From positions 186,001-250,000 of the forward strand of contig NZ_SLXS01000002.1 of assembly GCF_004340785.1 (NCBI RefSeq): a DNA stretch of 64,000 nt. The letters run 5' to 3'. Positions 1 to 64,000 of the stretch are shown one piece after another. The DNA is from Tumebacillus sp. BK434. GTDB taxonomy: Bacteria; Bacillota; Bacilli; Tumebacillales; Tumebacillaceae. How positions within the stretch are numbered: position 1 is the first letter of the stretch; every line of letters starts with the position of its first letter. Under the pieces are notes generated by a model. That model searched no databases, was not told the origin of the DNA, and saw nothing but the letters and a program-made list of their open reading frames with translations. The position numbers and the translations under genes were made by a program.

Positions 1-1131
1 ACCGTCGGCGCAATGGTCATGTCTTCCGCGTATGACCTGATCACCCTGTTTGTCGGTCTCGAACTGCTCTCCATCTCGTCGTACGTGCTCGTCGCGATCC
101 GCCGCGATGCGAAAGGCGGCGAAGGGGCGATGAAATACCTCGTCATGGGTTCGATCGCCACAGCGTTCGCACTGTACGGGATGTCCTTCCTGTACGGCGT
201 GACCGGTCAGACCAACATCGCGCAGGCTTCGCAGATGATCGCGCAGATGTGGATCGAGTTCAAGCCGCTGATCGTGCTCGGCTTCCTGCTGATGACGATC
301 GGCTTTGGGGCCAAGATCGCCTTGGTGCCGTTCCACATGTGGGCGCCGGACACATATGAAGGCGCTCCGAACCCGATCACCGCGTTCCTGTCTGTCGTCT
401 CGAAAGCAGCCGGCTTCGCGCTGGTGCTGCGCGTGTTCATCTGGGCGTTTGGCCCGGAGTTCAACGAGATCTACATGTACCTCGCGATCCTCGCCGGCCT
501 GACCATGGTCATCGGGAACATCGCGGCGCTGGTACAAAAGAACATCAAGCGCCTGCTCGCCTACTCCTCGGTCGCACAAGCCGGTTACCTGCTGATCCCG
601 CTCGCGGTGCTCGGCGCCGGCAACGCGCAGGAGAACATCTGGCTGGCGTTTGGCGAAGTCACTTTCTACCTGACCGCCTACCTGTTCATGACGATGGGCG
701 CGTTCGCCATCCTGACCAACGTGACGCGCGCAGCGGGCAACGAGTCCTTGGAAGCGTTCCGCGGCCTCTACAAGCGCTCCCCGTTCCAAGCGGTGGCGAT
801 GTCCGTGTTCATCCTGTCCATGGCGGGGATGCCGATCACCGCCGGCTTCTTTGGGAAGTTCTACATCTTCCTCGGCGCGATCAATACCCAGATGTACTGG
901 CTGGCTGCTTTGCTCTTCGTCACGTCGGCCATCGCGTTCTACTACTACTTCGGTGTGCTCCGTGCGATGTTCATGAAAGAGAGCGAAGCACCGGTCACCG
1001 AACAAAAACTGGCGCTGCCGTGGTCGCTGGGCCTGATCGCCGGCGTCGGCCTGATCGGGACGATCATCCTCGGCGTGCTGCCAAACCTGTACCTCGATGT
1101 GCTCAACGGGCTGAACTGGTTCGGGATGTAA
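1..1131 (+). CDS. nuoN: NADH-quinone oxidoreductase subunit N (5'-truncated by window edge)
   Basis: The reading frame is open to the first base, so the gene begins outside the window; about 377 residues of a subunit usually near 480–500 aa are present. NuoN is one of the antiporter-like membrane subunits of respiratory complex I, thought to help couple quinone reduction to proton pumping. Visible signs are a string of hydrophobic helices, the stretch GLELLSISSYVL near the start, lysines inside helices (GFGAKIALVPFHMWAPDTYEG) and KNIKRLLAYSSVAQAGY, all typical of NuoN/Mrp-type subunits. It is the last gene of its operon, since a strong terminator follows. Confidence 0.95.
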   Translation, partial: TVGAMVMSSAYDLITLFVGLELLSISSYVLVAIRRDAKGGEGAMKYLVMGSIATAFALYGMSFLYGVTGQTNIAQASQMIAQMWIEFKPLIVLGFLLMTIGFGAKIALVPFHMWAPDTYEGAPNPITAFLSVVSKAAGFALVLRVFIWAFGPEFNEIYMYLAILAGLTMVIGNIAALVQKNIKRLLAYSSVAQAGYLLIPLAVLGAGNAQENIWLAFGEVTFYLTAYLFMTMGAFAILTNVTRAAGNESLEAFRGLYKRSPFQAVAMSVFILSMAGMPITAGFFGKFYIFLGAINTQMYWLAALLFVTSAIAFYYYFGVLRAMFMKESEAPVTEQKLALPWSLGLIAGVGLIGTIILGVLPNLYLDVLNGLNWFGM

Positions 1132-1158
1132 ACTGAGCTGAACAATTGTCAACAAACG

Positions 1159-1196
1159 CAAGACTCCGGGACTTTAGTCTCGGAGTCTTTTTGCGT
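1159..1196 (+). terminator. Rho-independent terminator after nuoN
   Basis: The inverted repeat AGACTCCG/CGGAGTCT has a 12-nt loop and is followed by five T. It closes the nuo operon. Confidence 0.9.
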
Positions 1197-1245
1197 CAAT
1201 TATGGTACGATGTTACGAGATGTGAAGAGAGGCGGGGGATGTGCC

Positions 1246-1494
1246 GTGTATTTTGGCTCCCAAGAGACTGGGATGGGCTGGATGTCCCTGTTCAATCTGG
1301 CCTTTTTGTTGTTTGGCGTGCTGATCGCCTGGTATGCGCTGCAAGTCGTGCGCTGGGATGTGTTTCTCAAGGATGCGAAAGGGCGTCCTGCTGCCGTCCT
1401 GCGCCTGCTGCTGTCCATTTTGCTCGGCTATCAGCTGGCGAAGTTCGCCAATGAATACATGATGTCCACGATGATGCTCAAGCAAATCTTCTAA
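1246..1494 (+). CDS. ywzB: YwzB family (DUF1146) small membrane protein
   Basis: A small protein of 82 aa with two hydrophobic segments separated by a short charged loop (around WDVFLKD). The size, topology and position directly upstream of ywmB–murA match YwzB/DUF1146, whose function is not established. I chose the GTG at 1246 because a purine-rich Shine-Dalgarno (GAGGCGGGGG) lies just upstream; an in-frame ATG at 1273 is an alternative and an ATG at 1210 has no good ribosome site. Confidence 0.75.
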   Translation: MYFGSQETGMGWMSLFNLAFLLFGVLIAWYALQVVRWDVFLKDAKGRPAAVLRLLLSILLGYQLAKFANEYMMSTMMLKQIF

Positions 1495-1579
1495 ACTATT
1501 TTTCTAGCAACTCGTATATCCTCGCCCTGATGCGGTCAGAATGGGTAACATCCATTCGACGGGCAGGGAGAGAGAGACG

Positions 1580-2338
1580 ATGAAGAAAATTGGGATTCTC
1601 GGTATCATCTGTTGTTTGATCGCAGCAGCATTCAGTTTGTTTTCCGCGCGCGAGACGATCGCGGAGAAGGCCGACACCGGCGCTTTTTTGAACATGGCGT
1701 TCGCCGAGACCGGCGCGGACGTGGAAGGCTGGCAGGTGCACAACTGGTCGGCGCTCGACAAGGAATACAAGTCGGCCGATGACCTGAAAGCGCTGGGCTT
1801 GAGCTTGAACAAGACGTTCGCCATCCAGCAGGCGCAGGAGTCGGTGCAGGCACAAGGCGACCAGGCGTCCTTCACTTTGCGCGGCAAGTGGCAGAACGGC
1901 GCCGCAGCCCAACTGACGCTGACTTCGATGAAATTCCAGAATCACGCTCCCCAGACGGTGCTCGTGCTGCGCGTGGAACGCGACGCAAAAGATCTCGGCG
2001 ACTACGCGGCTGCGATCAAGCGTGTCAGCGAAACGGCGAAGCTGGCGAACACCACCCCACAAATTAGCACTTGTATCAAAGGTTTGCGTGCTGATAAAAT
2101 GGATAACGTTGCACGAAACTCAATGGTCAAAGCTGTGTTTCAAGAAGTGAAGGCCAAAGAGATCGAAGGAGTTCGCTCCGAACTGGTAACCTCTGTATCC
2201 GGATACTCTCCTCTCACAAAGGATTACATAGTCACCAATGGGAACAAGATGAACCTGCAAGTCGCAGCGCATTTTGACGAGACGCTCGGCAAGACGCGCG
2301 TGCTGGTAGGAACGCCGATCGTGACCATTGAGTATTAA
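1580..2338 (+). CDS. ywmB: YwmB family secreted/anchored protein (DUF1779, TATA-box-binding-like fold)
   Basis: 252 aa with an N-terminal signal or anchor segment ([17 protein letters not shown]). The segment QISTCIKG in the C-terminal half and the location between ywzB and murA identify it as YwmB. The family is described structurally as TBP-like, but its cellular role is unknown. The start at 1580 follows GGGAGAGAGAG by a normal distance; the longer in-frame extension lacks a ribosome site. It is probably co-transcribed with murA, 41 bases downstream. Confidence 0.85.
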
Positions 2339-2379
2339 GGGCTAGCTGCCTCGCCCTGCCTGTGGAGGTATATTACAAC

Positions 2380-3690
2380 ATGGCTAAGATTGTCGTACAG
2401 GGCGGACAACGCCTCATGGGCACTGTAAAAGTTCACGGCGCGAAGAACGCCGTATTGCCGATAATCGCCGCATCCCTGCTCGGGAGCAAAGGCGAAAGTA
2501 TTTTGGAAGAAGTTCCGAATCTCTCCGACGTGGGGAACATCTGCGCACTGCTGGAGTCGCTTGGCGTGGAGACCGGCGAGGAAGGACCCGGGCTCTTGCG
2601 CCTGAATGCGGAACTGGTCACAACAACGGAAGCACCGGCCGAACTCGTTCGGAAACTGCGGGCTTCTTTTCTTGTCCTTGGGCCGCTGCTCGGCCGCTTT
2701 GGCCGGGCGCGCGTCTCGATGCCGGGCGGTTGCTCGATCGGGGAGCGCAAGGTCGATCTGCATATCAAAGGTTTCGAAGCGATGGGCGCAATCGTCGAAC
2801 AGGGCGAATCGTACATCGAAGCGGTCGCGCCGGGCGGTCGCCTGCAAGGGGCGACGATCTACCTCGACTTCGCATCGGTTGGTGCGACGCAAAACATCAT
2901 GATGGCGGCCGTGCTGGCGGAAGGCAAGACGATCATCGAAAATGCGGCCAAGGAGCCGGAGATCGTCGATCTCGCCAACTACCTGAACAAGATGGGCGCT
3001 GATGTGCGCGGCGCGGGCACCGACACGATCCGCATCAACGGCGTTGAGGAGATGCAGGGCGCAGAGCACATGATCATCCCGGACCGCATCGAAGCGGGCA
3101 CCTTCCTGGTGGCGGCTGCGATCTCCGGCGGTGACGTGTTTGTCGAAGGGGCGATCTCGCACCATCTGGCGCCGTTGATCGCCAAGCTGAAAGAGGCGGG
3201 CGCGACGGTGATCGACGATGTGACCGGCGTGCGTGTCAAGGCGGAAGGGCCGTTGCGTCCGCTGGAAGTGAAGACGCTGGTCTATCCGGGCTTCCCGACC
3301 GATTTGCAGGCGCAGATGATGTCCCTGTTGACGGTGATTCCGGGGACGTCGTACGTGACGGAGACGGTGTTTGAGAACCGCTTCATGCATGTGGCGGAGC
3401 TGCGCCGCATGGGGGCGGACATCAAGGTCAAGGGCCGCACGGCTGTCGTCAACGGCGTCGAGCAGTTGCACGGAGCGAAGGTGACTTCGACCGACCTGCG
3501 CGCAGGCGCGTGCCTGATTCTCGCCGGTCTGGTCGCGAAAGGGCACACCGAGATCCACGGCGTGCATCACATCGACCGCGGCTACGTCGACATCGTGCAG
3601 AAGTTCGCCGACCTTGGCGCACAGATCGAGCGCGTGGAGATCGAAGAAGTGAAAGCGGAAGAGCAGGCGCTGGGTCAAGCGTACCTGTAA
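2380..3690 (+). CDS. murA: UDP-N-acetylglucosamine 1-carboxyvinyltransferase MurA (MurAA type)
   Basis: 436 aa, full length. It transfers enolpyruvate from PEP to UDP-GlcNAc, the first committed cytoplasmic step of peptidoglycan synthesis. Lys22-Asn23 occurs in GAKNAVLP and the catalytic cysteine is Cys118 in [15 protein letters not shown], so it is expected to be sensitive to fosfomycin. [11 protein letters not shown] near the C terminus is also typical. The ATG at 2380 has GGAGGT about ten bases upstream. The place between ywmB and spoIID is that of B. subtilis murAA rather than the second copy murAB. Confidence 0.97.
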
Positions 3691-3718
3691 GCGCATGTTC
3701 GAACTGAAAAATGAGACA

Positions 3719-3747
3719 GGCGGCCTCGCGATAGGCCGTCTTTTTTT
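3719..3747 (+). terminator. Terminator after murA
   Basis: GGCGGCCT pairs with AGGCCGTC (one G·U) around a 6-nt loop and is followed by seven T. Confidence 0.85.
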
Positions 3748-3798
3748 GCGTTTGATTGGGGAAGGCTAGGGGGAACTGGCAAAGGAGGGAACTCTGCG

Positions 3799-5520
3799 AT
3801 GCAATCCCCGTTCTTGAGAGAAAGGTGGGTGCAGACCCCGTACGGGAGTGAACTGCACCTTTCTTTGCGAAGCTATGAGTTTATGGAGGAGATGGGCGCG
3901 GAGCTCGGCGCGGGCGAGACCCGCAACGATCGGCTGCGCGGCACGATCCTGCAATATGTGCAGAAGAAGTATCCCGGGTCGAATGCGAAAGCGGTGCGCG
4001 TGTTTCTCGGCACGATGCTGGTGGCGACGCTGTCGTTGCCGTCGATGGCGGAGACGGGCAGTAAAAGCGCGTATGCGGCGGCGGCGATCGCTCTGTTTGT
4101 GAACGGCAAAGTGATCGCAGGCGGGCCGCCCTTTTTACAGCAGAACCGGGTGATGGTGCCGCTGCGGGTGACCGCGGAGGGATTGGGCGCGACGGTGACC
4201 TGGGATGCGGCGGCGCAGCGGGCGGTGGTGCGGCACGGGGTCAACCGGATCGTGCTGTCCAGCAACACGACGGCCGCCGTGGTCAACGGGCGCTCAGTGA
4301 CTTTGGAGGCGCCGGCGGTGATCGTCGGGGATGTGATGTATGTACCGGTGCGATTCCTCTCGGAGTCGCTGCAGGCGAAAGTGGCGTGGGACCCGTTCCG
4401 CCCGGCAGTAGTCGTGTCCAACCGGCCGACCCGCGTCCATGAGGTGGCCAGCGGCGACACGCTGTGGCAACTCTCCCGTGCCTACAAGACGACGGCGACA
4501 GACATCCTGCAGCTAAACGGCATGTCCGACCCGACCCTGTACCCCGGCGAGCAGCTCCTGATCCCAATCCCGGCGACCACCTGTATCGTCCAATCGGGGG
4601 ACACGCTCTGGAAACTGGCGCAGGCGAACGGCGTAACAGTCGACGCCATACGCGCGGAGAACGGGCTGACCACCGACGCGTTGTACATCGGTCAGGTGTT
4701 GACCATCCCGCAAGCGGGAGTCCAACTGCCTCCTATTATGGTGCCTCCAGCACCGTCGTCAGGAACCACAGGAGGCACAACAGGAGGCACAACAGGAGGC
4801 ACAACAGGAGGCACAACAGGAGGCACAACAACTCCCGCCACCGGCGAGTACATCGTGCGGTCCGGCGACACGCTCTGGGGCCTTGCCGCGCGCTACAACA
4901 CCACGGTCGCCGCCTTGCGCAGCTTGAACAGCCTGACCAGCGATGCTTTGCGCGTCGGGCAGCGCCTGCTCGTGCCGAACTACTCGCCGCCACCGCCGCT
5001 GCCGGCGGAGTCGTGGCTTTCGCAGATGGAGCCGGCGATCGCCGAGCAGCTGACCAAGCCCGGCTTCGTCTTCCCGTTTCCGCAGAAAGGCTCCTACGAC
5101 CCGTTCCGCGACACGTGGGGCGAATCGCGTGCCTACAATCCGGACGGCACGGCGGTGCGCGCCCACGAAGGCACCGACATCATGGCGCCAAAAGGCACCC
5201 CGGTCGTCTCTGTCGGCGGAGGAGTGATCACCAACTACGGCTGGAACGAGCTCGGCGGCTGGCGCGTCACGATCCGCCTCGACAACTCGCAGTACAGCGT
5301 CTACTACGCCCACCTCGACCGTTACGCCCCCGGCCTCGCCAACGGCTTGCGCGTCGCACCGGGACAGCTGCTCGGCTATGTCGGCAGCACCGGCTACGGT
5401 CCGGTCGGCACCGAGGACCAATTCGTCCCGCACCTGCATTTCGGCCTCTACGACAACGCGACCGGCTTCGAAGCCCGCAACGCCTACCAGATCCTCAAAT
5501 ACTGGGAAGCCCGCCACTAG
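3799..5520 (+). CDS. Stalk-domain, triple-LysM, M23 peptidase (cell-wall endopeptidase)
   Basis: 573 aa modular wall enzyme. Residues about 1–65 are charged and look cytoplasmic, followed by a hydrophobic segment (VFLGTMLVATLSLPSMA). Then come a copper-amine-oxidase-N-like stalk domain (about 95–205, with VMVPLRVTAEGLGATVTWD), two LysM domains (SGDTLWQL and SGDTLWKL), a GTT-rich linker, a third LysM (SGDTLWGL) and a C-terminal M23 domain with zinc ligands in HEGTD and HLHFGLYD. LysM modules bind N-acetylglucosamine polymers and M23 enzymes cut peptide cross-links. It lies between murA and spoIID, where a role in wall or septum remodelling is plausible but unproven. The long stretch before the hydrophobic segment is unusual; a later start cannot be excluded. 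Confidence 0.85.
   Translation: MQSPFLRERWVQTPYGSELHLSLRSYEFMEEMGAELGAGETRNDRLRGTILQYVQKKYPGSNAKAVRVFLGTMLVATLSLPSMAETGSKSAYAAAAIALFVNGKVIAGGPPFLQQNRVMVPLRVTAEGLGATVTWDAAAQRAVVRHGVNRIVLSSNTTAAVVNGRSVTLEAPAVIVGDVMYVPVRFLSESLQAKVAWDPFRPAVVVSNRPTRVHEVASGDTLWQLSRAYKTTATDILQLNGMSDPTLYPGEQLLIPIPATTCIVQSGDTLWKLAQANGVTVDAIRAENGLTTDALYIGQVLTIPQAGVQLPPIMVPPAPSSGTTGGTTGGTTGGTTGGTTGGTTTPATGEYIVRSGDTLWGLAARYNTTVAALRSLNSLTSDALRVGQRLLVPNYSPPPPLPAESWLSQMEPAIAEQLTKPGFVFPFPQKGSYDPFRDTWGESRAYNPDGTAVRAHEGTDIMAPKGTPVVSVGGGVITNYGWNELGGWRVTIRLDNSQYSVYYAHLDRYAPGLANGLRVAPGQLLGYVGSTGYGPVGTEDQFVPHLHFGLYDNATGFEARNAYQILKYWEARH
4771..4830 (+). repeat. 12-bp tandem repeat, five copies, inside the LysM linker
   Basis: GGAGGCACAACA is repeated five times without a mismatch, after a degenerate partial copy at about 4762–4770. 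It encodes a Gly-Thr-Thr-Gly linker. The unit is a multiple of three, so copy-number changes would alter linker length without breaking the frame. Confidence 0.95.
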
Positions 5521-5537
5521 CAGCGGGCTTCTTTTTT
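5506..5537 (+). terminator. Terminator overlapping the M23 gene stop codon
   Basis: GAAGCCCGC/GCGGGCTTC surround the TAG stop codon and are followed by six T, so the left arm lies in coding sequence. Confidence 0.85.
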
Positions 5538-5540
5538 CGA

Positions 5541-5570
5541 TCATATCACTTCCATCCCTCTCATATGCTT
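5541..5570 (+). promoter_or_regulatory. Candidate sigma-E promoter of spoIID
   Basis: TCATAT (5541–5546), 15 bases, then CATATGCTT (5562–5570) resembles the sigma-E pattern. The bases CCCTCTCATAT recur at the candidate spoIIID promoter. spoIID is a sigma-E gene in B. subtilis. Confidence 0.45.
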
Positions 5571-5617
5571 TCATAGAGTTTCAAGCAGCATACGAAGAAA
5601 TGGAGGCCCTCCCACAC

Positions 5618-6640
5618 ATGAAAAAAAACGTCCTAGCCATCCTCGCACTGATCCTCTCCGTGCTCGTGGTGACCATCCTGCTGCCGGCCGCCCTGATCGC
5701 CGTCTGGCCGGACAAAGACCCGGCCAAAACGCCTGCGCACAGCACCCTCGTCGAACTCGACATCGCGCCGGACGACCCCACCGTCGACGTCTACGTCAGC
5801 GCGCAGAAGAAAGTGGTCACCATGCCACTCGAAGCTTACGTGCGCGGCGTCGTCGCCGCCGAGATGCCCGTCCATTTCGAAGCGGAGGCGCTGAAGGCGC
5901 AAGCGGTCGCCGCCCGCACCTACATCGTGCGCCGCATGGCGAACGGCAAGAAATCGGAGCTGCACCCGCCGGCCGACGTCTCGGACGACCACAACGAAGG
6001 CCAGGCCTACTCCGGGGAAGACAAGCTGAAAACGCGCTGGGGCGCGAAAGACTATCCAAAGAACCTCTCCAAGATCAACGCCGCCGTCAACGCCACCAAA
6101 GGCCAGATCGCGCTCTACGACGGCAAGCCGATCGAAGCCCTGTTCTTCTCCACCTCCAGCGGCAAGACGGAAAACTCGGAAGACTACTGGGGCAGCACCG
6201 TCCCCTATCTGCGCTCCGTCGACTCGCCGTGGGACGCTCAATCGGACAAGTTCACCGCCACTCAAGACATCCCGCTCAGCGAGTTCTACCAGAAGCTCGG
6301 CCTGCAGGCGATCCCGGCGGCCAGCATCGGCAGCCTGATCAAGCCGCTCGAACGCTCCGCCACCGAGCACATCAAAAAGATCCAGGTTGGCGACAAGATG
6401 TTTAGCGGACCGGACTTCCGCGGCAAGCTGGGCTTGCGCTCCACCCTGTTCACCTGGCAGGTCAACGCGGCGTCCGGCACGATCTCCTTTTTCACCAAAG
6501 GCTACGGCCACGGCGTCGGCCTCTCCCAATACGGCGCCAACGGCATGGCGCAGGACGGAAAGCGGTGGGACGAGATCGTCCGCCACTACTACCAGGGCGT
6601 GACGCTCGGCCAAGTGTCTGCGGTGCTGCAAAAGGATTAG
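5618..6640 (+). CDS. spoIID: Stage II sporulation protein D, peptidoglycan lytic transglycosylase
   Basis: 340 aa, one N-terminal membrane segment (NVLAILALILSVLVVTILLPAA). SpoIID is the glycan-cutting enzyme of the DMP complex (SpoIID–SpoIIM–SpoIIP) that remodels septal wall during engulfment. Family marks are VVAAEMP (with the glutamate reported as catalytic in SpoIID), AVAARTY, FSTSSGKTENSEDYWG and the C-terminal GYGHGVGLSQYGANGMA. The ATG at 5618 follows TGGAGG by eleven bases; the longer open frame upstream overlaps the preceding gene and is not used. Confidence 0.95.
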   Translation: MKKNVLAILALILSVLVVTILLPAALIAVWPDKDPAKTPAHSTLVELDIAPDDPTVDVYVSAQKKVVTMPLEAYVRGVVAAEMPVHFEAEALKAQAVAARTYIVRRMANGKKSELHPPADVSDDHNEGQAYSGEDKLKTRWGAKDYPKNLSKINAAVNATKGQIALYDGKPIEALFFSTSSGKTENSEDYWGSTVPYLRSVDSPWDAQSDKFTATQDIPLSEFYQKLGLQAIPAASIGSLIKPLERSATEHIKKIQVGDKMFSGPDFRGKLGLRSTLFTWQVNAASGTISFFTKGYGHGVGLSQYGANGMAQDGKRWDEIVRHYYQGVTLGQVSAVLQKD

Positions 6641-6696
6641 CGTGCGCAACCGGGCCGGTTTTTATGAAAAAAATTTGCAATCCCTCAGCCAGCGAT

Positions 6697-6726
6697 GTAT
6701 ATGACCCTTTCAAACGGTCGAGAATG
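6697..6726 (+). promoter_or_regulatory. Candidate sigma-F promoter of spoIIQ
   Basis: GTATA (6697–6701), a 15-base spacer, then GTCGAGAATG (6717–6726). This fits the forespore sigma-F consensus (GYATA, 15 bases, GGnnAnAnTn) with one mismatch. spoIIQ is a classical sigma-F gene. Confidence 0.6.
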
Positions 6727-6745
6727 TGCTACTGAGGTGATGATA

Positions 6746-7636
6746 ATGAATAACGAAAACAAACAACAAGAGAAAAAAGAAACCCGCAATTCTGCACCGC
6801 AAACGAAATCCTTTTGGGGCAAACGCTGGACGTTCCCGGTGATCTATCTCGCAGCTTCCGTCCTCATCGTTGGTTTGATGTACGCAAAAAGCCAGGACGC
6901 AGCTCCGTACGAGATCGAGAAGCAAAACACCGGCGAACAGGCAGGCCCGGTGCTCCCGTCTGACAAGGCGGCCACTCCGGCCAACTCCGTGCCGAGCTTC
7001 GTCTGGCCGGTCGGCGACGGCGGCGAAGACGCTGCGCTTTCGCTCGACTTCTTCAAAGACGCCGGCTCCGTAGAAGAAAACGCGATGGCTGTCGTCTCCT
7101 ACGAATCGACCTTCACTCCGCATGAAGGCGTCGACATCGGTCTGAAGAGCGATGCGCCGTTCACCGTCGTCGCAGCGGCGATGGGCACCGTCAAGGCGGT
7201 CAAAGAAGATCCGCTGATGGGCTACACCGTGGAGATCGAGCACGGCAACGGCTACTCCACCTACTACGCATCCTTGTCCAAAGTCGAAGTCAAAGCAGGC
7301 ACGAAAGTGATCTCCGGCCAGCCGATCGCGAAGTCGGGCAACAACCGCTTCGAGAAGGAAGAGAAGAACCACCTGCACTTCGAGCTGCGCAAAGACGGCG
7401 TGGCGATCGACCCGAACGGCACCTTGCCGAAGAAGCCGTCTGCCTATGAAACCTCGAAGAAAAACGGCGCGACCACACCGAACAGCGGAACCGCTCCCGC
7501 TGAAAAAGCGGACGAGAAGAAAGATGCGGCCAAGACGGAAGAGCCGAAAGACGCGCAGAAGACAGACGCTGACACCAAGCCGGCCGGCGAGAAGCAAGAC
7601 GCTTCGAAGTCTGACGCTGACAAAGCTGCCGAATAA
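6746..7636 (+). CDS. spoIIQ: SpoIIQ-like forespore M23/LytM membrane protein
   Basis: 296 aa: cytoplasmic tail, one membrane helix (about 28–46), a LytM/M23 domain (about 85–220) and a long Lys/Glu/Ala-rich tail. SpoIIQ forms the engulfment ratchet and intercellular channel with SpoIIIAH. In B. subtilis SpoIIQ the LytM site is degenerate; here His126 and Asp130 (HEGVD) and His209/His211 (HLH) are all present, although the usual active-site histidine of YYAHL is serine (YYASL). The start at 6746 is spaced eight bases from GAGG; an ATG at 6740 is too close. It sits directly between spoIID and spoIIID, as in other Bacillales. Confidence 0.88.
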   Translation: MNNENKQQEKKETRNSAPQTKSFWGKRWTFPVIYLAASVLIVGLMYAKSQDAAPYEIEKQNTGEQAGPVLPSDKAATPANSVPSFVWPVGDGGEDAALSLDFFKDAGSVEENAMAVVSYESTFTPHEGVDIGLKSDAPFTVVAAAMGTVKAVKEDPLMGYTVEIEHGNGYSTYYASLSKVEVKAGTKVISGQPIAKSGNNRFEKEEKNHLHFELRKDGVAIDPNGTLPKKPSAYETSKKNGATTPNSGTAPAEKADEKKDAAKTEEPKDAQKTDADTKPAGEKQDASKSDADKAAE

Positions 7637-7649
7637 GCGTGACCCCCGG

Positions 7650-7679
7650 ACCGCTCCTGAACACAGGAGCGGTTTTTTT
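7650..7679 (+). terminator. Terminator after spoIIQ
   Basis: Perfect ten-base stem ACCGCTCCTG/CAGGAGCGGT with a 4-nt loop and seven T. Confidence 0.93.
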
Positions 7680-7763
7680 ATACTCTACTCGAAAAAGAAA
7701 AAGTAAGATAGAGAGAGATAATCGGTGCAAACAAGCTGTCAGGGCTCGACAAGCCGTAATTTT

Positions 7764-7793
7764 GGAATATGCTCTTCCCCCTCTCATATACAT
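7764..7793 (+). promoter_or_regulatory. Candidate sigma-E promoter of spoIIID
   Basis: GGAATAT (7764–7770), 14 bases, CATATACAT (7785–7793) fits the mother-cell sigma-E pattern (ATATT, 14 bases, CATACA-T). spoIIID is a known sigma-E gene. Confidence 0.55.
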
Positions 7794-7832
7794 GTTATCA
7801 GACAATCCGATGAACATGGGGAGGCGAGGGGA

Positions 7833-8141
7833 TTGCACGATTACATCAAAGAACGTACCCTGAAAATCGGCGAGTACATCGTGGAAACGAAAAACACGGT
7901 CCGTACGATCGCGCGAGAATTCGGGGTCTCCAAAAGCACCGTGCATAAAGACCTTACCGAACGGCTGCCCGAGATTAATCCTGACTTGGCCAATCGAGTA
8001 AAAGAGATCTTGGAATACCACAAATCCATCCGGCATCTGCGGGGAGGAGAGGCAACGAAAAAGAAGTACCGCAAGGACGAAACAAAGCGAAAAGTGGCGA
8101 AAAATCTGCAAGCTGAAAGAGGAGTCTCGACCCCGATGTAG
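7833..8141 (+). CDS. spoIIID: SpoIIID mother-cell transcription factor
   Basis: 102 aa DNA-binding protein that activates or represses mother-cell genes between sigma-E and sigma-K. The sequence is almost that of B. subtilis: HDYIKERTLKIGEYI, a helix-turn-helix around REFGVSKSTVHKDLTERL and the basic KSIRHLRGGEATKKKY. Homology fixes the start at a TTG (7833), preceded by the purine-rich stretch GGGGAGGCGAGGGGA; no ATG fits. The tail after KKYRKDE is longer than usual. Confidence 0.96.
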   Translation: MHDYIKERTLKIGEYIVETKNTVRTIAREFGVSKSTVHKDLTERLPEINPDLANRVKEILEYHKSIRHLRGGEATKKKYRKDETKRKVAKNLQAERGVSTPM

Positions 8142-8239
8142 AAGTTATTAGGGCGATTTCTCTGTAATTCTTCGAGACACCGAGCATGAGATTTCGCTGT
8201 TTCCATGAGTTAGATGGGGCTAAGGAGGAACTCTCACGC

Positions 8240-9274
8240 ATGTTCGGAATCGATATCGGCGTGGATCTCGGCACGGCCAACGTGCTGGTACACGTCAAAG
8301 GAAAGGGCATCGTTCTCGATGAACCTTCCGTAGTTGCAATTGACAGTCAGACTAAAAAAGTCGTAGCAGTCGGCGAAGAAGCACGTCGCATGCTCGGACG
8401 CACGCCCGGTCACATCGTGGCGACGCGCCCGCTGCGCGAAGGAGTCATCGCCGACTTTGATACAACGGAGATCATGCTTCGTCACTTCATCCAGCGCGCG
8501 ATCGGCAAGAGCCCGTTCAAACGCCCGCGCGTGATGATCTGTGTTCCGTCCGAGATCACGTCGGTCGAGCAAAAGGCCGTCATCGAAGCGGCCACCCGCA
8601 CAGGGGCCAAGCAGGTCGACCTGATTTCGGAACCCAAGGCAGCAGCGATCGGAGCCGGATTGGACATCTATGAACCTTCCGGCAGCATGGTGGTAGATAT
8701 TGGCGGAGGCACGACCGATGTAGCGGTTCTCTCGCTCGGGGATGTCGTAACCGCCAATTCTATCCGCGTCGCGGGGGACAAGTTCGACGAAGCGATCATC
8801 CGCTACATCAAGAAAGAATACTCCCTGTTGATCGGCGAAAGAACGGCTGAAGATATCAAGATTGGCGTGGTGTCCGTCTATCCGGGCGCCCGCAACGAAG
8901 AGATGGACATTCGCGGCCGCGACATGATCAGCGGCTTGCCGAAGACGGTGACGGTGCGCTCCGAAGAGATGCGCGAAGCATTGGAGGAGACGGTGGACAT
9001 GCTGGTCGCCGCCACCAAGCAGGTGCTCGAAGTCACGCCGCCGGAGCTGGCGGCCGACATCTTCGACAAAGGCATCGTCCTGACGGGGGGCGGTGCGCTG
9101 CTCTACGGATTGGACAAGCTGATGATCCGCGAGCTGCAGATTCCGGTGCATATCGCCAACGACCCGATGTCCTGCGTGGTAAACGGCACGGGCATGGCGC
9201 TCGACTATATGGATAAAGTGTCCAAGCCGTCGCTGTTCGGCTTCGGACGCAAGCAGAACACGATAAATTCTTGA
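8240..9274 (+). CDS. mbl: Mbl, MreB-like actin homologue
   Basis: 344 aa. A membrane-associated actin-like filament protein that guides the elongasome and lateral wall synthesis. The N-terminal phosphate-1 motif (GVDLGTANVLVHVKGKGIV), phosphate-2 (VVDIGGGTTDVAVLS) and the adenosine motif (GIVLTGGGALLYGLDKL) are present. The order spoIIID–mbl–flhO–flhP identifies it as Mbl rather than MreB or MreBH. The ATG at 8240 is preceded by AAGGAGGAA; upstream in-frame codons lack a ribosome site. Confidence 0.95.
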   Translation: MFGIDIGVDLGTANVLVHVKGKGIVLDEPSVVAIDSQTKKVVAVGEEARRMLGRTPGHIVATRPLREGVIADFDTTEIMLRHFIQRAIGKSPFKRPRVMICVPSEITSVEQKAVIEAATRTGAKQVDLISEPKAAAIGAGLDIYEPSGSMVVDIGGGTTDVAVLSLGDVVTANSIRVAGDKFDEAIIRYIKKEYSLLIGERTAEDIKIGVVSVYPGARNEEMDIRGRDMISGLPKTVTVRSEEMREALEETVDMLVAATKQVLEVTPPELAADIFDKGIVLTGGGALLYGLDKLMIRELQIPVHIANDPMSCVVNGTGMALDYMDKVSKPSLFGFGRKQNTINS

Positions 9275-9287
9275 GGAGGCGTGACCG

Positions 9288-10097
9288 ATGATTCGCGGAC
9301 TCTATATCGCCAATTCTGGCATGCATGCGAATGAACGGATGCAAGAACTGATCTCGAACAATATCGCCAACGCGAATACGATCGGTTACAAGTCCGATAC
9401 AGGCGTGATCCGCTCGTTTCCGGAGGAGCTGATCCTGCGCATCAACGACTACGCAGGCGGCGTCGGGGCCGAGAACAAGACGGTGGGACGGATGAGCAAC
9501 GGGACGTTCTTGGAAGAAGCGCTGCCCCGCTTCGTGCAGGGCGGCTTGCAAAAGTCGAACAACCCGCATGCCTACGCCCTGCTCGACAATCCGGCTCCGG
9601 CCGGCCAGCCGAACCGCCGCGCGTTTTTCCCGGTGATGAATGGCAACCAGCTCATGTACACCCGCGACGGCGACTTCAAGGTGCAGGCGGGGACGAACTT
9701 CCTCGTCACCACTTCGGGTGATCCGGTGGTGCCGATCGACGGCGCGACCGGCCTGCCGCTGAACGATGCGCGCATCCGCGTGCTTCCGAACGGCGCCTAT
9801 GAGTACACGACCGCCCAAGGCCAGCCGTACCCGCGCAACGCGCAGTTCGGCGCGGTCGACATCGTCGACGCAACGAAGATGGAGAAGTACGGCGACTCCT
9901 ACTTCACCTCGGCGGGGGCGCCGGTGCGCGGCACCGCGCAACTGGAAAAAGGGCAGCTGGAGCAGTCGAACGTCGACCTCGCCGGCTCGATGGTCTCGAT
10001 GATTAACGTGATGAGAAGTTATGAAGCCAACCAGCACATGATCAAATCGCTGGATGCGACACTTGAGAAAGCGATCTCGGTCGGACGGCTGGGATAG
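9288..10097 (+). CDS. flhO: Flagellar hook–basal body protein FlhO (FlgF/FlgG family)
   Basis: 269 aa. A rod or hook-basal-body component exported through the flagellar type III pathway. The N-terminal rod motif ISNNIANANTIGYKSDT and the C-terminal coiled segment LEQSNVDLAGSMVSMINVMRSYEAN are both present. GAGGAGG precedes the ATG. It is followed after 19 bases by its paralogue flhP and preceded by mbl, as in B. subtilis. Confidence 0.9.
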   Translation: MIRGLYIANSGMHANERMQELISNNIANANTIGYKSDTGVIRSFPEELILRINDYAGGVGAENKTVGRMSNGTFLEEALPRFVQGGLQKSNNPHAYALLDNPAPAGQPNRRAFFPVMNGNQLMYTRDGDFKVQAGTNFLVTTSGDPVVPIDGATGLPLNDARIRVLPNGAYEYTTAQGQPYPRNAQFGAVDIVDATKMEKYGDSYFTSAGAPVRGTAQLEKGQLEQSNVDLAGSMVSMINVMRSYEANQHMIKSLDATLEKAISVGRLG

Positions 10098-10116
10098 ATA
10101 GAGGGAGGCTGACGAG

Positions 10117-10953
10117 ATGCGGGCACTTTGGACTTCTGCACACGGGATGGCGGGTCAGCAGACGCGCCTGGACATGATTTCGAACAACATCGCCAACGTC
10201 AACACGACCGGGTACAAGCAGCAGGACGTCAACTTCAAGGACATGCTCTATGCGGAGATTGTGCAGACGGAGCGGACCGGCACGCTCGCAGGGCGTCAGA
10301 CCACGAGCGGCATTCGCATCGGTCACGGCGTGCTGGCGGTCGGCATCTCTCAGCTGTTCACGCAAGGACCGCTGCAGTCGACGGAGAACCTGCTCGACGT
10401 GGCGATCGACGGCGAGAACGCATTTTTCGAAGTCGGTGTCTACAACAACGGCGTGCTCACCGGCAATGCGTACACCCGCGACGGCTCGTTTGCGGTGGGC
10501 TATGACGCGAACAACACGCCTTATCTGACCGACTCGGCAGGCAACCCGGTGCTCGACACCGCCCGCCAGCCGATCTCGCTGGCCGGTTTCGACCTCGCGA
10601 CTTTGAAGATCGAGAAGAACGGTGTGATGACCGCCGAAGCAGCAGGGGTGCGCGCGGCGATCGGACAGCTCGAGCTGGTCAACATCGACAATCCGGACAG
10701 CAACCTGGAAGCGATGGGGAACAACATGTTCGCGCTGAAGCAAAACGCCGCACCGAATGCGTTGACGCGCGGTGCGTACAATCAGCCGAACGGGGCAACA
10801 CTGAAACAAGGGTTTCTGGAGCAGTCGAACGTTGATATGATTCAGCAGATGACCGACATGATCGCGACCCAGCGCGCGTACTCGATGAACGCGCGTGCGC
10901 TTCAGACGATCGATCAGATGATGGGGATGGCAAACAACTTGCGAAATGGGTAA
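10117..10953 (+). CDS. flhP: Flagellar hook–basal body protein FlhP (FlgG family)
   Basis: 278 aa. A paralogue of the preceding gene with the rod motif MISNNIANVNTTGYKQQDV at the N terminus and LEQSNVDMIQQMTDMIATQR at the C terminus. It is predicted to form part of the flagellar rod. Its stop codon lies seven bases before the next gene's ATG, so the two may be translationally linked. Confidence 0.9.
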   Translation: MRALWTSAHGMAGQQTRLDMISNNIANVNTTGYKQQDVNFKDMLYAEIVQTERTGTLAGRQTTSGIRIGHGVLAVGISQLFTQGPLQSTENLLDVAIDGENAFFEVGVYNNGVLTGNAYTRDGSFAVGYDANNTPYLTDSAGNPVLDTARQPISLAGFDLATLKIEKNGVMTAEAAGVRAAIGQLELVNIDNPDSNLEAMGNNMFALKQNAAPNALTRGAYNQPNGATLKQGFLEQSNVDMIQQMTDMIATQRAYSMNARALQTIDQMMGMANNLRNG

Positions 10954-10959
10954 TGTCGA

Positions 10960-11472
10960 ATGAATGTACCGAACATCTTAACGGTGTTTCGACTCGGACT
11001 GATACCAGTCTATTTCCTCGTGTTTTTTTCCGATTTTGCGTACAACATGGAGCTGGCCCTGTTCGTGATCTTCCTGGCGGGCGCGACCGATATCCTCGAC
11101 GGGTATCTGGCGCGCACGTACGGGCTGGTCACCGAGCTTGGCAGTATGCTCGACCCGTTGGCCGACAAGCTGATGATGCTGTCGGTCGTTCTTTCGTTCG
11201 TGATCGACGACCGCATCACATGGCTGATGGCGGGGCTCCTGATCTTCCGGGATCTCGGGATGATCCTCGCCTCCGTCTTTTTTGTCACCCAAGGCAAGAA
11301 GACAGTGCCGGCGACCGTCTGGGGCAAAGCCAACACCGTGCTGTACTACCTGGCACTGCTCGCGTTGATGTTCCGCTGGCCGTACGCGGAAGGCTACCTG
11401 TGGGGCGTGATCATCTTGTCGTTTGTGACGTCGTTCCACTACATCCGCCGCTTCAATGCGATGAACATATAA
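10960..11472 (+). CDS. CDP-alcohol phosphatidyltransferase family protein (PgsA-like)
   Basis: 170 aa integral membrane protein with the complete family motif between residues 44 and 69 (Asp44, Asp47-Gly48, Ala51-Arg52, Gly61, Asp65, Asp69). Such enzymes transfer a phosphatidyl group from CDP-diacylglycerol to an alcohol; glycerol-3-phosphate (PgsA) is the commonest acceptor for this size. The substrate cannot be decided here, and no such gene lies at this place in B. subtilis. A weak ribosome site and closeness to flhP suggest translational coupling. Confidence 0.82.
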   Translation: MNVPNILTVFRLGLIPVYFLVFFSDFAYNMELALFVIFLAGATDILDGYLARTYGLVTELGSMLDPLADKLMMLSVVLSFVIDDRITWLMAGLLIFRDLGMILASVFFVTQGKKTVPATVWGKANTVLYYLALLALMFRWPYAEGYLWGVIILSFVTSFHYIRRFNAMNI

Positions 11473-11505
11473 AAAGCACCTTCTGCAACGGCAGAGGTGC
11501 TTTTT
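11471..11505 (+). terminator. Terminator after the phosphatidyltransferase gene
   Basis: AAAAAGCACC… pairs with …GGTGCTTTTT. A-rich and T-rich flanks would let it work in both directions. Confidence 0.88.
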
Positions 11506-11584
11506 ATATGAACTTCCAACTGCACAGACAGCGGCAGCGGAAGGTGTACCTGTAGTATGCACGGTCGGAGTTTGACTATGCGGT

Positions 11585-11613
11585 TTGGCTCCATTTCTTA
11601 CATTTGGTAAAAT
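11585..11613 (+). promoter_or_regulatory. Sigma-A promoter of fabZ
   Basis: TTGGCT (11585–11590), 17 bases, TAAAAT (11608–11613), about 30 bases before the ribosome site. Confidence 0.75.
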
Positions 11614-11646
11614 AGAGAGACTGGAATACATAGGAGGTTATTGCGC

Positions 11647-12090
11647 ATGGAGACAGTTCTGAACATTGAAGAGATCCAAGGCATCATCGCACACCGCCAC
11701 CCGTTTTTGCTCGTCGACAAGATCGTCGAGCTGGAGATCGGGCAGAGCGCGGTCGGCATCAAGAACGTCACGATCAACGAGCCGTTTTTCCAAGGGCATT
11801 TCCCAGGCTATGCCGTCATGCCGGGCGTGCTGATCGTCGAAGCGCTCGCCCAAGTCGGCGCGGTGGCGATGCTGGCAAAGGAAGAGAACAAGGGCCGTCT
11901 GGCCTTCTTCGGCGGCATCGACGGCTGCCGTTTCCGCGGCCAGGTGCGCCCGGGCGACACGCTCCGCCTCGAAGTGGAGATCACCCGCCTGAAGGGCCCG
12001 GTCGGCAAAGGCAAAGCGCGCGCACTCGTCGACGGCAAGCTGGTCTGCGAGGCGGAGCTGACCTTTGCGCTCGGCGCCAAGCAAGAGTAG
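11647..12090 (+). CDS. fabZ: 3-hydroxyacyl-ACP dehydratase FabZ
   Basis: 147 aa cytoplasmic hot-dog-fold enzyme that dehydrates beta-hydroxyacyl-ACP in fatty acid elongation. [11 protein letters not shown], the catalytic His51 in [14 protein letters not shown] and Glu65 in VEALAQVG are all present. A tyrosine replaces the usual proline after GHFPG. AGGAGGT lies eight bases before the ATG at 11647. It is monocistronic, between its own promoter and a terminator. Confidence 0.96.
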
Positions 12091-12110
12091 GCAAGAGTAA
12101 GGGCAGATGC

Positions 12111-12142
12111 AAGACCCGGGGGATTCAGCCCCGGGTCTTTTT
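12111..12142. terminator. Bidirectional terminator between fabZ and the sigma-factor gene
   Basis: AAGACCCGGGG/CCCCGGGTCTT with a 7-nt loop. A T run follows on both strands, and the element overlaps the last codons of the minus-strand gene. Confidence 0.9.
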
Positions 12143-12703
12143 GATTTCCTCGCGAATTTTGACCAGCGCCCGTTGCTTCCAAGTCTTCACCGTGCCGGCC
12201 GACACACCTTCCAGCCGCGCCAGTTCGGCCATCGACAGCCCGTCGATGACGATCTTCTCCACCGCCAGCGCCTCGCGCTCCGACAGCGAGGCAAGCAGGG
12301 AACGCCACCCCAGTTCGCAAAACGGCGACTCGGCAGCCGGATCGGGCAAAGAGCTGAGCAAAGTCCCCGCTGCGTCCTCACTGTCGCTCAGCGGATTGTC
12401 GGCCAGCTCCCGCGACCGATGCCGGCCCCGCACGCGGATGTACTGCCAGACTCGCTCGTGCGTCTTCCGTTTGGCATAGGCGGCAAAAGGCACACCGCGC
12501 GCCGGGTCAAACTGCTGCACCGCCAGCAAAAAGGCGATGTACGCTTCCTGCAGCAGATCGCCGCGCTCTGCAGGCGGGACATAGAATCGCTTCGCCGCCC
12601 CTGCGATCACATTTTCAAATTCCTGCAGCAGCGCGAGCAATTGCCCGCTGTCCTGCGCTTGCGCCTGCCGGACGATGTCGGCAAAGCGGTCTTCTCCTGT
12701 CAT
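12125..12703 (-). CDS. Small sigma-70 family RNA polymerase sigma factor
   Basis: 192 aa with region 2 (about 30–95, GDLLQEAYIAFLLAVQQFDP then FAAYAKRKTHERVWQYIR) and region 4 (about 135–190, LSEREALAVEKIVIDGLSMAELARLEGVS…WKQRALVKI). Regions 1 and 3 are missing, as in alternative sigma factors. No anti-sigma gene is adjacent. It is divergent from a ComK-like gene, so a link to competence is conceivable but only inferred. The ATG at 12703 follows AGGGGA; a GTG at 12706 is possible. Confidence 0.82.
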   Translation of the reverse strand: MTGEDRFADIVRQAQAQDSGQLLALLQEFENVIAGAAKRFYVPPAERGDLLQEAYIAFLLAVQQFDPARGVPFAAYAKRKTHERVWQYIRVRGRHRSRELADNPLSDSEDAAGTLLSSLPDPAAESPFCELGWRSLLASLSEREALAVEKIVIDGLSMAELARLEGVSAGTVKTWKQRALVKIREEIKKTRG

Positions 12704-12711
12704 CACGGATT

Positions 12712-12736
12712 TCCCCTAAGCGGGGACCGGTCCCCT
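12712..12736 (-). promoter_or_regulatory. Two mutually exclusive hairpins over the sigma-gene ribosome site
   Basis: On the minus strand, GGGGA–CCGG–TCCCC and TCCCC–GCTTA–GGGGA share the same TCCCC. In the second hairpin the Shine-Dalgarno (AGGGGA) is paired; in the first it is free. Confidence 0.4.
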
Positions 12737-12859
12737 GCGATGTCGTATACGCAATTTCAGCATAGGGGGAGGGGGAGCGTTCGTAAAAAAAGCACCTGCT
12801 GCCCAGTCGCAAGGGACGGAGCCTGTCTGCATGCCGACTGAGCTTAAATCACAGACGAG

Positions 12860-12910
12860 TCAAATTTTGTCAAATTTTAGGTTGACTGAACTTATTTGCA
12901 TATCTAAAAT
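12860..12910 (+). promoter_or_regulatory. Promoter of the ComK-like gene with upstream 10-bp-phased direct repeat
   Basis: TTGACT (12882–12887), 17 bases, TAAAAT (12905–12910) is a strong sigma-A promoter. TCAAATTTT occurs twice (12860–12868 and 12870–12878), exactly one helical turn apart and three bases upstream of the -35 box. It is a candidate operator. Confidence 0.7.
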
Positions 12911-12967
12911 ACTATAACGAGGGGTGTGTTAAACAAAAGTAAACTGGTGATGGAAGGAGCAAAGAAC

Positions 12968-13501
12968 ATGGAAATTGTTCATCTGGACTGTGACCAAATG
13001 CAGACGTTGCCCGTCGAATCCTATATCGGAGACTTGGCGGTGCTCGCCCCTGTGTATGTGGAAGGCGGCGGGGATATGACGAGAGTGGTGACCCAAGGCG
13101 GGGAGATGTGGAATGACCCGCGGCCGGTGCCTGTCGTGCTGAAAGGGGTAGCACGGCATTTTGGCGTGGATCTGACGGCTGTCCGGGAGCGGTATGGGGA
13201 TATACTGGGGAGAAGGCTGCATGTGCCGCTGCCGTTCGCGCCGCGGCTGACCCTGGTGCCGGTGAAAATGCGGTTGCCGCGGGTGCAAAAAGACGGGACG
13301 ACAGGCTACGTGGCGACCCATCAGATCGAACGCGTGGTACCGGGGCGCAGAACGACCTCCTGCACGCTGCACTTGCGCGGCGGGCAGAAGGTGGCGTGTT
13401 TGCAGAGCGGGGAGTTTGTCGTGCAGCAGTTGCGCAATGCGCGGATCGTACAGACGTTTTATAAAGAGACGATGAATTTCGGCATTACCGTTCCGCTTTG
13501 A
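12968..13501 (+). CDS. comK: ComK-like competence transcription factor
   Basis: 177 aa. ComK activates DNA-uptake genes by binding AT-rich boxes. Similarity is by pattern rather than strong identity: PVPVVLKGVARHFGVDL, LGRRLHVPLPF, then a strand pair TLHLRGGQKVACLQSGEF followed by VVQQLRNARIV, matching ComK's FSNGKTMELPISYNSF…Q region. Length is near the family's 160–190 aa. The ATG at 12968 has AAGGAG eight bases upstream. It converges on yvyE, whose 3' end overlaps by 17 bases. Alternative: an unrelated AT-binding regulator. Confidence 0.62.
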   Translation: MEIVHLDCDQMQTLPVESYIGDLAVLAPVYVEGGGDMTRVVTQGGEMWNDPRPVPVVLKGVARHFGVDLTAVRERYGDILGRRLHVPLPFAPRLTLVPVKMRLPRVQKDGTTGYVATHQIERVVPGRRTTSCTLHLRGGQKVACLQSGEFVVQQLRNARIVQTFYKETMNFGITVPL

Positions 13502-14144
13502 CCAGTTTGCCGTCTTGTTCAAATACATACTTCTGCTCCAAGTCGAGCAGCACCGCCTGACCGTTCGTCGCGTTGGTGATCAGCTTGTGCAGGCGCTCCG
13601 TCTCATGGGCGGGCACGAGCGCAAACACACTGACGCGCTCCAGATACTCGATGCGGTCGATATGGAAGTCTTCCACGGCGTGCAGTTCATTTTCCACTTT
13701 GCCAAGCCAGGAATAGTCGATGTCGATCGCGATCTCCTGAAACAGCTTGCGCGTGACGATGCCGGCCGCGTGCAGTCCGGCGGCGGCCGTCTGCGAATAG
13801 GCGCGGATCAGGCCCCCGGCGCCGAGCATGATGCCGCCAAAATAGCGGGTGACGACGACCGCGACATTGCGCAGGTCCTCCTTCTTGATCACTTCGAGGA
13901 TCGGTTTGCCGGCCGTGCCGGACGGTTCGCCGTCATCATTGGCCTTTTGAATCTCCTGATGCGGACCGACGACGTAGGCATAGCAGTTATGGGTGGCGTC
14001 CCAGTGCTTTTTTTGCAGAGCGTGGATGAACTGGAGCGCTTCTTCTTCAGAGTTCACAGGCGTTGCGTAGCCGATGAAGCGTGATTTTTTGATGATGATC
14101 GTTTCCTCGCCCGGGGCGAGCAGCGTGCGGTAGGATGGCAGCAC
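13485..14144 (-). CDS. yvyE: YvyE/YigZ family (IMPACT-like) protein
   Basis: 219 aa, two-domain UPF0029/IMPACT fold. Marks are KSRFIGYATPVNSEEEA, HWDATHNCYAYVVG, NDDGEPSGTAGKPIL and RYFGGIMLGAGGLIRAYS. The IMPACT relatives act on translation control, but the bacterial role is undefined. Homology and GGGAGG eight bases upstream favour a GTG start at 14144; the 15 extra codons in the open frame look untranslated. It has its own promoter back to back with that of the SLH gene. Confidence 0.93.
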   Translation of the reverse strand: MLPSYRTLLAPGEETIIIKKSRFIGYATPVNSEEEALQFIHALQKKHWDATHNCYAYVVGPHQEIQKANDDGEPSGTAGKPILEVIKKEDLRNVAVVVTRYFGGIMLGAGGLIRAYSQTAAAGLHAAGIVTRKLFQEIAIDIDYSWLGKVENELHAVEDFHIDRIEYLERVSVFALVPAHETERLHKLITNATNGQAVLLDLEQKYVFEQDGKLVKAER

Positions 14145-14192
14145 GGCGTGTACCTCCCTCTTGGATGATGTTCTCAGTTTTGTTATCACCTT

Positions 14193-14250
14193 ATCGTAAC
14201 AGAATGTCCAAGTGCTGTGAATTGACGCAGGGGAGCAGGAGACTTACAAT
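14193..14250. promoter_or_regulatory. Abutting divergent sigma-A promoters (yvyE and SLH operon)
   Basis: Minus strand: TTCACA (14221–14216), 17 bases, TACGAT (14198–14193) for yvyE. Plus strand: TTGACG (14222–14227), 17 bases, TACAAT (14245–14250) for the SLH gene. The two -35 boxes touch. Confidence 0.72.
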
Positions 14251-14285
14251 AATTGAGTTGAATGACGGAATGATGGAGGAATAAC

Positions 14286-14972
14286 ATGCGCAGGAAATCG
14301 ACGTTCAAGTGGTTCGCCACCGCCATGGCAGCCCTGTATCTTATGACGCTGGTCTTTTTCTATCAGCTGCCTTTCGGGTCGACAGTTTTCAAAGACGTCC
14401 CGAGCGGACACTATGCAGTATACGAGATCGAATACATGTTTAACCAAGGCTACATGAAAGGCCGCGATGATACGGTCTGGAACTTCTACCCCGAGAAAGA
14501 GATGACGCGCGCCGAACTGGTCGCGCTGATGCTGAAAGTCAACGGGGTGAAGCCCGACGAGCTGCAGAAGCCGTCCGAAAACCTGTTCCCGGACGTGCCG
14601 GTCGAACACTGGGCAGCGGGAGCGGTGTATGAAGCGTTCAAGCGCAACCAGATTCCGTTCGATACGAAGGACGGGTTCCAGCCGGACAAGCCGATCACCC
14701 GCGGCGAGCTGGCCAACTCGGTCGTGCGGGCGCTGCAGATTCCGCTGAACCCCGAGACAGCCTCTCCGCTGCCTGACATCGTCGGGCATCCGTATGAGAA
14801 ACAGATTCGCACGCTGGTGTCGAACCAGTATGCGAAAGGCAACACCGACGGCCTGTTCAAGCCGGATGACAACGCCGACCGTGCGGCGACCGCCTACATG
14901 TTCGCCAAAGCGCTGAAAGACTTGCGCCCTGAGACCAAGGCGGCGAACGGGAAGAAAGGAGAGAATAAATAA
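14286..14972 (+). CDS. Three-SLH-domain exported protein
   Basis: 228 aa: an N-terminal membrane or signal segment (WFATAMAALYLMTLVFFYQL) and three SLH domains of about 55 residues, starting at VFKDVPSGHYAVYEIEYM, LFPDVPVEHWAAGAVYEA and PLPDIVGHPYEKQIRTLV. SLH domains bind pyruvylated secondary wall polymer. There is no further domain, so it may be an anchor partner or wall-surface scaffold. The stop codon overlaps the ATG of the Wzy-like gene by one base, implying co-expression with glycan genes. Confidence 0.9.
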   Translation: MRRKSTFKWFATAMAALYLMTLVFFYQLPFGSTVFKDVPSGHYAVYEIEYMFNQGYMKGRDDTVWNFYPEKEMTRAELVALMLKVNGVKPDELQKPSENLFPDVPVEHWAAGAVYEAFKRNQIPFDTKDGFQPDKPITRGELANSVVRALQIPLNPETASPLPDIVGHPYEKQIRTLVSNQYAKGNTDGLFKPDDNADRAATAYMFAKALKDLRPETKAANGKKGENK

Positions 14973-16321
14973 TGCAGACACAACCTCAGCTCGGACTGCG
15001 CGCAGATCGGGTGCGTGATATCACCTACTACCTGCTGCTGATCCTCTCCTTCTTCTCGATCATCAACTACATGTTGCGCGAACTGTTTGGAGACCTTCCG
15101 TTGCTCGGATCGCTGATCCCGGCGTGGAAGGAAGGCCTGATCTTCCTGTTCTACCTGATGTTCTACCTGAAGTCCAAGGCGGAGGGCCGCGTTGACTGGA
15201 AGGCGAGCCGCCTGCACTGGCTGATCCTGTTCACCTTTATCGCGACGCTTTTGTCGGCCGCCTCGAACTGGATTCTCAAGCCGTACGTGCTCGACATCTC
15301 CCCGACCTACCACTGGGTGCAGGTGACCGCCACGCTGCCGATCGTGATCGACGGCCTGCGCACCCTGCTCGAAGCGACCTTGTACTTCCTCGTGCTGAAC
15401 GCCCTGATCGACGATGAAGACACGATCAAAGACATGATCCACGGCATGATCGTGGCGGCGACGCTGGTCGCAGCGTTCGGGATCTACCAAAAGCTGGCCG
15501 GGTGGGAGACTCCGCCGTCCTGGACCTATTCGGAAGTGGAGAAGGGCATCAAGATCCGCGTCTTCTCCTCGATCGGCAACCCGAACGCCCTCGGCGGCTT
15601 CATGGTGCTGATCACCCCGATCGCCATCGCCCTGACACTGTGGGCGAAAAAGTGGGGTCAGCGCATTCTGTACGGCGGTGCGTCCCTGATCATGCTCTAC
15701 TGCCTCATCCTGACCTACTCGCGCGGCGCATGGCTCGGCTTCCTGGCCGGGATGGTCATCTACACGATCATCACCCGCAACAAATGGCTGGCGCTGGCCG
15801 GCATCGCCGTGCTGGCAGCCGCCGCAATTTTTGCCGATACGGTAGTCGCGCGTCTGACCCTCGCCTTCACGCCGGAGTATTGGACGAAGGCATCGGAGGG
15901 CGGCCGCGTCGAATTCTGGGCGCGTGCCCTGAAAATCTTCAGCGAATATCCGGTCTTCGGCACCGGCATCGGCACTGTCGGCGACTCCGTCGCGACGCGC
16001 AACGGCGTACCGGGCGCGACGTGGATCGACAACCAGTACTTCAAGCTGCTGGCGGAGACGGGGATCATCGGCACCTTGACCTATGTGGCGATGGTGTTCA
16101 CCCCGGTGATCAACGGCATGAAGAACGTCTTCTTCAACAAGCAGCGCGACACGTTCCTGTTCGCGCTGAACGCAGGGATCGTCGCGGCCTTGACCGGGAT
16201 GCTGGTCGAGAACTTCACCGCCGCGATCTTTGAAGACCTCAACGTAATCACGCACTTCTGGACCCTGATCGCGCTGCTCTACGTGAGCATCCGCCTGCAG
16301 GCCCGGAAGGCGAAAGCATAG
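14972..16321 (+). CDS. O-antigen ligase/Wzy-like polymerase (Wzy_C family)
   Basis: 449 aa with about a dozen membrane segments and a large outside loop. The conserved block runs from SSIGNPNALGGFMVLITP and YSRGAWLGFLAG to RALKIFSEYPVFGTGIG and WIDNQYFKLLAETGIIG, typical of the Wzy_C ligase/polymerase superfamily. Such proteins transfer or polymerise lipid-linked glycans outside the membrane. In a Gram-positive with an S-layer, attaching glycan to S-layer protein or making wall polymer are both reasonable. It is co-transcribed with the SLH gene upstream and the glycosyltransferase downstream. Confidence 0.85.
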   Translation: MQTQPQLGLRADRVRDITYYLLLILSFFSIINYMLRELFGDLPLLGSLIPAWKEGLIFLFYLMFYLKSKAEGRVDWKASRLHWLILFTFIATLLSAASNWILKPYVLDISPTYHWVQVTATLPIVIDGLRTLLEATLYFLVLNALIDDEDTIKDMIHGMIVAATLVAAFGIYQKLAGWETPPSWTYSEVEKGIKIRVFSSIGNPNALGGFMVLITPIAIALTLWAKKWGQRILYGGASLIMLYCLILTYSRGAWLGFLAGMVIYTIITRNKWLALAGIAVLAAAAIFADTVVARLTLAFTPEYWTKASEGGRVEFWARALKIFSEYPVFGTGIGTVGDSVATRNGVPGATWIDNQYFKLLAETGIIGTLTYVAMVFTPVINGMKNVFFNKQRDTFLFALNAGIVAALTGMLVENFTAAIFEDLNVITHFWTLIALLYVSIRLQARKAKA

Positions 16322-16341
16322 ACGACAGGCGGGGATGCATT

Positions 16342-17478
16342 GTGGAAAAGCCGATACGCGTCCTCTATCTGATCGGGGGCGGCGAGTTCGGCGGTGCGGA
16401 ACAGCACCTGCTCGGACTGGTCAACTATTTGGATGAACACGGGTTTCACCCGCAGGTGGCCGCCTTCTACGAAGGCGAGTTCGCCAAGCGCGTGCGGGAG
16501 CTGGGCATTCCCACGACCGTGCTGCAGAGCGACGCCAAGTCGGTCGGCGGGCTCAATCCGCTCAAAGACCTGATTCGCGACTGGCGGCCCCATGTGCTGC
16601 ACACCCACGGGGTGCGGGCGAACATGATCGGCCGCCTGGCCAACAAGTCGCAAGGCTACCCGGCCAAGTCGGTGACGACGGTGCACAGCAACCTGGCGCT
16701 CGACTACCCGGCGGCGTGGAAGCGCACGCTGTTCGGGACCTTTGAGAAGATCACCTGGCCGTACGTCGATCATTTCATACTGGTGTCGCACGCGATGAAG
16801 AGCGATTTCCTGCAGATCGGCCTGCCGGAAGCGAAGATGAGCGTGATCCATAACGCCATCGAGCTGCCCGACGAGCCGGTCAAGCACGTGCCGCAGACCG
16901 CGCTGCGGAAACTGATCGGCGTCGGCGAAGACGTGACGATCGTCGGCACGGTTGCGCGTCTACATCCCGTAAAAGGGCATACGTATTTATTGCAGGCGAT
17001 TCAGAAGATCGTGCAGGAGCGTCAAGACGTCATCTTCCCGTGGTTCGGTGACGGCGACCTGTTCGACGAACTGCAGGCGGAAGCGAAGCAGCTCGGCGTT
17101 GAGCAGTATGTGCGCTTCCTCGGATTCCGCAAAGACATCCCGGATCTGCTGCCGCAGCTCGATGTGTTCTGCCTGCCCTCGCTGTCGGAAGGGCTCTCCC
17201 TGTCGATCCTCGAGGCGCTGGCGGCCGGCGTGCCCGTCGTGACAACGGCGGTGGGCGGCTCACCGGAAGTGATCACCACCGAGGAAGACGGCCTGCTGGT
17301 GCCCGCGGCCGACCCGCAGGCGCTGTATGAGAGCATCTGTCTCCTGGTAAAGAACAAAGCGCGCCGCCTCGAACTGGCGCAGGCGGGGCAGGACATGGTC
17401 TACCGGCGCTTCACGATGCGCCGCCTCGTCGACGAAACGACAAAAGTATACAAAGATCTGCTGGAGCCAACAGAATAA
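16342..17478 (+). CDS. Glycosyltransferase family 4-type (GT-B fold)
   Basis: 378 aa cytoplasmic enzyme. The N-terminal half has GGGEFGGAEQHLLGLV, an acceptor-side motif; the C-terminal half has GTVARLHPVKGH, ARFLGF-like VRFLGFRKDIPDLL and the donor-binding SLSEGLSLSILEALAAGVPVV. The nucleotide sugar is unknown. The GTG start at 16342 follows AGGCGGGG. It is the third gene of the SLH–ligase–glycosyltransferase operon, directly upstream of the main S-layer gene, which suggests work on S-layer or wall glycan. Confidence 0.9.
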   Translation: MEKPIRVLYLIGGGEFGGAEQHLLGLVNYLDEHGFHPQVAAFYEGEFAKRVRELGIPTTVLQSDAKSVGGLNPLKDLIRDWRPHVLHTHGVRANMIGRLANKSQGYPAKSVTTVHSNLALDYPAAWKRTLFGTFEKITWPYVDHFILVSHAMKSDFLQIGLPEAKMSVIHNAIELPDEPVKHVPQTALRKLIGVGEDVTIVGTVARLHPVKGHTYLLQAIQKIVQERQDVIFPWFGDGDLFDELQAEAKQLGVEQYVRFLGFRKDIPDLLPQLDVFCLPSLSEGLSLSILEALAAGVPVVTTAVGGSPEVITTEEDGLLVPAADPQALYESICLLVKNKARRLELAQAGQDMVYRRFTMRRLVDETTKVYKDLLEPTE

Positions 17479-17490
17479 GACGAATATCGC

Positions 17491-17530
17491 GACCCCTGCT
17501 TGAATACTTTGAGTAGGGGTCTATATTATG
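17491..17530 (+). terminator. Probable terminator after the glycosyltransferase
   Basis: GACCCCTGCT/AGTAGGGGTC (one G·U) with an 11-nt loop, followed by a weak TATATTAT tract. Confidence 0.55.
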
Positions 17531-17635
17531 GGCAGATGTCGAAATTGCGAAACTAGCAGATCGTGTTTGTCAAAAACAGATGTGGCAGAAATAGAACTAA
17601 ATCATTAATTGTAGTCAGAAAATGTCTCCTAAGTA

Positions 17636-17664
17636 GTGACAAACCAATGCTAGTTTGCTAATAT
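17636..17664 (+). promoter_or_regulatory. Sigma-A promoter of the S-layer gene
   Basis: GTGACA (17636–17641), 17 bases, TAATAT (17659–17664). Transcription would start near 17671, giving a leader of about 260 nt. Confidence 0.7.
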
Positions 17665-17682
17665 AACAGACATAGGCTCGAG

Positions 17683-17816
17683 CCCTTGAGAAACCTAACC
17701 GCCGTGAGGCTGTCATGAGAGCCTCGCCGGGGAGTGGTTCTGGCGCCACCAGAACCACAACTTGCTAGCCAGCCTATCGATTGCTCGATCGATGGGAGCA
17801 AATATAACCTCAAGGG
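17683..17816 (+). promoter_or_regulatory. Highly structured leader RNA of the S-layer gene
   Basis: A closing stem CCCTTGAG (17683–17690)/CTCAAGGG (17809–17816) encloses three helices. They are GAGGCT/AGCCTC (17706–17725), GTGGTTCTGG/CCAGAACCAC (17734–17758) and a two-part arm TTGCT/AGCAA (17762–17801) containing CCTATCGAT/ATCGATGGG (17773–17796). This is the shape of a multi-branched junction. I could not match it to a riboswitch class. No terminator lies between it and the gene, so a role in translation or mRNA stability is more likely than attenuation. Confidence 0.75.
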
Positions 17817-17933
17817 TAATCACAATTTTTCAACAAGAGAGATTTGATGAAAGCTGTCGAAATCTCTGAACTGTTGCAGAGGTTTCGTGCCAGAGTTCAT
17901 ACAGGTCTCGCCAATCAGAAGGAGGAAGTCTCT

Positions 17934-20900
17934 GTGAACAAAAGCAAGAAACTCACCGCTGCTGTAGCTGCAACCGCAGTAGCATCCGCAATCGTAGCAC
18001 CGGTTGCATCCGCGTCCGTGTCGTTCTCCGACATCAACGGTTCTTACGCGAAAGATGCAATCCTCGAACTGGCGAACGCTGGTATCATCGTTGGCGAAAA
18101 CGGCAAGTTCAACCCGTCCGCTAACATCAAGCGTCAAGACTTCGCAATCATCATGGCGAAAGCTCTGAAGCTTGACCTGACCAACGCTCCGAAGACAGCT
18201 ACTTTCTCCGACGTTCCGACCACGCACTACTCCTACGCTGCAGTTGAAGCAGCTGTAAAAGCAGGTCTGCTGTCCGGTACCGGCAACGGCAACTTCGGCC
18301 TCGGCACCAACCTGACCCGCGAACAAATGGCAGTAGTATTCGTAAACGCTTTGGGCGTTGACGTATCCGGCCTGGGCGCTGGCCTGAAGTTCGCTGACGC
18401 TTCCTCCATCTCCGCATGGGCGAAAGACGCAGTAGCATTCGCAGTTGAAGCGAAGCTTCTGTCCGGCGACAACAACAACAAATTCAACCCGGCTGCTAAC
18501 GCTGAGCGCCAACAAGTTGCAGTAGTTGCTTCCAACTTCCTGAAAGCTCAAGAAGTTTACAAGGCTGCTCAACTGAAGGCAGTTACTCTGAAGGACAACT
18601 CGACCGTTGAAATCTCCTTCACCAAAGCTGTTGAGTCCCTCACCGCTGCTGACATCAAAGTTGCAGTTAAAGGCACCAACACTGAAGTAGCTATTTCCGG
18701 TCTGACCCTGTCGGCTGACAAGAAATCCGCTACCTTCACCGCTGACTTCGCAGGCAGCACCACCTACACCGTTACCTACGGTGGCAAATCTGCAGAAGTA
18801 ACTACTGCTGCTACCAACGCAGTAGAAGTTACGAACGTAACTGCGCTGAACCTGAAGCAAATCAAAGTAGACTTCAACCAAGCTGTTGACGCTGCTTCCG
18901 CAACTGCTTCGGCTAACTACACCTACACTGGTGCTGTCGGCAACGGTTATGCAGCTGAAGGCGCATTCGTGCTGTCGGCTGACAAGAAATCCGTTATCAT
19001 CACTCTTCTGAACGCTGAAGCGCAACAAGCTTCCGCAACCCTTAAGATCAAAGACGTGGTAGCTGGTGACAATAAGCTCGCAGAAGTGACCAAGTCCGTT
19101 TCCTTCTTCGATGCAACTGTTCCGTCTGTTACCACTGCAACTGTAACTGGCCCGTCCAAAGTAACTGTTGAGTTCTCCGAGCCGGTAACTGCTGGTGCCC
19201 TCAACGCTTCTGCATTCTCTCTGGACGGCAACACTTACTCCCTGTCCTCTGCAACTGCAGTTGTAGGCGAGCCGAACAAGGTTGAACTGACCATCGGCGC
19301 TACACTGCCGGAAGGTGAACACACCATCAAGATCAACCCGGCTGGCACTGATCCGGCTAACCAAGTGAAAGACTTTGCTGGTTTCGTTGTTCCGACTGCA
19401 GATGTGAAGTTCACTTACACTGTCGATAAGACTGCTCCGGTTGCTGTTATTGACAGCGTTGCTCAAAACCAAGTAGTCATCAAGTTCAACAAAGCTATCA
19501 CTAACACTGGTGCGATTTCCGTATATCACACCTACAATAACATCTTTAACTACCGCGGTACTTCTTCGTGGAGCGTGGATGGCAAAACTCTGACCGTTAC
19601 TTTCGCTGACGCTCCGCTGGCTGTTGGCACTGCAACGATCTTCGTGAACAACGCTTCTGCTGGCTCTGCTGCTGATGCATGGGGCAACAAGTTTGCAAGC
19701 ACCACTTTGACTGCAACTGTCGCTTCTGATGTGACTGCTCCGACTGTTACTTCCGTGAAGCAAGTTGACAGCACCAACATCGATGTAACCTTCAGCAAAG
19801 CAGTAGAAGGTGCAAACATTGCATCTAACTATGTGCTGAAAGACGCTGACGGCGAAGTTGTTGAAGTCAAATCCGCAACTAAGCAAGGTAACACCAACGT
19901 TTACCGTCTGAACACTGCAATTCTGAACGGTGGTTCCTACACCCTGAGCATTGGTGCTGACCTGATCAAGGACACTTCTTACAACAAGAACAAACTTGCT
20001 GCGTACACTGCTACTGTTAGCGTAACTGACAAGGTTGCTCCGGAAGTAATGCCGTCTGGCGTATTCGCTTCTGACACGAAGAAAGTACAAATCAACTTCT
20101 CCGAAGCAATGACAGATGCTGCTCTGAACGCGTCCAACTACCTGATCGCGTACAACGGCATTGCCAAGCAGTCCCTGCCGACTGGTTCGACTGTGACTTG
20201 GGGTGCAAGCAAGAGCTCCGTTATTATCACCTTCCCGTCCGCTCAGGCCGGCCTCGTTTCTGGCACTTCGAAGGTGTTCGTAGCTCAACTGGCTGACCTG
20301 GCTGGTAACAAAACCGAGGGCTTCCAAAACGAAGTTACCTTGAGCACCGACAACATTGCTCTGGCAAACGTTGTTGCTGGTTCTGTGAAAGCTACTGCTC
20401 GAGACACCATCGAGTTCCAGCTGAACACGGCTCTGACTGCAATTAACGTTGCCAACTTCACGATTAACGGTGTTGCTGCAACTGCTGCTTCTTACGTGAA
20501 TAACGATGGAAAAGCAACTGTGACTGTAAAAGCTCCGGCTGCGAGCAAGTTTGCTACTAACTTGTCCGACCTGAACGCTTCTGCAATCACTATCTCCGCT
20601 AATGGCGTAACCTCCGCATTCGGTACTCAAAACTCCGGTACCGTTACCATCGCGAAAGCCACTGTTAAGGACACTGTTGCACCGGAAATTACCGGCTACG
20701 CAACTGTAGATGCTAACAACAATGGTAAGATCGATGCAGTAACCGTGACCTTCTCCGAAGACCTGTACGTTGCTTCCGTACAAGAGTCCGACTTCACTAT
20801 TGAAGGCTACACCATCACTGGTGTTGCTCTGAGTGCAGGTAATGTTGTAACCATCTCTGTAAAAGAGAACTCTGTGATCGACGCTGATGCTACCCCGAAA

Positions 20901-21299
20901 GTTACCTTGGTTGGCGCTGTTTCTGACAACTCCGCACAACGTAACTCCTTGGGCGCTCAAGCAGCTGTAGCTGCAACCGACTCGATCGCAGCATTCATCA
21001 CCGGCGCTGTATACAGTGTATCTGGTGGCAACCACTACGTAACAGTTACCTTCTCTGAAGGCGTAACCGACGAAAATGGTGCTGCTCTCGACGCAACTGA
21101 CTTTGTACTCACCGATGGTGGTGCAGGTACTGCTACAATCGCTAACGCAGTTCACAACGCTAAGTCCAAGTCTGTTGTTCTGCAAGTATCTGAAGCACTG
21201 ACTGATGGCGCTCTGGTAAATGCCGTAGCAACCAAGGTTAAAGATGCAGCTGGCAACGTTTCTGCAACTGCTACCTTCGCAGTAACCGGCCTCAACTAA
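17934..21299 (+). CDS. Main S-layer protein: three SLH domains plus Ig-like repeats
   Basis: 1121 aa. Signal peptide (residues 1–27, ending APVASA), three SLH domains (about 30–205: SFSDINGSYAKDAILELA, TFSDVPTTHYSYAAVEAA, KFADASSISAWAKDAVAF), then about nine bacterial Ig-like modules of roughly 100 residues with recurring VTVTFSE- and VDKTAPV-type strands. The GTG start at 17934 lies eight bases after AAGGAGG. An in-frame ATG at 17847 would add 29 residues before the signal peptide. Codon use strongly prefers GCT/GCA, GTT/GTA and ACT where neighbours use GCG, GTG and ACG, as expected for a very highly expressed gene. It would self-assemble on the wall through pyruvylated polymer made with CsaB (56110). 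Confidence 0.92.
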   Translation: MNKSKKLTAAVAATAVASAIVAPVASASVSFSDINGSYAKDAILELANAGIIVGENGKFNPSANIKRQDFAIIMAKALKLDLTNAPKTATFSDVPTTHYSYAAVEAAVKAGLLSGTGNGNFGLGTNLTREQMAVVFVNALGVDVSGLGAGLKFADASSISAWAKDAVAFAVEAKLLSGDNNNKFNPAANAERQQVAVVASNFLKAQEVYKAAQLKAVTLKDNSTVEISFTKAVESLTAADIKVAVKGTNTEVAISGLTLSADKKSATFTADFAGSTTYTVTYGGKSAEVTTAATNAVEVTNVTALNLKQIKVDFNQAVDAASATASANYTYTGAVGNGYAAEGAFVLSADKKSVIITLLNAEAQQASATLKIKDVVAGDNKLAEVTKSVSFFDATVPSVTTATVTGPSKVTVEFSEPVTAGALNASAFSLDGNTYSLSSATAVVGEPNKVELTIGATLPEGEHTIKINPAGTDPANQVKDFAGFVVPTADVKFTYTVDKTAPVAVIDSVAQNQVVIKFNKAITNTGAISVYHTYNNIFNYRGTSSWSVDGKTLTVTFADAPLAVGTATIFVNNASAGSAADAWGNKFASTTLTATVASDVTAPTVTSVKQVDSTNIDVTFSKAVEGANIASNYVLKDADGEVVEVKSATKQGNTNVYRLNTAILNGGSYTLSIGADLIKDTSYNKNKLAAYTATVSVTDKVAPEVMPSGVFASDTKKVQINFSEAMTDAALNASNYLIAYNGIAKQSLPTGSTVTWGASKSSVIITFPSAQAGLVSGTSKVFVAQLADLAGNKTEGFQNEVTLSTDNIALANVVAGSVKATARDTIEFQLNTALTAINVANFTINGVAATAASYVNNDGKATVTVKAPAASKFATNLSDLNASAITISANGVTSAFGTQNSGTVTIAKATVKDTVAPEITGYATVDANNNGKIDAVTVTFSEDLYVASVQESDFTIEGYTITGVALSAGNVVTISVKENSVIDADATPKVTLVGAVSDNSAQRNSLGAQAAVAATDSIAAFITGAVYSVSGGNHYVTVTFSEGVTDENGAALDATDFVLTDGGAGTATIANAVHNAKSKSVVLQVSEALTDGALVNAVATKVKDAAGNVSATATFAVTGLN

Positions 21300-21316
21300 T
21301 AAGAGGTTATACCGAA

Positions 21317-21345
21317 AAGGAGTCCGATTCCCGGACTCCTTTTTT
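21317..21345 (+). terminator. Terminator of the S-layer gene
   Basis: AAGGAGTCCG/CGGACTCCTT with a 5-nt loop and a T run. Confidence 0.93.
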
Positions 21346-21359
21346 GTGTGTTACATTTT

Positions 21360-21388
21360 TTGAAGATATTGCTCCAATGAGATATACT
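21360..21388 (+). promoter_or_regulatory. Sigma-A promoter of the SLAP-domain gene
   Basis: TTGAAG (21360–21365), 17 bases, TATACT (21383–21388). Confidence 0.65.
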
Positions 21389-21423
21389 GATGTCAGGATC
21401 TAAAGCCAATGGAGGGCAAAAAG

Positions 21424-21927
21424 ATGGAAATGAAGAAAGAAAGCTTTTTCACGCGACTTTTTGCGCGTAAAGTAGAAGAACAATCGGAGCCAGCGATTGA
21501 TGAAGCTGCAATTCCGATGAACGCTCAGACGCTCCCTCATACTTTGATTGCGTTCACTGAAGAACAAGAAGCGAAGTTTACAGAGGAACAAAAAGAAGAT
21601 TTGCAAAAAAAACTTTTGGAGCTTCCGCCACTGCGTTTGGGTGAAATAAACTTCGTACCATTTGATGCGGGCTCTTTATTTGGAGGCTACTTTGTACGTG
21701 TCTTTATACGACAGGGAAGAGATCTACTTGAGGAATTTACTTTAAATGAGCTTCCCCTTTTTCTTATTGACGCCTCAGGTGAGAAGGTAGCAGGAGGAGT
21801 TTTTCGTCCGCAAAACTTTGGTACATTGCGTTTTGGCGAATCTAGAGTCTGGACATTTGCATGGCGTCCTGAACAAGTACTAAAGAAGGAAGTTGATCTT
21901 ACTCAGTTCACAGTTGCATTTGAATAA
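21424..21927 (+). CDS. SLAP-domain protein (accessory-Sec S-layer assembly type)
   Basis: 167 aa, no signal peptide. The C-terminal half (FVPFDAGSLFGGYFVRVFIR, then LNELPLFLIDASGEKVAGGVF and a W-x-F motif before the end) matches the SLAP domain pattern (FIRN…LxLxDxxGxxVAxxxF…PWxFxF). In Bacillus some SLAP proteins are tied to the accessory SecA2 route and S-layer assembly. Its place directly downstream of the S-layer gene supports such a role, but no secA2 is visible here. The start at 21424 follows GGAGGG. The DNA is visibly more AT-rich than the regions to the left. Confidence 0.65.
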   Translation: MEMKKESFFTRLFARKVEEQSEPAIDEAAIPMNAQTLPHTLIAFTEEQEAKFTEEQKEDLQKKLLELPPLRLGEINFVPFDAGSLFGGYFVRVFIRQGRDLLEEFTLNELPLFLIDASGEKVAGGVFRPQNFGTLRFGESRVWTFAWRPEQVLKKEVDLTQFTVAFE

Positions 21928-21975
21928 TATAGGACTTGTAGCGCTGAGATCACTTGTCAACGCTATTATGAAGCC

Positions 21976-22019
21976 AAGCCTGTCTCTCGATGCTCAAGAT
22001 CTGGGAGATAGGCTTTTTT
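21976..22019 (+). terminator. Terminator after the SLAP gene
   Basis: AAGCCTGTCTC/GAGATAGGCTT (one G·U) followed by a T run. Confidence 0.85.
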
Positions 22020-22029
22020 GCATTTCATT

Positions 22030-22051
22030 CAACTTTTCTCGATTTGAGCGG
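22030..22051 (+). promoter_or_regulatory. Shared upstream motif of tail-fibre-like cassette 1
   Basis: CAACTTT (22030–22036), 12 bases ending TTGAG, then CGG (22049–22051), 18 bases before the AGGAGG ribosome site. The same layout stands before cassette 3 (31577) and, in a variant form, before cassette 2 (31550, minus). The AAC…CG layout recalls ECF-type promoters. The sigma factor is unknown. Confidence 0.5.
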
Positions 22052-22084
22052 CTAGTAAGTAAACGCAAAAGGAGGTGTCGGACA

Positions 22085-22420
22085 ATGTCATTCGTTCCCA
22101 AGGCAGATTGGAAGTATAACGAAGTTTTGACGGAAGATGATATGAATCGCATTGAAAGTGGAATTGAAGCGGCGCATGTCATGATCGGGGATGTAGGCCG
22201 GGAGGTCGTGGGGCTGCAGGAGATGGCAGAAGATGCATTGCGCTCATTACGTCTTAACTTCCTTGATCTCGCCATTGAAGTGGAAACGATGAAAAAAGCG
22301 CAGTTGACAGGGGTTACCGCCAACATTTTGGTGGAGACGTTTCTTGATGTCAACGACATTACCAGCTGTAACGGGGCGCTGAAGTATGATGTAGAGCAAC
22401 GAAAGATTTTTTTAGCCTAA
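22085..22420 (+). CDS. Cassette 1: short tail-fibre-type N-terminal domain protein
   Basis: 111 aa. The N terminus FVPKADWKYNEVLTEDDMNR followed by IESGIE is the same conserved block found at the start of the proteins at 30834 and 31632. Phage and prophage tail or receptor proteins often begin with this kind of segment. Residues about 25–70 form a probable coiled coil (VGLQEMAEDALRSLRLNFLD). It lacks the NPHGVT module and the C-terminal domain of its two paralogues. AGGAGGT precedes the ATG. It is the first gene of a three-gene plus remnant operon. Confidence 0.65.
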   Translation: MSFVPKADWKYNEVLTEDDMNRIESGIEAAHVMIGDVGREVVGLQEMAEDALRSLRLNFLDLAIEVETMKKAQLTGVTANILVETFLDVNDITSCNGALKYDVEQRKIFLA

Positions 22421-22438
22421 TGGAAGGAGGGCGCTCTT

Positions 22439-24646
22439 GTGGCGAATTACACATTATCAAATCTGCCAGCGAAATTTGCAATTGGTGATACGATTACCAT
22501 CAACTTTACTGGTGCCATGCAGTCTTTAAATATTGGGACATATCGTGAGGTCGGAGTTCTCAAAATCGAGTGTTGGGGTGGCGGTGGTCAGCATGATGGA
22601 CAATCATCCCCAGCAGGCGGTGGAAAAGGTGGATATGTCGTCGGCGAACTCAACACGAAGAACTTACGTGAGAATGGTACCACTATGCTTTATTGCATCG
22701 TTGGAGGGTATGCGAACACCTTTAATGGCGGAGGAAGTGGCTCCAAAATAGGAGGCGGTGCAACAGATGTTCGAACAGACTGGACAGGTGGTGCATGGAA
22801 CAACGCTACATCACTGAACTCCCGTTTGATCGTAGCAGGAGGAGGCGGTGCTACTACTAGTGGTGGTTCTTATCAAGCGGGAGATGGCGGTGGGTTTACA
22901 GGTGTGACGGGTAGCATGGGAAGAAACTGCTATCAGGCAGCGAGTGGCGGTTCACAAATTTCGGGGGGGGTTGGTGGTAGATCAAACGGTGGGACCGATA
23001 TGTCGCCGCTAAATGGAGGAGCAGGTTCATTCGGTGTGGGAGGATCTTCACCCGCCAGTACATATCATGGCGGCGGTGGAGGTGGCGGCTGGTATGGAGG
23101 TGCTGGCGGTGTTTCTGACGGCGATCCAGCAGGAGTCGACTGTTACAATCCAGGCGGTGGTGGATCATCTTACATTGCCGGCCATCCTTCATGTCCGCAA
23201 GCGCATCCCAATCAGATAGCGCTCAGCAATGGCTCGACAGTTACCGGGGCGAATCCAATGGCAGCCAACGGAAAGATCGTCATGACCGTTCTGTCGATCA
23301 ATCTTCCCCCCAATTCACCAAACAACTTGTCCCCAGAAGGAACATCGACGATACCGGCGATGTTAAAAACACTAAATCCCACTTTTTCGTGGATGTTTAG
23401 TGATCCGGATCCTGACGACACCCAACATGCTTTTCGGATTATCGTGCGAAAACAAGACGCTTCCATCGTGCATGATACAGGTAAGCTAGCAGGTGCTACG
23501 AACACGTATACGTTGCCGGGAAACCTGCTGACAATGAACACACTGTATTCTTACACGGTCACGGTATGGGACAAGGCGGATGACAGTGCGGTTAGCGCCA
23601 TGAATTATTTCATGCCCTCTAATGCGCCGATTGCGACCCCCACATTCGGAACTGCCGATCCCTTTTCATCGCCAACGGGAACAAGTCTGGTGCCGCGATT
23701 AACGTGGTTTTACAGTGATCCAGACCAACATGCTCAGTCCGCATACGAGGTTGAAGTGTTTCGTGCGCTCGATGATCTGAAGGTGTTGGGAAGCGGAGTC
23801 ATTCGCTCAGCCACTCCTTACTACGATGTCCCGGTAGACATCTTGGTTTCCGGTGTGACGTACTACTGGAAAGTCAGAGTGATCGACAGCACCGGGTTGG
23901 ATAGTCCGTTTAGCAATGGTTACTATTTCTTGACGAATCATCCGCCAGGCACTCCGAGACTTGTATCACCAAGGGACACTATAAGAACAGGCAAGCGACC
24001 TGTTTTTACGGCGACAATAGAAGATGACCCGGAAGATGACGCGCAGCATTATAAAATCGAGATCGCGGAGGATGAGGCTTTTACTTCTGGTCTGCAGGTA
24101 AGATGCTCAGAAATGGCACTTGTCGGCTGGGAAGTGAAAACGGCTGCTGGTGAATTTGTTTCCCTGCCAGCCACCGGTGCGGATAGTACGTATGAATCTG
24201 GAGCTGTACGCTATACGTGGCAAACGGACTTACAAGAAGGGAAGACGTATTATTGGCGAATGGCTTCCATCGATGCGACCACCGGAGCATCTAGTGTTTG
24301 GACTCCCGTGAGGAAGATCCGTTGCGGAAATGTGTTGCAGTTCCAAGGGAAAACATCGATTTCGACAACATTGCCAGCGGCACGAATCGTGTTCAGTGCC
24401 GTAATGAATGTACCAAACGATGGCAAATTGCCTGCCTCGATCAAGATTGAAGCTTGTAACAACGGACACGATGCAGAACCTTCATGGGAGGACTGCACAC
24501 AGGCATATTTGCATGGACAGTACCACAGATTCGCAAACACGGTGAAGAACGCGGACACTTGGGCTGTCAATTACCGGGTTACGATAAAAGCGAATGACAG
24601 CCTGGGCCCGATTGAGGTGGACGCGATCGGAATCAGTTTTGACTAA
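22439..24646 (+). CDS. Cassette 1: glycine-rich and Fn3-like repeat surface or tail protein
   Basis: 735 aa, no signal peptide. Residues 1–285 are a glycine-rich domain (blocks such as GGGKGGYVVGEL, IVAGGGGATTSGG and HGGGGGGGWYGGAGGV, ending PGGGGSSYIAGH), like the Gly-rich fold of phage tail tip and receptor proteins. Residues 290–620 hold three Fn3-like modules (PTFSWMFSDPDPDDTQHAFRI, PRLTWFYSDPDQHAQSAYEV, PVFTATIEDDPEDDAQHYKI). The last 115 residues form an unassigned beta domain. It starts at GTG 22439 after GGAAGGAGGG. The role is likely binding to a polymer or surface; the absence of an export signal fits a tail-like or co-assembled protein. Confidence 0.7.
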   Translation: MANYTLSNLPAKFAIGDTITINFTGAMQSLNIGTYREVGVLKIECWGGGGQHDGQSSPAGGGKGGYVVGELNTKNLRENGTTMLYCIVGGYANTFNGGGSGSKIGGGATDVRTDWTGGAWNNATSLNSRLIVAGGGGATTSGGSYQAGDGGGFTGVTGSMGRNCYQAASGGSQISGGVGGRSNGGTDMSPLNGGAGSFGVGGSSPASTYHGGGGGGGWYGGAGGVSDGDPAGVDCYNPGGGGSSYIAGHPSCPQAHPNQIALSNGSTVTGANPMAANGKIVMTVLSINLPPNSPNNLSPEGTSTIPAMLKTLNPTFSWMFSDPDPDDTQHAFRIIVRKQDASIVHDTGKLAGATNTYTLPGNLLTMNTLYSYTVTVWDKADDSAVSAMNYFMPSNAPIATPTFGTADPFSSPTGTSLVPRLTWFYSDPDQHAQSAYEVEVFRALDDLKVLGSGVIRSATPYYDVPVDILVSGVTYYWKVRVIDSTGLDSPFSNGYYFLTNHPPGTPRLVSPRDTIRTGKRPVFTATIEDDPEDDAQHYKIEIAEDEAFTSGLQVRCSEMALVGWEVKTAAGEFVSLPATGADSTYESGAVRYTWQTDLQEGKTYYWRMASIDATTGASSVWTPVRKIRCGNVLQFQGKTSISTTLPAARIVFSAVMNVPNDGKLPASIKIEACNNGHDAEPSWEDCTQAYLHGQYHRFANTVKNADTWAVNYRVTIKANDSLGPIEVDAIGISFD

Positions 24647-24662
24647 GAAAGGGGAGCTCAAA

Positions 24663-25121
24663 ATGCGAGTCTTAGTATCGAAAGATTTAAAAGAGCTTCG
24701 AGAAGAAAAAACTGCTGTGTTGGATGCAGATCAACTTTTTCAGGAGCTGGATACAAAAATGGCGACGCTGGAAGAAGTCAAAGCGGCAAAAGATGCACAA
24801 CTTGTTTATCTCTGTGATTTTTCCATCCGGCAAGGGTTCATATCTAAGGCGCTCGGAACGGCACATACCTACCCATCAGATATGGAGGCACAGGCCAATC
24901 TGCAGAGTTCAATCAAGCGATTGGAGAACGAACCAAGCAAAGAAGTTGTAATATTCAAGACGATGGAAGCTGGGTTCCTCCCCCACACGCTTGAGCAGTT
25001 ACGACAGGTATTGAATGACGGTTTCGATCATGGCGAGAACATGATCATTCGGAGGGAGCTCCTTCGTACTCAAGTGGAACAAGCCAAGAATGTGCAAGAA
25101 GTTGTTTCGATTGTTTGGTAG
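24663..25121 (+). CDS. Cassette 1: DUF4376-like small phage-type protein
   Basis: 152 aa, hydrophilic. The middle (LVYLCDFSIRQGFISKALG, then THTYPSDMEAQANL-like residues and a later TLEQLRQVLNDG) resembles the DUF4376 domain often found beside phage tail fibres. Its function is unknown, perhaps fibre assembly. It occupies the same slot as the unrelated small genes at 29175 and 33685 in the other cassettes. The ATG at 24663 follows AAGGGGAG. Confidence 0.5.
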   Translation: MRVLVSKDLKELREEKTAVLDADQLFQELDTKMATLEEVKAAKDAQLVYLCDFSIRQGFISKALGTAHTYPSDMEAQANLQSSIKRLENEPSKEVVIFKTMEAGFLPHTLEQLRQVLNDGFDHGENMIIRRELLRTQVEQAKNVQEVVSIVW

Positions 25122-25131
25122 GTTTTAAAGC

Positions 25132-25208
25132 ACCGGTCAAAAGACGATACGCAAGCTAACTTCACCAAAGCGCTATTCTTCGATCTCGACCAAGAGATGG
25201 GCTATCGT
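25132..25208 (+). pseudogene. Remnant of an XkdX-like gene at the end of cassette 1
   Basis: The DNA aligns with the 3' part of the intact small gene at 29000–29173. It begins CCGGTCAAA, has one extra A that shifts the frame, then encodes DTQANFTKALFFDLDQEMGY against YAEANFSREQLEHAQEMGY, with a 15-base identity CAAGAGATGGGCTAT. No start codon or full frame remains. Confidence 0.5.
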
Positions 25209-25219
25209 GAGAAGACCAT

Positions 25220-25248
25220 GCCCCGCCATTTATTGGCGGGGCTCTATT
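25220..25248 (+). terminator. Hairpin terminator at the end of cassette 1
   Basis: GCCCCGCCA/TGGCGGGGC with a 5-nt loop, followed by TCTATTT. A near-identical hairpin ends cassette 3 at 34185. Confidence 0.7.
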
Positions 25249-25328
25249 TGTTGTAACAGCACAAATACAGACGCACGGAGGTGCATGCCTTCATCTACGA
25301 GCTTAGTATTAACAATAAATTTGGAAGT

Positions 25329-25371
25329 ATCAATTGATTCTGTTTACAATTACAAATGCATAACATATAAT
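25329..25371 (+). promoter_or_regulatory. Promoter and palindromic operator candidate of the first receptor/peptide pair
   Basis: TTTACA (25343–25348), 17 bases, TATAAT (25366–25371) is a near-consensus sigma-A promoter. The perfect palindrome ATCAATTGAT (25329–25338) ends four bases before the -35 box. Confidence 0.7.
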
Positions 25372-25435
25372 TATCAAGTGAGTAACTTTTAGATTTCTTT
25401 ATCTATTTGCACTTTGCTCATTTGGGGGGACACTC

Positions 25436-26617
25436 ATGTCGACGCTTCAATATACAGCAACAACAGGGGTAAGTAGAATCCCCTTGGGTAGACGCATTGG
25501 CGAGATCTTAAACGAGAAGGGGGAAGCCTTCTCAATTCGTAAATTTGCTGAGCACATCGGTATGAACCGAGAAACTTTACGTATTATGATAGCAGGAGGG
25601 CGTCTGATTCAGCCTTCGCAACTTGAGGCGATTGCAGAGGGGTTAGGCTTAAGCGTTGATCGTCTTAAACAGGCCGATACATATAAGATCGAGAGAGAGC
25701 TATTCACCTTACTTCAAGCACGACGACAGACCAAGGTGATGCTAATGCACGCAAGCACATTGGCTGATTCACTGGTCAAAAGTGCAGTTGGTGCAACTGA
25801 GCGTGCCATTAGTTTGAACTACTACGGAAAAGTCTGTTTTCTTCAGTCTCGATATAATGAGGCACATGAAGCATGGTCTCTGGCACTGGAATACGCTGAG
25901 GAGATTATGAAACTTTATGGAGATGGCGATCAACTCCATCTGATTACCTCAAATTTAATGTTGACGTATACCATACGGCGGGAGTACAGCGATATTGAGC
26001 GAATGCTTGCGGTCGTTGAAGAAGCACTTGCTGACTTTCCGGAGGCAATGGGGTTAGCATATTATACCCGCATGAAGGTATGTGAAGATCGGGGAGAAAT
26101 TGAAGAAGCAAAAAAATATGCGTATTTGTCGCTTGAACAATTCGAGCAAACTAACGATGAGCAAATAGGAAAGGCTTTGATTAACACTGCTCATTTCGAA
26201 TTTTTGACGAAGAACTACAAGAAAGCTGCAGAACTTTTGCTGACCGCGATTGACAAACTGATCATGCATGATTATTTCATGCTGATCGCAGTAAAGGAAT
26301 ACGTAAAAACGCTTGTCCGCTTAAAAGAGTATGAAGCAGCGAGTTCTTTAATTGAAAAACATCTCCCACCCGCGCAGGATTATCCCGAATTGCATGGGAA
26401 GCTTCAACTCTTGTATTCCATTGCTAAGGAGACTCCAGAGTACGCCATCAAAGTCTGTGAAAACGATCAACTCGATAAAGAAGTTCGGTACATGGCAAGT
26501 AAGTACCTGACCAGCTACTACAGCGTTAAAGATGACTCTGATTCCGTCCTAAAGTATTATAAGCTGGGGCGCATGCTTTCCAATAATAGAAACGAATTTC
26601 ATGAGGGGGATCTGTAA
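25436..26617 (+). CDS. RRNPP-type peptide-sensing regulator (HTH + TPR), receptor A
   Basis: 393 aa. Residues about 14–80 form an HTH domain (SIRKFAEHIGMNRETLRIMI, then LEAIAEGLGLSVDRL). The remainder is a chain of TPR-like helix pairs (AISLNYYGKVCFLQSRYNEA, TRMKVCEDRGEIEEAKKYAY). This is the build of RRNPP receptors (Rap, NprR, PlcR, PrgX, AimR), which bind re-imported peptides. The stop codon overlaps by one base the start of a gene for a small exported peptide, the classical receptor/signal layout. Size and an adjacent tail-type cassette also recall phage AimR, but no lysogeny genes are present. Confidence 0.8.
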   Translation: MSTLQYTATTGVSRIPLGRRIGEILNEKGEAFSIRKFAEHIGMNRETLRIMIAGGRLIQPSQLEAIAEGLGLSVDRLKQADTYKIERELFTLLQARRQTKVMLMHASTLADSLVKSAVGATERAISLNYYGKVCFLQSRYNEAHEAWSLALEYAEEIMKLYGDGDQLHLITSNLMLTYTIRREYSDIERMLAVVEEALADFPEAMGLAYYTRMKVCEDRGEIEEAKKYAYLSLEQFEQTNDEQIGKALINTAHFEFLTKNYKKAAELLLTAIDKLIMHDYFMLIAVKEYVKTLVRLKEYEAASSLIEKHLPPAQDYPELHGKLQLLYSIAKETPEYAIKVCENDQLDKEVRYMASKYLTSYYSVKDDSDSVLKYYKLGRMLSNNRNEFHEGDL

Positions 26618-26754
26618 TGAAAAAGCAATGGGGACTAACGGTTCTGGCTGTGGGTGTGCTTCTGGGGTCTTTCGTAATTGATCTGGGTAGTAATCAGGCG
26701 AAGGTTGCTCAAACAGTACCGCCCACTCCGTTGAGTATTATCAAAACCCCATAA
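26617..26754 (+). CDS. Pro-peptide of signalling pair A (Phr/AimP-like)
   Basis: 45 aa, starting MKKQWGLTVLAVGVLLGSFV, a compact secretion signal, and ending TPLSIIKTP. GAGGGGG lies seven bases upstream, inside the receptor gene, and the ATG shares a base with the receptor stop codon. In RRNPP systems the C-terminal 5–10 residues are cut out, re-imported by an oligopeptide permease and bound by the partner receptor. The exact mature peptide is not known; the last residues (PLSIIKTP) are the prime candidate. Confidence 0.78.
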   Translation: MKKQWGLTVLAVGVLLGSFVIDLGSNQAKVAQTVPPTPLSIIKTP

Positions 26755-26928
26755 GAACTACTTCAAAGCTCCCTCGTTGCTGGTTGACGAGGGATTAATA
26801 ATGTCAATTGTACGTTTGACATGTTTTTATTTTCCATAGACATGTGGATTACCAATAAAACCGGCTCTCGATAAGTGTGTCGTTTTATTATGTTTATATA
26901 AGGTAATCTAAGGTGTGGAGGTATTGAC

Positions 26929-28218
26929 ATGAATACCCTTGGTGATAAGATCCGTGAGCTCCGATTGCGAAAAGGCATCACCCAAATCGAACTGGCCGCC
27001 GGGCTTTGCACGCCGAGTATGATCTCGCAGGTGGAATCGAATCGGGCGCGGCCATCTTATAAGATGCTGTATGGGCTGGCACTGAAGTTGGAGACGCCGC
27101 TGGAGAACCTTTTGAAGGATGTTGAACTGGACTTGGAGCAAGCAAGTCAATTTAAGATGGCGTTGAGTATGACAAAGGCGAAAGCGTATGGTGCAGCGCT
27201 CCCTCTTTTGGAACGACTGGCGGAGAGTGCATTGACGAAGGTCTCTCCGTCTAAGGTGGAGTTCGAGCTGGCTAAGTGCTATATGGAAACCGGCGAATAT
27301 GAAAAATCATCCTTGCTGTTCAACAAGATGGCGGATGCTGCCAGCCTGCGCCAGGAGCAAGATCTGGTGGCGCAAGTGTTGCTGCAACTGGCCGACCTCT
27401 CGAATCGGAAGAAGGAATACCAGATCGCCAAGCACCACGGGTATAAGGCTCTGGATGCCATGCGCTCACTGGATGCGCATGACCCGTTTTTGTATGCACA
27501 GATCCTCACGCAGTTGGCTGAGATTCACGAGAACATTGGAGAAGTCAAAATCGCATCTGACCTCTACGAAACAGCCTTGGAGATCAGTGAAGGTCTGCAC
27601 AACTTGAAGGAGAAAGCCAAAACCTATCTCGGTCTTGCCGAGTCATTCTACCGCCAAAATGATTTTGAAAAAGCGGCCGAGTACGCAGAACGCTCTAGTT
27701 CAGCAATCGGCGAACTAAGCGATCAGCACACCCTCCTCGCATGGAAGCAGAAACTGCTCATGTTGCAACGAAGCAAAGGGAACCGGCAGCAAACGGTGGA
27801 CGAGCTGTTGAGCATCGCTTCGATACTGGAGGCGAATCAGGAGAAGGAAGAAGCAGGCGCAGTCTTGCTGGATGCGGCAACGATACAGGTTGAGAATGGG
27901 GCGTTGCAGGAAGCGGAAACGTGCTTAGAAAAAGCAAAGCAGCTGTTGCCGCCGCATCATGCCGCGATGGGTACCTATTTTCGCTTGCTCGCCGGACTTC
28001 ATTTTTCCAAAGAGCATCACGAGCAAGGGGACAAGGCTTTGGAAAAGTCGATCCGTATTTTTATGAATCACGCCATGCTGGCCGAGCTGCGGGAAGCGGT
28101 CAATGAACGATGCGAGCGGTTGAATCAGCAAGGGCTCATTCAGGAGGCATTTGAGCAGATGAAGTCATTGGACGAATATTTGATTCACGCTTTGCACGAA
28201 CGAGGTATCGCTCTATAA
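26929..28218 (+). CDS. HTH-TPR regulator (PlcR/NprR-like), no adjacent peptide gene
   Basis: 429 aa. The N-terminal XRE-type HTH (LGDKIRELRLRKGITQIELA, then CTPSMISQVESNRARPSY) is followed by at least six TPR repeats (for example KCYMETGEYEKSSLLFNKMA and YLGLAESFYRQNDFEKAAEY). It is a close paralogue of the regulator at 45426. No small exported-peptide ORF overlaps its end; instead a 180-aa gene follows after 25 bases. It may respond to a peptide made elsewhere. GTGGAGGT precedes the start. Confidence 0.8.
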   Translation: MNTLGDKIRELRLRKGITQIELAAGLCTPSMISQVESNRARPSYKMLYGLALKLETPLENLLKDVELDLEQASQFKMALSMTKAKAYGAALPLLERLAESALTKVSPSKVEFELAKCYMETGEYEKSSLLFNKMADAASLRQEQDLVAQVLLQLADLSNRKKEYQIAKHHGYKALDAMRSLDAHDPFLYAQILTQLAEIHENIGEVKIASDLYETALEISEGLHNLKEKAKTYLGLAESFYRQNDFEKAAEYAERSSSAIGELSDQHTLLAWKQKLLMLQRSKGNRQQTVDELLSIASILEANQEKEEAGAVLLDAATIQVENGALQEAETCLEKAKQLLPPHHAAMGTYFRLLAGLHFSKEHHEQGDKALEKSIRIFMNHAMLAELREAVNERCERLNQQGLIQEAFEQMKSLDEYLIHALHERGIAL

Positions 28219-28243
28219 GGGTGGAGCTATCAAGGGGGATCTG

Positions 28244-28786
28244 ATGACAGCACCTCAAGAAGAAGATTGGAAAACGGTTACGGAGCAACGGTATCAAAAG
28301 GAGTTTGACGAACTGCGCAGCTATTTGCAGTCGATTTATTCGTATGACAGTTCGCGAATCCAGCTCCAATTTACCGTGCTCGAGGAATCAAGAAGATGGT
28401 ATTGGACAGCCTCAAAGTTCAAGATCTCATTGATAGAGGGTGAGCAATGTCATCTTGCTCTGGAGATGGAGAGTTTGGAAGAGCTGGAAAAGAATCAGCC
28501 ATTTATTGATTTTCTCGGGACTGTTGACGGGAACTTTATACCGATCGGCTCAGTGTATCTGTTGAAACGATTGGAACTAGCGGCAGGAACCGACCAAACA
28601 GAAATCGCAGCGCTTGTTCATGCGGGGGCTGTGATCGTTGTCTGTGCCAAGGAAGAGATGACACGGCAGGTATCTGGTGTTCAAGAGAAATGGCATGAGA
28701 TTTATGGTTTCAGAAGCGAGAAAGAGATTGAGTTTGAGGGAACCTGTTATTACAGGTATGACTCGGTATTTAGCTGGCATTATTAA
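28244..28786 (+). CDS. Hypothetical protein co-transcribed with the HTH-TPR regulator
   Basis: 180 aa, acidic, no signal peptide or membrane segment. I do not recognise a family. It has a helical N-terminal third (EEDWKTVTEQRYQKEFDELR) and a mixed alpha/beta remainder ending in aromatic residues (CYYRYDSVFSWHY). A good ribosome site (AAGGGGGA) and the 25-base gap to the regulator imply one operon, followed by a terminator. Confidence 0.7.
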   Translation: MTAPQEEDWKTVTEQRYQKEFDELRSYLQSIYSYDSSRIQLQFTVLEESRRWYWTASKFKISLIEGEQCHLALEMESLEELEKNQPFIDFLGTVDGNFIPIGSVYLLKRLELAAGTDQTEIAALVHAGAVIVVCAKEEMTRQVSGVQEKWHEIYGFRSEKEIEFEGTCYYRYDSVFSWHY

Positions 28787-28793
28787 TGAAAAA

Positions 28794-28831
28794 GGACCTG
28801 AGCACCGCTGATCTGCGGACTCAGGTCTTTT
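28794..28831. terminator. Bidirectional terminator between converging operons
   Basis: GACCTGAG/CTCAGGTC enclosing an inner CCGC/GCGG hairpin, with T runs on both strands. It serves the regulator operon and the minus-strand cassette 2. Confidence 0.85.
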
Positions 28832-28999
28832 CGTTATTTTTGAACAAATTTACAATTCTATTCTGATAGTTTCCCTTTGCAATGCCCAATGTTGTCTTTG
28901 CGGGTGTATCTCTGGCCAAATGGTCGCTTCTCGAAGCAAGGAGCACTTATGTGGATTCGAGTGATCCGTTTTGTGCAGCCAGAGCGTGCAGGGCATTCA

Positions 29000-29173
29000 T
29001 TAAGAGAGATAGCCCATCTCTTGGGCGTGTTCGAGCTGTTCACGGCTGAAATTCGCTTCGGCATAGTCTTTGACCGGCTGCACGTACTCGGCCGGGATGT
29101 CGGAGAACTTGGTGGTGCCGTAAATGTAGATGTTACGCGCGTAAGTGCTGGTGCGGAAGGTCAGGATGGTCAT
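29000..29173 (-). CDS. Cassette 2: XkdX-like small protein
   Basis: 57 aa. It starts MTILTFRTSTYARNIYIYG and ends VKDYAEANFSREQLEHAQEM plus GYLS. The ending resembles XkdX-type proteins found after tail-fibre genes in PBSX-like prophages, where residues such as EQY-x-E-I are common. AAAGGAG precedes the ATG, and the preceding stop codon is one base away. The function of XkdX is unknown. A decayed copy lies at 25132. Confidence 0.6.
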   Translation of the reverse strand: MTILTFRTSTYARNIYIYGTTKFSDIPAEYVQPVKDYAEANFSREQLEHAQEMGYLS

Positions 29174-29174
29174 G

Positions 29175-29555
29175 TTACAACACTCCTTTTTCTGCTAAGT
29201 AGTCCATAAGGGCTTGAAAGTCGGCGCTCTGCTGCGCCTGTAGTTCGACGAGGGATTTGGACTTCTTCGCATTGGTCAGGTGCTCGTCGAGGGAGGTGGT
29301 GAAGTCTTGCAGCTTTTCGTGCATCGTTTTTTCGCGGACGGTCTTGCCGTGGGTGAAGGTGGTGCCATCGAAGTAGATGACAGGTGTCTCCAGTTCAGCC
29401 AGTTCCATCGAGGGGACGGGCACGTCATCGACGATGTAGACTTTTTGGGCGGTGCCTTCGATCTGGTAGTCTTCCAGTTTTGCGTCTGCCGCGACCGGAA
29501 TCCAAGCGGTGACGATGTTGGTTTCGGCTTGCACGTAGATCAGTTTTTTCTCCAC
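29175..29555 (-). CDS. Cassette 2: small accessory protein of unknown family
   Basis: 126 aa. A beta-rich first half (KLIYVQAETNIVTAWIPVAA, VYIVDDVPVPSMELAELETP) and a helical second half (EKLQDFTTSLDEHLTNAKKS). Not recognised; by position it is a tail-fibre accessory or assembly protein. AGGAG stands ten bases before the GTG at 29555; a GTG at 29564 is too close to it. Confidence 0.6.
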   Translation of the reverse strand: MEKKLIYVQAETNIVTAWIPVAADAKLEDYQIEGTAQKVYIVDDVPVPSMELAELETPVIYFDGTTFTHGKTVREKTMHEKLQDFTTSLDEHLTNAKKSKSLVELQAQQSADFQALMDYLAEKGVL

Positions 29556-29568
29556 AGGGTTCACGCTC

Positions 29569-30837
29569 CTATTGAATGATGCGGCCGTAGGTGCCGTCGT
29601 ATTTGTAGAGCTGGGTGCCTTTGACGGCAATGGTACAGAGATTACGGTGCGAGGAGACGCCGTTGAGCAGCGGCTCGGGCACGGTGGTTAAGAGACCGAC
29701 ATGGCTCCAGAATTGGAGGGGTTTGATGTCGGACTGCACGACAAGCCCATTGGTATAGTTGGTGGCATAACTTTGACTGGTAGAGATCTGAAACACATCG
29801 CCCATAAGTCCTTGATAGAGATCCCGCGAGCCCAATTTCGGGCGTCCTGTATAGGCTTCTGTTCCTAAGCGGTCGATGTAATACTTGTCGGATTCGCCAA
29901 GCGCTCCCGAGGTGCTCTGGCCGACCGAAAATAAGGAACCGGTTGCTTTGTCGCTTCGCTCAAATACATACATCCCGTATTCACTATAATTCGAAAAGAC
30001 ATGGCTGGGCGTGGAAGTGAGCGAACTGCCAAACGTGCCACCGTACGGCTGGGTGGTGCTGTTGTTCCCGATGGCCCAATGATATCTGGAGCCGTAATAC
30101 TGGGTGCCCGACCAGGCGGCGGTAACACCGAGGACACCTGCTTCACAGGCGTAGAGGGTTGCCACGGTGCCATGGGTTGTCGGGGCGGCCGCCATCAGCC
30201 GCTGCACGGTGCAGGTCTGCAGGTTGGAGAGGGCGGGAGCAGTTGTGCCACCGAGCGCACCTTTGGCGATGTTCATGGCGACGATGGGGTAGACGGACGT
30301 TTTTTCAAGGGTCACATTCGTGCAGGCGAGCAGCACTTTGTTATACGCAGTGCCGTCTCCGATCACGCCGATGTAGTTCCAGCCTGCGGTGGGCATGGTG
30401 GTGTTGGTGTACAGGTTGTAGACATTGCCGTTGGTCATGTCGACCGCGTAGAATCTCGCCGTCGCAACGCTGTCATAGGTGGTGAAGTAGACCCAGTCGA
30501 CTTCCAGCGTGCTGCTTGTCGTCGGCATTTTCACGGCGGTGATGGAGCCGCTGAATTTGCCCACGAGGCTGACACTTCTCGTCACCGCACCGCTCCCGTT
30601 CACTTCGAGGATCGAACTGTTGTTGTTCAGGAAGACGACGATGCGCAAGTTGGCATCGGTAACGGTACTCCCTTCGTTGACGACCCACATCCCGCGGGGG
30701 GCCGTGGACAGAGTGAGCAGAGGAGCCAATTTCGTGGCTTGGAAGGTGCTCAAATTGCTGCTGGGAACGAAGTCACCGGTGCGGTAGCCGCCGCTACCGA
30801 AGCCTCTGGCACGCAGGGTCAGGTCGGTAGTGATCAT
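29569..30837 (-). CDS. Cassette 2: large beta-rich tail-fibre-like protein
   Basis: 422 aa, no signal peptide, rich in Ser/Thr/Gly/Tyr. Repeating beta segments such as VDWVYFTTYDSVATARFYAVD, each followed by a turn, suggest a propeller-like binding domain. No known domain could be named. Its ATG overlaps the stop codon of the upstream gene (ATGA) and GGAGGTG stands eight bases upstream. It takes the place of the glycine-rich proteins in cassettes 1 and 3, so it is probably the variable recognition part. Confidence 0.65.
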   Translation of the reverse strand: MITTDLTLRARGFGSGGYRTGDFVPSSNLSTFQATKLAPLLTLSTAPRGMWVVNEGSTVTDANLRIVVFLNNNSSILEVNGSGAVTRSVSLVGKFSGSITAVKMPTTSSTLEVDWVYFTTYDSVATARFYAVDMTNGNVYNLYTNTTMPTAGWNYIGVIGDGTAYNKVLLACTNVTLEKTSVYPIVAMNIAKGALGGTTAPALSNLQTCTVQRLMAAAPTTHGTVATLYACEAGVLGVTAAWSGTQYYGSRYHWAIGNNSTTQPYGGTFGSSLTSTPSHVFSNYSEYGMYVFERSDKATGSLFSVGQSTSGALGESDKYYIDRLGTEAYTGRPKLGSRDLYQGLMGDVFQISTSQSYATNYTNGLVVQSDIKPLQFWSHVGLLTTVPEPLLNGVSSHRNLCTIAVKGTQLYKYDGTYGRIIQ

Positions 30838-31502
30838 GAGGTGCGCACCTCCGTCAGTTTTATTCCCCGCGTATTCCACGTATAGGCGTAGGTCTCCGTT
30901 TTGACGACCGAAGTGCCCGCTGCGTTGTAGTACTTCCAGGTGTCAGTCTGGTAGTAGCCGTTTACATCGGGATTGGACAGCGTCGTCTTGAGGTACAGAG
31001 AGCCGTCCTCCCGCAGCCAGTCGCACACTTTGTAAAAACCATTCGTGTCCACGCTGGCCTGGTCGATGCGTTCGTAATAGCGCTGCAGGCGTTCGTCTGT
31101 TGTGTTGAGCTTGCCGATGGTCAGGGATTGGTCGCTTTTGAAAGTACCGGCGACGACCCCGTCGACAAGAACTTCTACGCCCAAGTCGGTGGTTGCATTG
31201 GCGTTCCAGCGCAACTGGGACTTCTGAGGGCGAGAAGCGTCTAAGATGAGCGCTGGGGTCGGCTTTTTGATGGTGGGATTTGCGGTGAAGTTGGTCGTGC
31301 CGTCCGCTTTGACATAGGCGTCAAGGTCGGAAACTTTGGCCGCACCGAGTTGTTCGGCAGTGACATCGTGCGGGTTGCTTTTGTCAGCCGCGTGGGATTC
31401 AAGGAGCTGAGTTCCTTCGATGAGACCGCTTTCGATGCGGTTCATGTCCTTTTCGGTTAACACGTCGTTGTATTGCCAGTTGGTTTTGGGGATATATGGC
31501 AT
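30834..31502 (-). CDS. Cassette 2: tail-fibre-type N-terminal protein with NPHxVT module
   Basis: 222 aa. It starts MPYIPKTNWQYNDVLTEKDM and continues with the NRIESG block shared with 22085 and 31632. NPHDVTAEQLGA, a very common repeat of phage tail fibres, follows. The C-terminal domain (WLREDGSLYLKTTLSNPDVN, WKYYNAAGT) is homologous to that of 31632. GGAGGTG lies seven bases before the ATG. It is the first gene of the minus-strand cassette and faces its paralogue head to head across about 130 bases. Confidence 0.72.
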   Translation of the reverse strand: MPYIPKTNWQYNDVLTEKDMNRIESGLIEGTQLLESHAADKSNPHDVTAEQLGAAKVSDLDAYVKADGTTNFTANPTIKKPTPALILDASRPQKSQLRWNANATTDLGVEVLVDGVVAGTFKSDQSLTIGKLNTTDERLQRYYERIDQASVDTNGFYKVCDWLREDGSLYLKTTLSNPDVNGYYQTDTWKYYNAAGTSVVKTETYAYTWNTRGIKLTEVRTS

Positions 31503-31528
31503 GAGAAGCACCTCCTTACTTTGTATAG

Positions 31529-31550
31529 CCGATGATGGAGGTGGAACTTG
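31529..31550 (-). promoter_or_regulatory. Shared upstream motif, cassette 2 (variant)
   Basis: Read on the minus strand: CAAGTTC (31550–31544), 12 bases, CGGCTA (from 31531). Cassette 1 also continues CGGCTA. It differs from the other two copies at two positions of the first block. Confidence 0.4.
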
Positions 31551-31576
31551 AGGTGAGAATTCATAAAGATTGTCTT

Positions 31577-31598
31577 CAACTTTCAGATACTTGAGCGG
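31577..31598 (+). promoter_or_regulatory. Shared upstream motif, cassette 3
   Basis: CAACTTT (31577–31583), 12 bases ending TTGAG, CGG (31596–31598), 19 bases before AGGAGG. It is nearly identical to the copy at 22030, including the preceding TT and the block TTGAGCGG. Confidence 0.5.
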
Positions 31599-31631
31599 TT
31601 CTATTTTAAGACCAATTAGGAGGTGTCGAGC

Positions 31632-32126
31632 TTGCCGTATGTTCCAAAGACAGATTGGAAATACAACGATGTACTTTCTGAGAAGGATATGAATCGGATT
31701 GAAGAAGGCATTGCAGAGGGAAAGCAACTTGTTGTGGCCCATGCCGCTGACAAGAATAACCCTCATGGAGTGACAGCGGCACAGATTGGAGCAGAAACCC
31801 CCGCCGGGGCGCAAGAGAAGGTAGTACTGCTACAACAAGCAATCAATGCTGATATTGCGGATCTGAAAAGAGACTTGAGCGGGTACAGCGCCTACCGCAG
31901 CGCACCGGACGAAATGGGACAATACACGGTGGTCGAGTATAAACGAGAAGACGGCACTCTGCATATGAGGTCAACGCTCAGCAAACCGGACGCCAACTTC
32001 AATTACGGCACTGCGCTGTGGCAGTTCTACAACGGTGCAGGTACTGCTGTAACAACCACCATCCGATGGACGATCACGTATGATTCCAACAATAAAATCG
32101 TAAGCGAGGTGATGGCATATGAGTAA
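31632..32126 (+). CDS. Cassette 3: tail-fibre-type N-terminal protein with NPHGVT module
   Basis: 164 aa, starting at TTG 31632, chosen because AGGAGGT lies seven bases upstream and the product then begins like its paralogue (PYVPKTDWKYNDVLSEKDM). HAADKNNPHGVTAAQIGAET is a typical phage tail-fibre repeat. A C-terminal domain (KREDGTLHMRSTLSKPD, LWQFYNGAGT) is shared with 30834. Its last eight bases overlap the start of the next gene. It is probably the base or attachment part of a fibre. Confidence 0.72.
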   Translation: MPYVPKTDWKYNDVLSEKDMNRIEEGIAEGKQLVVAHAADKNNPHGVTAAQIGAETPAGAQEKVVLLQQAINADIADLKRDLSGYSAYRSAPDEMGQYTVVEYKREDGTLHMRSTLSKPDANFNYGTALWQFYNGAGTAVTTTIRWTITYDSNNKIVSEVMAYE

Positions 32127-33669
32127 GTTGACCGGAGTGCTCAGGGAACATGGCGTCAATACGCTAACGGGTGCTTCAGTTGCACCCTACTTTGGTACAG
32201 GTGCTGATGGTGATCTAGTTGTAGATGTCAATCCGGTTCCGATAGCTCCAGCGCAAATTACAACAGCATACGGAGGTGCCGTCGCTAATCTCGTTGATGG
32301 TGATTCTGCCACGTACTTTCAGACCACTAACGTACCGGCCACCAACGGAGTAGTGTTTCAAATTGACTTTGGTCAGAGCGTCTACATCGATGTGTTCAAT
32401 CTTAAAAAACTTACGACAGGATCAAACGTAATTGGCGTAGAGACCGCGAAACTCCAGTACTCAAATAACGGAACGAGTTGGACGGTATTCGGAAACAATG
32501 TTGTCAACAACACCTCGGCGACGGTCGAAAAGGATTATGCCCTTACAGCACAGCCCGTGAGTGCTCGCTACTGGCGACTTGTCCACACTTACGATGTCGG
32601 ACGAACTTACAAGATCGCGGAAATAAGTGCACAAATGCGGTATACCTACCTGCCCGTTCAAAATCAAGATGAAACTACACTGGTCATGAATTACAGAAGC
32701 ATCACAATTAATAAAGATGCCGTCTTGGCACCAGATAAAAGATGCCGCGGCATCCTCCTCTACTCGCAGGGTGATGTCACGCTTGACGGGGTGATCGATG
32801 TTTCGGGAAAGGCTGCGTTTGTAAATCCAGAAACCACACTCCAAATGATCCTCCCGCTGGCTGTTAAAAAGATCATGCAATTCGATCCATCCGGCAACAA
32901 ATTCATCGTAATCCCAAAGGGTGGATATGGTGGTGCTGGAGGTAACGGTGGTGGTTACGCACCCACCACAGGCAGAGGGGGGGCAGGTGGATTCGGGACG
33001 TGGTACGGAGGCGGGGTTGGAGGAGGTGGCGGCGGCGGTCGCGGTTTTGAGTATGTTACGTACAAGTGGGGTTACGGAGGTAACGGCGGCGAAGGTTCAT
33101 CCGGACCAGGATCTGCAAGCACTAGATTCGTACAGGGTGTTGGCCCGGTATTCTTACAAGGGAACAATGGCGGTATTGGTGCCGGTGGTTCTGGTGGTCT
33201 TGTAATCGGTAACACAGGTGTCATTGCGAACAGTGGTAACGGGGGCTCAAGCCTTCAAGGTGGCGGTGGCGGCGGCGGTGGTGGACTCGGCACGTATTAC
33301 AATTCTACATCCGCTGGAGACGGTGGCATCGGCAGAAATCTAGGAGGCGGAGCGTTAATTTTAGTTGCGAGAGGTAGCATCACCATTTCGAGTACAGGAG
33401 TAATAGATGCCAACGCGACAGGGAGCGCAGGTGTGGGAGGCGTAGGTGTCGCCTATGGTGATTCTAACAACGATGGCGGCGGCGGTGGCGGCGGTGGCGG
33501 AGCAGGTGGCGGAACCGTGACCATCATCCACAAAGGCACCTTTTCTAACCTGGGGACCATCACTGTTAATGGATCTGCAGGTGGAGTAGGCGGAGTAGGC
33601 GCCCCGAATGGTCAAAATGGATCTGCAGGAGGCATTGGAAGCATCGCTGTCTACAACCTCAATAACTAA
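32119..33669 (+). CDS. Cassette 3: discoidin-like plus glycine-rich fibre protein
   Basis: 516 aa, no signal peptide. Residues about 40–180 look like an F5/8 type C (discoidin) sugar-binding domain (ANLVDGDSATYFQTTN, FQIDFGQSVYIDVFNL, SARYWRLVHTYDV). Residues about 190–510 form a repetitive beta domain with long glycine runs (GGAGGFGTWYGGGVGGGGGG, LILVARGSITISSTGVIDAN), like phage glycine-rich tail tip proteins. The N-terminal ATG overlaps the upstream gene by eight bases. A carbohydrate-binding fibre is a reasonable inference. Confidence 0.7.
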   Translation: MSKLTGVLREHGVNTLTGASVAPYFGTGADGDLVVDVNPVPIAPAQITTAYGGAVANLVDGDSATYFQTTNVPATNGVVFQIDFGQSVYIDVFNLKKLTTGSNVIGVETAKLQYSNNGTSWTVFGNNVVNNTSATVEKDYALTAQPVSARYWRLVHTYDVGRTYKIAEISAQMRYTYLPVQNQDETTLVMNYRSITINKDAVLAPDKRCRGILLYSQGDVTLDGVIDVSGKAAFVNPETTLQMILPLAVKKIMQFDPSGNKFIVIPKGGYGGAGGNGGGYAPTTGRGGAGGFGTWYGGGVGGGGGGGRGFEYVTYKWGYGGNGGEGSSGPGSASTRFVQGVGPVFLQGNNGGIGAGGSGGLVIGNTGVIANSGNGGSSLQGGGGGGGGGLGTYYNSTSAGDGGIGRNLGGGALILVARGSITISSTGVIDANATGSAGVGGVGVAYGDSNNDGGGGGGGGGAGGGTVTIIHKGTFSNLGTITVNGSAGGVGGVGAPNGQNGSAGGIGSIAVYNLNN

Positions 33670-33684
33670 TAAGGGGGATTTAAA

Positions 33685-33987
33685 ATGGTAAAATTGATCT
33701 TCATCGAGAATCCGCATGACGTGCGTAGTCGGGAGCTTCGGGTGAGGCTCGCAGAGCTAGGATTAACAGACGAGACGCATTTTGTTTCATTCCAGGATGT
33801 TACGTGCCTGCCGATCCAGGCAGCCCCTTGCGTCTTTCTGGTGGGTGTTGATGACCTGCTGGATAGCTTTACTGAGAAGGACGTGGTGGATCATCTGAAC
33901 TTTGTGAAGAACAAGACAACCACTGAGGAACGCCTCAACTATCTCGGACAACTCGCCGTCCGGGCACGATTGGCAGGTGTTAAGTAA
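33685..33987 (+). CDS. Cassette 3: small accessory protein of unknown family
   Basis: 100 aa, alpha/beta (KLIFIENPHDVRSRELRVRL, CVFLVGVDDLLDSF). Not recognised. It holds the third place in the cassette, before the XkdX-like gene, and its TAA overlaps the next ATG. It is possibly an assembly chaperone. Confidence 0.6.
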   Translation: MVKLIFIENPHDVRSRELRVRLAELGLTDETHFVSFQDVTCLPIQAAPCVFLVGVDDLLDSFTEKDVVDHLNFVKNKTTTEERLNYLGQLAVRARLAGVK

Positions 33988-34124
33988 TGAGCAGCTTTGA
34001 CTTCTGGAAAATGTGCTGGGAAGAGAAGTGGGCTACAGAGTCTGATATGAAGCAAGCCGTTGTTATTGGCGAGCTGGTGGAAGAGGAGTACGAGGAGATC
34101 GTTGGAGTGGCCTACACCTCGTGA
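33987..34124 (+). CDS. xkdX: Cassette 3: XkdX family protein
   Basis: 45 aa: SSFDFWKMCWEEKWATESDM in the first half and ELVEEEYEEIVGVAY in the second. The pattern of an N-terminal W-rich helix and a final E-E-Y-x-E-I-x-G-x-x-Y is that of the PBSX XkdX family, normally encoded just after the tail fibre. Its function is unknown. Confidence 0.75.
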   Translation: MSSFDFWKMCWEEKWATESDMKQAVVIGELVEEEYEEIVGVAYTS

Positions 34125-34184
34125 CAATAGAAACTAGACGAAAAGAGCGAGAGCGCGTTGAAGCGGTCTCTTTTTTATTCACCT

Positions 34185-34211
34185 AGCCCTGCCTAATGGC
34201 GGGGCTTTTTT
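34185..34211 (+). terminator. Terminator of cassette 3
   Basis: AGCCCTGCC/GGCGGGGCT (one G·U) with a 4-nt loop and six T. It resembles the hairpin ending cassette 1. Confidence 0.88.
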
Positions 34212-34482
34212 AAGTTGAATGCTGAGTTGGATGTAGAGTGGTACGAACAGCTGATCATGTGAAGTGGTCATGATCGGGATTAGATAGACAGAAGTACCTA
34301 GCTACAAAAGTTTAGGCTGTGATCGAGTACCACAATGTTCGATGAAGTCTACGATTCCAGGCAAACAAAGCAAAGATCGTCTTTATCTCTTCAAAGTTGG
34401 CAAAGCCGTTTATTTGTGGAGGTATCGTTAGGCAGACTGTTTGAACTCGTCTCTCTTGACCCGCTCTACCAAGTTACGTCCG
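34212..34482. other. Gene-free stretch between cassette 3 and the Fn3 gene
   Basis: All frames are interrupted. No promoter, long repeat or RNA structure was convincing. The patchy composition would fit the relic of a lost gene, but I could not identify one. Confidence 0.5.
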
Positions 34483-34484
34483 AG

Positions 34485-34524
34485 AAAAAATGAAGCCACG
34501 TCAAGTGAAGACTTGCCGTGGCTT
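34485..34524 (-). terminator. Terminator of the Fn3 protein gene
   Basis: On the minus strand, AAGCCACGGCAAGT… pairs with …ACTTGACGTGGCTT and is followed by CATTTTTT. Confidence 0.85.
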
Positions 34525-34537
34525 ATTACGTACACGT

Positions 34538-36559
34538 TTACAGCGTCACTGCCAAACGCGCATGCACGCTGCCGCTGTTGTAGCCGACAACTTTGATGTA
34601 ATAGGTCTTGCCCGCCGTAAGCGTCGGGCTGACCTTGGAGAAGGTGCCGTTGAAGTCATCGTTGCTTGCCACCAGCGAGGTCATCGCCTCATCGCTGTAA
34701 ACGTACAGCACGGTGTCGCTGGCGCCGCTCGAAGACGTTCCTGCGTAGTAATCGGTGTAGATGTTATGCACACCGGTCGTCGTTGCTGCGAACGAGAACA
34801 CTTTCGAAGAGCCGGTTGCCACGTCGAAGTCGATCGGCTTGTTCAGCGAGATCGGTGTCGAGCCGACTGTGATCTCGTTGGAGACGGTCAGCCGGGCGTT
34901 CAGTGCCACGTCCGAGCTATAAGTTCTCAGCTTGACGTAGTAGGAAACGCCTGCGGTCAGGTTCGCCGAGATCTGCGAGAAGGGAGTGCCGTTAAAATCG
35001 TCGTTGCTCGCGATCTGCTGGGTCATCGCGGCATCGGCGTACAGTTCGAGCACAGTGTCATTGCTGCCGCCAGTTCCGCCGTACGGGCCGGTGTAGATGC
35101 GGTGCAGGCCGGTCGTGGACGGGGTGAAGATGAAGGACTGGCTCTTGCCGGCCGGCAGGGAAACGTCGACCGGGGTGTCGAGGAACAGTTTCGGCAGGAC
35201 GACCTTCGCCGTGGTGGCTTTGATCGTCGCGAGAGTGGACGTGCCGCCTGCGTTGACCGAGGAGACGCCTACCGTGTACAAAGTGTCTGCATTCAGGCCG
35301 GTGAAGGTATAGGACGTGTCGGCCGTCGTGTTGACGGTGGTGCCGTTCAGGGACACTTTGTAGGAAGTTGCGCCGACAACCGGTGCCCAGCTCAGTGTGA
35401 GGCTGTTTTCGGTGGTCGTAGCGGTCAGGTCGCTCGGTGCAAACGGTGCGGTCAGCGCGCTTACGGTCGCCGCTGCGCTTTCTTTGCCCGCCACGGAGTC
35501 GTAGCTGGCAACGCCGAGCGTGTAGGTTTTGTTCGCGCCGAGGTTCGCAAACGTGTAGGAGGTGCCGCTGACGGTGGTCACGAGCGCGCCGTTTTGATAC
35601 ACCTTGTACGAGTCAGCGCCTGCTGCGGCATCCCAGGTCAAGGTGATGCTACTTTCGTTCGCGGTGGTCTTGAGGTTCGCCGGGGTAGCCGGGCCGACCG
35701 GAGCCGGAGCTTTCGTCGTCGCGGTCACCGTTGTGGAGAGGTCGCCGATGTAGGTGGAGGGCGCATTGGTGGTGGCTGCGACTTGGATCGTGTAGGACGT
35801 CTGAGCGGTCAGGTTCTGCAGCGTATAGGTAGTCGTATCGGTCGATGCGGTCAAGTTGCCATTGACGAACAGATGATACCAGGAGGCATTCGGCACGGCG
35901 TTCCAAGCAAGGGTCGCCGTCTTATCGGTGGTGCCGGTCACTTGCAGGCCGGTCGGTGCGGCGAGTCCGGTGGTCAGTGAGACGTTGGCCGGGTCGCCAA
36001 TATAGCCGTTGCCAAGCGGCATCGCGCAGACCGACAGGGTATAGGGGGTATTCGGCGTCAGGCCGGTGACGGTGATCTCCGTCTGATCGGTCATGAAATT
36101 GGAGATCTGGCCGTTGATCTTGACCATGTAGAGGGCACCGGGAGCAACCGAATTCCATTTCAGCTGGGCGGAAGTGCCGTTTGCCCGGGCGATGTACAGG
36201 CCGGTCGGAGCAGGGTACGCGGTCTTGATCACCTTCGGAGCCGACCAGGTCTGCCAGCCTTGCTGGTTCGGGGCGACGCCGGATACTTCAACGGTGTAGG
36301 TGGTGTTCGGGGTCAAGCCGGTGATGGTGTACGAAGTCGTATTGGAAAGATAGATGTTGGAACCGTTGACGCGGATCGCGTACAGGTCGGCGCCATTGAC
36401 GTAGCCCCATGTCAAGGGAATCGTCGTCGAGGTGACATTGGAATCACTTACATAGCCCGGTGCCGGCAGCAAGGTCGCCGCCTGCGACACCCCTGTGACG
36501 AAAAACATCTGCAGGAGGAGCGCAAACACGAGCAGCAGGGAAAAGCTTTTGCGATTCAT
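34538..36559 (-). CDS. Secreted protein with Fn3 repeats and two PPC-like domains
   Basis: 673 aa. Signal peptide (SFSLLLVFALLLQMFFVTGVS, cut near SQAA). About five fibronectin type III modules of 85–95 residues follow (for example LTWDAAAGADSYKVYQNGAL and LSWAPVVGATSYKVSLNGT). Two C-terminal domains with IYTGPYGG…DTVLELYADAAM and IYTDYYAG…DTVLYVYSDEAM, each with SNDDFNG, are like bacterial pre-peptidase C-terminal (PPC) domains. There is no catalytic domain and no SLH domain, so it is likely released or loosely wall-bound. GGAGGT stands seven bases before the ATG at 36559. Confidence 0.85.
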   Translation of the reverse strand: MNRKSFSLLLVFALLLQMFFVTGVSQAATLLPAPGYVSDSNVTSTTIPLTWGYVNGADLYAIRVNGSNIYLSNTTSYTITGLTPNTTYTVEVSGVAPNQQGWQTWSAPKVIKTAYPAPTGLYIARANGTSAQLKWNSVAPGALYMVKINGQISNFMTDQTEITVTGLTPNTPYTLSVCAMPLGNGYIGDPANVSLTTGLAAPTGLQVTGTTDKTATLAWNAVPNASWYHLFVNGNLTASTDTTTYTLQNLTAQTSYTIQVAATTNAPSTYIGDLSTTVTATTKAPAPVGPATPANLKTTANESSITLTWDAAAGADSYKVYQNGALVTTVSGTSYTFANLGANKTYTLGVASYDSVAGKESAAATVSALTAPFAPSDLTATTTENSLTLSWAPVVGATSYKVSLNGTTVNTTADTSYTFTGLNADTLYTVGVSSVNAGGTSTLATIKATTAKVVLPKLFLDTPVDVSLPAGKSQSFIFTPSTTGLHRIYTGPYGGTGGSNDTVLELYADAAMTQQIASNDDFNGTPFSQISANLTAGVSYYVKLRTYSSDVALNARLTVSNEITVGSTPISLNKPIDFDVATGSSKVFSFAATTTGVHNIYTDYYAGTSSSGASDTVLYVYSDEAMTSLVASNDDFNGTFSKVSPTLTAGKTYYIKVVGYNSGSVHARLAVTL

Positions 36560-36603
36560 GATAAGACCTCCATTTTCTAATTTCTTTAATATAAACAAAT
36601 ATA

Positions 36604-36632
36604 ATAATACAGGTAATATTTTCTAATAGCAA
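36604..36632 (-). promoter_or_regulatory. Candidate sigma-A promoter of the Fn3 gene
   Basis: On the minus strand TTGCTA (36632–36627), 17 bases, TATTAT (36609–36604). Confidence 0.5.
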
Positions 36633-36849
36633 AACCAGAAACTCTTCAAATTATCTTGTTATTGGTAAAAAAGACTATTTTTTCTTCACTTTCCATCAAT
36701 CTGCTATAAACTTTTTTTCATTTCGACCGACATAAAGAGAGTAGGCAACTAGATTTGGGAACAAGGAACTAGTCCCAAAAGGCAGGAGTCTCCCTGATCT
36801 TGTCGAAATCTGTTATCACATGAAATATCGTGCAAGGGAGGAAACAAGG

Positions 36850-39800
36850 GTGAAACCATTGCAACACAAGTTGCTCAGTTTGTTCATGATCCTGGCAATG
36901 GTCATCACGCTGTTGCCGATGGGCGTGGCGAAGGCGGATGCGGAATATTTCCGCTTTACCAACTTCTCGACCAACATGGCAGATCCGACACAGGTCAACA
37001 CCAATGTGGTGCAACTGGCCGGATCGTTTAACGGCGTATCGGCCAACTCGATCACCTATCAGGTCGAACAGATCATCAATGGTCAATCTGTGCAAATCTC
37101 ACGGGGAACGGGCGTCAACCCGATCATCGAAAACGGCAGTATGTTCAAGTTCATGAACGTGCAGCTGTTCCAAGGGTTGAACAAGATCACCGTCTTCGGG
37201 ATCAACCCGAGCGGCAACCAAGTTCCGGGTGTTTGCTATGTAAACTTCTCGAATGTACCTGTACTCTATGACATCAAGCTCGTCGACGGACGCGTGCTCG
37301 AGGCGGGACAGCCGCAGATCGTCACGTCTCCTGACGCTGTTATCCTGCTGAAAGCTCCTAACTCGGACCGCGTGACCGTCAACGGAATCATCGCGTACTC
37401 CGCGGGCGAGGATGCGTATATCGTTTCCGACCTCAACTTGAAACCGGGTCTCAACCCGCTGGCGATCGTGGCGAGCAACTCGACGATGAGTTATTCGCTG
37501 AACCGTCAGCTCGTCTACTTCAACGGCTACCCGACGGCGTACAACACGCAGATTGAGAACAGCGCGGGCACGCCGAACCCGGTCGTGCTGGAGAACAAGC
37601 CGACCGTCGGCCCGAACAGCGGCGGTACGCTGAACGGCCTCATCACCGGCCAGATCATCTTCGCGACCGACAACACCAACCCGCCGGACCCGACGATCAC
37701 GCTGGAGCTGTACGAGGGCTCCAACCCGATCCCGATCACGCTTGCGACCACCGTCACTCGCGGGACGACGACGGCGGGCCACACCATCTTCTCGTATACG
37801 TCCACGACCAACGCGAATATCGCGACGAACGGTCCGTGGCAGCTGAAAGTGCGCGGCACTTATGGCACGCAAGGTGCGAACTATCCGATTCTGTTCAACT
37901 ATCGCAATTCGAACACCGCGTACATTTCGGCGGTGAACCAGATCTACAACGTGCGCGATCTCGATGCGACCCGCGTTGTCTATGATTCCAGCACCGTCTT
38001 TGTGGACAACACCACAATCTTCGAACTGCCGATCTGGCTGGAAGCGAAGATCGAGAACGTGTTCGACATCAACAATGTGACCTTGACGTCCACGCAAAAC
38101 GGTACGCCGGTTCCGGCTTCTGTCTTCAACTACAGCAAGAAGCTTACCGATAAAGGCACCGTGGCACTCAAGATCAACAACATGCCGGCTGGCGAGCAAG
38201 TCCTGACCGTCTCCGTCACTTCGGCGGGCGGCACGGAGACGCAAGCGGTGCGCGTGAACTACGTTCCGGCTCCGTTCATTCAGCTCAACAACCTGTACAA
38301 TGGCAAGGTGTTCAACACCAACGGGACCTACCCGGCGGATGAAAATGATCCGCGCAAATTCACCACGTTGAAAGGCCGCCTGGTCAACTTTAACAACATG
38401 GGCATCGATCCGGACCAGTCGACCGTGCAAGTGAAGATCAACGGCCGCACGGTGCGCCTGATTGACAATCTGGGCGGCACGCCGATCGACGCGCAAGGCA
38501 ACTTCACGTTTATCGTTCCGAACGACATGAAGCTCGTCAACGGTCCGAACCAGATCACCCTCTCCGGCGTGGCGAACGGTGTTCCGGTCACGACGAACGT
38601 CACCGTCTACCTGTTCTCGGAACATGTACCGGTGGTCAAGAATGTCAAGCCGGTGCCGCATGATCCGCTGTCCCCGCTGCTCGACGACACGAACTTGAAG
38701 TTCGTGAACACGGGTACGCTGCAATACGTGACCAATGAGAAGGAAGCGGACATCGTCTTCGATGTGCAAAACGTGGACAAGGTGGTCATCACCGTTGATG
38801 GCGCGCAACTGATCACCGCAGGAAACGATGCATCGGGCACGCTCGTCTCCGATGACGACCGCGTGCTGCACATCGACTCGCACGACCCGCTGGAGCGCCG
38901 TTACACGCTGCGTCTCGTCAAGCATCAGCTGCCGAAGACCGGCCTGCGCTCGATCACGATCCAGGCGCACTTGGAAAGCGCAAGCGTCGCATCGACCCTG
39001 TCGATCACTCGCGAGCTGTCGCCGTACATCGTCCTGTCGCCGAAGCTGCCGAATGAGCGCGTGATCAACCAGAACTTCCTGAACATCGCGATCCTCGCGG
39101 AAGGCGCGGACAGCGTCCTGATCGGCAAGGAAGCGATGAAGAAGGAAGCGAACGACATCTTCCGCTATGAATTGCGCAACATGAAGGCGGGCATCAACAA
39201 GGTCAAATTCACCGTCATGCGCGGCACGCAGAAGCTGGACGGCGAGTTTGAAGTGAACTATGCAGCTTCGAACACGGTCGGCGGCCAGTTCAAGACCACC
39301 GTGCCGAAGACCGGTTCGGTCAAGGTGTTCAACAGCGACCTGACCCTGACCCTGCCGAAAAATACGTTCCTGCGCCAAGTGAACCAGACCCCGGGCCAAG
39401 ATGCGCGCACGGTGGACTTGTTCGACTCGCAGAACATCCTGTTTGGTATCGCGGACCGCAATGACGGCCGCACAGTGAAGAAGTACAACAATGACGGTGA
39501 TATCCGCGACATCTCGCCGATGGATATCGCAGCCGACCTGCTGACCGTACCGGCGCACTTCGGCTACGCGTCTAAGCTGTTCTGGATGGATGCGGGCTAC
39601 TTCGATGCGGTGACCCCGACGCAGTGGTCGACCGTCCACGGCCAACATCCGTACAACACGGGCTATGAGTTCTACACCCGCACTGCGAACAAGTGGATGG
39701 AACCGTCGCAGCGCGGCACGATCACCTTGAAGTACGATGCGGACATCCGCAACGTGACGGCGCCGAAGCTGTCGGTCTGGCGCTTCTACAACAACACGTG

Positions 39801-40506
39801 GAAGAACCTCGGCGGCATCGTGGACACCAGCAAGAAGACGGTCACCGCTTCGTTTGACGGATTTGGCTACTATGCGGTGTTCTATGACGCTTACTCGTTC
39901 AACGATGTGATCGGCCATGGCTACGCGCGCAACCAACTGGAGACGGTGTTTGCGAAAGGCGTCATGCTGCCGAAGAACAACAATGAATTTGGCGTCTATG
40001 ACAACATCACGCGCGGCGAGTTCGCGACGATGATGGTCAAGATGCTGGACCTGCCGCTGTCGTATGATCCGAACAACCTGACGTTTAACGACGTTCCGAA
40101 AGATTACATCGCAGGCTCGCTGTACGACTACCGCTACATCGAGACGGCCGTACGACGCGGTCTGATCCGCGGTGTCGGTCCGCGCCTGTTCGCTCCGAAC
40201 CAGAGCTTGACCCGTGAGCAAGCGGCAGTCATGATCGCGCGGGCGATGAACCTCAAGGTCAACCCGGATACGGATAAGGAGGTTCCGAACCTGCAGAAGC
40301 TGTTCACCGACGCTGGCACGGTCGACTATTATGCAGTCTCGTCGATCACAGCTGTCGCGAAGGAAGGCATCATCGTCGGGATTCCGAACCGCTTGACCGG
40401 CACGCAGAAGAAGCCGACCTATCGCTTCGACCCGCATGCGTTCCTGAACCGTGCGGACGCGGCGATCATCACCGAAAAAGTGATGCGCAAAATGAAGCGT
40501 CTGTAA
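36850..40506 (+). CDS. Large SLH-domain surface protein with C-terminal SLH triplet
   Basis: 1218 aa. Signal peptide (KLLSLFMILAMVITLLPMGV, cut near KADA), about 950 residues of repeated beta domains of unrecognised family, then three SLH domains near the C terminus (SFNDVIGHGYARNQLETV, TFNDVPKDYIAGSLYDYR, LFTDAGTVDYYAVSSITA). Unlike the main S-layer protein, the anchor is C-terminal and codon use is the ordinary GC-rich type. The GTG at 36850 has GGGAGG eight bases upstream. It is divergent from the Fn3 gene. Probably a second S-layer or S-layer-associated protein. Confidence 0.88.
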   Translation: MKPLQHKLLSLFMILAMVITLLPMGVAKADAEYFRFTNFSTNMADPTQVNTNVVQLAGSFNGVSANSITYQVEQIINGQSVQISRGTGVNPIIENGSMFKFMNVQLFQGLNKITVFGINPSGNQVPGVCYVNFSNVPVLYDIKLVDGRVLEAGQPQIVTSPDAVILLKAPNSDRVTVNGIIAYSAGEDAYIVSDLNLKPGLNPLAIVASNSTMSYSLNRQLVYFNGYPTAYNTQIENSAGTPNPVVLENKPTVGPNSGGTLNGLITGQIIFATDNTNPPDPTITLELYEGSNPIPITLATTVTRGTTTAGHTIFSYTSTTNANIATNGPWQLKVRGTYGTQGANYPILFNYRNSNTAYISAVNQIYNVRDLDATRVVYDSSTVFVDNTTIFELPIWLEAKIENVFDINNVTLTSTQNGTPVPASVFNYSKKLTDKGTVALKINNMPAGEQVLTVSVTSAGGTETQAVRVNYVPAPFIQLNNLYNGKVFNTNGTYPADENDPRKFTTLKGRLVNFNNMGIDPDQSTVQVKINGRTVRLIDNLGGTPIDAQGNFTFIVPNDMKLVNGPNQITLSGVANGVPVTTNVTVYLFSEHVPVVKNVKPVPHDPLSPLLDDTNLKFVNTGTLQYVTNEKEADIVFDVQNVDKVVITVDGAQLITAGNDASGTLVSDDDRVLHIDSHDPLERRYTLRLVKHQLPKTGLRSITIQAHLESASVASTLSITRELSPYIVLSPKLPNERVINQNFLNIAILAEGADSVLIGKEAMKKEANDIFRYELRNMKAGINKVKFTVMRGTQKLDGEFEVNYAASNTVGGQFKTTVPKTGSVKVFNSDLTLTLPKNTFLRQVNQTPGQDARTVDLFDSQNILFGIADRNDGRTVKKYNNDGDIRDISPMDIAADLLTVPAHFGYASKLFWMDAGYFDAVTPTQWSTVHGQHPYNTGYEFYTRTANKWMEPSQRGTITLKYDADIRNVTAPKLSVWRFYNNTWKNLGGIVDTSKKTVTASFDGFGYYAVFYDAYSFNDVIGHGYARNQLETVFAKGVMLPKNNNEFGVYDNITRGEFATMMVKMLDLPLSYDPNNLTFNDVPKDYIAGSLYDYRYIETAVRRGLIRGVGPRLFAPNQSLTREQAAVMIARAMNLKVNPDTDKEVPNLQKLFTDAGTVDYYAVSSITAVAKEGIIVGIPNRLTGTQKKPTYRFDPHAFLNRADAAIITEKVMRKMKRL

Positions 40507-40520
40507 GGACGTAGTGCAGG

Positions 40521-40564
40521 AAACCCCCTGTCTGGCTCGAATAGAGCTGGAAAGGGGGTTTTTT
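40521..40564 (+). terminator. Terminator hairpin whose right arm carries the next gene's ribosome site
   Basis: AAACCCCCT pairs with AGGGGGTTT around an inner weak stem and is followed by T. The GGGGG lies seven bases before the ATG of the protease gene. Confidence 0.8.
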
Positions 40565-40565
40565 C

Positions 40566-42041
40566 ATGCGTTGGAAACCATTGCTGATCTCTTCGACGCT
40601 GAGCTTGTCGCTGCTGTTGGGACCGGCAGGCGCGGTGTCGGCGGAGTCCGATCAGCATGCAGATACGCTGCTCGAGCTGTATCAGTTGCTCGTCGGCAGT
40701 CATTATACACATCCGGATGCAGACAAGGTGCTGCAAGGTGCGATCAAAGGGATGCTCGACGTGGTGGACGATCCGTTTACGTCGTACATGACCCCGGAGG
40801 AATACGCGGCGTTCACGCGGGCGCTCGACAATCAGTATGCGGGGATCGGGACGGCGCTGCAGGCGGCGAAGTCGGGGGAAGTGCTGATCACCGAGGTCTA
40901 CGCTGGCTCCCCGGCGGAAAAAGCGGGCTTGCAGGCGGGCGACCGGATTGTGGCGGTCGACGGAGTTGCGGCAACCGGGAAGACGGCAGCTGAGGTGGCG
41001 TCGATGGCGCGTGGGAAGGCCGGGACGGAGACGATGGTGATGATCGCCCGCGGAAGTGAAGCGCCGCGCCAAGTGAAGGTGGTGCGGGAGGCGATCTCGC
41101 TGCCGACTGTGACTTCGAAGGATCTGGGGAATGGCGTGGGGTATCTGCGCATCCTGACGTTTGGCGGGAATACGTCGAAGGAGTTTTTCGATGCCTATGG
41201 GCAGTTGGAAGCCACGTCGCCAAACGGGATCGTGCTCGATCTGCGCGGCAACGGTGGCGGGTCGGTGCTGTCGGCGCTGGAGATTGCAGACCATTTCTTG
41301 ACGGAAGGCACTCTGCTGATCATGCATGATGAAGAAGGCGGTCAGCAGGTGATCGGGGCTGACGAGCTGGGCACGGAGGAGATGCCGCTGGCGGTGCTGG
41401 TGGATCAGCAGACGGCGAGTGCGTCGGAGATGCTGGCCGGTGCACTGCAGGTGAACGCACGGGCGGCGTTGATCGGGGCGCAGACGTTCGGCAAGGGGAC
41501 GATGCAGGAGCCGGTGACGCTGCCCAACGGCGGTGTGTTGAAAGTCTCCGTCGATGCCTGGGAGCTCGGCGATGGCACGTCGATCCAAAAAATCGGGTTG
41601 ACGCCCGACATTCGTCTGACCTCGCCAAGCGTCATGGTCAACGCCGGGATCCAGCACTTGCTGCCGAACCGCGTGCAGACTTTGACCTTGCAGAAACAGG
41701 GCGGAGTCGGGAACTTGAACGGCATCCAACTGCTCGATGTGCCGAAGCTGCTCACCGAGCGCGGGCGCGACTACCTGCCGTTGCGCTATGTGGCCGAAGC
41801 GTTTGGCTCTGAAGTCAACTGGGTGGCCAAGACCAACTCCGTCGAGTTCAAACTGGAAAGCCAAGCGGTCCGCGTCGTCTTGAACAGCGGGAACGTGTAC
41901 CTCGATAAGCGGGATACCGGTCTGAAAGGGCAGGTTCTGGTGCGTAACGGTGTCAGTTATTTGTCTGTGGATGCACTGAAGAAAGTGCTGAATGGCGGTG
42001 TTTCGGCAACGAGTGCCGCGATCACGATTACGGCGGATTAA
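40566..42041 (+). CDS. CtpA-type carboxy-terminal processing protease (S41) with stalk domain
   Basis: 491 aa. Signal peptide (ISSTLSLSLLLGPAGAVSA), PDZ domain (about 90–165, GSPAEKAGLQAGDRIVAVDG), S41 protease core with Ser287 (TASASEMLAGAL) and Lys310 (FGKGTMQ) as expected dyad, and a C-terminal copper-amine-oxidase-N-like domain (LPLRYVAEAFGSEVNWV). Such proteases trim exported proteins. The neighbouring SLH protein is one possible substrate, by proximity only. Its ribosome site is locked in the upstream terminator stem, which may keep expression low. Confidence 0.9.
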   Translation: MRWKPLLISSTLSLSLLLGPAGAVSAESDQHADTLLELYQLLVGSHYTHPDADKVLQGAIKGMLDVVDDPFTSYMTPEEYAAFTRALDNQYAGIGTALQAAKSGEVLITEVYAGSPAEKAGLQAGDRIVAVDGVAATGKTAAEVASMARGKAGTETMVMIARGSEAPRQVKVVREAISLPTVTSKDLGNGVGYLRILTFGGNTSKEFFDAYGQLEATSPNGIVLDLRGNGGGSVLSALEIADHFLTEGTLLIMHDEEGGQQVIGADELGTEEMPLAVLVDQQTASASEMLAGALQVNARAALIGAQTFGKGTMQEPVTLPNGGVLKVSVDAWELGDGTSIQKIGLTPDIRLTSPSVMVNAGIQHLLPNRVQTLTLQKQGGVGNLNGIQLLDVPKLLTERGRDYLPLRYVAEAFGSEVNWVAKTNSVEFKLESQAVRVVLNSGNVYLDKRDTGLKGQVLVRNGVSYLSVDALKKVLNGGVSATSAAITITAD

Positions 42042-42178
42042 GCGACTTGTTGCACGCCCCCCTGTCAGGGATCGTTTTTTGACGTCCTTTATTGGGGGAG
42101 ATCATGCAAGACAGGCAAGACACACATTTCCGCCGTCAGCCATGTACTATTGGCGGTGGCCATCCTATCTTTTTCGAC

Positions 42179-42205
42179 ACGCACCTGTCGTCAGGTGCGT
42201 TTTTT
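42179..42205 (+). terminator. Terminator after the S41 protease
   Basis: ACGCACCTG/CAGGTGCGT with a 4-nt loop and six T. Confidence 0.92.
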
Positions 42206-42211
42206 ATTTCC

Positions 42212-42240
42212 TTGGAAATATACGTGAAATAGGGTATGCT
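42212..42240 (+). promoter_or_regulatory. Candidate promoter of the GT39-like gene
   Basis: TTGGAA (42212–42217), 17 bases, TATGCT (42235–42240). Confidence 0.5.
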
Positions 42241-42280
42241 TACAAAAAGTACCATGAGAACTGCAGAGGGGGAGAATACG

Positions 42281-43579
42281 GTGCTGCGAAAGATGGGGGT
42301 TCCGGTTGGGATCGCACTGATTTTGCTGTTTTCCCTGTGGATTCGACTTGATTATATTGCCGGGCTGGAAGTGAAGCCTGTCTCAGATATGGAGGACTAT
42401 GATCAGCGGGCGGTGAAGCTGGCGGAGGAAGGCACGTTTGCGACCGATCATGTACAAGGTGCCACCTATCGCGCCCCCGGATACGTGATATTCCTCGGCG
42501 GTTTGTATGAGTTGTTTGGGCACAAATACCGCATGGTCTACGGCGTGCAGTCGCTCCTGTCGGTGGCGACGCTGTTTGCGGTCTATCTCATCGGCAGGCG
42601 GTTGTTTGACACCAAGGTCGCGATGCTGGCTTTGCTGATCGGTGCTCTGTATGTGCCGCTGATCGGGTATTCGGGCGTGTTGCTGACCGAGTCGCTGTTT
42701 CTCGCGCTCTTTACCTATGCTCTTTACGCATTTCTTGTCGGGTCGCAAGACGGCAACCTGTACGGATACCTGATCGCCGGCTTGCTGTTTGGCCTCGCCA
42801 CGCTGACCCGCTCGATCGCGCTGCTGCTGCCGGTGATCGCCGTCGTCTGGCTAATGCTGGCGAACAAGACGTTCCGCCTGCCCCGCCCGACATGGATCAG
42901 GCTCGGGCTGATGGTACTGGTGATGGCGGCGGTGATCGCTCCGTGGTCGATTCGAAACTATATGGAACAAAAACAATTCGTGCTCGTCGACACCACGGCC
43001 GGGCTGAACCTGCTGATCGGCAACAACGACTACGCCAACGGATTTTTTAGCGATAAGATCTACAGCCTGCCCGCGTTCAAAGAAGCGATGGCCGGCACCA
43101 AAACGGACGCAAAACGCGACGCGATCATGAAAGCTGCCGGCAAGCAGTGGATTCTCGACCATCCCGGCCACTTCGCCGAACTGACCTGGATGCGCTTCCA
43201 GATGTATCTGTCTGCGAAAAAAGACTGGGTCGCCGCCACCCACGAGTGGGAGCGCATCCCGCTGTACTCGGACACTTTCCATGCCCGCTACCAATGGACC
43301 TTGATGTCCTTGGGGCTGGTCGGCGTCGTGCTCGCCTGCTGGCGTGACCGCCAAGCGCTCTTGCCCGTCTTGGTCGCCGGGTATTTCCTCGGCGCGATCT
43401 CCGTCTTTTTCGTGCAGACGCGCTACCAATTGCCGGCAATGCCGTATATCATTTTGTTAGCAGCCTATGTGCTGCGCGTGATGGGGTCAAGCCCGCGAGC
43501 CGCCGTGCCGATTTTTGCAGCCGTCTTTGGGCTGAGCTTGTGGCTGGAGGAACTCGCTTTGAACTATAACGTCTTGTAA
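42281..43579 (+). CDS. GT-C membrane glycosyltransferase (GT39/ArnT-like)
   Basis: 432 aa, about ten membrane helices. The first outside loop has the acidic pair typical of GT39/PMT_2 (VSDMEDYDQRAVKLAEEG), followed by YRAPGYVIFLGGLYELFG. GT-C enzymes use a polyprenyl-phosphate sugar and act outside the membrane. It is a distant paralogue of 47031. GTG 42281 is preferred because AGAGGGGGAG lies eight bases before it and the proposed promoter rules out the upstream start. It could use the pentose donor made by the 48392–51406 genes. Confidence 0.82.
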   Translation: MLRKMGVPVGIALILLFSLWIRLDYIAGLEVKPVSDMEDYDQRAVKLAEEGTFATDHVQGATYRAPGYVIFLGGLYELFGHKYRMVYGVQSLLSVATLFAVYLIGRRLFDTKVAMLALLIGALYVPLIGYSGVLLTESLFLALFTYALYAFLVGSQDGNLYGYLIAGLLFGLATLTRSIALLLPVIAVVWLMLANKTFRLPRPTWIRLGLMVLVMAAVIAPWSIRNYMEQKQFVLVDTTAGLNLLIGNNDYANGFFSDKIYSLPAFKEAMAGTKTDAKRDAIMKAAGKQWILDHPGHFAELTWMRFQMYLSAKKDWVAATHEWERIPLYSDTFHARYQWTLMSLGLVGVVLACWRDRQALLPVLVAGYFLGAISVFFVQTRYQLPAMPYIILLAAYVLRVMGSSPRAAVPIFAAVFGLSLWLEELALNYNVL

Positions 43580-43649
43580 GAGCGAAAGCATGGGGCAGCG
43601 CCAGACCGTATAAACTGGCAGAAAAGAAACCGCATCAAGGAGGAACAGC

Positions 43650-45296
43650 ATGGGCGTGAAAAAGCGGGGCGACCGCATGTTATGGATGATCGGCATCGTA
43701 GGGCTGGTGATGTACTTCGTCTTCTCGTGGCAGGACCTGTTCGCCGCGCAGGAGTGGAAGATGCTCTCCCGCGACGAAGTGATCGCCAAGGCGCAGACAC
43801 ATTGGAAACAGGAGAACATCAACCTGTCGGAGTACAAGACCAGCGCTGTGATGGAAAGCGCCGACAGTCTGGACGGCTACCTCGGCAAAGAAGATCTGCA
43901 CGAGGAGTTTGGCAAACAAGCCCCGGACACGGCCCCTGTGACCTATTGGCATGTCATCTTTTACAATGATTACAGTTCGAGAGGCCTCACGTACGAAACT
44001 TACCATGATGTAAAAAGCGGCAAGCTGATCGGCTTCTCCCGCCCGACGCCTGAAACCAATACTGAGATCTCAACAACGGCCGGCCGGCAGCGCGCCGAAC
44101 AAGCGCTGCAAGACCTCGGTGTCGACATGAGCCGCCTCGAGCTGCTCAGCACAGACGGGGAGATCATCGACGAGGCGGAAGTGCTGGAAGGCGATGAAGA
44201 GTACCGCTCGAATCGGATGAGTTTCTCCTGGCAGGACCGCAGCTACCAAGTCGGCGACTCGGAGCTCTATTATGAAGTGTCCCTCACCGGCGATCAGGTC
44301 GATGAGGTCACGAGCGACTATCGTGTGCCCGACTCGTTCACCGAGTGGCACGACCGCCAGACGTTGTACGCCGGCCTGCTGACCGGGGTCAGCCTGCTCG
44401 GGTCGTTTCTCTTGCTGGTGTTCGCGTTCGTCTTCCTGTTCCTGATCCAGCAGAAGCGCCCGTACTGGTCGAGCCTGTGGCTGTCCCTGCTCGTCTTCGT
44501 GCTCTACGCGATCAGCAATGTCAACCAATGGCCGGTGCTGCGGGCGCAGGCGCTCGGCGAAGGCGGCGGGATGTTCGGCCTGCTCCTGACCGGCGCGCTG
44601 GCGATCGTGATGGCGGTGATCACTTCGTTCTGGGTCGGCGCAAGCAACTACCCGCTGACGATGACCGGCGGCATGTTGGTGCGCGAAGTCAAGCCGTCGT
44701 TGTGGCTGAACCGCCGCGACCCGGAATGGAGTGACCGCATGCGCTCGGCAGCCAAACGGGGCTACGCGCTCGCGTTTGCCTGGATGGGGTTCCAAGGTCT
44801 GTTCTATTTTATAGGAGAGAACTACTTCGGGGTCTGGTATGAAAACGACCTTTCAATGTCGCCGGCCAACATGTGGGTGCCCGCCCTGTTCCCGCTCTTG
44901 GCGTGGTTCGCCGGCATCTCCGAAGAGATCACCTACCGTCTGTTCGGGGTCACGTTCCTCAAGCGCTATCTCAAATACTCTTTCATCGCCGCTCTCCTCC
45001 CGGCGATGGTCTGGGCGCTCGGGCATACGCTGTACCCGATCTACCCGATCTACACCCGCTTCATCGAGCTGACGATCTTTGGGGTGATCATCGGCTACTG
45101 CTACTTGCACTACGGGTTGGAGACGGTGATCTTCGCGCATGTGACGTTCGATACGGTGCTGATGTGCATTCCTTTGTTCCTGTCTGGAGAAGCTGTACAA
45201 GTGGCTTCTGCCACTTTCTTCTTATTTCTGCCCTTGGTCGTTGGATATGGCGTTTCATTAATGAAAATGCGAAGGGAACAGTCCGATTTTGCGTAA
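43650..45296 (+). CDS. CPBP family intramembrane metalloprotease with large extracellular domain
   Basis: 548 aa. One N-terminal helix, an outside domain of about 200 residues, then about seven helices holding the CPBP (Abi/Rce1-like) motifs: EEITYRLFG, WALGHTLYP and HVTFDTV. These carry the glutamates and histidines needed for catalysis. The substrate is unknown; family members process membrane or exported peptides. Its position just upstream of a receptor/peptide pair raises the idea of pro-peptide processing, which is inference. AGGAGGAA precedes the ATG. Confidence 0.88.
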   Translation: MGVKKRGDRMLWMIGIVGLVMYFVFSWQDLFAAQEWKMLSRDEVIAKAQTHWKQENINLSEYKTSAVMESADSLDGYLGKEDLHEEFGKQAPDTAPVTYWHVIFYNDYSSRGLTYETYHDVKSGKLIGFSRPTPETNTEISTTAGRQRAEQALQDLGVDMSRLELLSTDGEIIDEAEVLEGDEEYRSNRMSFSWQDRSYQVGDSELYYEVSLTGDQVDEVTSDYRVPDSFTEWHDRQTLYAGLLTGVSLLGSFLLLVFAFVFLFLIQQKRPYWSSLWLSLLVFVLYAISNVNQWPVLRAQALGEGGGMFGLLLTGALAIVMAVITSFWVGASNYPLTMTGGMLVREVKPSLWLNRRDPEWSDRMRSAAKRGYALAFAWMGFQGLFYFIGENYFGVWYENDLSMSPANMWVPALFPLLAWFAGISEEITYRLFGVTFLKRYLKYSFIAALLPAMVWALGHTLYPIYPIYTRFIELTIFGVIIGYCYLHYGLETVIFAHVTFDTVLMCIPLFLSGEAVQVASATFFLFLPLVVGYGVSLMKMRREQSDFA

Positions 45297-45370
45297 AGTT
45301 GGTTTGCCTTTCGAAAATGTGGGCAGAATGTGCATTATATACTTTTATTTATCGTAAGCATCGTATAAGA

Positions 45371-45380
45371 TTAACGTTAA
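45371..45380 (+). promoter_or_regulatory. Palindrome upstream of receptor B
   Basis: TTAACGTTAA is a perfect ten-base palindrome 45 bases before the start codon. It is a candidate operator. Confidence 0.35.
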
Positions 45381-45425
45381 GTAAACTACTTCGTGAATGA
45401 TAGACCGCCTGGGGGAGGAACGGAT

Positions 45426-46712
45426 ATGAATAAGACACTGGGGCAAAAAATAAGGGAATGGCGCATGCGCAAAGGGATTACACAGACCGAACTGGCAGAG
45501 GGTCTTGTGACTCCGAGCATGATCTCACAGATCGAAAGCGACAAAGCGAATCCCTCCTTTAAACTGCTGGAAGGCATTTCGCGCAAACTGGACGTGCCGA
45601 TCGATCAGTTCTTGATGGATATGCAGGATAAGCTGGAACATGACACTCGCCACAAGCTGGCGAAGTCTTTGATTTCCGCGAAACAATATGAAAAAGCCAT
45701 CCAAGTCCTCGAAGGCTTGGCGGACGAACCGGCTGTTGACCGCAACGAAGTGCGCAAAGAACTCGCATCGGCGTATATTTATGCCAAGCAATTCGACAAC
45801 GCCACCCGTCTGCTCGAATCGATGCTCGAAGAAGTCGCGCTCGACAAAGACCGCTCCCATGCGGTGGAACTCCTGCGTTGGCTGGGCCGCGCCAAGATGG
45901 AGCAGCATGACTATGTCATGGCGAAGCACTATTTCCAACAGGCGATGAAGGAACTGGCGAAAAGCGAATCGCTCGACAACAGCACGAAAGGTTCCTTGTA
46001 CCACAACTTTGCGGCCACGCTTGCGTACCTGGGGGAGGTACAGGAAGCGATCGAGTATTACAAAAAAGCGATCACGGCGCTGCAAGGCACACCGAATCTG
46101 CTCCAGATGGGCAGAACGTATACAGCTTTGGCGACCGCTTACTACCATATGAACGAATACGCACAAGCAGCAGATACCACCCGCACGGCGATCACGATGT
46201 TCCGCAGCGTCAACAACCGCTACGACGAAGTGGTGGCGAAGAAAAACTACGGCATTCTGCAGTACGAGCTCGGGCAGTATGACGATGCGATCGCCCAATT
46301 CGAAGAGTGCGCCGAAGAGTTCAAAGCGATGGAAGAAATGGATCTCGTAGCGAACGTCTACGGGGAGATCGGGACCGTTTACTTCCGCCGAAAGAACTAT
46401 CAAGAAGCTGAAAAATGGTGTTTCCGCGCCCTCGAACTGCTCGGCAAAGAACATCGTGAACGCGCGTTCGTCTACCGCACGATGGGCGTGATGTATCAAG
46501 AACTTCAAAACTTCGAAAGAGCATTGGAGTATATGTTAAGTTCTGTGGAACTTTTTGAAAAATACGGCTTGCACGTCGAGGCCTCCAAATGTTATTCTCA
46601 TATTGTAAGCATCTACGAGGCGCGCGGAGAGTTAGATAAGGCGTCTGAGTACATGCAAAAAATGACTTCCACTATGCGGGAAGGACTAAGGGTGAGGGGG
46701 CTTTACCTGTGA
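45426..46712 (+). CDS. RRNPP-type peptide-sensing regulator (HTH + TPR), receptor B
   Basis: 428 aa. XRE-type HTH (LGQKIREWRMRKGITQTELA, then VTPSMISQIESDKANPSF) and about eight TPR repeats (for example FAATLAYLGEVQEAIEYYKK and YGILQYELGQYDDAIAQFEE). It is a close paralogue of 26929. Its stop codon overlaps the GTG of a small exported-peptide gene by three of four bases, as in NprR–NprX or PlcR–PapR units. GGAGGAAC lies eight bases before the ATG at 45426; the open frame extends upstream to a GTG at 45393 without a ribosome site. Confidence 0.87.
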   Translation: MNKTLGQKIREWRMRKGITQTELAEGLVTPSMISQIESDKANPSFKLLEGISRKLDVPIDQFLMDMQDKLEHDTRHKLAKSLISAKQYEKAIQVLEGLADEPAVDRNEVRKELASAYIYAKQFDNATRLLESMLEEVALDKDRSHAVELLRWLGRAKMEQHDYVMAKHYFQQAMKELAKSESLDNSTKGSLYHNFAATLAYLGEVQEAIEYYKKAITALQGTPNLLQMGRTYTALATAYYHMNEYAQAADTTRTAITMFRSVNNRYDEVVAKKNYGILQYELGQYDDAIAQFEECAEEFKAMEEMDLVANVYGEIGTVYFRRKNYQEAEKWCFRALELLGKEHRERAFVYRTMGVMYQELQNFERALEYMLSSVELFEKYGLHVEASKCYSHIVSIYEARGELDKASEYMQKMTSTMREGLRVRGLYL

Positions 46713-46855
46713 AAAAAGTGATCTTTTCCGTTCTGGCGGTATTGGCACTTGGCGTAGCTTTCGTGAACGTGCAAACTCACGAAGCGGCATCCATTACCAC
46801 ACCTGTCTTGGACAGCGTAGTTCAATCTTCGATCACCACTCCGATCGCTGATTAA
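46709..46855 (+). CDS. Pro-peptide of signalling pair B with a duplicated ITTP motif
   Basis: 48 aa, GTG start overlapping the receptor stop. The signal peptide is MKKVIFSVLAVLALGVAFVN. After it, SITTPVLD and SITTPIAD appear eight residues apart at the C terminus. The duplication suggests two copies of the mature signal, each released by an exported protease and re-imported. The receptor gene's GGTGAGGGGG supplies the ribosome site. Nothing else separates it from the terminator at 46952. Confidence 0.82.
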   Translation: MKKVIFSVLAVLALGVAFVNVQTHEAASITTPVLDSVVQSSITTPIAD

Positions 46856-46951
46856 TCTAGGTGTCTGAAGAATGATTCCGTATGTCACAGTGTCGAGTGA
46901 CTCGGATGTATGCTGCTCTCATTTATTTTTGAATAATCGCTGAATGTTACC

Positions 46952-46981
46952 ATCGCCGGGTGTATCTCGGCGATTTTTTTT
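46952..46981 (+). terminator. Terminator of receptor/peptide operon B
   Basis: ATCGCCG/CGGCGAT with a 9-nt loop and eight T. The T run may double as part of the -35 region (TTTGCG, 17 bases, TAGAAT) of the next operon. Confidence 0.85.
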
Positions 46982-47030
46982 GCGGGAAATCGGAAATTTG
47001 GTAGAATAGGAAGAAAAGGACAACGTACAT

Positions 47031-48395
47031 ATGCCTATGATCAAGCTAAGAAAACCGCTCTTTACGCGGAGCACGACCGAATGGGTACTCTTTTTGCTGA
47101 TTACGATCGCAGCCGTTCTGCTGCGCATGCTGTGGATGTTGAAAGTGCCGAACGCGCCGGTCTATGATTTTCAAACGTATCATGAGATTGCGGTCAACAT
47201 CGCCACCGGGTACGGGCATACCTTCCTCGGCGAACCGATCGCCTTCCAAGGCATGGGCTATCCGACCGCGCTGGGCCTGTTTTACAAGCTGACCGGGGAG
47301 ACGTCCGTCCTTTGGGGCAAGGCGTTCAACCTGCTCTTGTCGACCGCCACACTGCTGCTGACCTATCCGATCTTTCGAAAGTTGACGAACAGCTGGAAAC
47401 TTTCGATCGCAGCCTACGCACTGATCGCTTTTTTGCCGAACTATATCGCGTATGTCAGCGTGATCGGGGCGGAAGTGTTCCTGGCGTTTCTGTTTGCGGC
47501 TGTCGTCTATTTGCAGCTGGCATCGTTCAACAAATGGGTGCGCTGGCCGCTGCTCGGCATTTTCATCGGGCTGGCCGCGCTGACCAAGCCGGTGTTCCTC
47601 GTCTATCCGGTGGTGGCGGCTGCCGTACACTATCTTCGTGAAAAAAATCTCAAATCCACTTTGGCCTTCGTCCTGACCACCGCGCTCCTGATGATGGTGA
47701 CGGTGGCGCCTTGGACGTATCGCAACTACCAGAAATATGACTCGTTCATCCCGGTGTCGTACAATTCGGGCTATGTATTATACCTGAATAACAATGCCAA
47801 TAATGTGAATGGGGGCTGGATGCCGCTGAAAGACGCGGCGGCGTCGCCGGAGCTGCGCGCGCAGATCGACGAGATTCTCGAGCACGGCCAGCGCAGCGAA
47901 AAATTGGCCTATGAGCTCGACCCGCTGCTGAAGGCGGAAGGCAAGCGCTGGATCTTGTCGCATCCGCTGGACTTTGCGAAACTTGGTATGCTGCGCGTAC
48001 AGACCACGTTCTTCAACGGGGCGTGGGACATCGGCAGCTGGGCGATGAACGGGCTGTATCCGGGCGTCCCGCAGTGGACGGTCGAGCTGGAGCGCGATCT
48101 GAAAGCGTTCCGGGCTGTGTCGGATGCGATCTTGAACAGCATGAACGGGCTGGCGTTTGCTTTTGTGCTGCTGGCGGCGTTTCCGGTCCTGCGTTCCCTG
48201 TTCCGGCGCGAGGAGAAACTGCCGGTCGGGATGATCCTGCCGACGGTGAACGTGAGCTTTTTCATCCTCGTCTATTTTGTGTTCGAAGGTCAGGCCCGCT
48301 ATAACTTCCCGGTGCTGTTCTTGCTGGCCGTCTGTGCCGTGCTGGCGCTGCATAGCATCTGGCGGGGTGTGTCATCTTGGAGGTGTCAGAATTGA
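47031..48395 (+). CDS. GT-C membrane glycosyltransferase (GT39-like), first gene of the DPA-like operon
   Basis: 454 aa with about eleven membrane helices. VYDFQTYHEIAVNIATGYGH in the first outside loop carries the acidic residue expected of the catalytic site. LTKPVFLVYPVVAA and APWTYRNYQKYDSFIPVS match the PMT_2/GT39 pattern. It would transfer a sugar from polyprenyl phosphate to a surface acceptor. Its stop overlaps the TTG start of the UbiA-like gene (TTGA), so it is translated together with enzymes that make a polyprenyl-phosphate pentose. An arabinosyltransferase role is the simplest inference. Confidence 0.84.
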   Translation: MPMIKLRKPLFTRSTTEWVLFLLITIAAVLLRMLWMLKVPNAPVYDFQTYHEIAVNIATGYGHTFLGEPIAFQGMGYPTALGLFYKLTGETSVLWGKAFNLLLSTATLLLTYPIFRKLTNSWKLSIAAYALIAFLPNYIAYVSVIGAEVFLAFLFAAVVYLQLASFNKWVRWPLLGIFIGLAALTKPVFLVYPVVAAAVHYLREKNLKSTLAFVLTTALLMMVTVAPWTYRNYQKYDSFIPVSYNSGYVLYLNNNANNVNGGWMPLKDAAASPELRAQIDEILEHGQRSEKLAYELDPLLKAEGKRWILSHPLDFAKLGMLRVQTTFFNGAWDIGSWAMNGLYPGVPQWTVELERDLKAFRAVSDAILNSMNGLAFAFVLLAAFPVLRSLFRREEKLPVGMILPTVNVSFFILVYFVFEGQARYNFPVLFLLAVCAVLALHSIWRGVSSWRCQN

Positions 48396-49285
48396 AACAA
48401 CAAGCGGTTCGCGCCGACGCGAACGTCGTGCTGCTGTTGTTCCAGCAGTTGCGTCCGAAACAGTGGACGAAGAATCTGCTGGTCTTTGCAGCTTTGATCT
48501 TTTCCTTTCAGATTGCCAATGTCGATCTGCTGCTCCGCTCGGTGGTCGGGTTCTTCCTGTTCTGCTTTGTGTCGGGGTGTGTGTATATCTTAAATGATTT
48601 TGTCGACCGCGAAGCGGACCGGCAGCACCCGGAGAAGCGTTTCCGTCCGATGGCGTCAGGTGCGCTCAATCCGTATCTGGCGCTGACGTTCGGCTTGGTG
48701 CTCTTGGCGGTGTCGATCGCCTGGGGGCTGTATCTGGAGCCGCTGTTTGGCATCCTGCTGTTCGTCTATTTTGTGATCAACGTTGCCTATTCATTCAGGC
48801 TGAAACACGTTGTGATCATCGACGTGATGATCATCGCGTCCGGCTTCGTGTTTCGCGCCATCGGCGGGGCGCTGGTGATCGAGGTGCCGTTCACCCCGTG
48901 GTTCCTGCTCTGCACGATGCTGCTCGCCTTGTTCCTGGCGATCTCGAAGCGCCGCCATGAGCTGCTGCTGTTGCAGAACAACAAAGGCTCGCACCGCAAA
49001 GTGCTGGAGAGCTATTCGCCGGAGCTGCTCAACCAGCTCAACTCGATCGTGATCACGGCGACGATCATGAGCTATGCCCTGTTCACGTTTACTTCGGGGC
49101 GCACGATCCATCTGATGTGGACGATTCCGCTGGTCATCTACGGGATCTTCCGCTACTTGTACCTGATCTTCATGGAGGAAAAGGGCGGGAAGCCGGAGCG
49201 CGACCTGTTTCAGGACAAGCACATCCTGGTCACCGTGCTGCTGTACGGGCTCGCCGTGGTCGTGATCTTGAAGTATTTTGAGTAA
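48392..49285 (+). CDS. Decaprenyl-phosphate phosphoribosyltransferase-like UbiA family protein
   Basis: 297 aa, about nine helices. LRPKQWTKNLLVFAALIFS near the N terminus, NDFVDREADRQHPEKRFRPM (the first Asp-rich UbiA motif) and YSFRLKHVVIIDVMII are characteristic of the Rv3806c group, which joins phosphoribose pyrophosphate to polyprenyl phosphate. Other UbiA proteins prenylate quinones or haem, but the adjoining DprE1/DprE2 genes decide for this one. TTG 48392 is chosen because GGAGG lies eight bases before it. Confidence 0.88.
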   Translation: MKQQAVRADANVVLLLFQQLRPKQWTKNLLVFAALIFSFQIANVDLLLRSVVGFFLFCFVSGCVYILNDFVDREADRQHPEKRFRPMASGALNPYLALTFGLVLLAVSIAWGLYLEPLFGILLFVYFVINVAYSFRLKHVVIIDVMIIASGFVFRAIGGALVIEVPFTPWFLLCTMLLALFLAISKRRHELLLLQNNKGSHRKVLESYSPELLNQLNSIVITATIMSYALFTFTSGRTIHLMWTIPLVIYGIFRYLYLIFMEEKGGKPERDLFQDKHILVTVLLYGLAVVVILKYFE

Positions 49286-49304
49286 TCCTTGGGGGACACA
49301 ATCG

Positions 49305-50672
49305 ATGCTGAAACAGAAGGAAAGCCTGATCGCCGGCTGGGGCAACCATCCGGCGGAAGTCTGCCACGTCTATCGTCCGGACCGGGTGCGGGACATCACC
49401 GAACTGCTGGCGGCGGGAGGAGAACACAATTATATTTCCCGCGGGCTGGGCCGTTCCTACGGCGACACCGCGCTCAATGCAGGATCGGGCGTTTTGCTGC
49501 ACACGCAGTTTGCCCGCTTTTTGCATTTTGACGAGGAGCAGGGCATTTTGGAGTGCGAGGCCGGGGTGTCGTTCGAAGAGATCATCGAGCATTTCCTGCC
49601 CCGCGGCTGGTTCCTGCCGGTCACACCGGGCACGAAGTTCATCACCGTCGGCGGCGCGATCGCCAATGACGTGCACGGCAAGAATCACCACGTCGACGGC
49701 ACGTTCTCCGAGCATGTGCTCGACCTGAAGCTTTTGCTCGCGTCCGGCCGGATCGTCCACTGCTCGCGGGAGGAGAATGCCGACCTGTTCTACGCGACGA
49801 TCGGCGGCGTCGGCCTGACCGGGGTGATCCTGTCGGCACGCTTCAAGCTGATCCCGGTGGAGTCGGCGTACATCGAAGTCGATTACATCAAGGCCCGCAA
49901 CCTCGACCATGCGTTTGAGCTGTTCGCCAAGACGAACGACCAGTACCAATACTCGGTGGCGTGGATCGACTGCCTGTCCAAAGGCGACCGCCTCGGCCGC
50001 TCCGTGCTGATGCTCGGCAACCATGCGCCGGCGTCGAAAGTCAAGCAGGCCGACCCGTTGCGGATCAAGAAGAAGCCCAAGCTGAACGTGCCGTTCAACT
50101 TCCCGTCGTTCGTGCTGAACCAGCTGTCGATCCGCGCGTTCAACTTCGGCTATTACAACGTCCTGAACAAGAACGCGGTCGGCAAGATCGTCGACTATGA
50201 CACGTTCTTCTACCCGCTGGACAGCATTCACAACTGGAACCGCGCGTACGGCAAAAAAGGGTTCGTGCAGTACCAGGCGGTGTTTCCGCCGGAGACGAGC
50301 CGCCAAGGCTTGACGGAGATGCTGAAGCGCTTGAGCGAATCGGGCCGCTCGTCGTTCCTCGCCGTGCTGAAAAGCTCCGGCGAGCAGAGCAAAGGACTCC
50401 TGTCCTTCCCGTTCAAAGGCTACACGCTGGCGCTCGACATCCCGGTCCATGACGACGGCTTGTTCCCGTTCCTGCGCGAGCTCGACGAGATGGTGATGGC
50501 GCACGGCGGCCGCATCTACCTTGCCAAAGATTCGGAAGCCGACCCGGCGACGTTTGCGCAGATGTACCCGACGCTCGGCAAGTTTCAGCAGATCAAAGCG
50601 AGCGTCGACCCGAACAACGTGTTCTCCTCCTCACAGGCGCGGAGACTCGGGATTGTGGAGGAATCGCGATGA
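49305..50672 (+). CDS. dprE1: DprE1-like FAD-linked decaprenylphosphoryl-ribose oxidase
   Basis: 455 aa, FAD-binding PCMH-type oxidoreductase. RGLGRSYGDTALN and VTPGTKFITVGGAIANDVHG (then KNHH, residues about 120–129) match the FAD site of mycobacterial DprE1. It oxidises C2 of the polyprenyl-phospho-ribose, and DprE2 then reduces the ketone to give the arabinose donor. At the position of mycobacterial Cys387, the benzothiazinone target, the residue is Ala376 (GYTLALDIPV). ATGA overlap with the next gene. Start at 49305 after TGGGGGA. Confidence 0.9.
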   Translation: MLKQKESLIAGWGNHPAEVCHVYRPDRVRDITELLAAGGEHNYISRGLGRSYGDTALNAGSGVLLHTQFARFLHFDEEQGILECEAGVSFEEIIEHFLPRGWFLPVTPGTKFITVGGAIANDVHGKNHHVDGTFSEHVLDLKLLLASGRIVHCSREENADLFYATIGGVGLTGVILSARFKLIPVESAYIEVDYIKARNLDHAFELFAKTNDQYQYSVAWIDCLSKGDRLGRSVLMLGNHAPASKVKQADPLRIKKKPKLNVPFNFPSFVLNQLSIRAFNFGYYNVLNKNAVGKIVDYDTFFYPLDSIHNWNRAYGKKGFVQYQAVFPPETSRQGLTEMLKRLSESGRSSFLAVLKSSGEQSKGLLSFPFKGYTLALDIPVHDDGLFPFLRELDEMVMAHGGRIYLAKDSEADPATFAQMYPTLGKFQQIKASVDPNNVFSSSQARRLGIVEESR

Positions 50673-51406
50673 AAAACGTACTGATCCTGGGCGCCACTTC
50701 GGGCATCGCCAAGGCGCTCGCTTATTATTTTGCGGAACAAGAGCACAACCTGCTGCTCGCCGGGCGCGATCTGGAGGAGCTGCAGCTGATCGCGCAGGAC
50801 ATCAACATCCGCCACGGGGTGGAAGTGACGGTGCACAAGTTCGATGCGCTCGATTATGACGGCCACGCCGATTTCTTCACCACCTGCCTGGAAGCGGCGG
50901 GCGAGCTGGACGGTCTCGTGCTGGCCTACGGTTACCTCGGCGACCAGAAGCGGGCGGAGAACGAGTTTGCCGAAGCGCGGCGCGTGATCGAGACCAACTA
51001 CCTCTCCGCCGTGTCGGTGCTGAACATCGCCGCCAACTATTTTGAAACGAGAAAGGACGGCTTCCTCTGCGTGCTGTCTTCGGTGGCGGGCGACCGCGGG
51101 CGTCAGAGCAACTTCATGTACGGCTCGGCCAAAGGAGGCCTGTCCCTGTACCTGCAAGGCCTGCGCAACCGCTTGAGCAAATCGAACGTGAGCGTGCTGA
51201 CCGTCAAGCCGGGCTTTGTCGACACCAAGATGACGTTCGGGCAGCCGGGCATGTTTTTGGTCGCGCAGCCGGAAGCGGTGGCGAAAGCGATCTACAAGAT
51301 GATCCTGAAAAAAAAGGACGTCGCCTACACGCCGTTTTTCTGGCGCTACATCATGCTGATCATCAAATCGGTTCCGGAGCGCATCTTCAAGCGCCTGAGC
51401 CTGTAA
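50669..51406 (+). CDS. dprE2: DprE2-like short-chain dehydrogenase
   Basis: 245 aa SDR. Cofactor motif LILGATSGIAKALA and AGRDLEEL, catalytic Ser138 region (LSSVAGDRGRQSNFM) and Tyr151-x3-Lys155 (YGSAK). VLTVKPGFVDTKMT is also typical of DprE2. It would reduce the 2-keto intermediate to polyprenylphosphoryl-arabinose with NAD(P)H. It is overlapped with dprE1, so the two are made in balance. Confidence 0.9.
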   Translation: MKNVLILGATSGIAKALAYYFAEQEHNLLLAGRDLEELQLIAQDINIRHGVEVTVHKFDALDYDGHADFFTTCLEAAGELDGLVLAYGYLGDQKRAENEFAEARRVIETNYLSAVSVLNIAANYFETRKDGFLCVLSSVAGDRGRQSNFMYGSAKGGLSLYLQGLRNRLSKSNVSVLTVKPGFVDTKMTFGQPGMFLVAQPEAVAKAIYKMILKKKDVAYTPFFWRYIMLIIKSVPERIFKRLSL

Positions 51407-51422
51407 GCGGGGCGGCGGCGGG

Positions 51423-52391
51423 ATGAAAGCAAAATCGCAGGAGCTGATGGCGGGGAAAGGGCAGAAGCTCACGTCGCGGATCATCACCGGCATCATGGTC
51501 GGGGTGGTCGTCTCGGTGCTGTTTTTCCTCTGGGGCGATGTGCGCGACGTGAAGGATGTTATCTTCTCGATCTCGTGGTACACGTACGTGCTGGCGGTGG
51601 TGACCACGCTGGCCTCGTATTTTGTCCGTTTTTTCAAATGGCAGTTCTTCTTGAAGGTGCTGCAGATCAAGGTGCCGTGGAAAGACTCGCTGAACATTCA
51701 TTTCATCGGCCTGTCGATGTCGATCACGCCGGGCAAGCTCGGCGAGCTGCTCAAGTCGTATCTGTTGAAAAATACGGCCGGGGTGGAGATGGCGCGCTCC
51801 GCCCCCGCCGTCTTCACCGACCGGCTGACCGACCTGTTTGCGATGCTCTGCCTGGTCGGGGTCGGGATCTCCCTGTTCGCGTTTGGCAAGCTGGCCTTTT
51901 TCATCGTGCTGGGCGGACTGCTGGTGATCACGCTGGTCTTGCAGTCAAAGCCGATCTCGCTGCGGGTGATCGAGTGGCTGGCGCGGATTCCCGTTTTGAC
52001 GAAGCACAAGGGCAGTATGTTGACGTTGTACGAGAGCACGTTTGAGCTGCTGCGCTGGAAGCCGCTCTTGTTCGCGACCTTGCTGTCGGTGATCGCGTGG
52101 TTCATGGAGTGCATCTCGCTCTATGTGCTGATCGTCAACCTCGACCTCGGCTTGACGCTGACCCACGTCGTGTTCATCTTCTCGCTGGGCACGGTGGCGG
52201 GCGCTCTGTCGATGCTGCCCGGCGGGCTTGGCATCGCGGAAGGCAGCATGACCGGGATGTTCATGTACTTTGGTCTCGCCAAAGGCACCGCCGTGTCGAT
52301 CACGCTGCTGATCCGCCTCGTGACGCTGTGGCTCGGGGTGCTGATCGGAATCGTCATCTTCTTTGTGAAACGCAAAGGATATATGGGCTAG
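51423..52391 (+). CDS. Flippase-like membrane protein (LPG synthase TM region/UPF0104)
   Basis: 322 aa, about eight helices. SITPGKLGELLKSYLL, a charged cytoplasmic loop ending APAVFTDRLTDL, and MLPGGLGIAEGSMTGM are the marks of the UPF0104/AglD-like family often placed beside polyprenyl-sugar genes. A role in moving the polyprenyl-phosphate pentose across the membrane is plausible from its position but unproven. There is no catalytic MprF domain. It is the last gene of the operon before a terminator. Confidence 0.85.
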   Translation: MKAKSQELMAGKGQKLTSRIITGIMVGVVVSVLFFLWGDVRDVKDVIFSISWYTYVLAVVTTLASYFVRFFKWQFFLKVLQIKVPWKDSLNIHFIGLSMSITPGKLGELLKSYLLKNTAGVEMARSAPAVFTDRLTDLFAMLCLVGVGISLFAFGKLAFFIVLGGLLVITLVLQSKPISLRVIEWLARIPVLTKHKGSMLTLYESTFELLRWKPLLFATLLSVIAWFMECISLYVLIVNLDLGLTLTHVVFIFSLGTVAGALSMLPGGLGIAEGSMTGMFMYFGLAKGTAVSITLLIRLVTLWLGVLIGIVIFFVKRKGYMG

Positions 52392-52397
52392 CGGAAG

Positions 52398-52422
52398 GAG
52401 TCTCGCGCAGAGGCTCTTTTTT
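52398..52422 (+). terminator. Terminator of the DPA-like operon
   Basis: GAGTCT/AGGCTC (one G·U) with a 7-nt loop and a T run. Confidence 0.75.
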
Positions 52423-52436
52423 CCATTCTTTATGAA

Positions 52437-52466
52437 TTGCCTTTCTCGTAAATGAGAAGGTAGGAT
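52437..52466 (+). promoter_or_regulatory. Candidate promoter of the stalk-domain metallopeptidase
   Basis: TTGCCT (52437–52442), 18 bases, TAGGAT (52461–52466). Confidence 0.5.
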
Positions 52467-52496
52467 GATAGAGTGGAGAGAGGAGTCGTGACTTTG

Positions 52497-54092
52497 ATGC
52501 GCAAACTTTGGAATAAATTGTTAGCCGGGGCTGTGCTTGGCCTGGCCGTGCTGACAGTTGGAATATATTCGCCGGCGTATGCGGGCACGAGCTCGCAGCC
52601 GGATGTCTATGTGGACGGCGTGAAATTGCCGTTCGATGTACAAGCGGTGAATGACCACGGACGGGTGCTGGTGCCGCTGCGGATGATCTTTGAAAGCATC
52701 GGCGCGGAAGTGACGTGGGAAGCGAAGACGTCGACGGTGGTCGGCAAGCGCGACGGCGTGACGATGCGCCTGCCGATCGGCAAGAAGACGGCGACGGTCG
52801 GGGGCAAGACGGTGACGCTCGACGTGCCGGCCAAGCTGATCAACGGCCGGACGATGGTGCCGGTGCGCTTTATCAACGAGTCGTTTGGCAATCTGGTCAA
52901 GTGGGACCCGGCGGGCGTGGTGGACATCACGTCGTTCAACTCGCCGCGTGTGCGCGTGATCGGCAGCGACGCGAAGCTGGTCGAAGGCCAGGTCTACAGC
53001 GTGCAGCAGGAGATCCTCCAGAAGGGGATCGTGCAGAAGGTGCAGCAGATGGCCGGGTACTCGTTCAACGGCCCGGTCTGGGTCTACCTGTCGAACAGCG
53101 ATGCGGGCTACAAGGACGCCTTGATCCGCGAGACGGGCGCTTCGTCGACCGAAGCGGCGCAGATGGCGAGCTGGGCGAACGGCGTGGCGTACGGCGACAC
53201 GATCGTGCTGCCGCTGCACAAGCAGGAGTCCGACTACGGGCGCGTGCGCACGATCGCTCATGAGCTGTCTCATGTGCTGTTCAACCAGAACGAAGTCGAT
53301 CTGCCGAGCTGGGTGAACGAAGGGTTCGCGTGGCAGGCGTCGCTCGACATCGCCTTTGAAAACGGCCCGCAAGTGCTGCGCGGCCGTCAGGACCTGCTGG
53401 CTCGCGACGAAGTGCTCGGCGCGCTGAACAACGGGGCGTACCGGCCGCTGATCAACGGCAGCTACTCGAAGCTGGTCGCGCTGGGCGAGGCGAATTACAA
53501 CCTCGAACTGCAGGACTACTTGGCGATGCAGGAGCTAAAGGCGCAGTATGGCCAAGACAAGGTGCAGGCGTACCTGAAGCGCTTTGCGGGGACGGGGACG
53601 GCCGATGCGAACTTCCGCGGCGAGTTTGGGCTGTCGATGACCGAGTTTGGCGACGCCTTCCGCAGCAAGCTGGCACAGGAGCTGCAGGAGCAGAGCAAAG
53701 GCGTGGAAGTGACGCTGAACGTGACCAGTCAGTTTCAAGGCACCTTCTCCGTGCTCGGGCAGAACAGCTCCCAGTGGAAGCTGTTCAACCTGACGCCAGG
53801 GCAGCACACGCTGCGCATCTACAAAGACGGCCGGCTGGAAGGCGCGACCGTCCGGGATGCGATCGGGGAGAGCGACCCGACGACCAACATGGTGTTCCTT
53901 GCGATGGAGCCCGATGTGCCGGTCACCGAAGGAGGCAAGCGCATCGAGTATGCCGGTGCGGCGCTGATGGATTCGTTTGGCGAGTATGCGTTCCTGAACG
54001 TCTGGAAGACCGATTCGAACGGCAACGACCAGTTCCCGGAGACGAACCGCGTGCTCGGGGTGGAGATCGTAAATATAAAAGCGATTCATTAA
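52497..54092 (+). CDS. Secreted stalk-domain HExxH metallopeptidase
   Basis: 531 aa. Signal peptide (AGAVLGLAVLTVGIYSPAYA), a copper-amine-oxidase-N-like domain (about 35–145, RVLVPLRMIFESIGAEVTWE and MVPVRFINESFGNLVKWD), then a gluzincin-type peptidase domain with HELSH at 255–259 and Glu275 in SWVNEGFAWQ (MA-like). The C-terminal 150 residues are beta-rich without a known name. It is probably a wall-associated peptidase; the substrate is unknown. ATG 52497 follows AGGAG by ten bases, and a TTG one codon earlier is possible. Confidence 0.85.
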   Translation: MRKLWNKLLAGAVLGLAVLTVGIYSPAYAGTSSQPDVYVDGVKLPFDVQAVNDHGRVLVPLRMIFESIGAEVTWEAKTSTVVGKRDGVTMRLPIGKKTATVGGKTVTLDVPAKLINGRTMVPVRFINESFGNLVKWDPAGVVDITSFNSPRVRVIGSDAKLVEGQVYSVQQEILQKGIVQKVQQMAGYSFNGPVWVYLSNSDAGYKDALIRETGASSTEAAQMASWANGVAYGDTIVLPLHKQESDYGRVRTIAHELSHVLFNQNEVDLPSWVNEGFAWQASLDIAFENGPQVLRGRQDLLARDEVLGALNNGAYRPLINGSYSKLVALGEANYNLELQDYLAMQELKAQYGQDKVQAYLKRFAGTGTADANFRGEFGLSMTEFGDAFRSKLAQELQEQSKGVEVTLNVTSQFQGTFSVLGQNSSQWKLFNLTPGQHTLRIYKDGRLEGATVRDAIGESDPTTNMVFLAMEPDVPVTEGGKRIEYAGAALMDSFGEYAFLNVWKTDSNGNDQFPETNRVLGVEIVNIKAIH

Positions 54093-54101
54093 ATAGTGCT
54101 T

Positions 54102-54127
54102 AGGACCTCTGTCAAGGAGGTCCTTTT
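54102..54127 (+). terminator. Terminator after the metallopeptidase
   Basis: AGGACCTC/GAGGTCCT with a 7-nt loop and four T. Confidence 0.85.
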
Positions 54128-54165
54128 CTGTTTATACTAATTGCATTAGTAGCACTATATTCCCC

Positions 54166-54246
54166 TACTGGCAAACTTGACCGAAAGGCAAGGGCGCAAA
54201 GCCACGGGCCTACTGCAGGAATGCGATGGCGGCCGGGCTGCCGAAT
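54166..54246 (+). promoter_or_regulatory. Cyclic di-GMP-I (GEMM) riboswitch
   Basis: The aptamer core reads GGCAAAC, a CCGAAAGG tetraloop hairpin, GGCGCAAAGCCACGGGCC, then GGCGGCCGGGCTGCCG. It has the invariant CGCAAAGCCACGGG segment, the GAAA tetraloop and its receptor, and P1 (GGCA/TGCC). The gene starts 32 bases later, and no terminator or clear anti-terminator lies between, so translational control is likely. Confidence 0.92.
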
Positions 54247-54277
54247 GTTTCGACACGATAAAAGGAGGAAGTATCAC

Positions 54278-55393
54278 ATGAAAAAGTCTGCTTTTCTAGC
54301 GCTGTTGATGGCTGTTGCGCTGACCACCGCTCCGGCGGCTGCGCTGGCCACTGACGGCACCACCACCCCGCCGACCGCTCCTGCGGAAGACGAGACGACC
54401 ACCCCGCCGCCGACGGCGTGCGATCCGCAAGATGACGACGATCAGGATGAAGACGATACTGAGGATGATACCGATACAGGTGAAGACGATGGCAGCACGG
54501 ATGATGGCGCTACTGACGACGGCACCACCGTGCCGCAAGCGAGTAAAAGCTCCCCCGGTAAAAGCGGCTCCGCACCGGGCAAAGGAAACGCTGACAAAAA
54601 CGGCAAAGGCCAATCCGGCAAAGATTCCAAAGGCAGCGTGAAGAACGGCGGCACCAAGGATGACGATGCGACCTCTGCCTGCGGCAGCATCGAAGGCAAG
54701 AAAAAAGGCTGGTCGAACAAGATCAAGAACATTTTGAAGCACCTCGAAGCGGGCAAAAAAGTCGGTAACCTGCAGCAAAAGCTGGCCGAACTGACGCTGT
54801 GGGCCAAGTCGGAAAACGGCTCACAGTCGGACCGCGATGCCTTGCTGGCGATCCTGGAAGCGCTGCAGGCGAAGGAAGAGGTCGGGGAAGCAGCACCGGA
54901 CGACTTGATCATCCTCGCGGAGACGCAAGACCGGCTCCAAGACACGGCTGCTGCCGTCTCCACCTTGGAGCGCGCCCTGCTGCTCGACTACAACCACCAG
55001 GAAGTCTACACCGAGCTCGCCAAAAAGCTCGCCAAAAAAGGCGACAAAGGCGTAAAAGTCTATGTCAAAGGTGCCAAGCCGTCTTTTGACGTCAAACCGG
55101 TCGTCCAAAACGGCCGCACCCTCGTGCCGGTGCGCGCGATCGGTGAATCGCTCGACGCGCAAGTGCTCTGGGACGAGAAGACGAAAACGGTCACTTTGAT
55201 CAACAAGAGCGGCAAGAACGTCACGCTGAAGCTCGGCAACAACATCGCGATCGTCGACGGCAAGCAGATCAAGCTCGACGTCCCGGCGCAAACGATCGGC
55301 GACCGCACCATGGTACCGCTCCGCGCCCTCGGTGATTTCTTCGGCCTCACCGTCGGCTGGGAGAACGCTTCGCAGATGGCAACATTGAAATAA
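54278..55393 (+). CDS. c-di-GMP-riboswitch-controlled secreted stalk-domain protein
   Basis: 371 aa. Signal peptide (SAFLALLMAVALTTAPAAALA), a disordered Thr/Pro then Asp/Glu-rich region (about 25–145, for example DDDDQDEDDTEDDTDTGEDD), a helical domain (about 150–260) and a C-terminal copper-amine-oxidase-N-like domain (TLVPVRAIGESLDAQVLWDE, TMVPLRALGDFFGLTVGWEN). These stalk domains are thought to help wall attachment. The riboswitch upstream ties it to the motile-sessile decision, so an adhesin or matrix role is a fair inference. AAAGGAGG precedes the ATG. Confidence 0.88.
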   Translation: MKKSAFLALLMAVALTTAPAAALATDGTTTPPTAPAEDETTTPPPTACDPQDDDDQDEDDTEDDTDTGEDDGSTDDGATDDGTTVPQASKSSPGKSGSAPGKGNADKNGKGQSGKDSKGSVKNGGTKDDDATSACGSIEGKKKGWSNKIKNILKHLEAGKKVGNLQQKLAELTLWAKSENGSQSDRDALLAILEALQAKEEVGEAAPDDLIILAETQDRLQDTAAAVSTLERALLLDYNHQEVYTELAKKLAKKGDKGVKVYVKGAKPSFDVKPVVQNGRTLVPVRAIGESLDAQVLWDEKTKTVTLINKSGKNVTLKLGNNIAIVDGKQIKLDVPAQTIGDRTMVPLRALGDFFGLTVGWENASQMATLK

Positions 55394-55405
55394 AGAACGG
55401 CACAG

Positions 55406-55436
55406 AAAAAGAGAGGGAGCCGCTCCCTCTCTTTTT
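55406..55436. terminator. Bidirectional terminator between converging genes
   Basis: AAAAGAGAGGGAG/CTCCCTCTCTTTTT, near-perfect, with A and T flanks. Confidence 0.92.
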
Positions 55437-55443
55437 GCTGCGC

Positions 55444-55761
55444 TTATAACGGCGACGTCTGTGCCATGACCGCCCGTGCGATCGCTGTCAGCACGGCCGG
55501 CTGGTCGCCTTCCTGCGTGTAGTTGACTTGGTACACGCCGGCCGGATCGACCAGGTTCCAGACATTGCGCTCGACGGTGAGTTCTGTCTGCTGCCCCGTT
55601 TGATTTTGCACCGTAACCCGGTAAGGCTCCTTCGGGCCGCCCGGCGTCTTCGCGGTCACGATCACTTGGGCCGTGGTGCTGGTCGTGCGTGCGTCCTCTC
55701 CGGCGATCAAAAAGAAATTTAAGAAAATGATGGCGGCGGCAATCAGCAACACCTTTTTCAT
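55444..55761 (-). CDS. Small exported hypothetical protein
   Basis: 105 aa with an N-terminal membrane or signal segment (KVLLIAAAIIFLNFFLIAG) and a beta-rich outside part (VIVTAKTPGGPKEPYRVTVQ, VERNVWNLVDPAGVYQVNYT). Not recognised. ATG 55761 is preferred, as the ATG four codons earlier directly abuts GGGAGG. Confidence 0.6.
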   Translation of the reverse strand: MKKVLLIAAAIIFLNFFLIAGEDARTTSTTAQVIVTAKTPGGPKEPYRVTVQNQTGQQTELTVERNVWNLVDPAGVYQVNYTQEGDQPAVLTAIARAVMAQTSPL

Positions 55762-55784
55762 CTCGTCCCACATCCTCCCGATAA

Positions 55785-55814
55785 AGAAAAAACCTCCGAG
55801 CTGCAGGCGGAGGT
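55785..55814 (-). terminator. Terminator of the Spo0E-like gene
   Basis: On the minus strand ACCTCCG/CGGAGGT with a 9-nt loop, then six T. Confidence 0.88.
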
Positions 55815-55816
55815 CG

Positions 55817-56011
55817 TTATTGGTGACTGAACGTATGCTGTCCTTGGCTTTTTCTTCTATTATGTTTGAAGTGTTGGTACTTCACAATGTACGAGTCGAG
55901 CTGCTGGCTGGCTTGGAGGACGATCGGATGGAGTAGATTCCCTTGGTGTTTCGACACAACGTCTTCCAATTGCTGCCGACAACGCTCAATTTCCTCTAGG
56001 TGAATTTGCAT
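55817..56011 (-). CDS. Spo0E-like aspartyl-phosphate phosphatase
   Basis: 64 aa. The Spo0E signature is clear: a first helix (HLEEIERCRQQLEDVV), then LHPIVLQASQQLDSYIVKYQ with the S-x-x-LD motif. Members dephosphorylate Spo0A-P or related response regulators and delay sporulation. The basic tail (HNRRKSQGQHTFSHQ) is outside the family core. AAAGGACG is the probable ribosome site. Confidence 0.88.
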   Translation of the reverse strand: MQIHLEEIERCRQQLEDVVSKHQGNLLHPIVLQASQQLDSYIVKYQHFKHNRRKSQGQHTFSHQ

Positions 56012-56050
56012 GCGTCTAAATCGTCCTTTCTATTAATTTGCCATACCCTT

Positions 56051-56079
56051 ATTTTAGAAGATTCCAGCGTAATTAACAA
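56051..56079 (-). promoter_or_regulatory. Sigma-A promoter of the Spo0E-like gene
   Basis: Minus strand TTGTTA (56079–56074), 17 bases, TAAAAT (56056–56051). Confidence 0.65.
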
Positions 56080-56109
56080 CTGTAAATTTCAACGGGAATG
56101 AAGCAAGGA

Positions 56110-57246
56110 CTAGACGCGTTGCGGATGGCTCTTACGTTTGCCCAGCAGGCCGACGGCGAGTTCGCCGCTCGTTTCCGCTTCCTGGCGCAGGGCTTCGACG
56201 TGCGGCTGCATCATCACTTCGTAATGCTCCATGTTCTCGATGCAGTCGAGGATGCGGGCGCGCAGTGAGTCGTAGGTGACGCTGGCGACCGAGTCGATCT
56301 CATAGTCGTAGCCGACGCGCTGCACGAAGCGGTCGATCTTCGGATCGTAGGAAAGCGACACAAACGGCACGCCACAGTGCGCGGCGAGGATCAGCGAGTG
56401 CAGGCGCATCCCGATGATCAGGTCGGTGTTGGCGATGATGTTGGCGATGTCGCGGAACGAAAACTGGCGATTGAGCAGCACGGCGCGTTCTTTCATATAA
56501 GACAGCACGCGCTGCGAAGCGCCGACGTCGCCCGGATACTGCATCGGGATGAACACGACCTGCCAACCGTCGCGAACGAGCGCGTCCGCATTTTCGGCCA
56601 GCACTTTATAATACGTATTGTTCGACGGCCAGTTGCGGATGGCGATCCCGGCGACCTTCTTGATGCCGCCTAAATAGCTCGTCTTCACTCCGAATTCCTT
56701 TAACATCTTCGCTCCGGCGTCTTTTGAAAAAAGTTCCGGGTCGATCGCAAACGCCGGGTCGGCCGTCACGTAGATCTCCGGTTTGGTCACGCCGTATTGG
56801 AGCAGGTCCTGGCGGGATTTCTCATCGCGGACGGTGATCAGGTTGACGTTGTTGACCACGCGGCGAATCAAGTTTTCAGAGAACGGCTTGGTGATCGGCC
56901 CGATGCCTTGTCCATAGAACACGATCGGCTTGCCGATGAACTGAGCCAGTTTGCAGATACCTAAATAATAGAGAATGCTGCGGCCGCCCGTGACGTCCTG
57001 CAGCAAGCTTCCTCCGCCCATGACGAGCATGTCGCATTTCATCAGCTCCCGGATGATCACGCCGAAGTTCCAGCGATTCACCGCTTTGATGCCAAAAAGC
57101 GCTTCGGTTCGGTCGGGCTGGTTGGAAAGCACGATGATCTCCGCGTCAGGCTGCCGTTTGCGGATGCTGGACATGATCCCGTACAAGACGGTGTCGTCCC
57201 CTAAATTGTCAAATCCGTAATAGCCGGATACCAGAATGCGAGGCAT
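56110..57246 (-). CDS. csaB: CsaB, polysaccharide pyruvyl transferase
   Basis: 378 aa. It transfers pyruvate from PEP to secondary wall polymer, creating the ketal that SLH domains recognise. Marks are LVSGYYGFDNLGDDTVLYGI at the N terminus, VMGGGSLLQDVTGGRSILYY, FYGQGIGPI and GMRLHSLILAAHCGVPFVSL. Its presence explains how the SLH proteins encoded at 14286, 17934 and 36850 are anchored. It forms a unit with the Spo0E-like gene on the same strand, but each has its own promoter. Confidence 0.95.
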   Translation of the reverse strand: MPRILVSGYYGFDNLGDDTVLYGIMSSIRKRQPDAEIIVLSNQPDRTEALFGIKAVNRWNFGVIIRELMKCDMLVMGGGSLLQDVTGGRSILYYLGICKLAQFIGKPIVFYGQGIGPITKPFSENLIRRVVNNVNLITVRDEKSRQDLLQYGVTKPEIYVTADPAFAIDPELFSKDAGAKMLKEFGVKTSYLGGIKKVAGIAIRNWPSNNTYYKVLAENADALVRDGWQVVFIPMQYPGDVGASQRVLSYMKERAVLLNRQFSFRDIANIIANTDLIIGMRLHSLILAAHCGVPFVSLSYDPKIDRFVQRVGYDYEIDSVASVTYDSLRARILDCIENMEHYEVMMQPHVEALRQEAETSGELAVGLLGKRKSHPQRV

Positions 57247-57314
57247 AGCATGTCACTTCCTTACTTGTCGGGCGCGGGCAAATTCTGCCATTCTGCGCCT
57301 GAAAATACAGAACT

Positions 57315-57343
57315 AGTATAACAGCTTGCTACCCCGTTGGAAA
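57315..57343 (-). promoter_or_regulatory. Candidate promoter of csaB
   Basis: Minus strand TTTCCA (57343–57338), 17 bases, TATACT (57320–57315). Confidence 0.5.
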
Positions 57344-57456
57344 GCAAAACCTAGCGTCCGGCGCCCCTCCCCCGCTGGCAAAACCTGCAGCGGGTAAAAG
57401 GCGGTCTCCCGCTCCATATTAATTGAGGAGACCAGAAAAAAGGGGCAGTGACAGAG

Positions 57457-58689
57457 ATGAGCAAAAGGAGTCCGAACCGGAAACGTTTCTGGGTGGCCAG
57501 TTGGGTCGTTCTCTGTATCGCAGTTGCCTTCTCAGCAGGCGGACTCTACCAGTTTTACCGCGTGGCAACGCAAATATACGAGCCTCCCCCCACCGAGATC
57601 GCGGGTCCAAACGCAAGCCCGCAATCGAAGTTAAGTGATACTTCCACCCGATACTTGCACTACCTCCAGAGCGGCCCACGCGCTGGTTCCATAGACGATG
57701 GCACCGCCGGCAACCTGACAGGCGGGCAGACTGAGGGTCAAACTGGCAGTCTGTCCGGTCAACGAAACGGTGATTCCGCCGGCCATCTGACGGATGATCG
57801 GAACGGCAGACGTTCAAATCCAGAACCGGGATTCGTGAACCGTGCGTCTGGATTGGGGAGTCCATCCGGCGAACGCACGCTCTTTCCAAAGGCTGCCGGC
57901 CGGTCGGCAATTGTGGAGAAGAAAACGAAGAAAGTGGAGACGTTCCTGCTCTTAGGTGTCGATTCGCGGAAAAAGGGGGAGCAGGCGCGGGCCGATACGA
58001 TCATGCTGGCGACAGTGCCGGAAGCGGGGGGACGAGTGCATCTGATGTCGATCCCGCGGGACACGTATGTCAGCGTGGCCGGGCACGGGTATACGAAGAT
58101 CAACCACGCGATGAGCTATGGCGGGCTGCCCTTGCTCAAGCGCACGGTGCAGGATTTTCTCGGCGTGCCGGTCGATCACACCGTGCTGGTCGACTTTGTC
58201 GGCTTCCGCAAACTGGTCGACTTGATCGGCGGGCTCGACCTGAAAGCGGAAAAGACGATGCACTATGACGACCCGTCCGACGGCACCTCCATCCACATCG
58301 AACAGGGCCAAAAGCTCGCCACCGGCAAACTGGCGCTCGACTACGCCCGCTTCCGCAACGATGCTGAGGCCGATACGGGACGCATGCGCAGACAGCAGCA
58401 GGTGATTCGTGCTATGATTCAACAAGGAGGCAAACCGGACAACTGGGGTCGCATGTTTAAGCTGGCCGACATCGTCGGCGAACATGTGAAGACAGACGTT
58501 CCGCCCCGCGAGTGGGTGCGTCTGGTGATGTCCTACGCCTACAACCAACCGGATCAAATCAAAACGCTGCAGATCGACGGCGTCAACTCCATCTCCGAAC
58601 GGGACCAGCTCTGGTACTTTTTTGTGGGAGAGGGGGAGCGTCGGCGCATGCGGGGCGTTTTGGAACAACTGAGGCGAGGGAATGCATAG
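57457..58689 (+). CDS. LytR-CpsA-Psr family glycopolymer ligase with long linker
   Basis: 410 aa. One membrane helix (VASWVVLCIAVAFSAGGLYQ), an unusual disordered linker of about 100 residues (for example GGQTEGQTGSLSGQRNGDSA), then the LCP domain (about 160–400: FLLLGVDSRKKGEQARADTI, MSIPRDTYVSVAGHGYTKIN, LDYARFRNDAEADTGRMRRQ). LCP enzymes move polyprenyl-pyrophosphate-linked polymers onto peptidoglycan. It is followed without a gap by tagA. ATG 57457 is preferred over GTG 57448, which is too close to AGGGG. Two inverted repeats (57371–57394 and 57403–57433) lie upstream. Confidence 0.9.
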   Translation: MSKRSPNRKRFWVASWVVLCIAVAFSAGGLYQFYRVATQIYEPPPTEIAGPNASPQSKLSDTSTRYLHYLQSGPRAGSIDDGTAGNLTGGQTEGQTGSLSGQRNGDSAGHLTDDRNGRRSNPEPGFVNRASGLGSPSGERTLFPKAAGRSAIVEKKTKKVETFLLLGVDSRKKGEQARADTIMLATVPEAGGRVHLMSIPRDTYVSVAGHGYTKINHAMSYGGLPLLKRTVQDFLGVPVDHTVLVDFVGFRKLVDLIGGLDLKAEKTMHYDDPSDGTSIHIEQGQKLATGKLALDYARFRNDAEADTGRMRRQQQVIRAMIQQGGKPDNWGRMFKLADIVGEHVKTDVPPREWVRLVMSYAYNQPDQIKTLQIDGVNSISERDQLWYFFVGEGERRRMRGVLEQLRRGNA

Positions 58690-59424
58690 ATGGTAAACAT
58701 TTTAGGAGTGCCTTTTTCCACCTTGACGTTTGAAGAGACCGTCGCCCGTCTGCAGACGGCGATGACAAACGGGGATGACCCCCGGCATATCATCACAGCC
58801 AACCCGGAGATCATCATGATCGCGCAGGAAAACGAAACGGTGATGCGCCTGCTCCACGAGGCTGACCTTGTGACCCCGGACGGCATCGGCGCTGTCTGGG
58901 CGTCGCAGTATTACGGCACGAAGCTCCACGACCGCGTCACCGGCGCGGAGCTGTCGACCGCGCTGATCGAACACGCCGCTGCAGAGGGCCTCGGCGTCTT
59001 TCTGCTCGGCGCGTCCGAGTACTCGAACCGGCTCGCCGTCGCCAATCTTCAGAAACAGCACCCCGGCCTGCGCGTGGCCGGTCATGACGGCTATTTCAAG
59101 GATGAGGACACCGACTTCATCCTCCGCGAGATCAAGGCGTTCGGCCCGTCGCTGTTGCTCGTCGGGCTCGGCATGCCGCGTCAGGAGCTGTTCATCTCCG
59201 CGCACAAGGCGGAGCTCGCCGCGCCGGTGATGATCGGCATCGGCGGCGTGATCGACATCTTCGCCGGCACGGTGAAGCGCGCACCGAAAGTCTGGCAGAA
59301 CATGCGCCTCGAATGGCTGTACCGCCTGCTGTCCCAGCCCAGCCGCTGGCGGCGGCAGCTCGTCCTGCCCCGGTTCGTGATCACCGTCTTAACCGACAAA
59401 AACCGTGGAAAAGAGCGGAAATAG
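58690..59424 (+). CDS. tagA: WecG/TagA family glycosyltransferase
   Basis: 244 aa. TagA adds N-acetylmannosamine to undecaprenyl-PP-GlcNAc, the committed step to teichoic-acid-like wall polymers. Marks are ILGVPFSTLTFEETV, ITANPEIIMIA, TPDGIGAVWASQYYG and GLGMPRQELFISAHKAEL. The coding sequence begins directly after the LCP stop codon, so polymer start and attachment are made together. In SLH bacteria the product is a likely backbone for the pyruvylated polymer. Confidence 0.92.
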   Translation: MVNILGVPFSTLTFEETVARLQTAMTNGDDPRHIITANPEIIMIAQENETVMRLLHEADLVTPDGIGAVWASQYYGTKLHDRVTGAELSTALIEHAAAEGLGVFLLGASEYSNRLAVANLQKQHPGLRVAGHDGYFKDEDTDFILREIKAFGPSLLLVGLGMPRQELFISAHKAELAAPVMIGIGGVIDIFAGTVKRAPKVWQNMRLEWLYRLLSQPSRWRRQLVLPRFVITVLTDKNRGKERK

Positions 59425-59506
59425 GACTCTGGTCTGGCAGGAATAGGTTGCTTTTTTGTCGAAGTGAGTCGCAAAAGAACGCGTAGTGGATGGAGGACTC
59501 ACAGAG

Positions 59507-60007
59507 ATGAAGAGAAGCATCGCCTTTACAGGCACCATGGTATTGACGCTTGCAGTCGGGGTGATGATCGGACAGATCGGGGAAGCGGACAGCGGTTCGA
59601 CGCCGGGTTCTGCCGACGACCCGATCGTGACGAAGAGCTATGTCGATTCGAAGATCGCAAGCCTCGGCGCAGGCGGCGGCACCGGCGGGAATACGGGCGG
59701 CAACACCGGCGGCGGCAGCACGACGCCGGTCGCGGGCATCGACACGTTTAAGGTCATTCAGCTGCGGACGGGCCAGACGCTGAAAGGCGGCGAAGGCACG
59801 GAGATCATCGTCCGCTCCGGCACGGTGTCGGCGATCGCTTCTTCTTCCGGCGGTCTGTCTGACGTGTCGAACAGCACCGACTTGGCGGACGGCGCAGCCG
59901 TTCCGTCCAACCATCTGATCCTCGTGCCGCGCAACGACGGGCGCGGGATCAAGGCGGTGGCGAACGATCCGTATGTGATGGTGCGCGGCACCTACACCAT
60001 TCAATAG
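59507..60007 (+). CDS. Exported protein of unknown function between LCP genes
   Basis: 166 aa. Signal or anchor (SIAFTGTMVLTLAVGVMIGQ), a spacer with VTKSYVDSKIASLGAG, a Gly/Thr linker, then a compact beta domain (VIQLRTGQTLKGGEGTEIIV, HLILVPRNDGRGIKAVANDP, YVMVRGTYTI). It looks like a widespread but unnamed Bacillales family; I cannot give a function. GGAGG lies ten bases before the ATG. Its place between two LCP genes suggests a wall role. Confidence 0.75.
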   Translation: MKRSIAFTGTMVLTLAVGVMIGQIGEADSGSTPGSADDPIVTKSYVDSKIASLGAGGGTGGNTGGNTGGGSTTPVAGIDTFKVIQLRTGQTLKGGEGTEIIVRSGTVSAIASSSGGLSDVSNSTDLADGAAVPSNHLILVPRNDGRGIKAVANDPYVMVRGTYTIQ

Positions 60008-60015
60008 AAGACGAG

Positions 60016-60047
60016 AGGCACTGTGAATTCTTCGCAGTGCCTGTTTT
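60016..60047 (+). terminator. Terminator after the unknown exported protein
   Basis: AGGCACTG/CAGTGCCT with an 11-nt loop and a short T run. Confidence 0.75.
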
Positions 60048-60083
60048 GATCTCTCGCGCAATGGGTATTTAAGGGGTGAAAGA

Positions 60084-61016
60084 ATGGCATACCAAGGCAA
60101 ATCGTACAGCAAACAGGTCAAGCCGCAGCCAAAGCCGAGAAAGAAGCTGCGCATCGGGCGCTTTTTGCTGATCCTCTTCGTGTTTGTGATCGTGATGGGC
60201 CTGACCGGGCTCGCCGGGTACGGCTTTTATCTGGAGCGCAAGGTTGTCGAGCGCACCGCAGCGACCGCACCGCTGGTGGAAGGGGAGCCGGTCAACGTGC
60301 TCCTGATCGGGATGGACCGCGATCCGGGCTCGGGCGAAGAGCAGCGGCGCTTGGGGATGAACACCGACACGCTGATCGTGGCGCAGATCGACCCGGCCGG
60401 GAAGCAGGCGGCTTTGCTGTCGATCCCGCGCGATACGCGGGTGCAGCTGCCGACGGGGATGGAGAAGATCAACGCGGCCTATTCGATCGGCGGGATGGAC
60501 CGGCTGACCCGGACGGTGGAAGAGCTGACCGGGCTTAAGATCGACCGCTATGTGATGATCGACTTCCAAGGCTTTCAGCAGGCGATCGACGCGGTCGGCG
60601 GCGTGGAGTTCGAAGTGGACAAGGAGCTGTACGATCCGGAAGGCAGAGTGCATCTCCAACCTGGCAAGCAGCTGCTGAACGGCTTAGAGGCGCTGACCGC
60701 CGTGCGCTTCCGTCATGAAGCGATGGGCGACATCGCGCGGGTGGAGCGCCAGCAGCGGTTCGTGGAAGCGTATTTGAGCAAAATACAACAGACCAACGTG
60801 GTGGACTGGATGAACTCGCTGCGCAAGATGAGCCAATCTTTGCGCACCGACATGTCGATCTCCGAGATGGGCAAGCTGGCGACGGCGATGCAGGGCGAAG
60901 GGGCGCAGTTCGAGACGCACACCGTGCCGGGGACGTTCTTAGAAGTATACGGCATCTCCTATTGGAAGGCAGATCCGGCGAAGTTGCAAGAGATTGTCTC
61001 TCAGATGAAAAACTAG
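60084..61016 (+). CDS. Second LytR-CpsA-Psr family ligase
   Basis: 310 aa. Basic cytoplasmic tail, one helix (FLLILFVFVIVMGLTGLAGY), then a standard LCP domain (VLLIGMDRDPGSGEEQRRLG, NTDTLIVAQIDPAGKQAALL, SIPRDTRVQLPTGMEKINAA, VRFRHEAMGDIARVERQQRF). The conserved arginines and aspartates that hold the polyprenyl pyrophosphate are present. It lacks the long linker of the first copy and may serve another polymer. GGGGTGA is the ribosome site. Confidence 0.92.
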   Translation: MAYQGKSYSKQVKPQPKPRKKLRIGRFLLILFVFVIVMGLTGLAGYGFYLERKVVERTAATAPLVEGEPVNVLLIGMDRDPGSGEEQRRLGMNTDTLIVAQIDPAGKQAALLSIPRDTRVQLPTGMEKINAAYSIGGMDRLTRTVEELTGLKIDRYVMIDFQGFQQAIDAVGGVEFEVDKELYDPEGRVHLQPGKQLLNGLEALTAVRFRHEAMGDIARVERQQRFVEAYLSKIQQTNVVDWMNSLRKMSQSLRTDMSISEMGKLATAMQGEGAQFETHTVPGTFLEVYGISYWKADPAKLQEIVSQMKN

Positions 61017-61125
61017 AAGCGGTGACAAGCATTGTGCAGGGTACGCACGCCGGGAAGGGCACACAATAGACTTACCGGGCGAAACGCTAGAGTCGCTCAA
61101 ATCTTCCTTGGAGGTGCATGTACCG

Positions 61126-61377
61126 ATGGCACTTGGCAGCGGACGCAAGAACAAAGGCCAATTGATCCCGCAAGCACACAAAGCACTGGATGACATGAAA
61201 TACGAGATTGCATCGGAGATGGGTCTTCCGGTTTTCCAAGGCAGTGAGGACTATTGGGGCAACATCACGACCCGCGACGCAGGCGCGGTCGGCGGTCACA
61301 TGGTGCGCAAGATGGTCGCGTACTCTCAGGCGATGATGTCCGGGCAGGAACCGGGAGCGAACAACAATTTAGGTTAA
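61126..61377 (+). CDS. Alpha/beta-type small acid-soluble spore protein
   Basis: 83 aa. It coats and protects forespore DNA and is cut by the GPR protease on germination. The GPR site is in MKYEIASEMGLPVF, and the second conserved block is YWGNITTRDAGAVGGHMVRK. It ends in a short Gln/Asn-rich tail. TTGGAGGTG precedes the ATG. A forespore sigma-G promoter is expected upstream, but I saw only weak candidates. Confidence 0.93.
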   Translation: MALGSGRKNKGQLIPQAHKALDDMKYEIASEMGLPVFQGSEDYWGNITTRDAGAVGGHMVRKMVAYSQAMMSGQEPGANNNLG

Positions 61378-61409
61378 TATTTTCAATCAAAACTTCATAA
61401 CTTATTAAG

Positions 61410-61435
61410 GGCTCCGGTGTTCCCGGAGCTTTTTT
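61410..61435 (+). terminator. Terminator of the SASP gene
   Basis: GCTCCGG/CCGGAGC with a 5-nt loop and six T. Confidence 0.88.
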
Positions 61436-61460
61436 CTTAGGATGTATCAAGCAGAAATCA

Positions 61461-61489
61461 TTGACACACACTATGAAATGCAGTAATAT
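61461..61489 (+). promoter_or_regulatory. Sigma-A promoter of metK
   Basis: TTGACA (61461–61466, consensus), 17 bases, TAATAT (61484–61489). The leader is about 80 nt. Confidence 0.88.
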
Positions 61490-61577
61490 GTGCTTGATTC
61501 TTTGAAACCGAACATCCTAGGAGATTCCAGACAGTTGTGGCTTGGGATTTCAATACATAATGGGGAGGTACAGTTTT

Positions 61578-62771
61578 ATGGCTAAGCGTTACCTGTTTAC
61601 CTCGGAGTCCGTAACCGAGGGCCATCCGGATAAGATTTGCGACCAAATCTCCGACTCCGTGCTTGACGCGATCTTTGCAAAAGACCCGAACGCGCGCGTG
61701 GCATGCGAAACGTCTGTCACCACCGGTCTTGTGCTGGTAGCAGGCGAGATCACCACTTCCACGTACGTGGACATCCCGAAGATCGTCCGCGAGACGATCC
61801 GCGAGATCGGCTACACCCGTGCGAAGTACGGTTTTGACGCGGAGACTTGCGCAGTGCTGACCTCCATCGACGAGCAGTCTGCCGACATCGCATTGGGCGT
61901 CGACCAGGCGCTGGAAGCGCGTGAAGGCCAAATGTCTGACGCTGAGATCGAAGCGATCGGCGCAGGCGACCAAGGCCTGATGTTCGGCTTTGCGGTCAAC
62001 GAGACCGAAGAGCTGATGCCGCTGCCGATCTCGCTGGCGCACAAGCTGGCGCGCCGCCTGTCGGAAGTTCGCAAGAACGGCACCCTGCCGTACCTGCGTC
62101 CGGACGGCAAGACGCAAGTGACCGTCGAGTACGAAGGCGACAAGCCGGTTCGTATCGACACCATCGTCATCTCCACGCAGCATGCGGAAGAAGTGACTTT
62201 GGAGCAGATCAAGAAAGACCTGCATGAGCACGTGATCCTGCCGGTGCTGCCGGCCGATCTCGTGAACGACTCCACCAAGTACTTCATCAACCCGACCGGC
62301 CGTTTCGTCATCGGCGGCCCGCAAGGCGATGCGGGTCTGACCGGCCGCAAGATCATCGTCGACACCTACGGCGGTTACGCTCGCCATGGCGGCGGCGCGT
62401 TCTCCGGCAAGGATCCGACGAAAGTTGACCGCTCCGCAGCGTATGCAGCCCGCTATGTGGCGAAGAACATCGTCGCAGCAGGTCTGGCCGACAAGGCAGA
62501 AGTGCAGCTCGCGTACGCGATCGGCGTTGCCCGCCCGGTATCGGTCATGGTTGACACCTTCGGCACCGGCAAAGTAGCTGACGAGAAGATCGTCGAGCTG
62601 GTGGAAGCGAACTTCGACCTGCGTCCGGCTGGCATCATCCGTGAGCTCGACCTGCGCCGCCCGATCTACCGTCAAACGGCAGCGTACGGCCACTTTGGCC
62701 GCACCGACATCGACCTCCCGTGGGAGCGCACCGATAAGGCTGAGATCCTCCGCCAAGGTGCTGGTCTGTAA
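61578..62771 (+). CDS. metK: S-adenosylmethionine synthetase
   Basis: 397 aa, full length, cytoplasmic; makes SAM from methionine and ATP. Signature blocks are [20 protein letters not shown], the ATP-binding [12 protein letters not shown], and [19 protein letters not shown]. The ATG at 61578 follows GGGGAGGT; the earlier ATG at 61560 overlaps that site. Unlike B. subtilis metK, the short leader shows no S-box riboswitch. Confidence 0.97.
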
Positions 62772-62784
62772 GAATTGTCATGCA

Positions 62785-62834
62785 GAAGGCACACTGCACA
62801 CCTTGTTAGGTGTGGCAGTGTGCCTTTTGTTTTT
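62785..62834 (+). terminator. Strong terminator of metK
   Basis: AAGGCACACTGCACACCT pairs with AGGTGTGGCAGTGTGCCTT (one bulge) around TTGT and is followed by a T run. Confidence 0.93.
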
Positions 62835-62852
62835 GCCCGTCGGGCATATAGA

Positions 62853-62888
62853 AAAAGCCATGTATGCTGCTTGCATACATGGCTTTTC
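62853..62888. terminator. Bidirectional terminator serving the minus-strand genes
   Basis: AAAAGCCATGTATGC/GCATACATGGCTTTT with a short loop, symmetrical A and T flanks. Confidence 0.88.
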
Positions 62889-62897
62889 GCGTTCTGC

Positions 62898-63071
62898 CTA
62901 CTGCTCGCCTTTTTGGAACTTCTCCCGTCTCGCTTTGAGCTTCTTGACGATGTGGTCGGGCAGGGTGACCGTGCCTGTGCCGTTGCAGAGGGCACAGAAG
63001 ACAGTCATGTGCATCGGAATGTTCACGGTGATCTTGCCGCTTCCTTTGCAGACACGGCAGGTCTTTTTCAT
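62898..63071 (-). CDS. Small double CxxC zinc-ribbon protein
   Basis: 57 aa with CRVCKGSGK and CALCNGTGT, two CxxCxGxG motifs like half of the DnaJ zinc centre, and a basic C-terminal helix (IVKKLKARREKFQKGEQ). It probably binds one zinc ion; partner and function are unknown. AGGAGGT lies seven bases before the ATG. It sits eleven bases downstream of the yitT-like gene, so the two form an operon. Confidence 0.8.
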   Translation of the reverse strand: MKKTCRVCKGSGKITVNIPMHMTVFCALCNGTGTVTLPDHIVKKLKARREKFQKGEQ

Positions 63072-63082
63072 GGCCGGACCTC

Positions 63083-63976
63083 CTAGTGGATGTCGCGCTT
63101 TTTGAAACGTCCGCCGCGCACTTCTGCGATCGAGCCGATCGCCAGGAACGCCTGATCGTCGATCTCTTCCACGATCAGCTTCAGTTTCGCTTCCTCCAGA
63201 CGGGTTACCACGCAGAAGATGACCTTTTTCTCATCCCCGGAGTAACCGCCTTCCCCATTCAGGTAGGTAACGCCGCGGCCCAGTCGGGCTAAAATCACAT
63301 CCCCGATCTCGCGGTGCTTCTCGGAGATGATCCAGATCGACTTGGATTCCTGGAACCCTTCGATCGTCAAATCGATCATCTTGAAGGCGATGAAGTACGC
63401 GATCAGGGAATACATCGCATGATCCCAACCAAACACGAACCCGGCGCTGCCGAGGATGAAGAAGTTGAAGAACATCACGATCTCGCCGACCGAGAACGGC
63501 AGCTTCTTGTTGAACAGAATCGCCACAATCTCCGTTCCGTCCAGCGACCCGCCGTAGCGGATGACCATCCCGACGCCAATCCCGAGGATGACCCCGCCAA
63601 ATACGGACGCCAACAGCGTGTCATCGGTCAGCACTTCCACCGGATGCAACAGCGTTGTGCCGATCGACATCACGATAACGCCAAGCAGCGTCGACAATGC
63701 GAACGTCTTCCCGATCTGCTTATAGCCGAGGATCAGAAACGGCAAGTTGAAGAGCAGCAAGAACACACCAATGCTCCACCCCGAAAGATGAGATGCGATG
63801 ATGGAGACACCGACGATCCCGCCGTCGATGATCTTGTTGGGCACCAAGAAGATTTCCAAACCGACCGACACTAGCGAAGCGCCTAAGATAATAAAGAACA
63901 CGCGCTGTAGGATCTTCGCCAATGACGGTTTTGTACGGCTGACCGGCTGGAAATTCATTTGCAAGTTGTTTTCCAT
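63083..63976 (-). CDS. YitT family membrane protein (DUF161/DUF2179)
   Basis: 297 aa. Five to six helices in the first two thirds (VFFIILGASLVSVGLEIFLV, GGIVGVSIIASHLSGW, FGGVILGIGVGMVIRYGGSL) and a cytoplasmic C-terminal DUF2179 domain (GRGVTYLNGEGGYSGDEKKV). The family occurs in many copies in Bacillales and has no firm function; transport or ligand sensing have been suggested. ATG 63976 is used, and a TTG at 63985 is possible. Confidence 0.92.
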   Translation of the reverse strand: MENNLQMNFQPVSRTKPSLAKILQRVFFIILGASLVSVGLEIFLVPNKIIDGGIVGVSIIASHLSGWSIGVFLLLFNLPFLILGYKQIGKTFALSTLLGVIVMSIGTTLLHPVEVLTDDTLLASVFGGVILGIGVGMVIRYGGSLDGTEIVAILFNKKLPFSVGEIVMFFNFFILGSAGFVFGWDHAMYSLIAYFIAFKMIDLTIEGFQESKSIWIISEKHREIGDVILARLGRGVTYLNGEGGYSGDEKKVIFCVVTRLEEAKLKLIVEEIDDQAFLAIGSIAEVRGGRFKKRDIH

Positions 63977-64000
63977 GTCTCCCAAAACTCCCTTTATTCA

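Follow-up and report, generated by a model that had tools for sequence, protein, structure and literature searches.

S-layer proteins rank among the most abundant bacterial proteins, and how their synthesis is matched to the needs of the cell surface is, to our knowledge, poorly understood. Structured 5′ leaders that stabilize S-layer mRNAs are carried by the slpA messages of Lactobacillus and Thermus and by the cwp message of Brevibacillus, and c-di-GMP-I riboswitches typically control surface and adhesion genes. In the literature on S-layer leaders, the only relevant paper that we found describes the SLH motif, a riboswitch candidate of unproven function that lies 5′ of SLH-domain genes (Stav et al., 2019; PMC6429828). 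According to the text of that paper, the motif comprises 80 examples from Synergistaceae, Clostridia and Negativicutes, about 40% of which precede genes of unknown function (PMC6429828).

The leader described here, found in a 64,000-nt stretch of Tumebacillus sp. BK434 DNA (the window), is likewise a structured RNA 5′ of an SLH-domain gene (PF00395, 5.9e-31), and the SLH motif is its nearest counterpart by context. The two are set apart by description, the consensus of the SLH motif being given in the paper only as a figure: unlike the SLH motif, our leader was found only in Tumebacillus-type Bacilli and before one gene, in a model search that covered its order, class and phylum. As in the slpA and cwp messages, a long structured leader separates the promoter from a highly expressed S-layer gene and lies near the predicted 5′ end of the mRNA; we know of no sequence, and of no multi-branch junction with invariant loops, that those leaders share with this one. 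A c-di-GMP-I riboswitch (RF01051, 71.5 bits) is also a structured leader and is encoded in the same genome, but its fold is different, and Rfam places it at 54160-54245 of the window and not at the S-layer leader. The gene that follows it (54281-55393) encodes a secreted protein, which weakly matches the N-terminal region of an amine oxidase.

The 5′ part of the S-layer leader, which we call domain I, consists of the following features, numbered by their positions in the window:

17683-17816, + strand: domain I, a multi-branch RNA.
17683-17690 / 17809-17816, + strand: P1, the 8-bp stem that closes domain I in the predicted fold.
17699-17701 / 17728-17730, + strand: P2a, which extends P2; P2a and P2 together span 17699-17730.
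17704-17711 / 17720-17727, + strand: P2; with P2a, three pairs with changes on both sides.
17712-17719, + strand: L2, an 8-nt loop, GUCAUGAG; 8/8 positions invariant.
17734-17743 / 17749-17758, + strand: P3, 10 bp; 100% paired, two pairs with changes on both sides.
17741-17748, + strand: palindrome UGGCGCCA, which contains loop L3, CGCCA; 5/5 loop positions invariant.
17764-17766 / 17797-17799 and 17773-17779 / 17790-17796, + strand: P4, in two parts that span 17764-17799; one pair with changes on both sides.
17767-17772, + strand: B4, the bulge AGCCAG in P4; 6/6 positions invariant, compared with 4/13 for the P4 apical loop.

A sequence-only reading of this DNA had proposed that a long-range stem at 17683-17816 encloses three helices, one of them in two parts, with an order far beyond chance. 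Folding confirmed this architecture at the same coordinates. P1 encloses three hairpins, one of which is divided by a 6-nt bulge, and the minimum free energy of −64.7 kcal/mol compares with a mean of −38.1 kcal/mol (sd 3.8) for shuffled sequences (z = −7.06, with 0/200 shuffles as low). Domain I of six other relatives gave z values of −4.7 to −7.6, and the intact leader, with both of its domains, folds at −114 kcal/mol (z = −5.6).

The same reading took the structure to be an unassigned leader RNA of the S-layer gene, and this claim is borne out by conservation, by compensatory changes and by the lack of any Rfam match. In an alignment of P2-P4 from seven sequences, 99.1% of cells pair and six pairs are changed on both sides. 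There are 13 such doubly changed cells, part of them inherited together, compared with a mean of 5.1 in shuffles that ignore relatedness (0/500 as high), and the covariation score is 0.230, compared with 0.140 for the shuffled alignments (0/500). When the partner strand was slid by 1-3 columns, pairing fell to 36-47% and at most one doubly changed cell was left. Thirteen changed cells in seven genomes of two genera may represent few independent events, and the compensatory changes would thus lend good, not deep, support to P2-P4; P1 and P4a never vary and so contribute no covariation signal. Could the conservation instead act on the DNA, as a promoter or recombination site, with the RNA fold a by-product of inverted repeats? 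The adjoining promoter and its dyad are conserved too, and several palindromes lie within the element. However, substitutions in one arm are matched by substitutions at their partners in the other, GU pairs are present on the transcribed strand, and the conserved positions track the loops of the RNA fold 3′ of the predicted start site, which together make a DNA-level explanation highly improbable.

Conservation within domain I is uneven among the unpaired segments. Across the core unpaired columns (J1/2, the P2 bulge, L2, J2/3, L3 and B4), 27/30 are invariant, compared with 6/18 in the P4 apical loop and J3/4 (Fisher p = 7e-5, a descriptive value, as the core and non-core groups were drawn after the alignment had been viewed); in stems P2, P3 and P4b, 33/50 columns are invariant. 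Because stability alone would keep the stems and let the loops drift, specific recognition or packing is favored, and the invariant loops suggest that tertiary packing or a binding partner is at work above the level of a merely stable stem.

Two of these invariant segments coincide with the ends of a short reading frame:

17715-17768, + strand: possible 17-codon upstream ORF MRASPGSGSGATRTTTC, open in 7/7 genomes, with its ATG in L2 and its UAG at B4.

It is conceivable that ribosomes on this ORF open P2-P4 and thereby switch decay or downstream initiation. Its start would be exposed in L2, the sequence before the ATG is purine-rich, and third codon positions account for some of the changes in unpaired columns. 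Still, conservation this high would be expected to keep a frame open even if it were not coding, and most of the substitutions follow base pairing and alter the peptide (S/P/L, R/K/G). As the would-be ribosome site is also weak and sequestered in P2, and there is no terminator to attenuate, we regard control by a leader peptide as very unlikely. A second upstream frame, of 10 codons with a TTG start, was rejected; it varies like non-coding sequence.

Beyond what the sequence-only reading had described, our analysis placed the start of the S-layer gene at a GTG (17934) with a strong Shine-Dalgarno sequence, and added a hairpin at 17839-17909 and a conserved promoter with a dyad. In order along the DNA, these and the adjoining features are:

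17636-17664, + strand: promoter from a promoter scan, with a −35-like GTGACA (17636-17641), a 17-nt spacer and an extended −10, TGC-TAATAT (TAATAT at 17659-17664).
17640-17657, no strand assigned: operator-like inverted repeat CAAAC-N8-GTTTG between −35 and −10; invariant in 7/7 genomes, with a variable 8-nt center.
17675-17684, + strand: 10-nt palindrome GGCUCGAGCC at the RNA 5′ end, whose last two bases are the first two of P1; invariant in 7/7 genomes.
17839-17909, + strand: domain II, consisting of P5, a probable long imperfect hairpin with the loop AACUGUUG (17869-17876); z = −1.8 to −4.6 in seven genomes.
17919-17925, + strand: Shine-Dalgarno sequence AAGGAGG, 8 nt 5′ of the start codon; invariant in 7/7 genomes.
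17934-21299, + strand: S-layer gene with a GTG start, a signal peptide and three SLH domains; 1121 aa.

Not only the Shine-Dalgarno sequence but also the GTG at 17934 is invariant in 7/7 genomes, and a normal signal peptide (MNKSKKLTAAVAATAVASAIVAPVASA) opens there. The starts proposed by the gene caller, ATG 17847 and TTG 17844, were rejected in favor of this invariant GTG, the ATG being missing from the second genus. With translation starting at 17934, the leader comes to about 263 nt. The loop region of P5, which sits between P1 and the Shine-Dalgarno sequence, contains an invariant ACUGUUGC. The consensus fold of P5 includes 11 pairs changed on both sides, yet in some of the genomes several pairs are disrupted, and because of this we grade the hairpin as only probably real. 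An open frame of 1121 aa also runs antisense to the S-layer gene (17820-21185, − strand); it is apparently a mirror of the biased codon use of that gene and not a gene itself.

A single promoter was found ahead of the leader by the promoter scan, with transcription predicted to start at about 17671, some 12 nt 5′ of P1. Its GTGACA and 17-nt spacing are kept in 7/7 genomes, and in most of the second genus the −10 element reads TATAGT. Promoter and dyad without a mismatch occur at one site in this genome, and the dyad is likely an operator for some regulator.

Other genes of the window bear on the cell surface. Just 3′ of the S-layer gene, 21409-21927 encodes a SLAP-domain protein (TIGR04398) with weak similarity to an accessory Sec S-layer assembly protein. 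At 56110-57246 (− strand), some 35 kb away from the S-layer gene, lies csaB, which encodes a polysaccharide pyruvyl transferase (TIGR03609); the csaB product makes the wall ligand to which SLH domains bind.

How widely is the leader distributed? It is present as one copy in this genome and was found in 7/7 Tumebacillus-family genomes examined, which belong to two GTDB genera and include Tumebacillus avium, T. flagellatus, T. lacus and T. permanentifrigoris. In all seven it is 5′ of an SLH-domain S-layer gene, and the S-layer proteins that follow it are related. Each leader-bearing genome contains at least 10 SLH matches, yet the leader is single and stands before the S-layer gene. Upstream, the order of genes for an SLH protein, an O-antigen-ligase-like protein and a glycosyltransferase is also kept. 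Identity between the genera is 80% for domain I, 79% for the promoter and 81% for the signal-peptide codons, compared with 64% for the S-layer coding DNA, 57% for domain II and 35% for DNA further upstream. The S-layer proteins retain the signal peptide and SLH region and diverge strongly behind them, even within a genus; the leader is nearly unchanged.

A model of the element (R1) found no match outside the family when run on 14 genomes from the order and on two partly overlapping sets of 398 genomes each, one from the class and one from the phylum. These two sets, with 391 and 397 other genomes respectively, were searched with stricter filters than the order, so that a very divergent homologue could escape. 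The model still detected T. permanentifrigoris, which had been excluded from its building, at 183 bits. When 84,980 genomes were scanned by pattern, 21 sites came up; the model matched only the four from Tumebacillus, and the remaining sites were dismissed as chance. Searches of plasmids and viral contigs for the element found none. In seven sister genomes, none of the leaders before the best SLH homologues was similar or had an Rfam match, and the two with high z that we inspected by folding were largely long hairpins, one of them an upstream terminator.

If the invariant loops bind a protein, one candidate would be a product of the locus itself. The S-layer protein, the SLAP-domain protein or another RNA-binding protein may bind the loops and, once secretion is saturated, repress its own message. 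In keeping with such autogenous control, the loops stay constant as the S-layer protein diverges, and a homologue of the SLAP-domain gene (TIGR04398) is present in 6/7 leader-bearing genomes and in 0/7 other genomes of the order. However, T. lacus has the leader and no detectable SLAP homologue, and the S-layer proteins are so divergent outside the SLH region that a conserved RNA-binding surface would need to lie in the SLH part. We consider autogenous control unlikely.

The sequence-only reading had also held that no known riboswitch class fits the element and that the leader lacks a terminator, and both statements stand. Rfam 15 at the gathering threshold gave no match in 17675-17816, a permissive search with E up to 10 gave two chance matches, both off the element, and a search of the leaders of the seven loci with E up to 1 gave nothing credible. 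Weak matches to Esr41, an E. coli sRNA, and to the phage sar RNA were rejected as far below thresholds and not on the strand of the leader. No intrinsic terminator was found within the leader, and the only one detected nearby, at 17491-17521, is assigned to the upstream gene. The two comparisons that the reading had proposed as checks, covariation in homologous leaders and an Rfam search, thus leave its claim unrefuted. On the sequence evidence, the element represents a new RNA family, though its kind is known; it is confined to one lineage and compared with the SLH motif by description only. As an RNA it is well supported; its function we infer.

One possible function is that of an orphan riboswitch, in which domain I would be an aptamer, for example for a cell-wall precursor or a cyclic dinucleotide, that alters translation or decay. 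A three-hairpin junction with covarying stems and invariant loops and junctions is usual aptamer anatomy, and for other phyla, candidate riboswitches have been proposed that lie 5′ of SLH genes (PMC6429828). The c-di-GMP-I riboswitch in the same window indicates, moreover, that c-di-GMP signaling to RNA probably operates in this organism. Neither of the usual riboswitch outputs is visible, however, since there is no terminator and pairing of the Shine-Dalgarno sequence, compared across the relatives, differs by genome, with no conserved alternative fold that sequesters it. The element also matches no known riboswitch family and stands before one structural gene only, in one lineage. An orphan riboswitch is in our view doubtful, and the lack of both outputs makes one of the classical kind less likely.

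It is also conceivable that S-layer messages assemble with each other. Invariant palindromes are found at the RNA 5′ end (GGCUCGAGCC), in L2 (UCAUGA), at L3 (UGGCGCCA) and at B4 (GCUAGC), and loop-loop contacts through them could join two or more messages into dimers or clusters, which would then resist decay or be co-translated. The excess of palindromes over shuffled sequences has P of about 0.003-0.06 by count, significant in most sequences, and a borderline 0.03-0.06 by score. A nested dimer is predicted to be about 15 kcal/mol better than two monomers, seemingly mostly from the 5′ palindrome. Palindrome excess and dimer energy are only a hint, and we regard self-assembly as a long shot.

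The reading that we prefer, with moderate confidence, is that the element is a cis-acting leader of the S-layer mRNA, particular to the Tumebacillus lineage, that serves as a 5′ cap slowing decay and as a fixed docking surface. Transcription from the single conserved promoter would start about 12 nt 5′ of P1, and the compact multi-branch structure that the S-layer message would thus have at its 5′ end may shield the mRNA from 5′-end-dependent decay of the RppH/RNase J/RNase Y type. L2, L3 and B4 would either pack together or serve as the docking site of a fixed partner, for which an RNA-binding protein is the likeliest candidate; the docked partner could then tune S-layer output. The second hairpin, followed by an open and strong Shine-Dalgarno sequence, would permit high translation by default. 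We infer that a 5′ cap against decay is the most economical reading of the leader. The invariant loops appear to exceed the needs of a simple stabilizer, and for its docking or packing part, the proposal has to assume a tertiary fold or a partner.

The leader probably sets the lifetime or the translation efficiency of the S-layer message. A compact, strongly selected 134-nt RNA on one S-layer message is a concrete handle on S-layer control, open to deletion, transplantation and probing; it also adds a new family to the RNA databases and is a candidate element for expression where high-level secretion is wanted.

Follow-up and report, generated by a model that had tools for sequence, protein, structure and literature searches.

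Dispersed phage-type fiber cassettes in Tumebacillus share a promoter-like element with a putative tailocin locus

PBSX has its own sigma factor, Xpf (PMC10141391), and tailocin clusters with multiple fiber genes, as well as fiber exchange, are known (PMC10598620). A related arrangement is that of SigN from the Bacillus subtilis plasmid pBS32, an ECF-related and LexA-repressed sigma factor of a phage-like element whose regulon is turned on after DNA damage (PMC6751061). In Clostridioides difficile phages and R-type bacteriocins, the receptor-binding proteins of contractile tails recognise the S-layer protein SlpA (PMC10100898, PMC9615553). The Tumebacillus genome described here appears to encode a particle similar to PBSX-like particles and R-type tailocins, with a headless contractile tail, holin, amidase and its own sigma factor. 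However, whereas the extra fiber genes of known tailocins are inside the cluster or in invertible segments, the candidate fiber cassettes of Tumebacillus are hundreds of kb away and also on another contig. A literature search found no paper on tailocins in Tumebacillus or on fiber cassettes remote from their tailocin.

The window, a 64,000-nucleotide stretch of Tumebacillus sp. BK434 (G000), is on contig C2 of this genome, in which the contigs referred to are labeled C1, C2 and C11; it is compared here, using sequence data from three Tumebacillus genomes, with T. avium AR23208 (G001) and a second Tumebacillus relative (G002). An initial annotation of the window had described three tail-fiber-like cassettes, and these are present at the coordinates and on the strands given for them. 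The gene order adaptor, binder, accessory and XkdX is complete in cassette C, is recognizable by order and size in B, and ends in an XkdX remnant in A. Cassette A (all genes +) contains the 111-aa adaptor A1 (22085..22420), the 735-aa binder A2 with a GTG start (22439..24646), the 152-aa accessory protein A3 (24663..25121), and the XkdX-like remnant A4 (25122..25256), which has a stop directly before it, no start codon, and a terminator-like hairpin inside it (25220-25242). Cassette B (all −) contains the 222-aa adaptor B1 (30834..31502), the 422-aa binder B2 (29569..30837), the 129-aa accessory B3 (29175..29564) and the 57-aa XkdX-like B4 (29000..29173). Cassette C (all +) contains the 164-aa adaptor C1 with a TTG start (31632..32126), the 516-aa binder C2 (32119..33669), the 100-aa accessory C3 (33685..33987) and the 45-aa XkdX protein C4 (33987..34124), with a terminator-like hairpin 3′ of C4 (34185-34206). 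The annotation had placed an XkdX-like protein in every cassette; this is correct for C4, the one protein in the window cassettes that matches Pfam XkdX (PF09693, 28.7 bits), and by resemblance for B4, which has no Pfam match, but not for the startless copy in A. The terminal stretch of the XkdX-like gene is still recognizable between cassettes A and B as an inverted repeat (89%; window 25180-25206 and 29008-29034), despite the broken A copy. Cassettes B and C are divergent, with start codons 129 bp apart, and an invertible-segment switch between them was considered and rejected because a long inverted repeat is absent around their starts; the only inverted repeat found is the one noted above, at the conserved XkdX ends of A and B.

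The binder domains are as first annotated: A2 has ALK/LTK Gly-rich (1.7e-23) and Ig/Fn3-like (6.9e-29) profile matches, and binder C2 combines an F5/8 type C (discoidin) domain (1.7e-10) with a Gly-rich part. A3 matches DUF4376 (3.9e-10) and phrog_1348, ‘tail fiber protein’. B2 has no match to any known family in profile searches, and a single-sequence AlphaFold prediction of its fold (pLDDT 29) is unusable; no relatives of B2, B3 or binder C2 are present among 50,697 phage records.

By alignment, the N-terminal block common to A1, B1 and C1 is shared beyond chance: B1 and C1 have 72% identity across a 54-aa stretch (E=9e-29), A1 carries the same motif, and in B1 the block is accompanied by an NPHxVTxxQxGA fiber repeat. 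The block belongs with a tail family and not with a known non-tail one, matching phrog_15651, ‘tail fiber protein’ (C1 6e-15, A1 4e-9, B1 7e-6). The same four-gene plan of adaptor, binder, small accessory and XkdX or tiny protein is found directly behind the baseplate genes of the Brevibacillus phages Emery (gp24-27), Jimmer1 (gp32-35) and Abouo (gp30-33), and Jimmer1 and Abouo also carry the block anchor. Emery gp25 has 38.5% identity with the C-terminal 435 aa of A2. A1 and Emery gp24 have different N-termini and match over their last 62 residues, at 44% identity. By these homologies the cassettes are receptor-binding modules of a phage-type distal tail, the reading originally given to them. 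We infer that the short protein acts as an adaptor, fitting the particle through its N-terminus and the binder through its C-terminus, and the occurrence of the same N-terminus in all Tumebacillus cassettes suggests one kind of docking site. In contrast to the Brevibacillus phages, where these genes follow the baseplate in the late region, each cassette here forms a unit by itself, with a promoter-like element of its own and no tail genes nearby. Sheath and baseplate-J genes are absent in and next to the window and there are no complete phage genes just outside it, in agreement with the annotated lack of a surrounding phage.

The cassettes are bordered on the left by an SLH S-layer protein gene (17844..21299, +) and on the right by the gene for a 1228-aa SLH protein (36820..40506, +) whose counterparts in G002 and G001 are 80–88% identical. 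All three species carry cassettes in the interval that runs from the S-layer gene and its 170-aa neighbor to the 1228-aa SLH gene, in varying number and orientation. The G002 interval has one cassette; its adaptor is 111 aa long and 39% identical to A1, and its 860-aa binder has 452 aa in common with A2 at 53% identity. The genes flanking the interval are much more alike between species than are A2 and this counterpart. Within the variable interval of the window there is also an HTH-TPR (RRNPP-like) regulator gene (25436..26617, +), with an orthologue in T. avium, and right after it a 45-aa ORF (26617-26754) with a hydrophobic N-terminus; the two resemble an RRNPP receptor-peptide quorum-sensing pair.

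Further cassettes are present elsewhere. A search of the BK434 genome identified a fourth block protein at 873.4 kb on contig C1, in a cassette (C1:871751-873619) in which the gene for the block protein precedes those for a 310-aa Kelch-type binder and a 141-aa protein. The relatives encode additional orphan block proteins, two in T. avium and three in G002, together with one G002 prophage fiber, and the only additions from a wider contig scan were T. avium itself and a single Bacillus locus. A contig of Bacillus chungangensis encodes a block-like N-terminus. The adaptor (or an adaptor-binder fusion) is constant among cassettes, and the accessory and XkdX genes are not. A YiiX-like hydrolase fragment adjoins the fourth cassette, and in G002 this fragment recurs next to a cassette and within a prophage.

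All three cassettes in the window are preceded by a promoter-like element: TCAACTT-N13-CGGCT for A (22029..22053, +), TCAAGTT-N13-CGGCT for B (31527..31551, −) and TCAACTT-N13-CGGTT for C (31576..31600, +). In the form TCA[AT][CG]TT-N13-CGG[CT]T it precedes eight of the nine orphan cassettes of the three species, and the ninth (T. avium, 1087 kb) has a one-base change. It is positioned 46–57 bases before the start codon. The pattern TCAWCTT-N13-CGGYT occurs 11 times in the three genomes, seven of these directly before a block gene, and a reversed control pattern occurs 10 times. The element was not found before genes of the two resident prophages of G002. A terminator, GCCYCGCC..GGCGGGGC, has only three exact matches in the three genomes, two of them near cassettes; these are too few to conclude anything and it was dropped as a cassette-specific mark. 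From the recurring element and the homologies above, the cassettes are very probably autonomous phage-type fiber units with a common promoter.

Sheath (PF04984) and baseplate-J (PF04865) matches in BK434 are confined to contig C1:187-204 kb and contig C2:472-482 kb, the latter being the nearest to the window, about 220 kb downstream. The C2:471-490 kb locus is PBSX-like, encoding a sheath, tube (PF09393), a 1151-aa presumed tape measure, baseplate J, an XkdU-like protein (404 aa, with a long C-terminal extension), a 179-aa protein, two fibers, an amidase and a presumed holin; no capsid or terminase was recognised in it, and it is bordered by an NRPS and unrelated genes. We interpret this as the locus of a putative headless contractile particle and refer to it as a tailocin. 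G002 has the same locus in the same place, and in T. avium both flanks of the site are conserved (91% and 86%) with the tail genes missing. The empty T. avium site holds a gene (C1:804454-805499) that at its N-terminus is similar to eCIS cargo-type proteins encoded near the eCIS. The second BK434 locus (C1:182-208 kb) is probably an eCIS, with two baseplate-J proteins and a long sheath (599-aa frame). The initial annotation had raised the possibility of spare fibers for a tailocin elsewhere that lacks its own; a contractile locus does exist and shares the promoter-like element, but the tailocin has two fibers of its own.

The element reappears at the tailocin. When a weight matrix built from the cassette sites alone was scanned over 531 kb, the only two sites above 17 bits beyond the cassettes were at the orthologous tailocin position in the two species, at G000:471742 (24.8 bits, p 2.3e-9 per position) and in G002 (21.2 bits). 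The first tailocin gene is preceded by TTCAAC-N15-CGGGCTAG in BK434 and CTCAAG-N15-CGGACTAG in G002, with CGG at the 3′ half, and the element is kept there within otherwise diverged non-coding DNA. A 22.5-bit match at C11:61366, within the coding sequence of a gene that has no relation to tails, was taken as chance. Among ORFs with a ribosome-binding site, we also counted those that have a core, TCA[AT][CG]-N15-CGG, in the preceding 75 bp; these were 6 of 7 block genes (a circular figure, since the pattern was derived from them), 6 of 40 tailocin ORFs and 1 of 393 others. The tailocin hits are genes one to three of the locus in each of the two species, and the enrichment over other ORFs (Fisher 2.8e-6; 3.8e-4 for BK434 alone) is for a short core trimmed after the tailocin promoter had been seen. 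Of the three tailocin sites, two fall within gene 3′ ends and could be coding coincidences. The matrix result is free both of the circularity and of the post-hoc trimming, and the shared element suggests a tie between the cassettes and the tailocin locus.

A candidate for the protein that reads the element is a 195-aa ECF-type sigma factor encoded in the tailocin locus at C2:488803-489390 (TIGR02937, 50.4 bits; cut-off 42.9), which is 76% identical in G002; it is found only in BK434 and G002, the genomes with the tailocin, and is absent from five other genomes tested. A sigma region-4 domain is present in another protein of the locus as well. The promoter of the sigma gene is itself sigma-A-like (TTGTAC-N17-TAAAAT in BK434, with TAAGAT in G002), and behind it there is a LexA-like box, AGAACACACGTTCG in BK434 and AGAACATACGTTCG in G002, agreeing at 13 of 14 positions with the Bacillus LexA consensus. 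It is reasonably likely that the cassettes are controlled by this sigma factor. The logic would be the same as that of SigN, although the SigN promoters (TTTACGTTT...AGATATAA; PMC6751061, Table 2) differ from the cassette element.

These components suggest the following scheme. Cassettes A, B and C and the fourth cassette would be separate transcription units with their own promoters, and not a phage remnant in its own operon. DNA damage would lift LexA (SOS) control of the sigma gene, and the sigma factor would then read the element, turning on the tailocin operon together with all of the dispersed cassettes. The adaptor block would serve as the particle anchor, with its C-terminal part fitting the binder; cassette fibers would mount on the tailocin, and the holin and amidase of the tailocin locus would lyse the cell and release particles with mixed binding specificities. 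We give this explanation as a whole a probability of about 0.5. The mounting of cassette fibers on the tailocin is its most tentative step, and three observations count against the scheme. First, both tailocin fibers start with a DUF4815-like anchor that has no detectable homology to the block (hhalign 5 aligned columns, probability 1.1%). Second, BK434 has no credible homologue (best E 0.12) of a candidate docking partner, the 92-aa product of the gene immediately preceding that of the block protein in Jimmer1, Abouo and the G002 prophage. Third, T. avium retains two cassettes (the element of one is perfect) in the absence of both the tailocin and the sigma factor, which fits tailocin loss in that lineage and equally well cassettes that do something else or nothing.

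An alternative, which we regard as rather unlikely, is that the cassettes are relics, receptor-binding ends that recombination left behind when they belonged to old prophages or to previous forms of the tailocin, such that the promoter reflects ancestry and not present use. The lost XkdX start of cassette A, the persistence of cassettes in T. avium without the tailocin, and the G002 cassette at 3008 kb that adjoins a prophage are all consistent with this, as is the match of the block anchor to prophage fibers and not to those of the tailocin. One example of such a fiber is in the G002 prophage at 4.26 Mb (4260 kb), one of two contractile prophages in that genome (C1:3.01 and 4.26 Mb), but this fiber has no promoter-like element and lies inside the prophage's own late operon, an arrangement unlike that of the cassettes. 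Relics would also not be expected to have adaptor and binder ORFs open in all cassettes, promoter halves at exact spacing in upstream alignments where the spacer has diverged, or coding constraint between species; A2 and its G002 counterpart differ at 0.68 of third codon positions and at 0.40 and 0.36 of first and second positions, respectively, which indicates constraint on the A2 frame (dS is saturated for this pair, so that no dN/dS value can be given).

The same anchors could instead mark a fiber reservoir for infecting or resident temperate phages with a matching anchor, such as those of the Brevibacillus Jimmer1 type or the 4.26 Mb prophage of G002, with exchange by recombination in the block. 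The high similarity of the block DNA of C and D4 is in keeping with this, but a recombination reservoir needs no separate promoters and terminators, BK434 has no such prophage baseplate, and we consider it improbable. Less probable still is that the cassettes are exchangeable fibers of the conserved eCIS (C1:182-208 kb). The injection-system link had been proposed in the initial annotation, and eCIS genes are indeed present in all 5–6 family members with matches, including T. avium with its cassettes and no tailocin; however, in the promoter searches nothing linked the cassettes to the eCIS, with no promoter-like element found upstream of its genes, and three members of a neighboring genus have the eCIS without block cassettes. 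That the cassettes form a cell-surface structure linked to the S-layer, also suggested originally, finds no support beyond their position between two SLH proteins in three species and is very improbable, with no N-terminal signal sequence apparent by inspection on adaptors or binders, phage tail genes as the closest relatives, and other cassettes located far from S-layer genes.

Returning to the reading in which a tailocin sigma factor turns on dispersed fibers, what appears to be new is the presence of a promoter-like element at each cassette and the recurrence of its core before the first genes of the tailocin, which suggests one damage-triggered switch for the particle and its spare hooks together. 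More broadly, and only as a possibility, a single SOS-controlled sigma factor may act on one and the same promoter both at the particle operon and at distant units that are inherited independently, such that target range would be set by a chromosome-wide cassette regulon and specificity would be gained or lost by acquisition of cassettes anywhere. The hotspot would then lie beside S-layer genes whose products such fibers may recognise, and, by analogy with C. difficile, S-layer recognition is a possible reason for this linkage. If correct, the specificity of a contractile bacteriocin would not be confined to its own gene cluster, searches limited to tailocin loci would miss most of the range, and the promoter elements of tailocin sigma factors would offer a direct route to the missing fibers. 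The logic of SOS-controlled, element-encoded sigma factors such as SigN and Xpf would extend to genes outside of the element.

Follow-up and report, generated by a model that had tools for sequence, protein, structure and literature searches.

The five genes at 47031-52391 of the window (the whole 64-kb stretch of DNA analysed) very probably encode a polyprenyl-phosphate-D-arabinofuranose donor pathway that feeds extracytoplasmic use by a GT-C transferase, a reading that draws on sequence and structure comparison and leaves the acceptor aside. D-arabinofuranose is a rare sugar, found mostly in mycobacterial walls and in a few other glycans, and the UbiA-DprE1-DprE2 route is most familiar from tuberculosis bacteria. 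Its synthesis in this organism would add a component new to Bacilli envelopes, possibly carried on the S-layer-anchoring polymer.

The operon and its enzymes

The locus comprises the following features:

46952..46974, + strand: terminator-like hairpin and T-tail at the end of the HTH-TPR gene upstream (consensus scan)
47031..48395, + strand: GTC1, GT-C glycosyltransferase, predicted pentofuranosyltransferase (PF13231, AlphaFold model, alignment)
48377..49285, + strand: UbiA-family polyprenyl-phosphate 5-phosphoribosyltransferase, Rv3806c-like (NF008977, PDB 8j8j, motif)
49278..50672, + strand: DprE1-type FAD oxidase (NF053785 score, PDB 4aut, residues)
50669..51406, + strand: DprE2-type SDR reductase with Ser-Tyr-Lys motif (NF053786 score, PDB 21gq, motif)
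51423..52391, + strand: PF03706 flippase-domain membrane protein, proposed lipid-linked pentose exporter (PF03706, model, cluster conservation)
52393..52421, + strand: terminator-like hairpin directly 3' of the flippase gene (consensus scan)

All five + strand ORFs are present, and their gaps of -19, -8, -4 and +16 bases (overlapping or nearly so) bear out the tight packing claimed in the preliminary description; they are predicted to form one tight transcription unit with terminator-like hairpins at both ends. In the comparison with related genomes that had been proposed, gene order is identical in both sequenced congeners, with identities of 86-96% for the enzymes and the flippase and 78-89% for the GT-C. 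The UbiA-DprE1-DprE2 set is single copy, the genome holding in total one UbiA of the Rv3806c kind, one DprE1, and two PMT_2 GT-Cs, both within the window.

Profile, PDB and fold matches agree with the gene identities first proposed. The UbiA protein (302 aa, the UbiA domain alone, with no fused HAD phosphatase domain) scores 272 bits against a cut-off of 234 on the NCBI equivalog NF008977, 'decaprenyl-phosphate phosphoribosyltransferase', matches the Rv3806c structure 8j8j (E 1e-45), and carries an NDxxD motif, NDFVDREADRQHPEKRFRP, at residue 73. DprE1 reaches 491 bits on NF053785, slightly under the cut-off of 500, matches PDB 4aut (E 5e-92), and keeps Y60, H132, K134, W230, Q334, Q336, K367 and K418 (Mtb numbering); position 387 is Ala instead of Cys, the cysteine to which covalent benzothiazinones bind. 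A non-actinobacterial spore former whose DprE1 naturally lacks this cysteine would be a convenient host to study DprE1 chemistry. DprE2 has the SDR Ser-Tyr-Lys motif and finds its best PDB match in the DprE2 of 21gq (E 1e-30), with a score on NF053786 of 194 bits, under the cut-off of 250 and below that on the general SDR model NF005489. These family and structure matches, together with the retained catalytic residues, uphold the donor logic originally put forward, and the sub-threshold scores of DprE1 and DprE2 count against it.

The donor enzymes are encoded together with a GT-C fold transferase, GTC1, which supports the earlier claim of a dedicated enzyme. GTC1 scores 27.7 bits on PF13231 (cut-off 26.1), and its AlphaFold model (pLDDT 90.8) has a GT-C fold that matches ArnT and Pmt4 (Z 25.1 each), AftA (16.6), EmbB (14.9) and AftB (13.4); Asp46, following the first transmembrane helix, is nearly invariant in the alignment. 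Since another genome (G012) has GTC1-like enzymes but no UbiA of this kind, GTC1 alone is no proof of an arabinose donor and was dropped as such. The other GT-C lies upstream:

42236..43579, + strand: GTC2, second GT-C, probable second pentofuranosyltransferase (PF13231, 58 bits; homologue of the G005 GT-C)

GTC2 is 53% identical to a GT-C from a sister genus (G005), which shares 28% with GTC1 and is found inside a UbiA/SMR-like/divergent-PAP2 cluster without DprE. This lends weight to the suggestion that the second GT-C is functionally linked to the donor genes, and GTC2 is probably a second pentofuranosyltransferase.

In the proposed pathway, UbiA would move 5-phosphoribose from PRPP to undecaprenyl phosphate, as its equivalog-level match and conserved motif suggest, and a phosphatase encoded elsewhere would strip the 5-phosphate. 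DprE1 would then oxidise and DprE2 reduce C2, turning ribofuranose into arabinofuranose (close homology, catalytic residues), and the PF03706 protein or another carrier would flip the lipid-linked sugar across the membrane (cluster position, fold). GTC1 would finally put D-Araf on an extracytoplasmic acceptor, to which GTC2 may attach a second pentofuranose. Further support for such a pathway comes from other Bacilli, among them Metabacillus, Lentibacillus and Bacillus solitudinis, where the same enzymes cluster with either a flippase gene or an SMR-like one and, in most cases, with a phosphatase and a GT-C as well.

It is improbable that the pathway ends at, or mainly uses, polyprenyl-P-ribofuranose, with DprE1 and DprE2 giving another epimer or acting partly, and Ribf or a mixture being displayed. 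UbiA clusters without DprE1 do occur in sister lineages (G005, G008, G039, G046), and Ribf systems therefore probably exist nearby; the DprE-less locus of the GTC2 homologue points the same way, as does the prototype GT-C, which takes both Ribf and Xylf (PMC11127046). However, DprE1 and DprE2 are both present here, adjacent and with catalytic residues kept, and their linkage is maintained across Bacilli.

Lineage of DprE1

The operon had been described as actinobacterial-type, a label that the suggested phylogeny of DprE1 does not sustain. Both DprE1 and the pathway as a whole occur in many phyla, and within Bacilli DprE1 is found in 14 of 398 genomes. The window sequence sits within a Bacilli clade (SH-aLRT 96), whereas Actinobacteria form a separate branch of length 1.33 in the same tree; their grouping with the window DprE1 is rejected by the AU test (p = 0.010). 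Moreover, the window protein has A387, T385, F314 and V228, as in other Bacilli and mostly in other phyla, against C, N, Y and S in the small actinobacterial sample aligned (4 rows). On the tree and AU test we discarded an actinobacterial origin of the operon. That a bacillus recently acquired the arabinogalactan donor genes of Actinobacteria by horizontal transfer thus appears extremely improbable, even if mycobacteria use the same three enzyme families.

The phosphatase and the transporter slot

The preliminary description noted that a 5-phosphatase is missing from the window, and indeed we could not find any PF02681 or PF01569 match within its 64 kb. Elsewhere, the genome has a single PF02681 match, of the YuiD type, and seven to PF01569. 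The former, at C3:35503, was not retained as the missing phosphatase because its resemblance is to the widespread YuiD type (165 bits) and not to the short form found in clusters (98-102 bits). Also set aside were the PAP2 genes that lie 77 kb downstream (G000:C2:327576-329889), no link to the operon being seen at that locus. The short cluster-type PF02681 was found neither in this genome nor in the genus, and a query with the HAD protein encoded next to UbiA in G039 gave no match genome-wide at E 0.001, which is weak evidence since this search had no positive control. That these PF02681 and HAD searches turned up no dedicated phosphatase gene for the genus speaks against the donor pathway. 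Most of the Bacilli clusters and many of the proteobacterial ones contain a short divergent-PAP2 (PF02681) subfamily, which is likely the 5-phosphatase of these relatives.

The flippase-like protein scores 172 bits on PF03706 and also matches TIGR00374, and its model (pLDDT 84) matches MprF (7duw, E 1.6e-5). In the Bacilli loci examined, the transporter slot is filled by PF03706 in some and by an SMR-like gene in others, and no locus has the two together. This exclusion does not hold everywhere, as clusters of Vibrio, Glaciecola and Gynuella have PF03706 and GtrA genes together, which weakens the case for a flippase role. It is possible, if rather unlikely, that the PF03706 protein moves another lipid and that the donor's carrier is a GtrA or SMR-like protein encoded apart from the cluster: besides these gammaproteobacterial pairings, MprF, the sole solved fold relative, was captured with lysyl-phosphatidylglycerol. 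The alternation in Bacilli argues against another cargo, as does the fact that the PF03706 gene varies in position inside the cluster yet stays within it. The cluster comparison offers testable assignments for two membrane families that are poorly understood, short divergent-PAP2 as 5-phosphatase and PF03706 as polyprenyl-phosphate-pentose flippase.

Acceptor and known systems

Downstream of the operon lie genes of wall-polymer context:

56110..57246, - strand: CsaB-type polysaccharide pyruvyltransferase, wall-polymer context (PF04230)
57448..58689, + strand: LytR-CpsA-Psr (LCP) wall-polymer ligase, context (PF03816)
58690..59424, + strand: TagA/WecG-type ManNAc transferase, context (PF03808)
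60084..61016, + strand: second LCP protein, context (PF03816)

CsaB, LCP and TagA adjoin the operon in the congeners too, and SLH, CsaB, TagA, TagO or LCP genes lie beside the clusters of other Bacilli lineages. Because SLH, CsaB, TagA and LCP neighbours recur, arabinofuranose on the wall polymer or S-layer is plausible, and the leading candidate acceptor, at roughly even chances, is a pyruvylated secondary cell wall polymer or S-layer glycan bearing a side-chain modification. Most likely, D-Araf addition here does not build a mycobacterial-type arabinogalactan. In the literature covered, which was partial, we found no report of D-arabinose in a Bacilli wall polymer.

The same donor might well serve another acceptor, such as an exopolysaccharide, a lipid, flagellin, pilin or another secreted protein, a reading that we hold at somewhat under an even chance. 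The pilin of P. paraeruginosa (PMC12369383) and the O antigens of Citrobacter (PMC11127046) provide precedents, and in Metabacillus the cluster is part of a polysaccharide locus of nonulosonate type with Wzx-like, NeuB and UDP-GlcNAc 2-epimerase genes, so the acceptor may differ among species. An O-antigen-ligase-like gene (14972-16321) and a GT4 (16342-17478) are likewise present in the window. However, CsaB, LCP and TagA are the nearest conserved neighbours, csaB and tagA are core genes for making secondary cell wall polymers (PMC6030368), and SLH proteins adjoin the clusters in several Bacilli lineages, all of which favours the wall polymer or S-layer. A wider proposition, doubtful as a whole, is that S-layer Bacilli put D-Araf on the pyruvylated S-layer-anchoring wall polymer via a PF03706 (MprF/AglD-type) flippase and that, in addition, short PF02681 (DUF212) would be a general polyprenyl-phosphate-phosphoribose 5-phosphatase in Bacillota and Proteobacteria, with HAD instead in Bacteroidota.

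The general three-component scheme is already published, with a Bacillus locus mentioned and DprE1/E2 homologues expected for Araf in such systems (Kelly et al. 2024, PMC11127046), and D-Araf is produced by this enzyme logic both in mycobacteria and, for addition to pilin, in P. paraeruginosa (PMC11127046, PMC12369383). New here are the assignment of the short PF02681 subfamily, the transporter-slot alternatives in Bacilli, and the link of GTC2 to a UbiA cluster of a sister genus. As in the window, the Citrobacter systems (GT136, PMC11127046) co-encode phosphoribosyltransferase, epimerase module, flippase and GT-C, but there the phosphatase is a fused HAD, the flippase is of the MATE type, and GT136 has a carbohydrate-binding domain, whereas the window operon has an unfused UbiA and no phosphatase, a PF03706 protein of MprF-like fold that is not a MATE, and a short GT-C of PMT_2 type that lacks this domain.

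The mycobacterial decaprenyl-phosphoryl-arabinose pathway (Rv3806c, Rv3807c, DprE1, DprE2, Emb/Aft) shares with the window the first enzyme, the epimerase pair and the GT-C fold of its acceptor enzymes. In contrast, the window DprE1 belongs to another clade and lacks Cys387, the operon has no phosphatase and one small GT-C in place of the Emb/Aft set, and there is no sign of a galactan. Pseudomonas paraeruginosa (PSPA7_6245-6251, TfpW) likewise combines UbiA and partners with a D-Araf GT-C outside Actinobacteria, but there the sugar goes onto type IV pilin and the GT-C is encoded at the pilin locus; GtrA and a divergent PAP2 are present in the Pseudomonas loci that we examined. UbiA, DprE1-like and DprE2-like genes also underlie the noeCHOP arabinosylation of Nod factors in Azorhizobium, where the acceptor is a different one.

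Gene identities in the operon

At the coordinates given in the preliminary description, five tightly packed genes, overlapping or almost touching, lie on the + strand between two terminator-like hairpins:

46952-46974, terminator-like hairpin, upstream frame of the operon (consensus match only)
47031-52391 (+), GT-C (GTC1), UbiA, DprE1 (49278-50672), DprE2 and a PF03706 flippase-like protein
52393-52421, terminator-like hairpin, downstream frame (consensus match only)

Pfam assigns the proteins to PMT_2, UbiA, FAD_binding_4/ALO, adh_short and LPG_synthase_TM, and this gene set with its matches is far beyond chance. Genome-wide, a UbiA of the phosphoribosyltransferase kind and DprE1 are each encoded once, and the only two PMT_2 GT-Cs both fall inside the window. 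UbiA scores above the cut-off of the decaprenyl-phosphate phosphoribosyltransferase equivalog (NCBIfam), and its motif NDFVDREADRQHPEKRFRP lines up with that of its closest solved relative, Rv3806c (8j8j); counterparts of this motif have been probed by mutation (PMC11127046). The top NCBIfam model for DprE1 is its own equivalog (491 bits vs a cut-off of 500), its closest solved relative is mycobacterial DprE1 (4aut), and Y60, H132, K134, W230, Q334, Q336, K367 and K418 are all retained in the alignment. Because Ala replaces the equivalent of Mtb Cys387 (N385T and Y314F are also present), covalent benzothiazinones should not bind, judging from the sequence; C387A is common to the other non-actinobacterial DprE1 aligned, with Ser in one. 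For DprE2, a general SDR model ranks top and the DprE2 equivalog only second (194 bits vs a cut-off of 250), the closest solved relative being DprE2 (21gq), and the SDR Ser-Tyr-Lys motif is retained.

The predicted GTC1 model (pLDDT 90.8) matches ArnT and Pmt4 (Z 25.1 each) and AglB (22), with scores against arabinosyltransferases of 16.6 (AftA), 14.9 (EmbB) and 13.4 (AftB); as matches to a model, these establish the GT-C fold, not which donor is used. Asp46 is nearly invariant in the alignment. MprF is the sole structural match at E < 0.001 of the PF03706 model (pLDDT 84).

The published general pathway comprises a phosphoribosyltransferase, a flippase and a GT-C, with epimerases optional; the same study describes homologs of DprE1/E2 among candidate systems for glycans that contain Araf, and mentions a locus in Bacillus that has multiple epimerases or GT-Cs (PMC11127046). 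Pilin arabinosylation in P. paraeruginosa also involves genes including ubiA (PMC12369383). The operon is therefore a Bacilli form of an already described kind of pathway, and differs from the general one by its PF03706 protein, the lack of a fused phosphatase and the wall-polymer genes nearby.

An HTH-TPR regulator immediately upstream (45393-46712) is 95-97% conserved in the two sequenced Tumebacillus congeners and about 28% identical to a second one at 26929-28218.

Cluster layouts and the likely 5-phosphatase

Both congeners retain the whole operon and its surroundings. DprE1 is present in 14 of 398 Bacilli genomes (7/145 genera), in several arrangements.

DprE-bearing layouts in Bacilli (Flip, PF03706 protein; dPAP2, divergent PAP2; SMR, SMR-like transporter gene)
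GTC-UbiA-DprE1-DprE2-SMR-dPAP2-GTC: three genomes, genus g17
UbiA-DprE1-DprE2-Flip-dPAP2-GTC: Metabacillus, G063
UbiA-DprE1-DprE2-Flip-dPAP2: Lentibacillus, G145
UbiA-Flip-dPAP2-DprE1-DprE2: G152, G171
UbiA-Flip-DprE1-DprE2-GTC: B. solitudinis
GTC-DprE1-DprE2-SMR, UbiA elsewhere: Kyrpidia and relatives

The dPAP2 proteins sampled belong to PF02681, and the SMR-like ones sampled to EamA or Multi_Drug_Res. Among 102 loci, many closely related so that counts are not independent, dPAP2 lies near UbiA or DprE1 in 22, an HAD protein in 30 and an enlarged, perhaps HAD-fused, UbiA occurs in 4; no locus (0/102) combines two of these. A short PF02681 form (98-102 bits) was found in 3 of 61 relatives searched, beside UbiA in all three, and a longer-scoring YuiD-like form is widespread among them. 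This comparison points to short PF02681 as the family normally supplying the 5-phosphatase, and the subfamily is a likely 5-phosphatase of polyprenyl-P-phosphoribose. The window was said to hold no such phosphatase, and this is borne out: the genus has the YuiD-like form only, and the genome's seven PAP2 matches lie outside the window.

The short PF02681 (DUF212) subfamily stands beside UbiA in Bacilli and Proteobacteria (L040:13067-13489, L045:13112-13534, L034:8326-8736; also near UbiA in L069, L074, L079 and L098), never together with an HAD phosphatase in the loci examined. UbiA loci with SMR-like or PF03706 transporters and no DprE1 (L146-L150, in G005, G039, G046, G008 and G009) are probable ribofuranose versions; that of G039 has a separate HAD phosphatase. 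In planctomycete loci L048, L049, L051, L052 and L053, UbiA precedes DprE1 with no DprE2 nearby, and in L048 and L051 the product of the following gene is conserved and about 645 aa long.

Origin of the DprE module

The pathway had been called actinobacterial-type, and with four actinobacterial rows sampled an actinobacterial origin of DprE1 is rejected by its phylogeny. In an 82-row tree, whose rows were picked by similarity to Bacilli, the window DprE1 falls inside a 14-row Bacilli clade (SH-aLRT 96), the sparsely sampled Actinobacteria (four rows) form their own branch (length 1.33), and constraining the window genus with them costs 30.5 log units (p-AU 0.010). In a UbiA tree the window protein also groups with the g17 clusters (SH-aLRT 95), and DprE-less UbiA loci are interspersed among DprE-bearing ones, so that, on these trees, the DprE module was probably gained or lost more than once.

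The second transferase and the acceptor

GTC2 (42236-43579, +) and a GT-C of the sister-genus genome G005 share 53% identity, against only 28% between GTC1 and that G005 protein. This G005 gene lies in a UbiA/SMR-like/GT-C/dPAP2 cluster without DprE, whose UbiA is 50% identical to that of the window. Since no second UbiA of this kind is encoded in the window genome, GTC2 probably draws on the operon's own lipid-linked pentose, ribofuranose or arabinofuranose, in agreement with the shared donor proposed earlier. The GTC1-type family may serve other donors. GTC1-like GT-Cs occur at L153 (G012:C124, 3964-9793) in a genome that lacks this UbiA, close to a putative GT2 donor synthase gene, by the look of its sequence.

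Downstream of the operon lie CsaB, LCP (LytR-CpsA-Psr), TagA and LCP genes, and CsaB, LCP and TagA adjoin it in both congeners. Elsewhere, clusters adjoin SLH proteins (g17, g82, Lentibacillus and Kyrpidia-type genomes), a WecA/TagO-type gene and TagA (g82), a pyruvyltransferase (Lentibacillus) or an LCP gene (B. solitudinis); the Metabacillus cluster departs from this pattern. Because genomes of this sort often carry many SLH genes, their adjacency is only suggestive, and we give the favoured acceptor, wall polymer or S-layer, about an even chance.

An O-antigen-ligase-like protein and a GT4 glycosyltransferase adjoin SLH protein genes at 14972-17478, a possible S-layer or surface glycan locus. 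PF07833, a copper-amine-oxidase N-terminal-like domain, is a repeated module in the window, in four proteins (3799-5520, 40566-42041, 52473-54092 and 54221-55393) whose partner domains are LysM/M23, S41 protease, peptidase-like or none.
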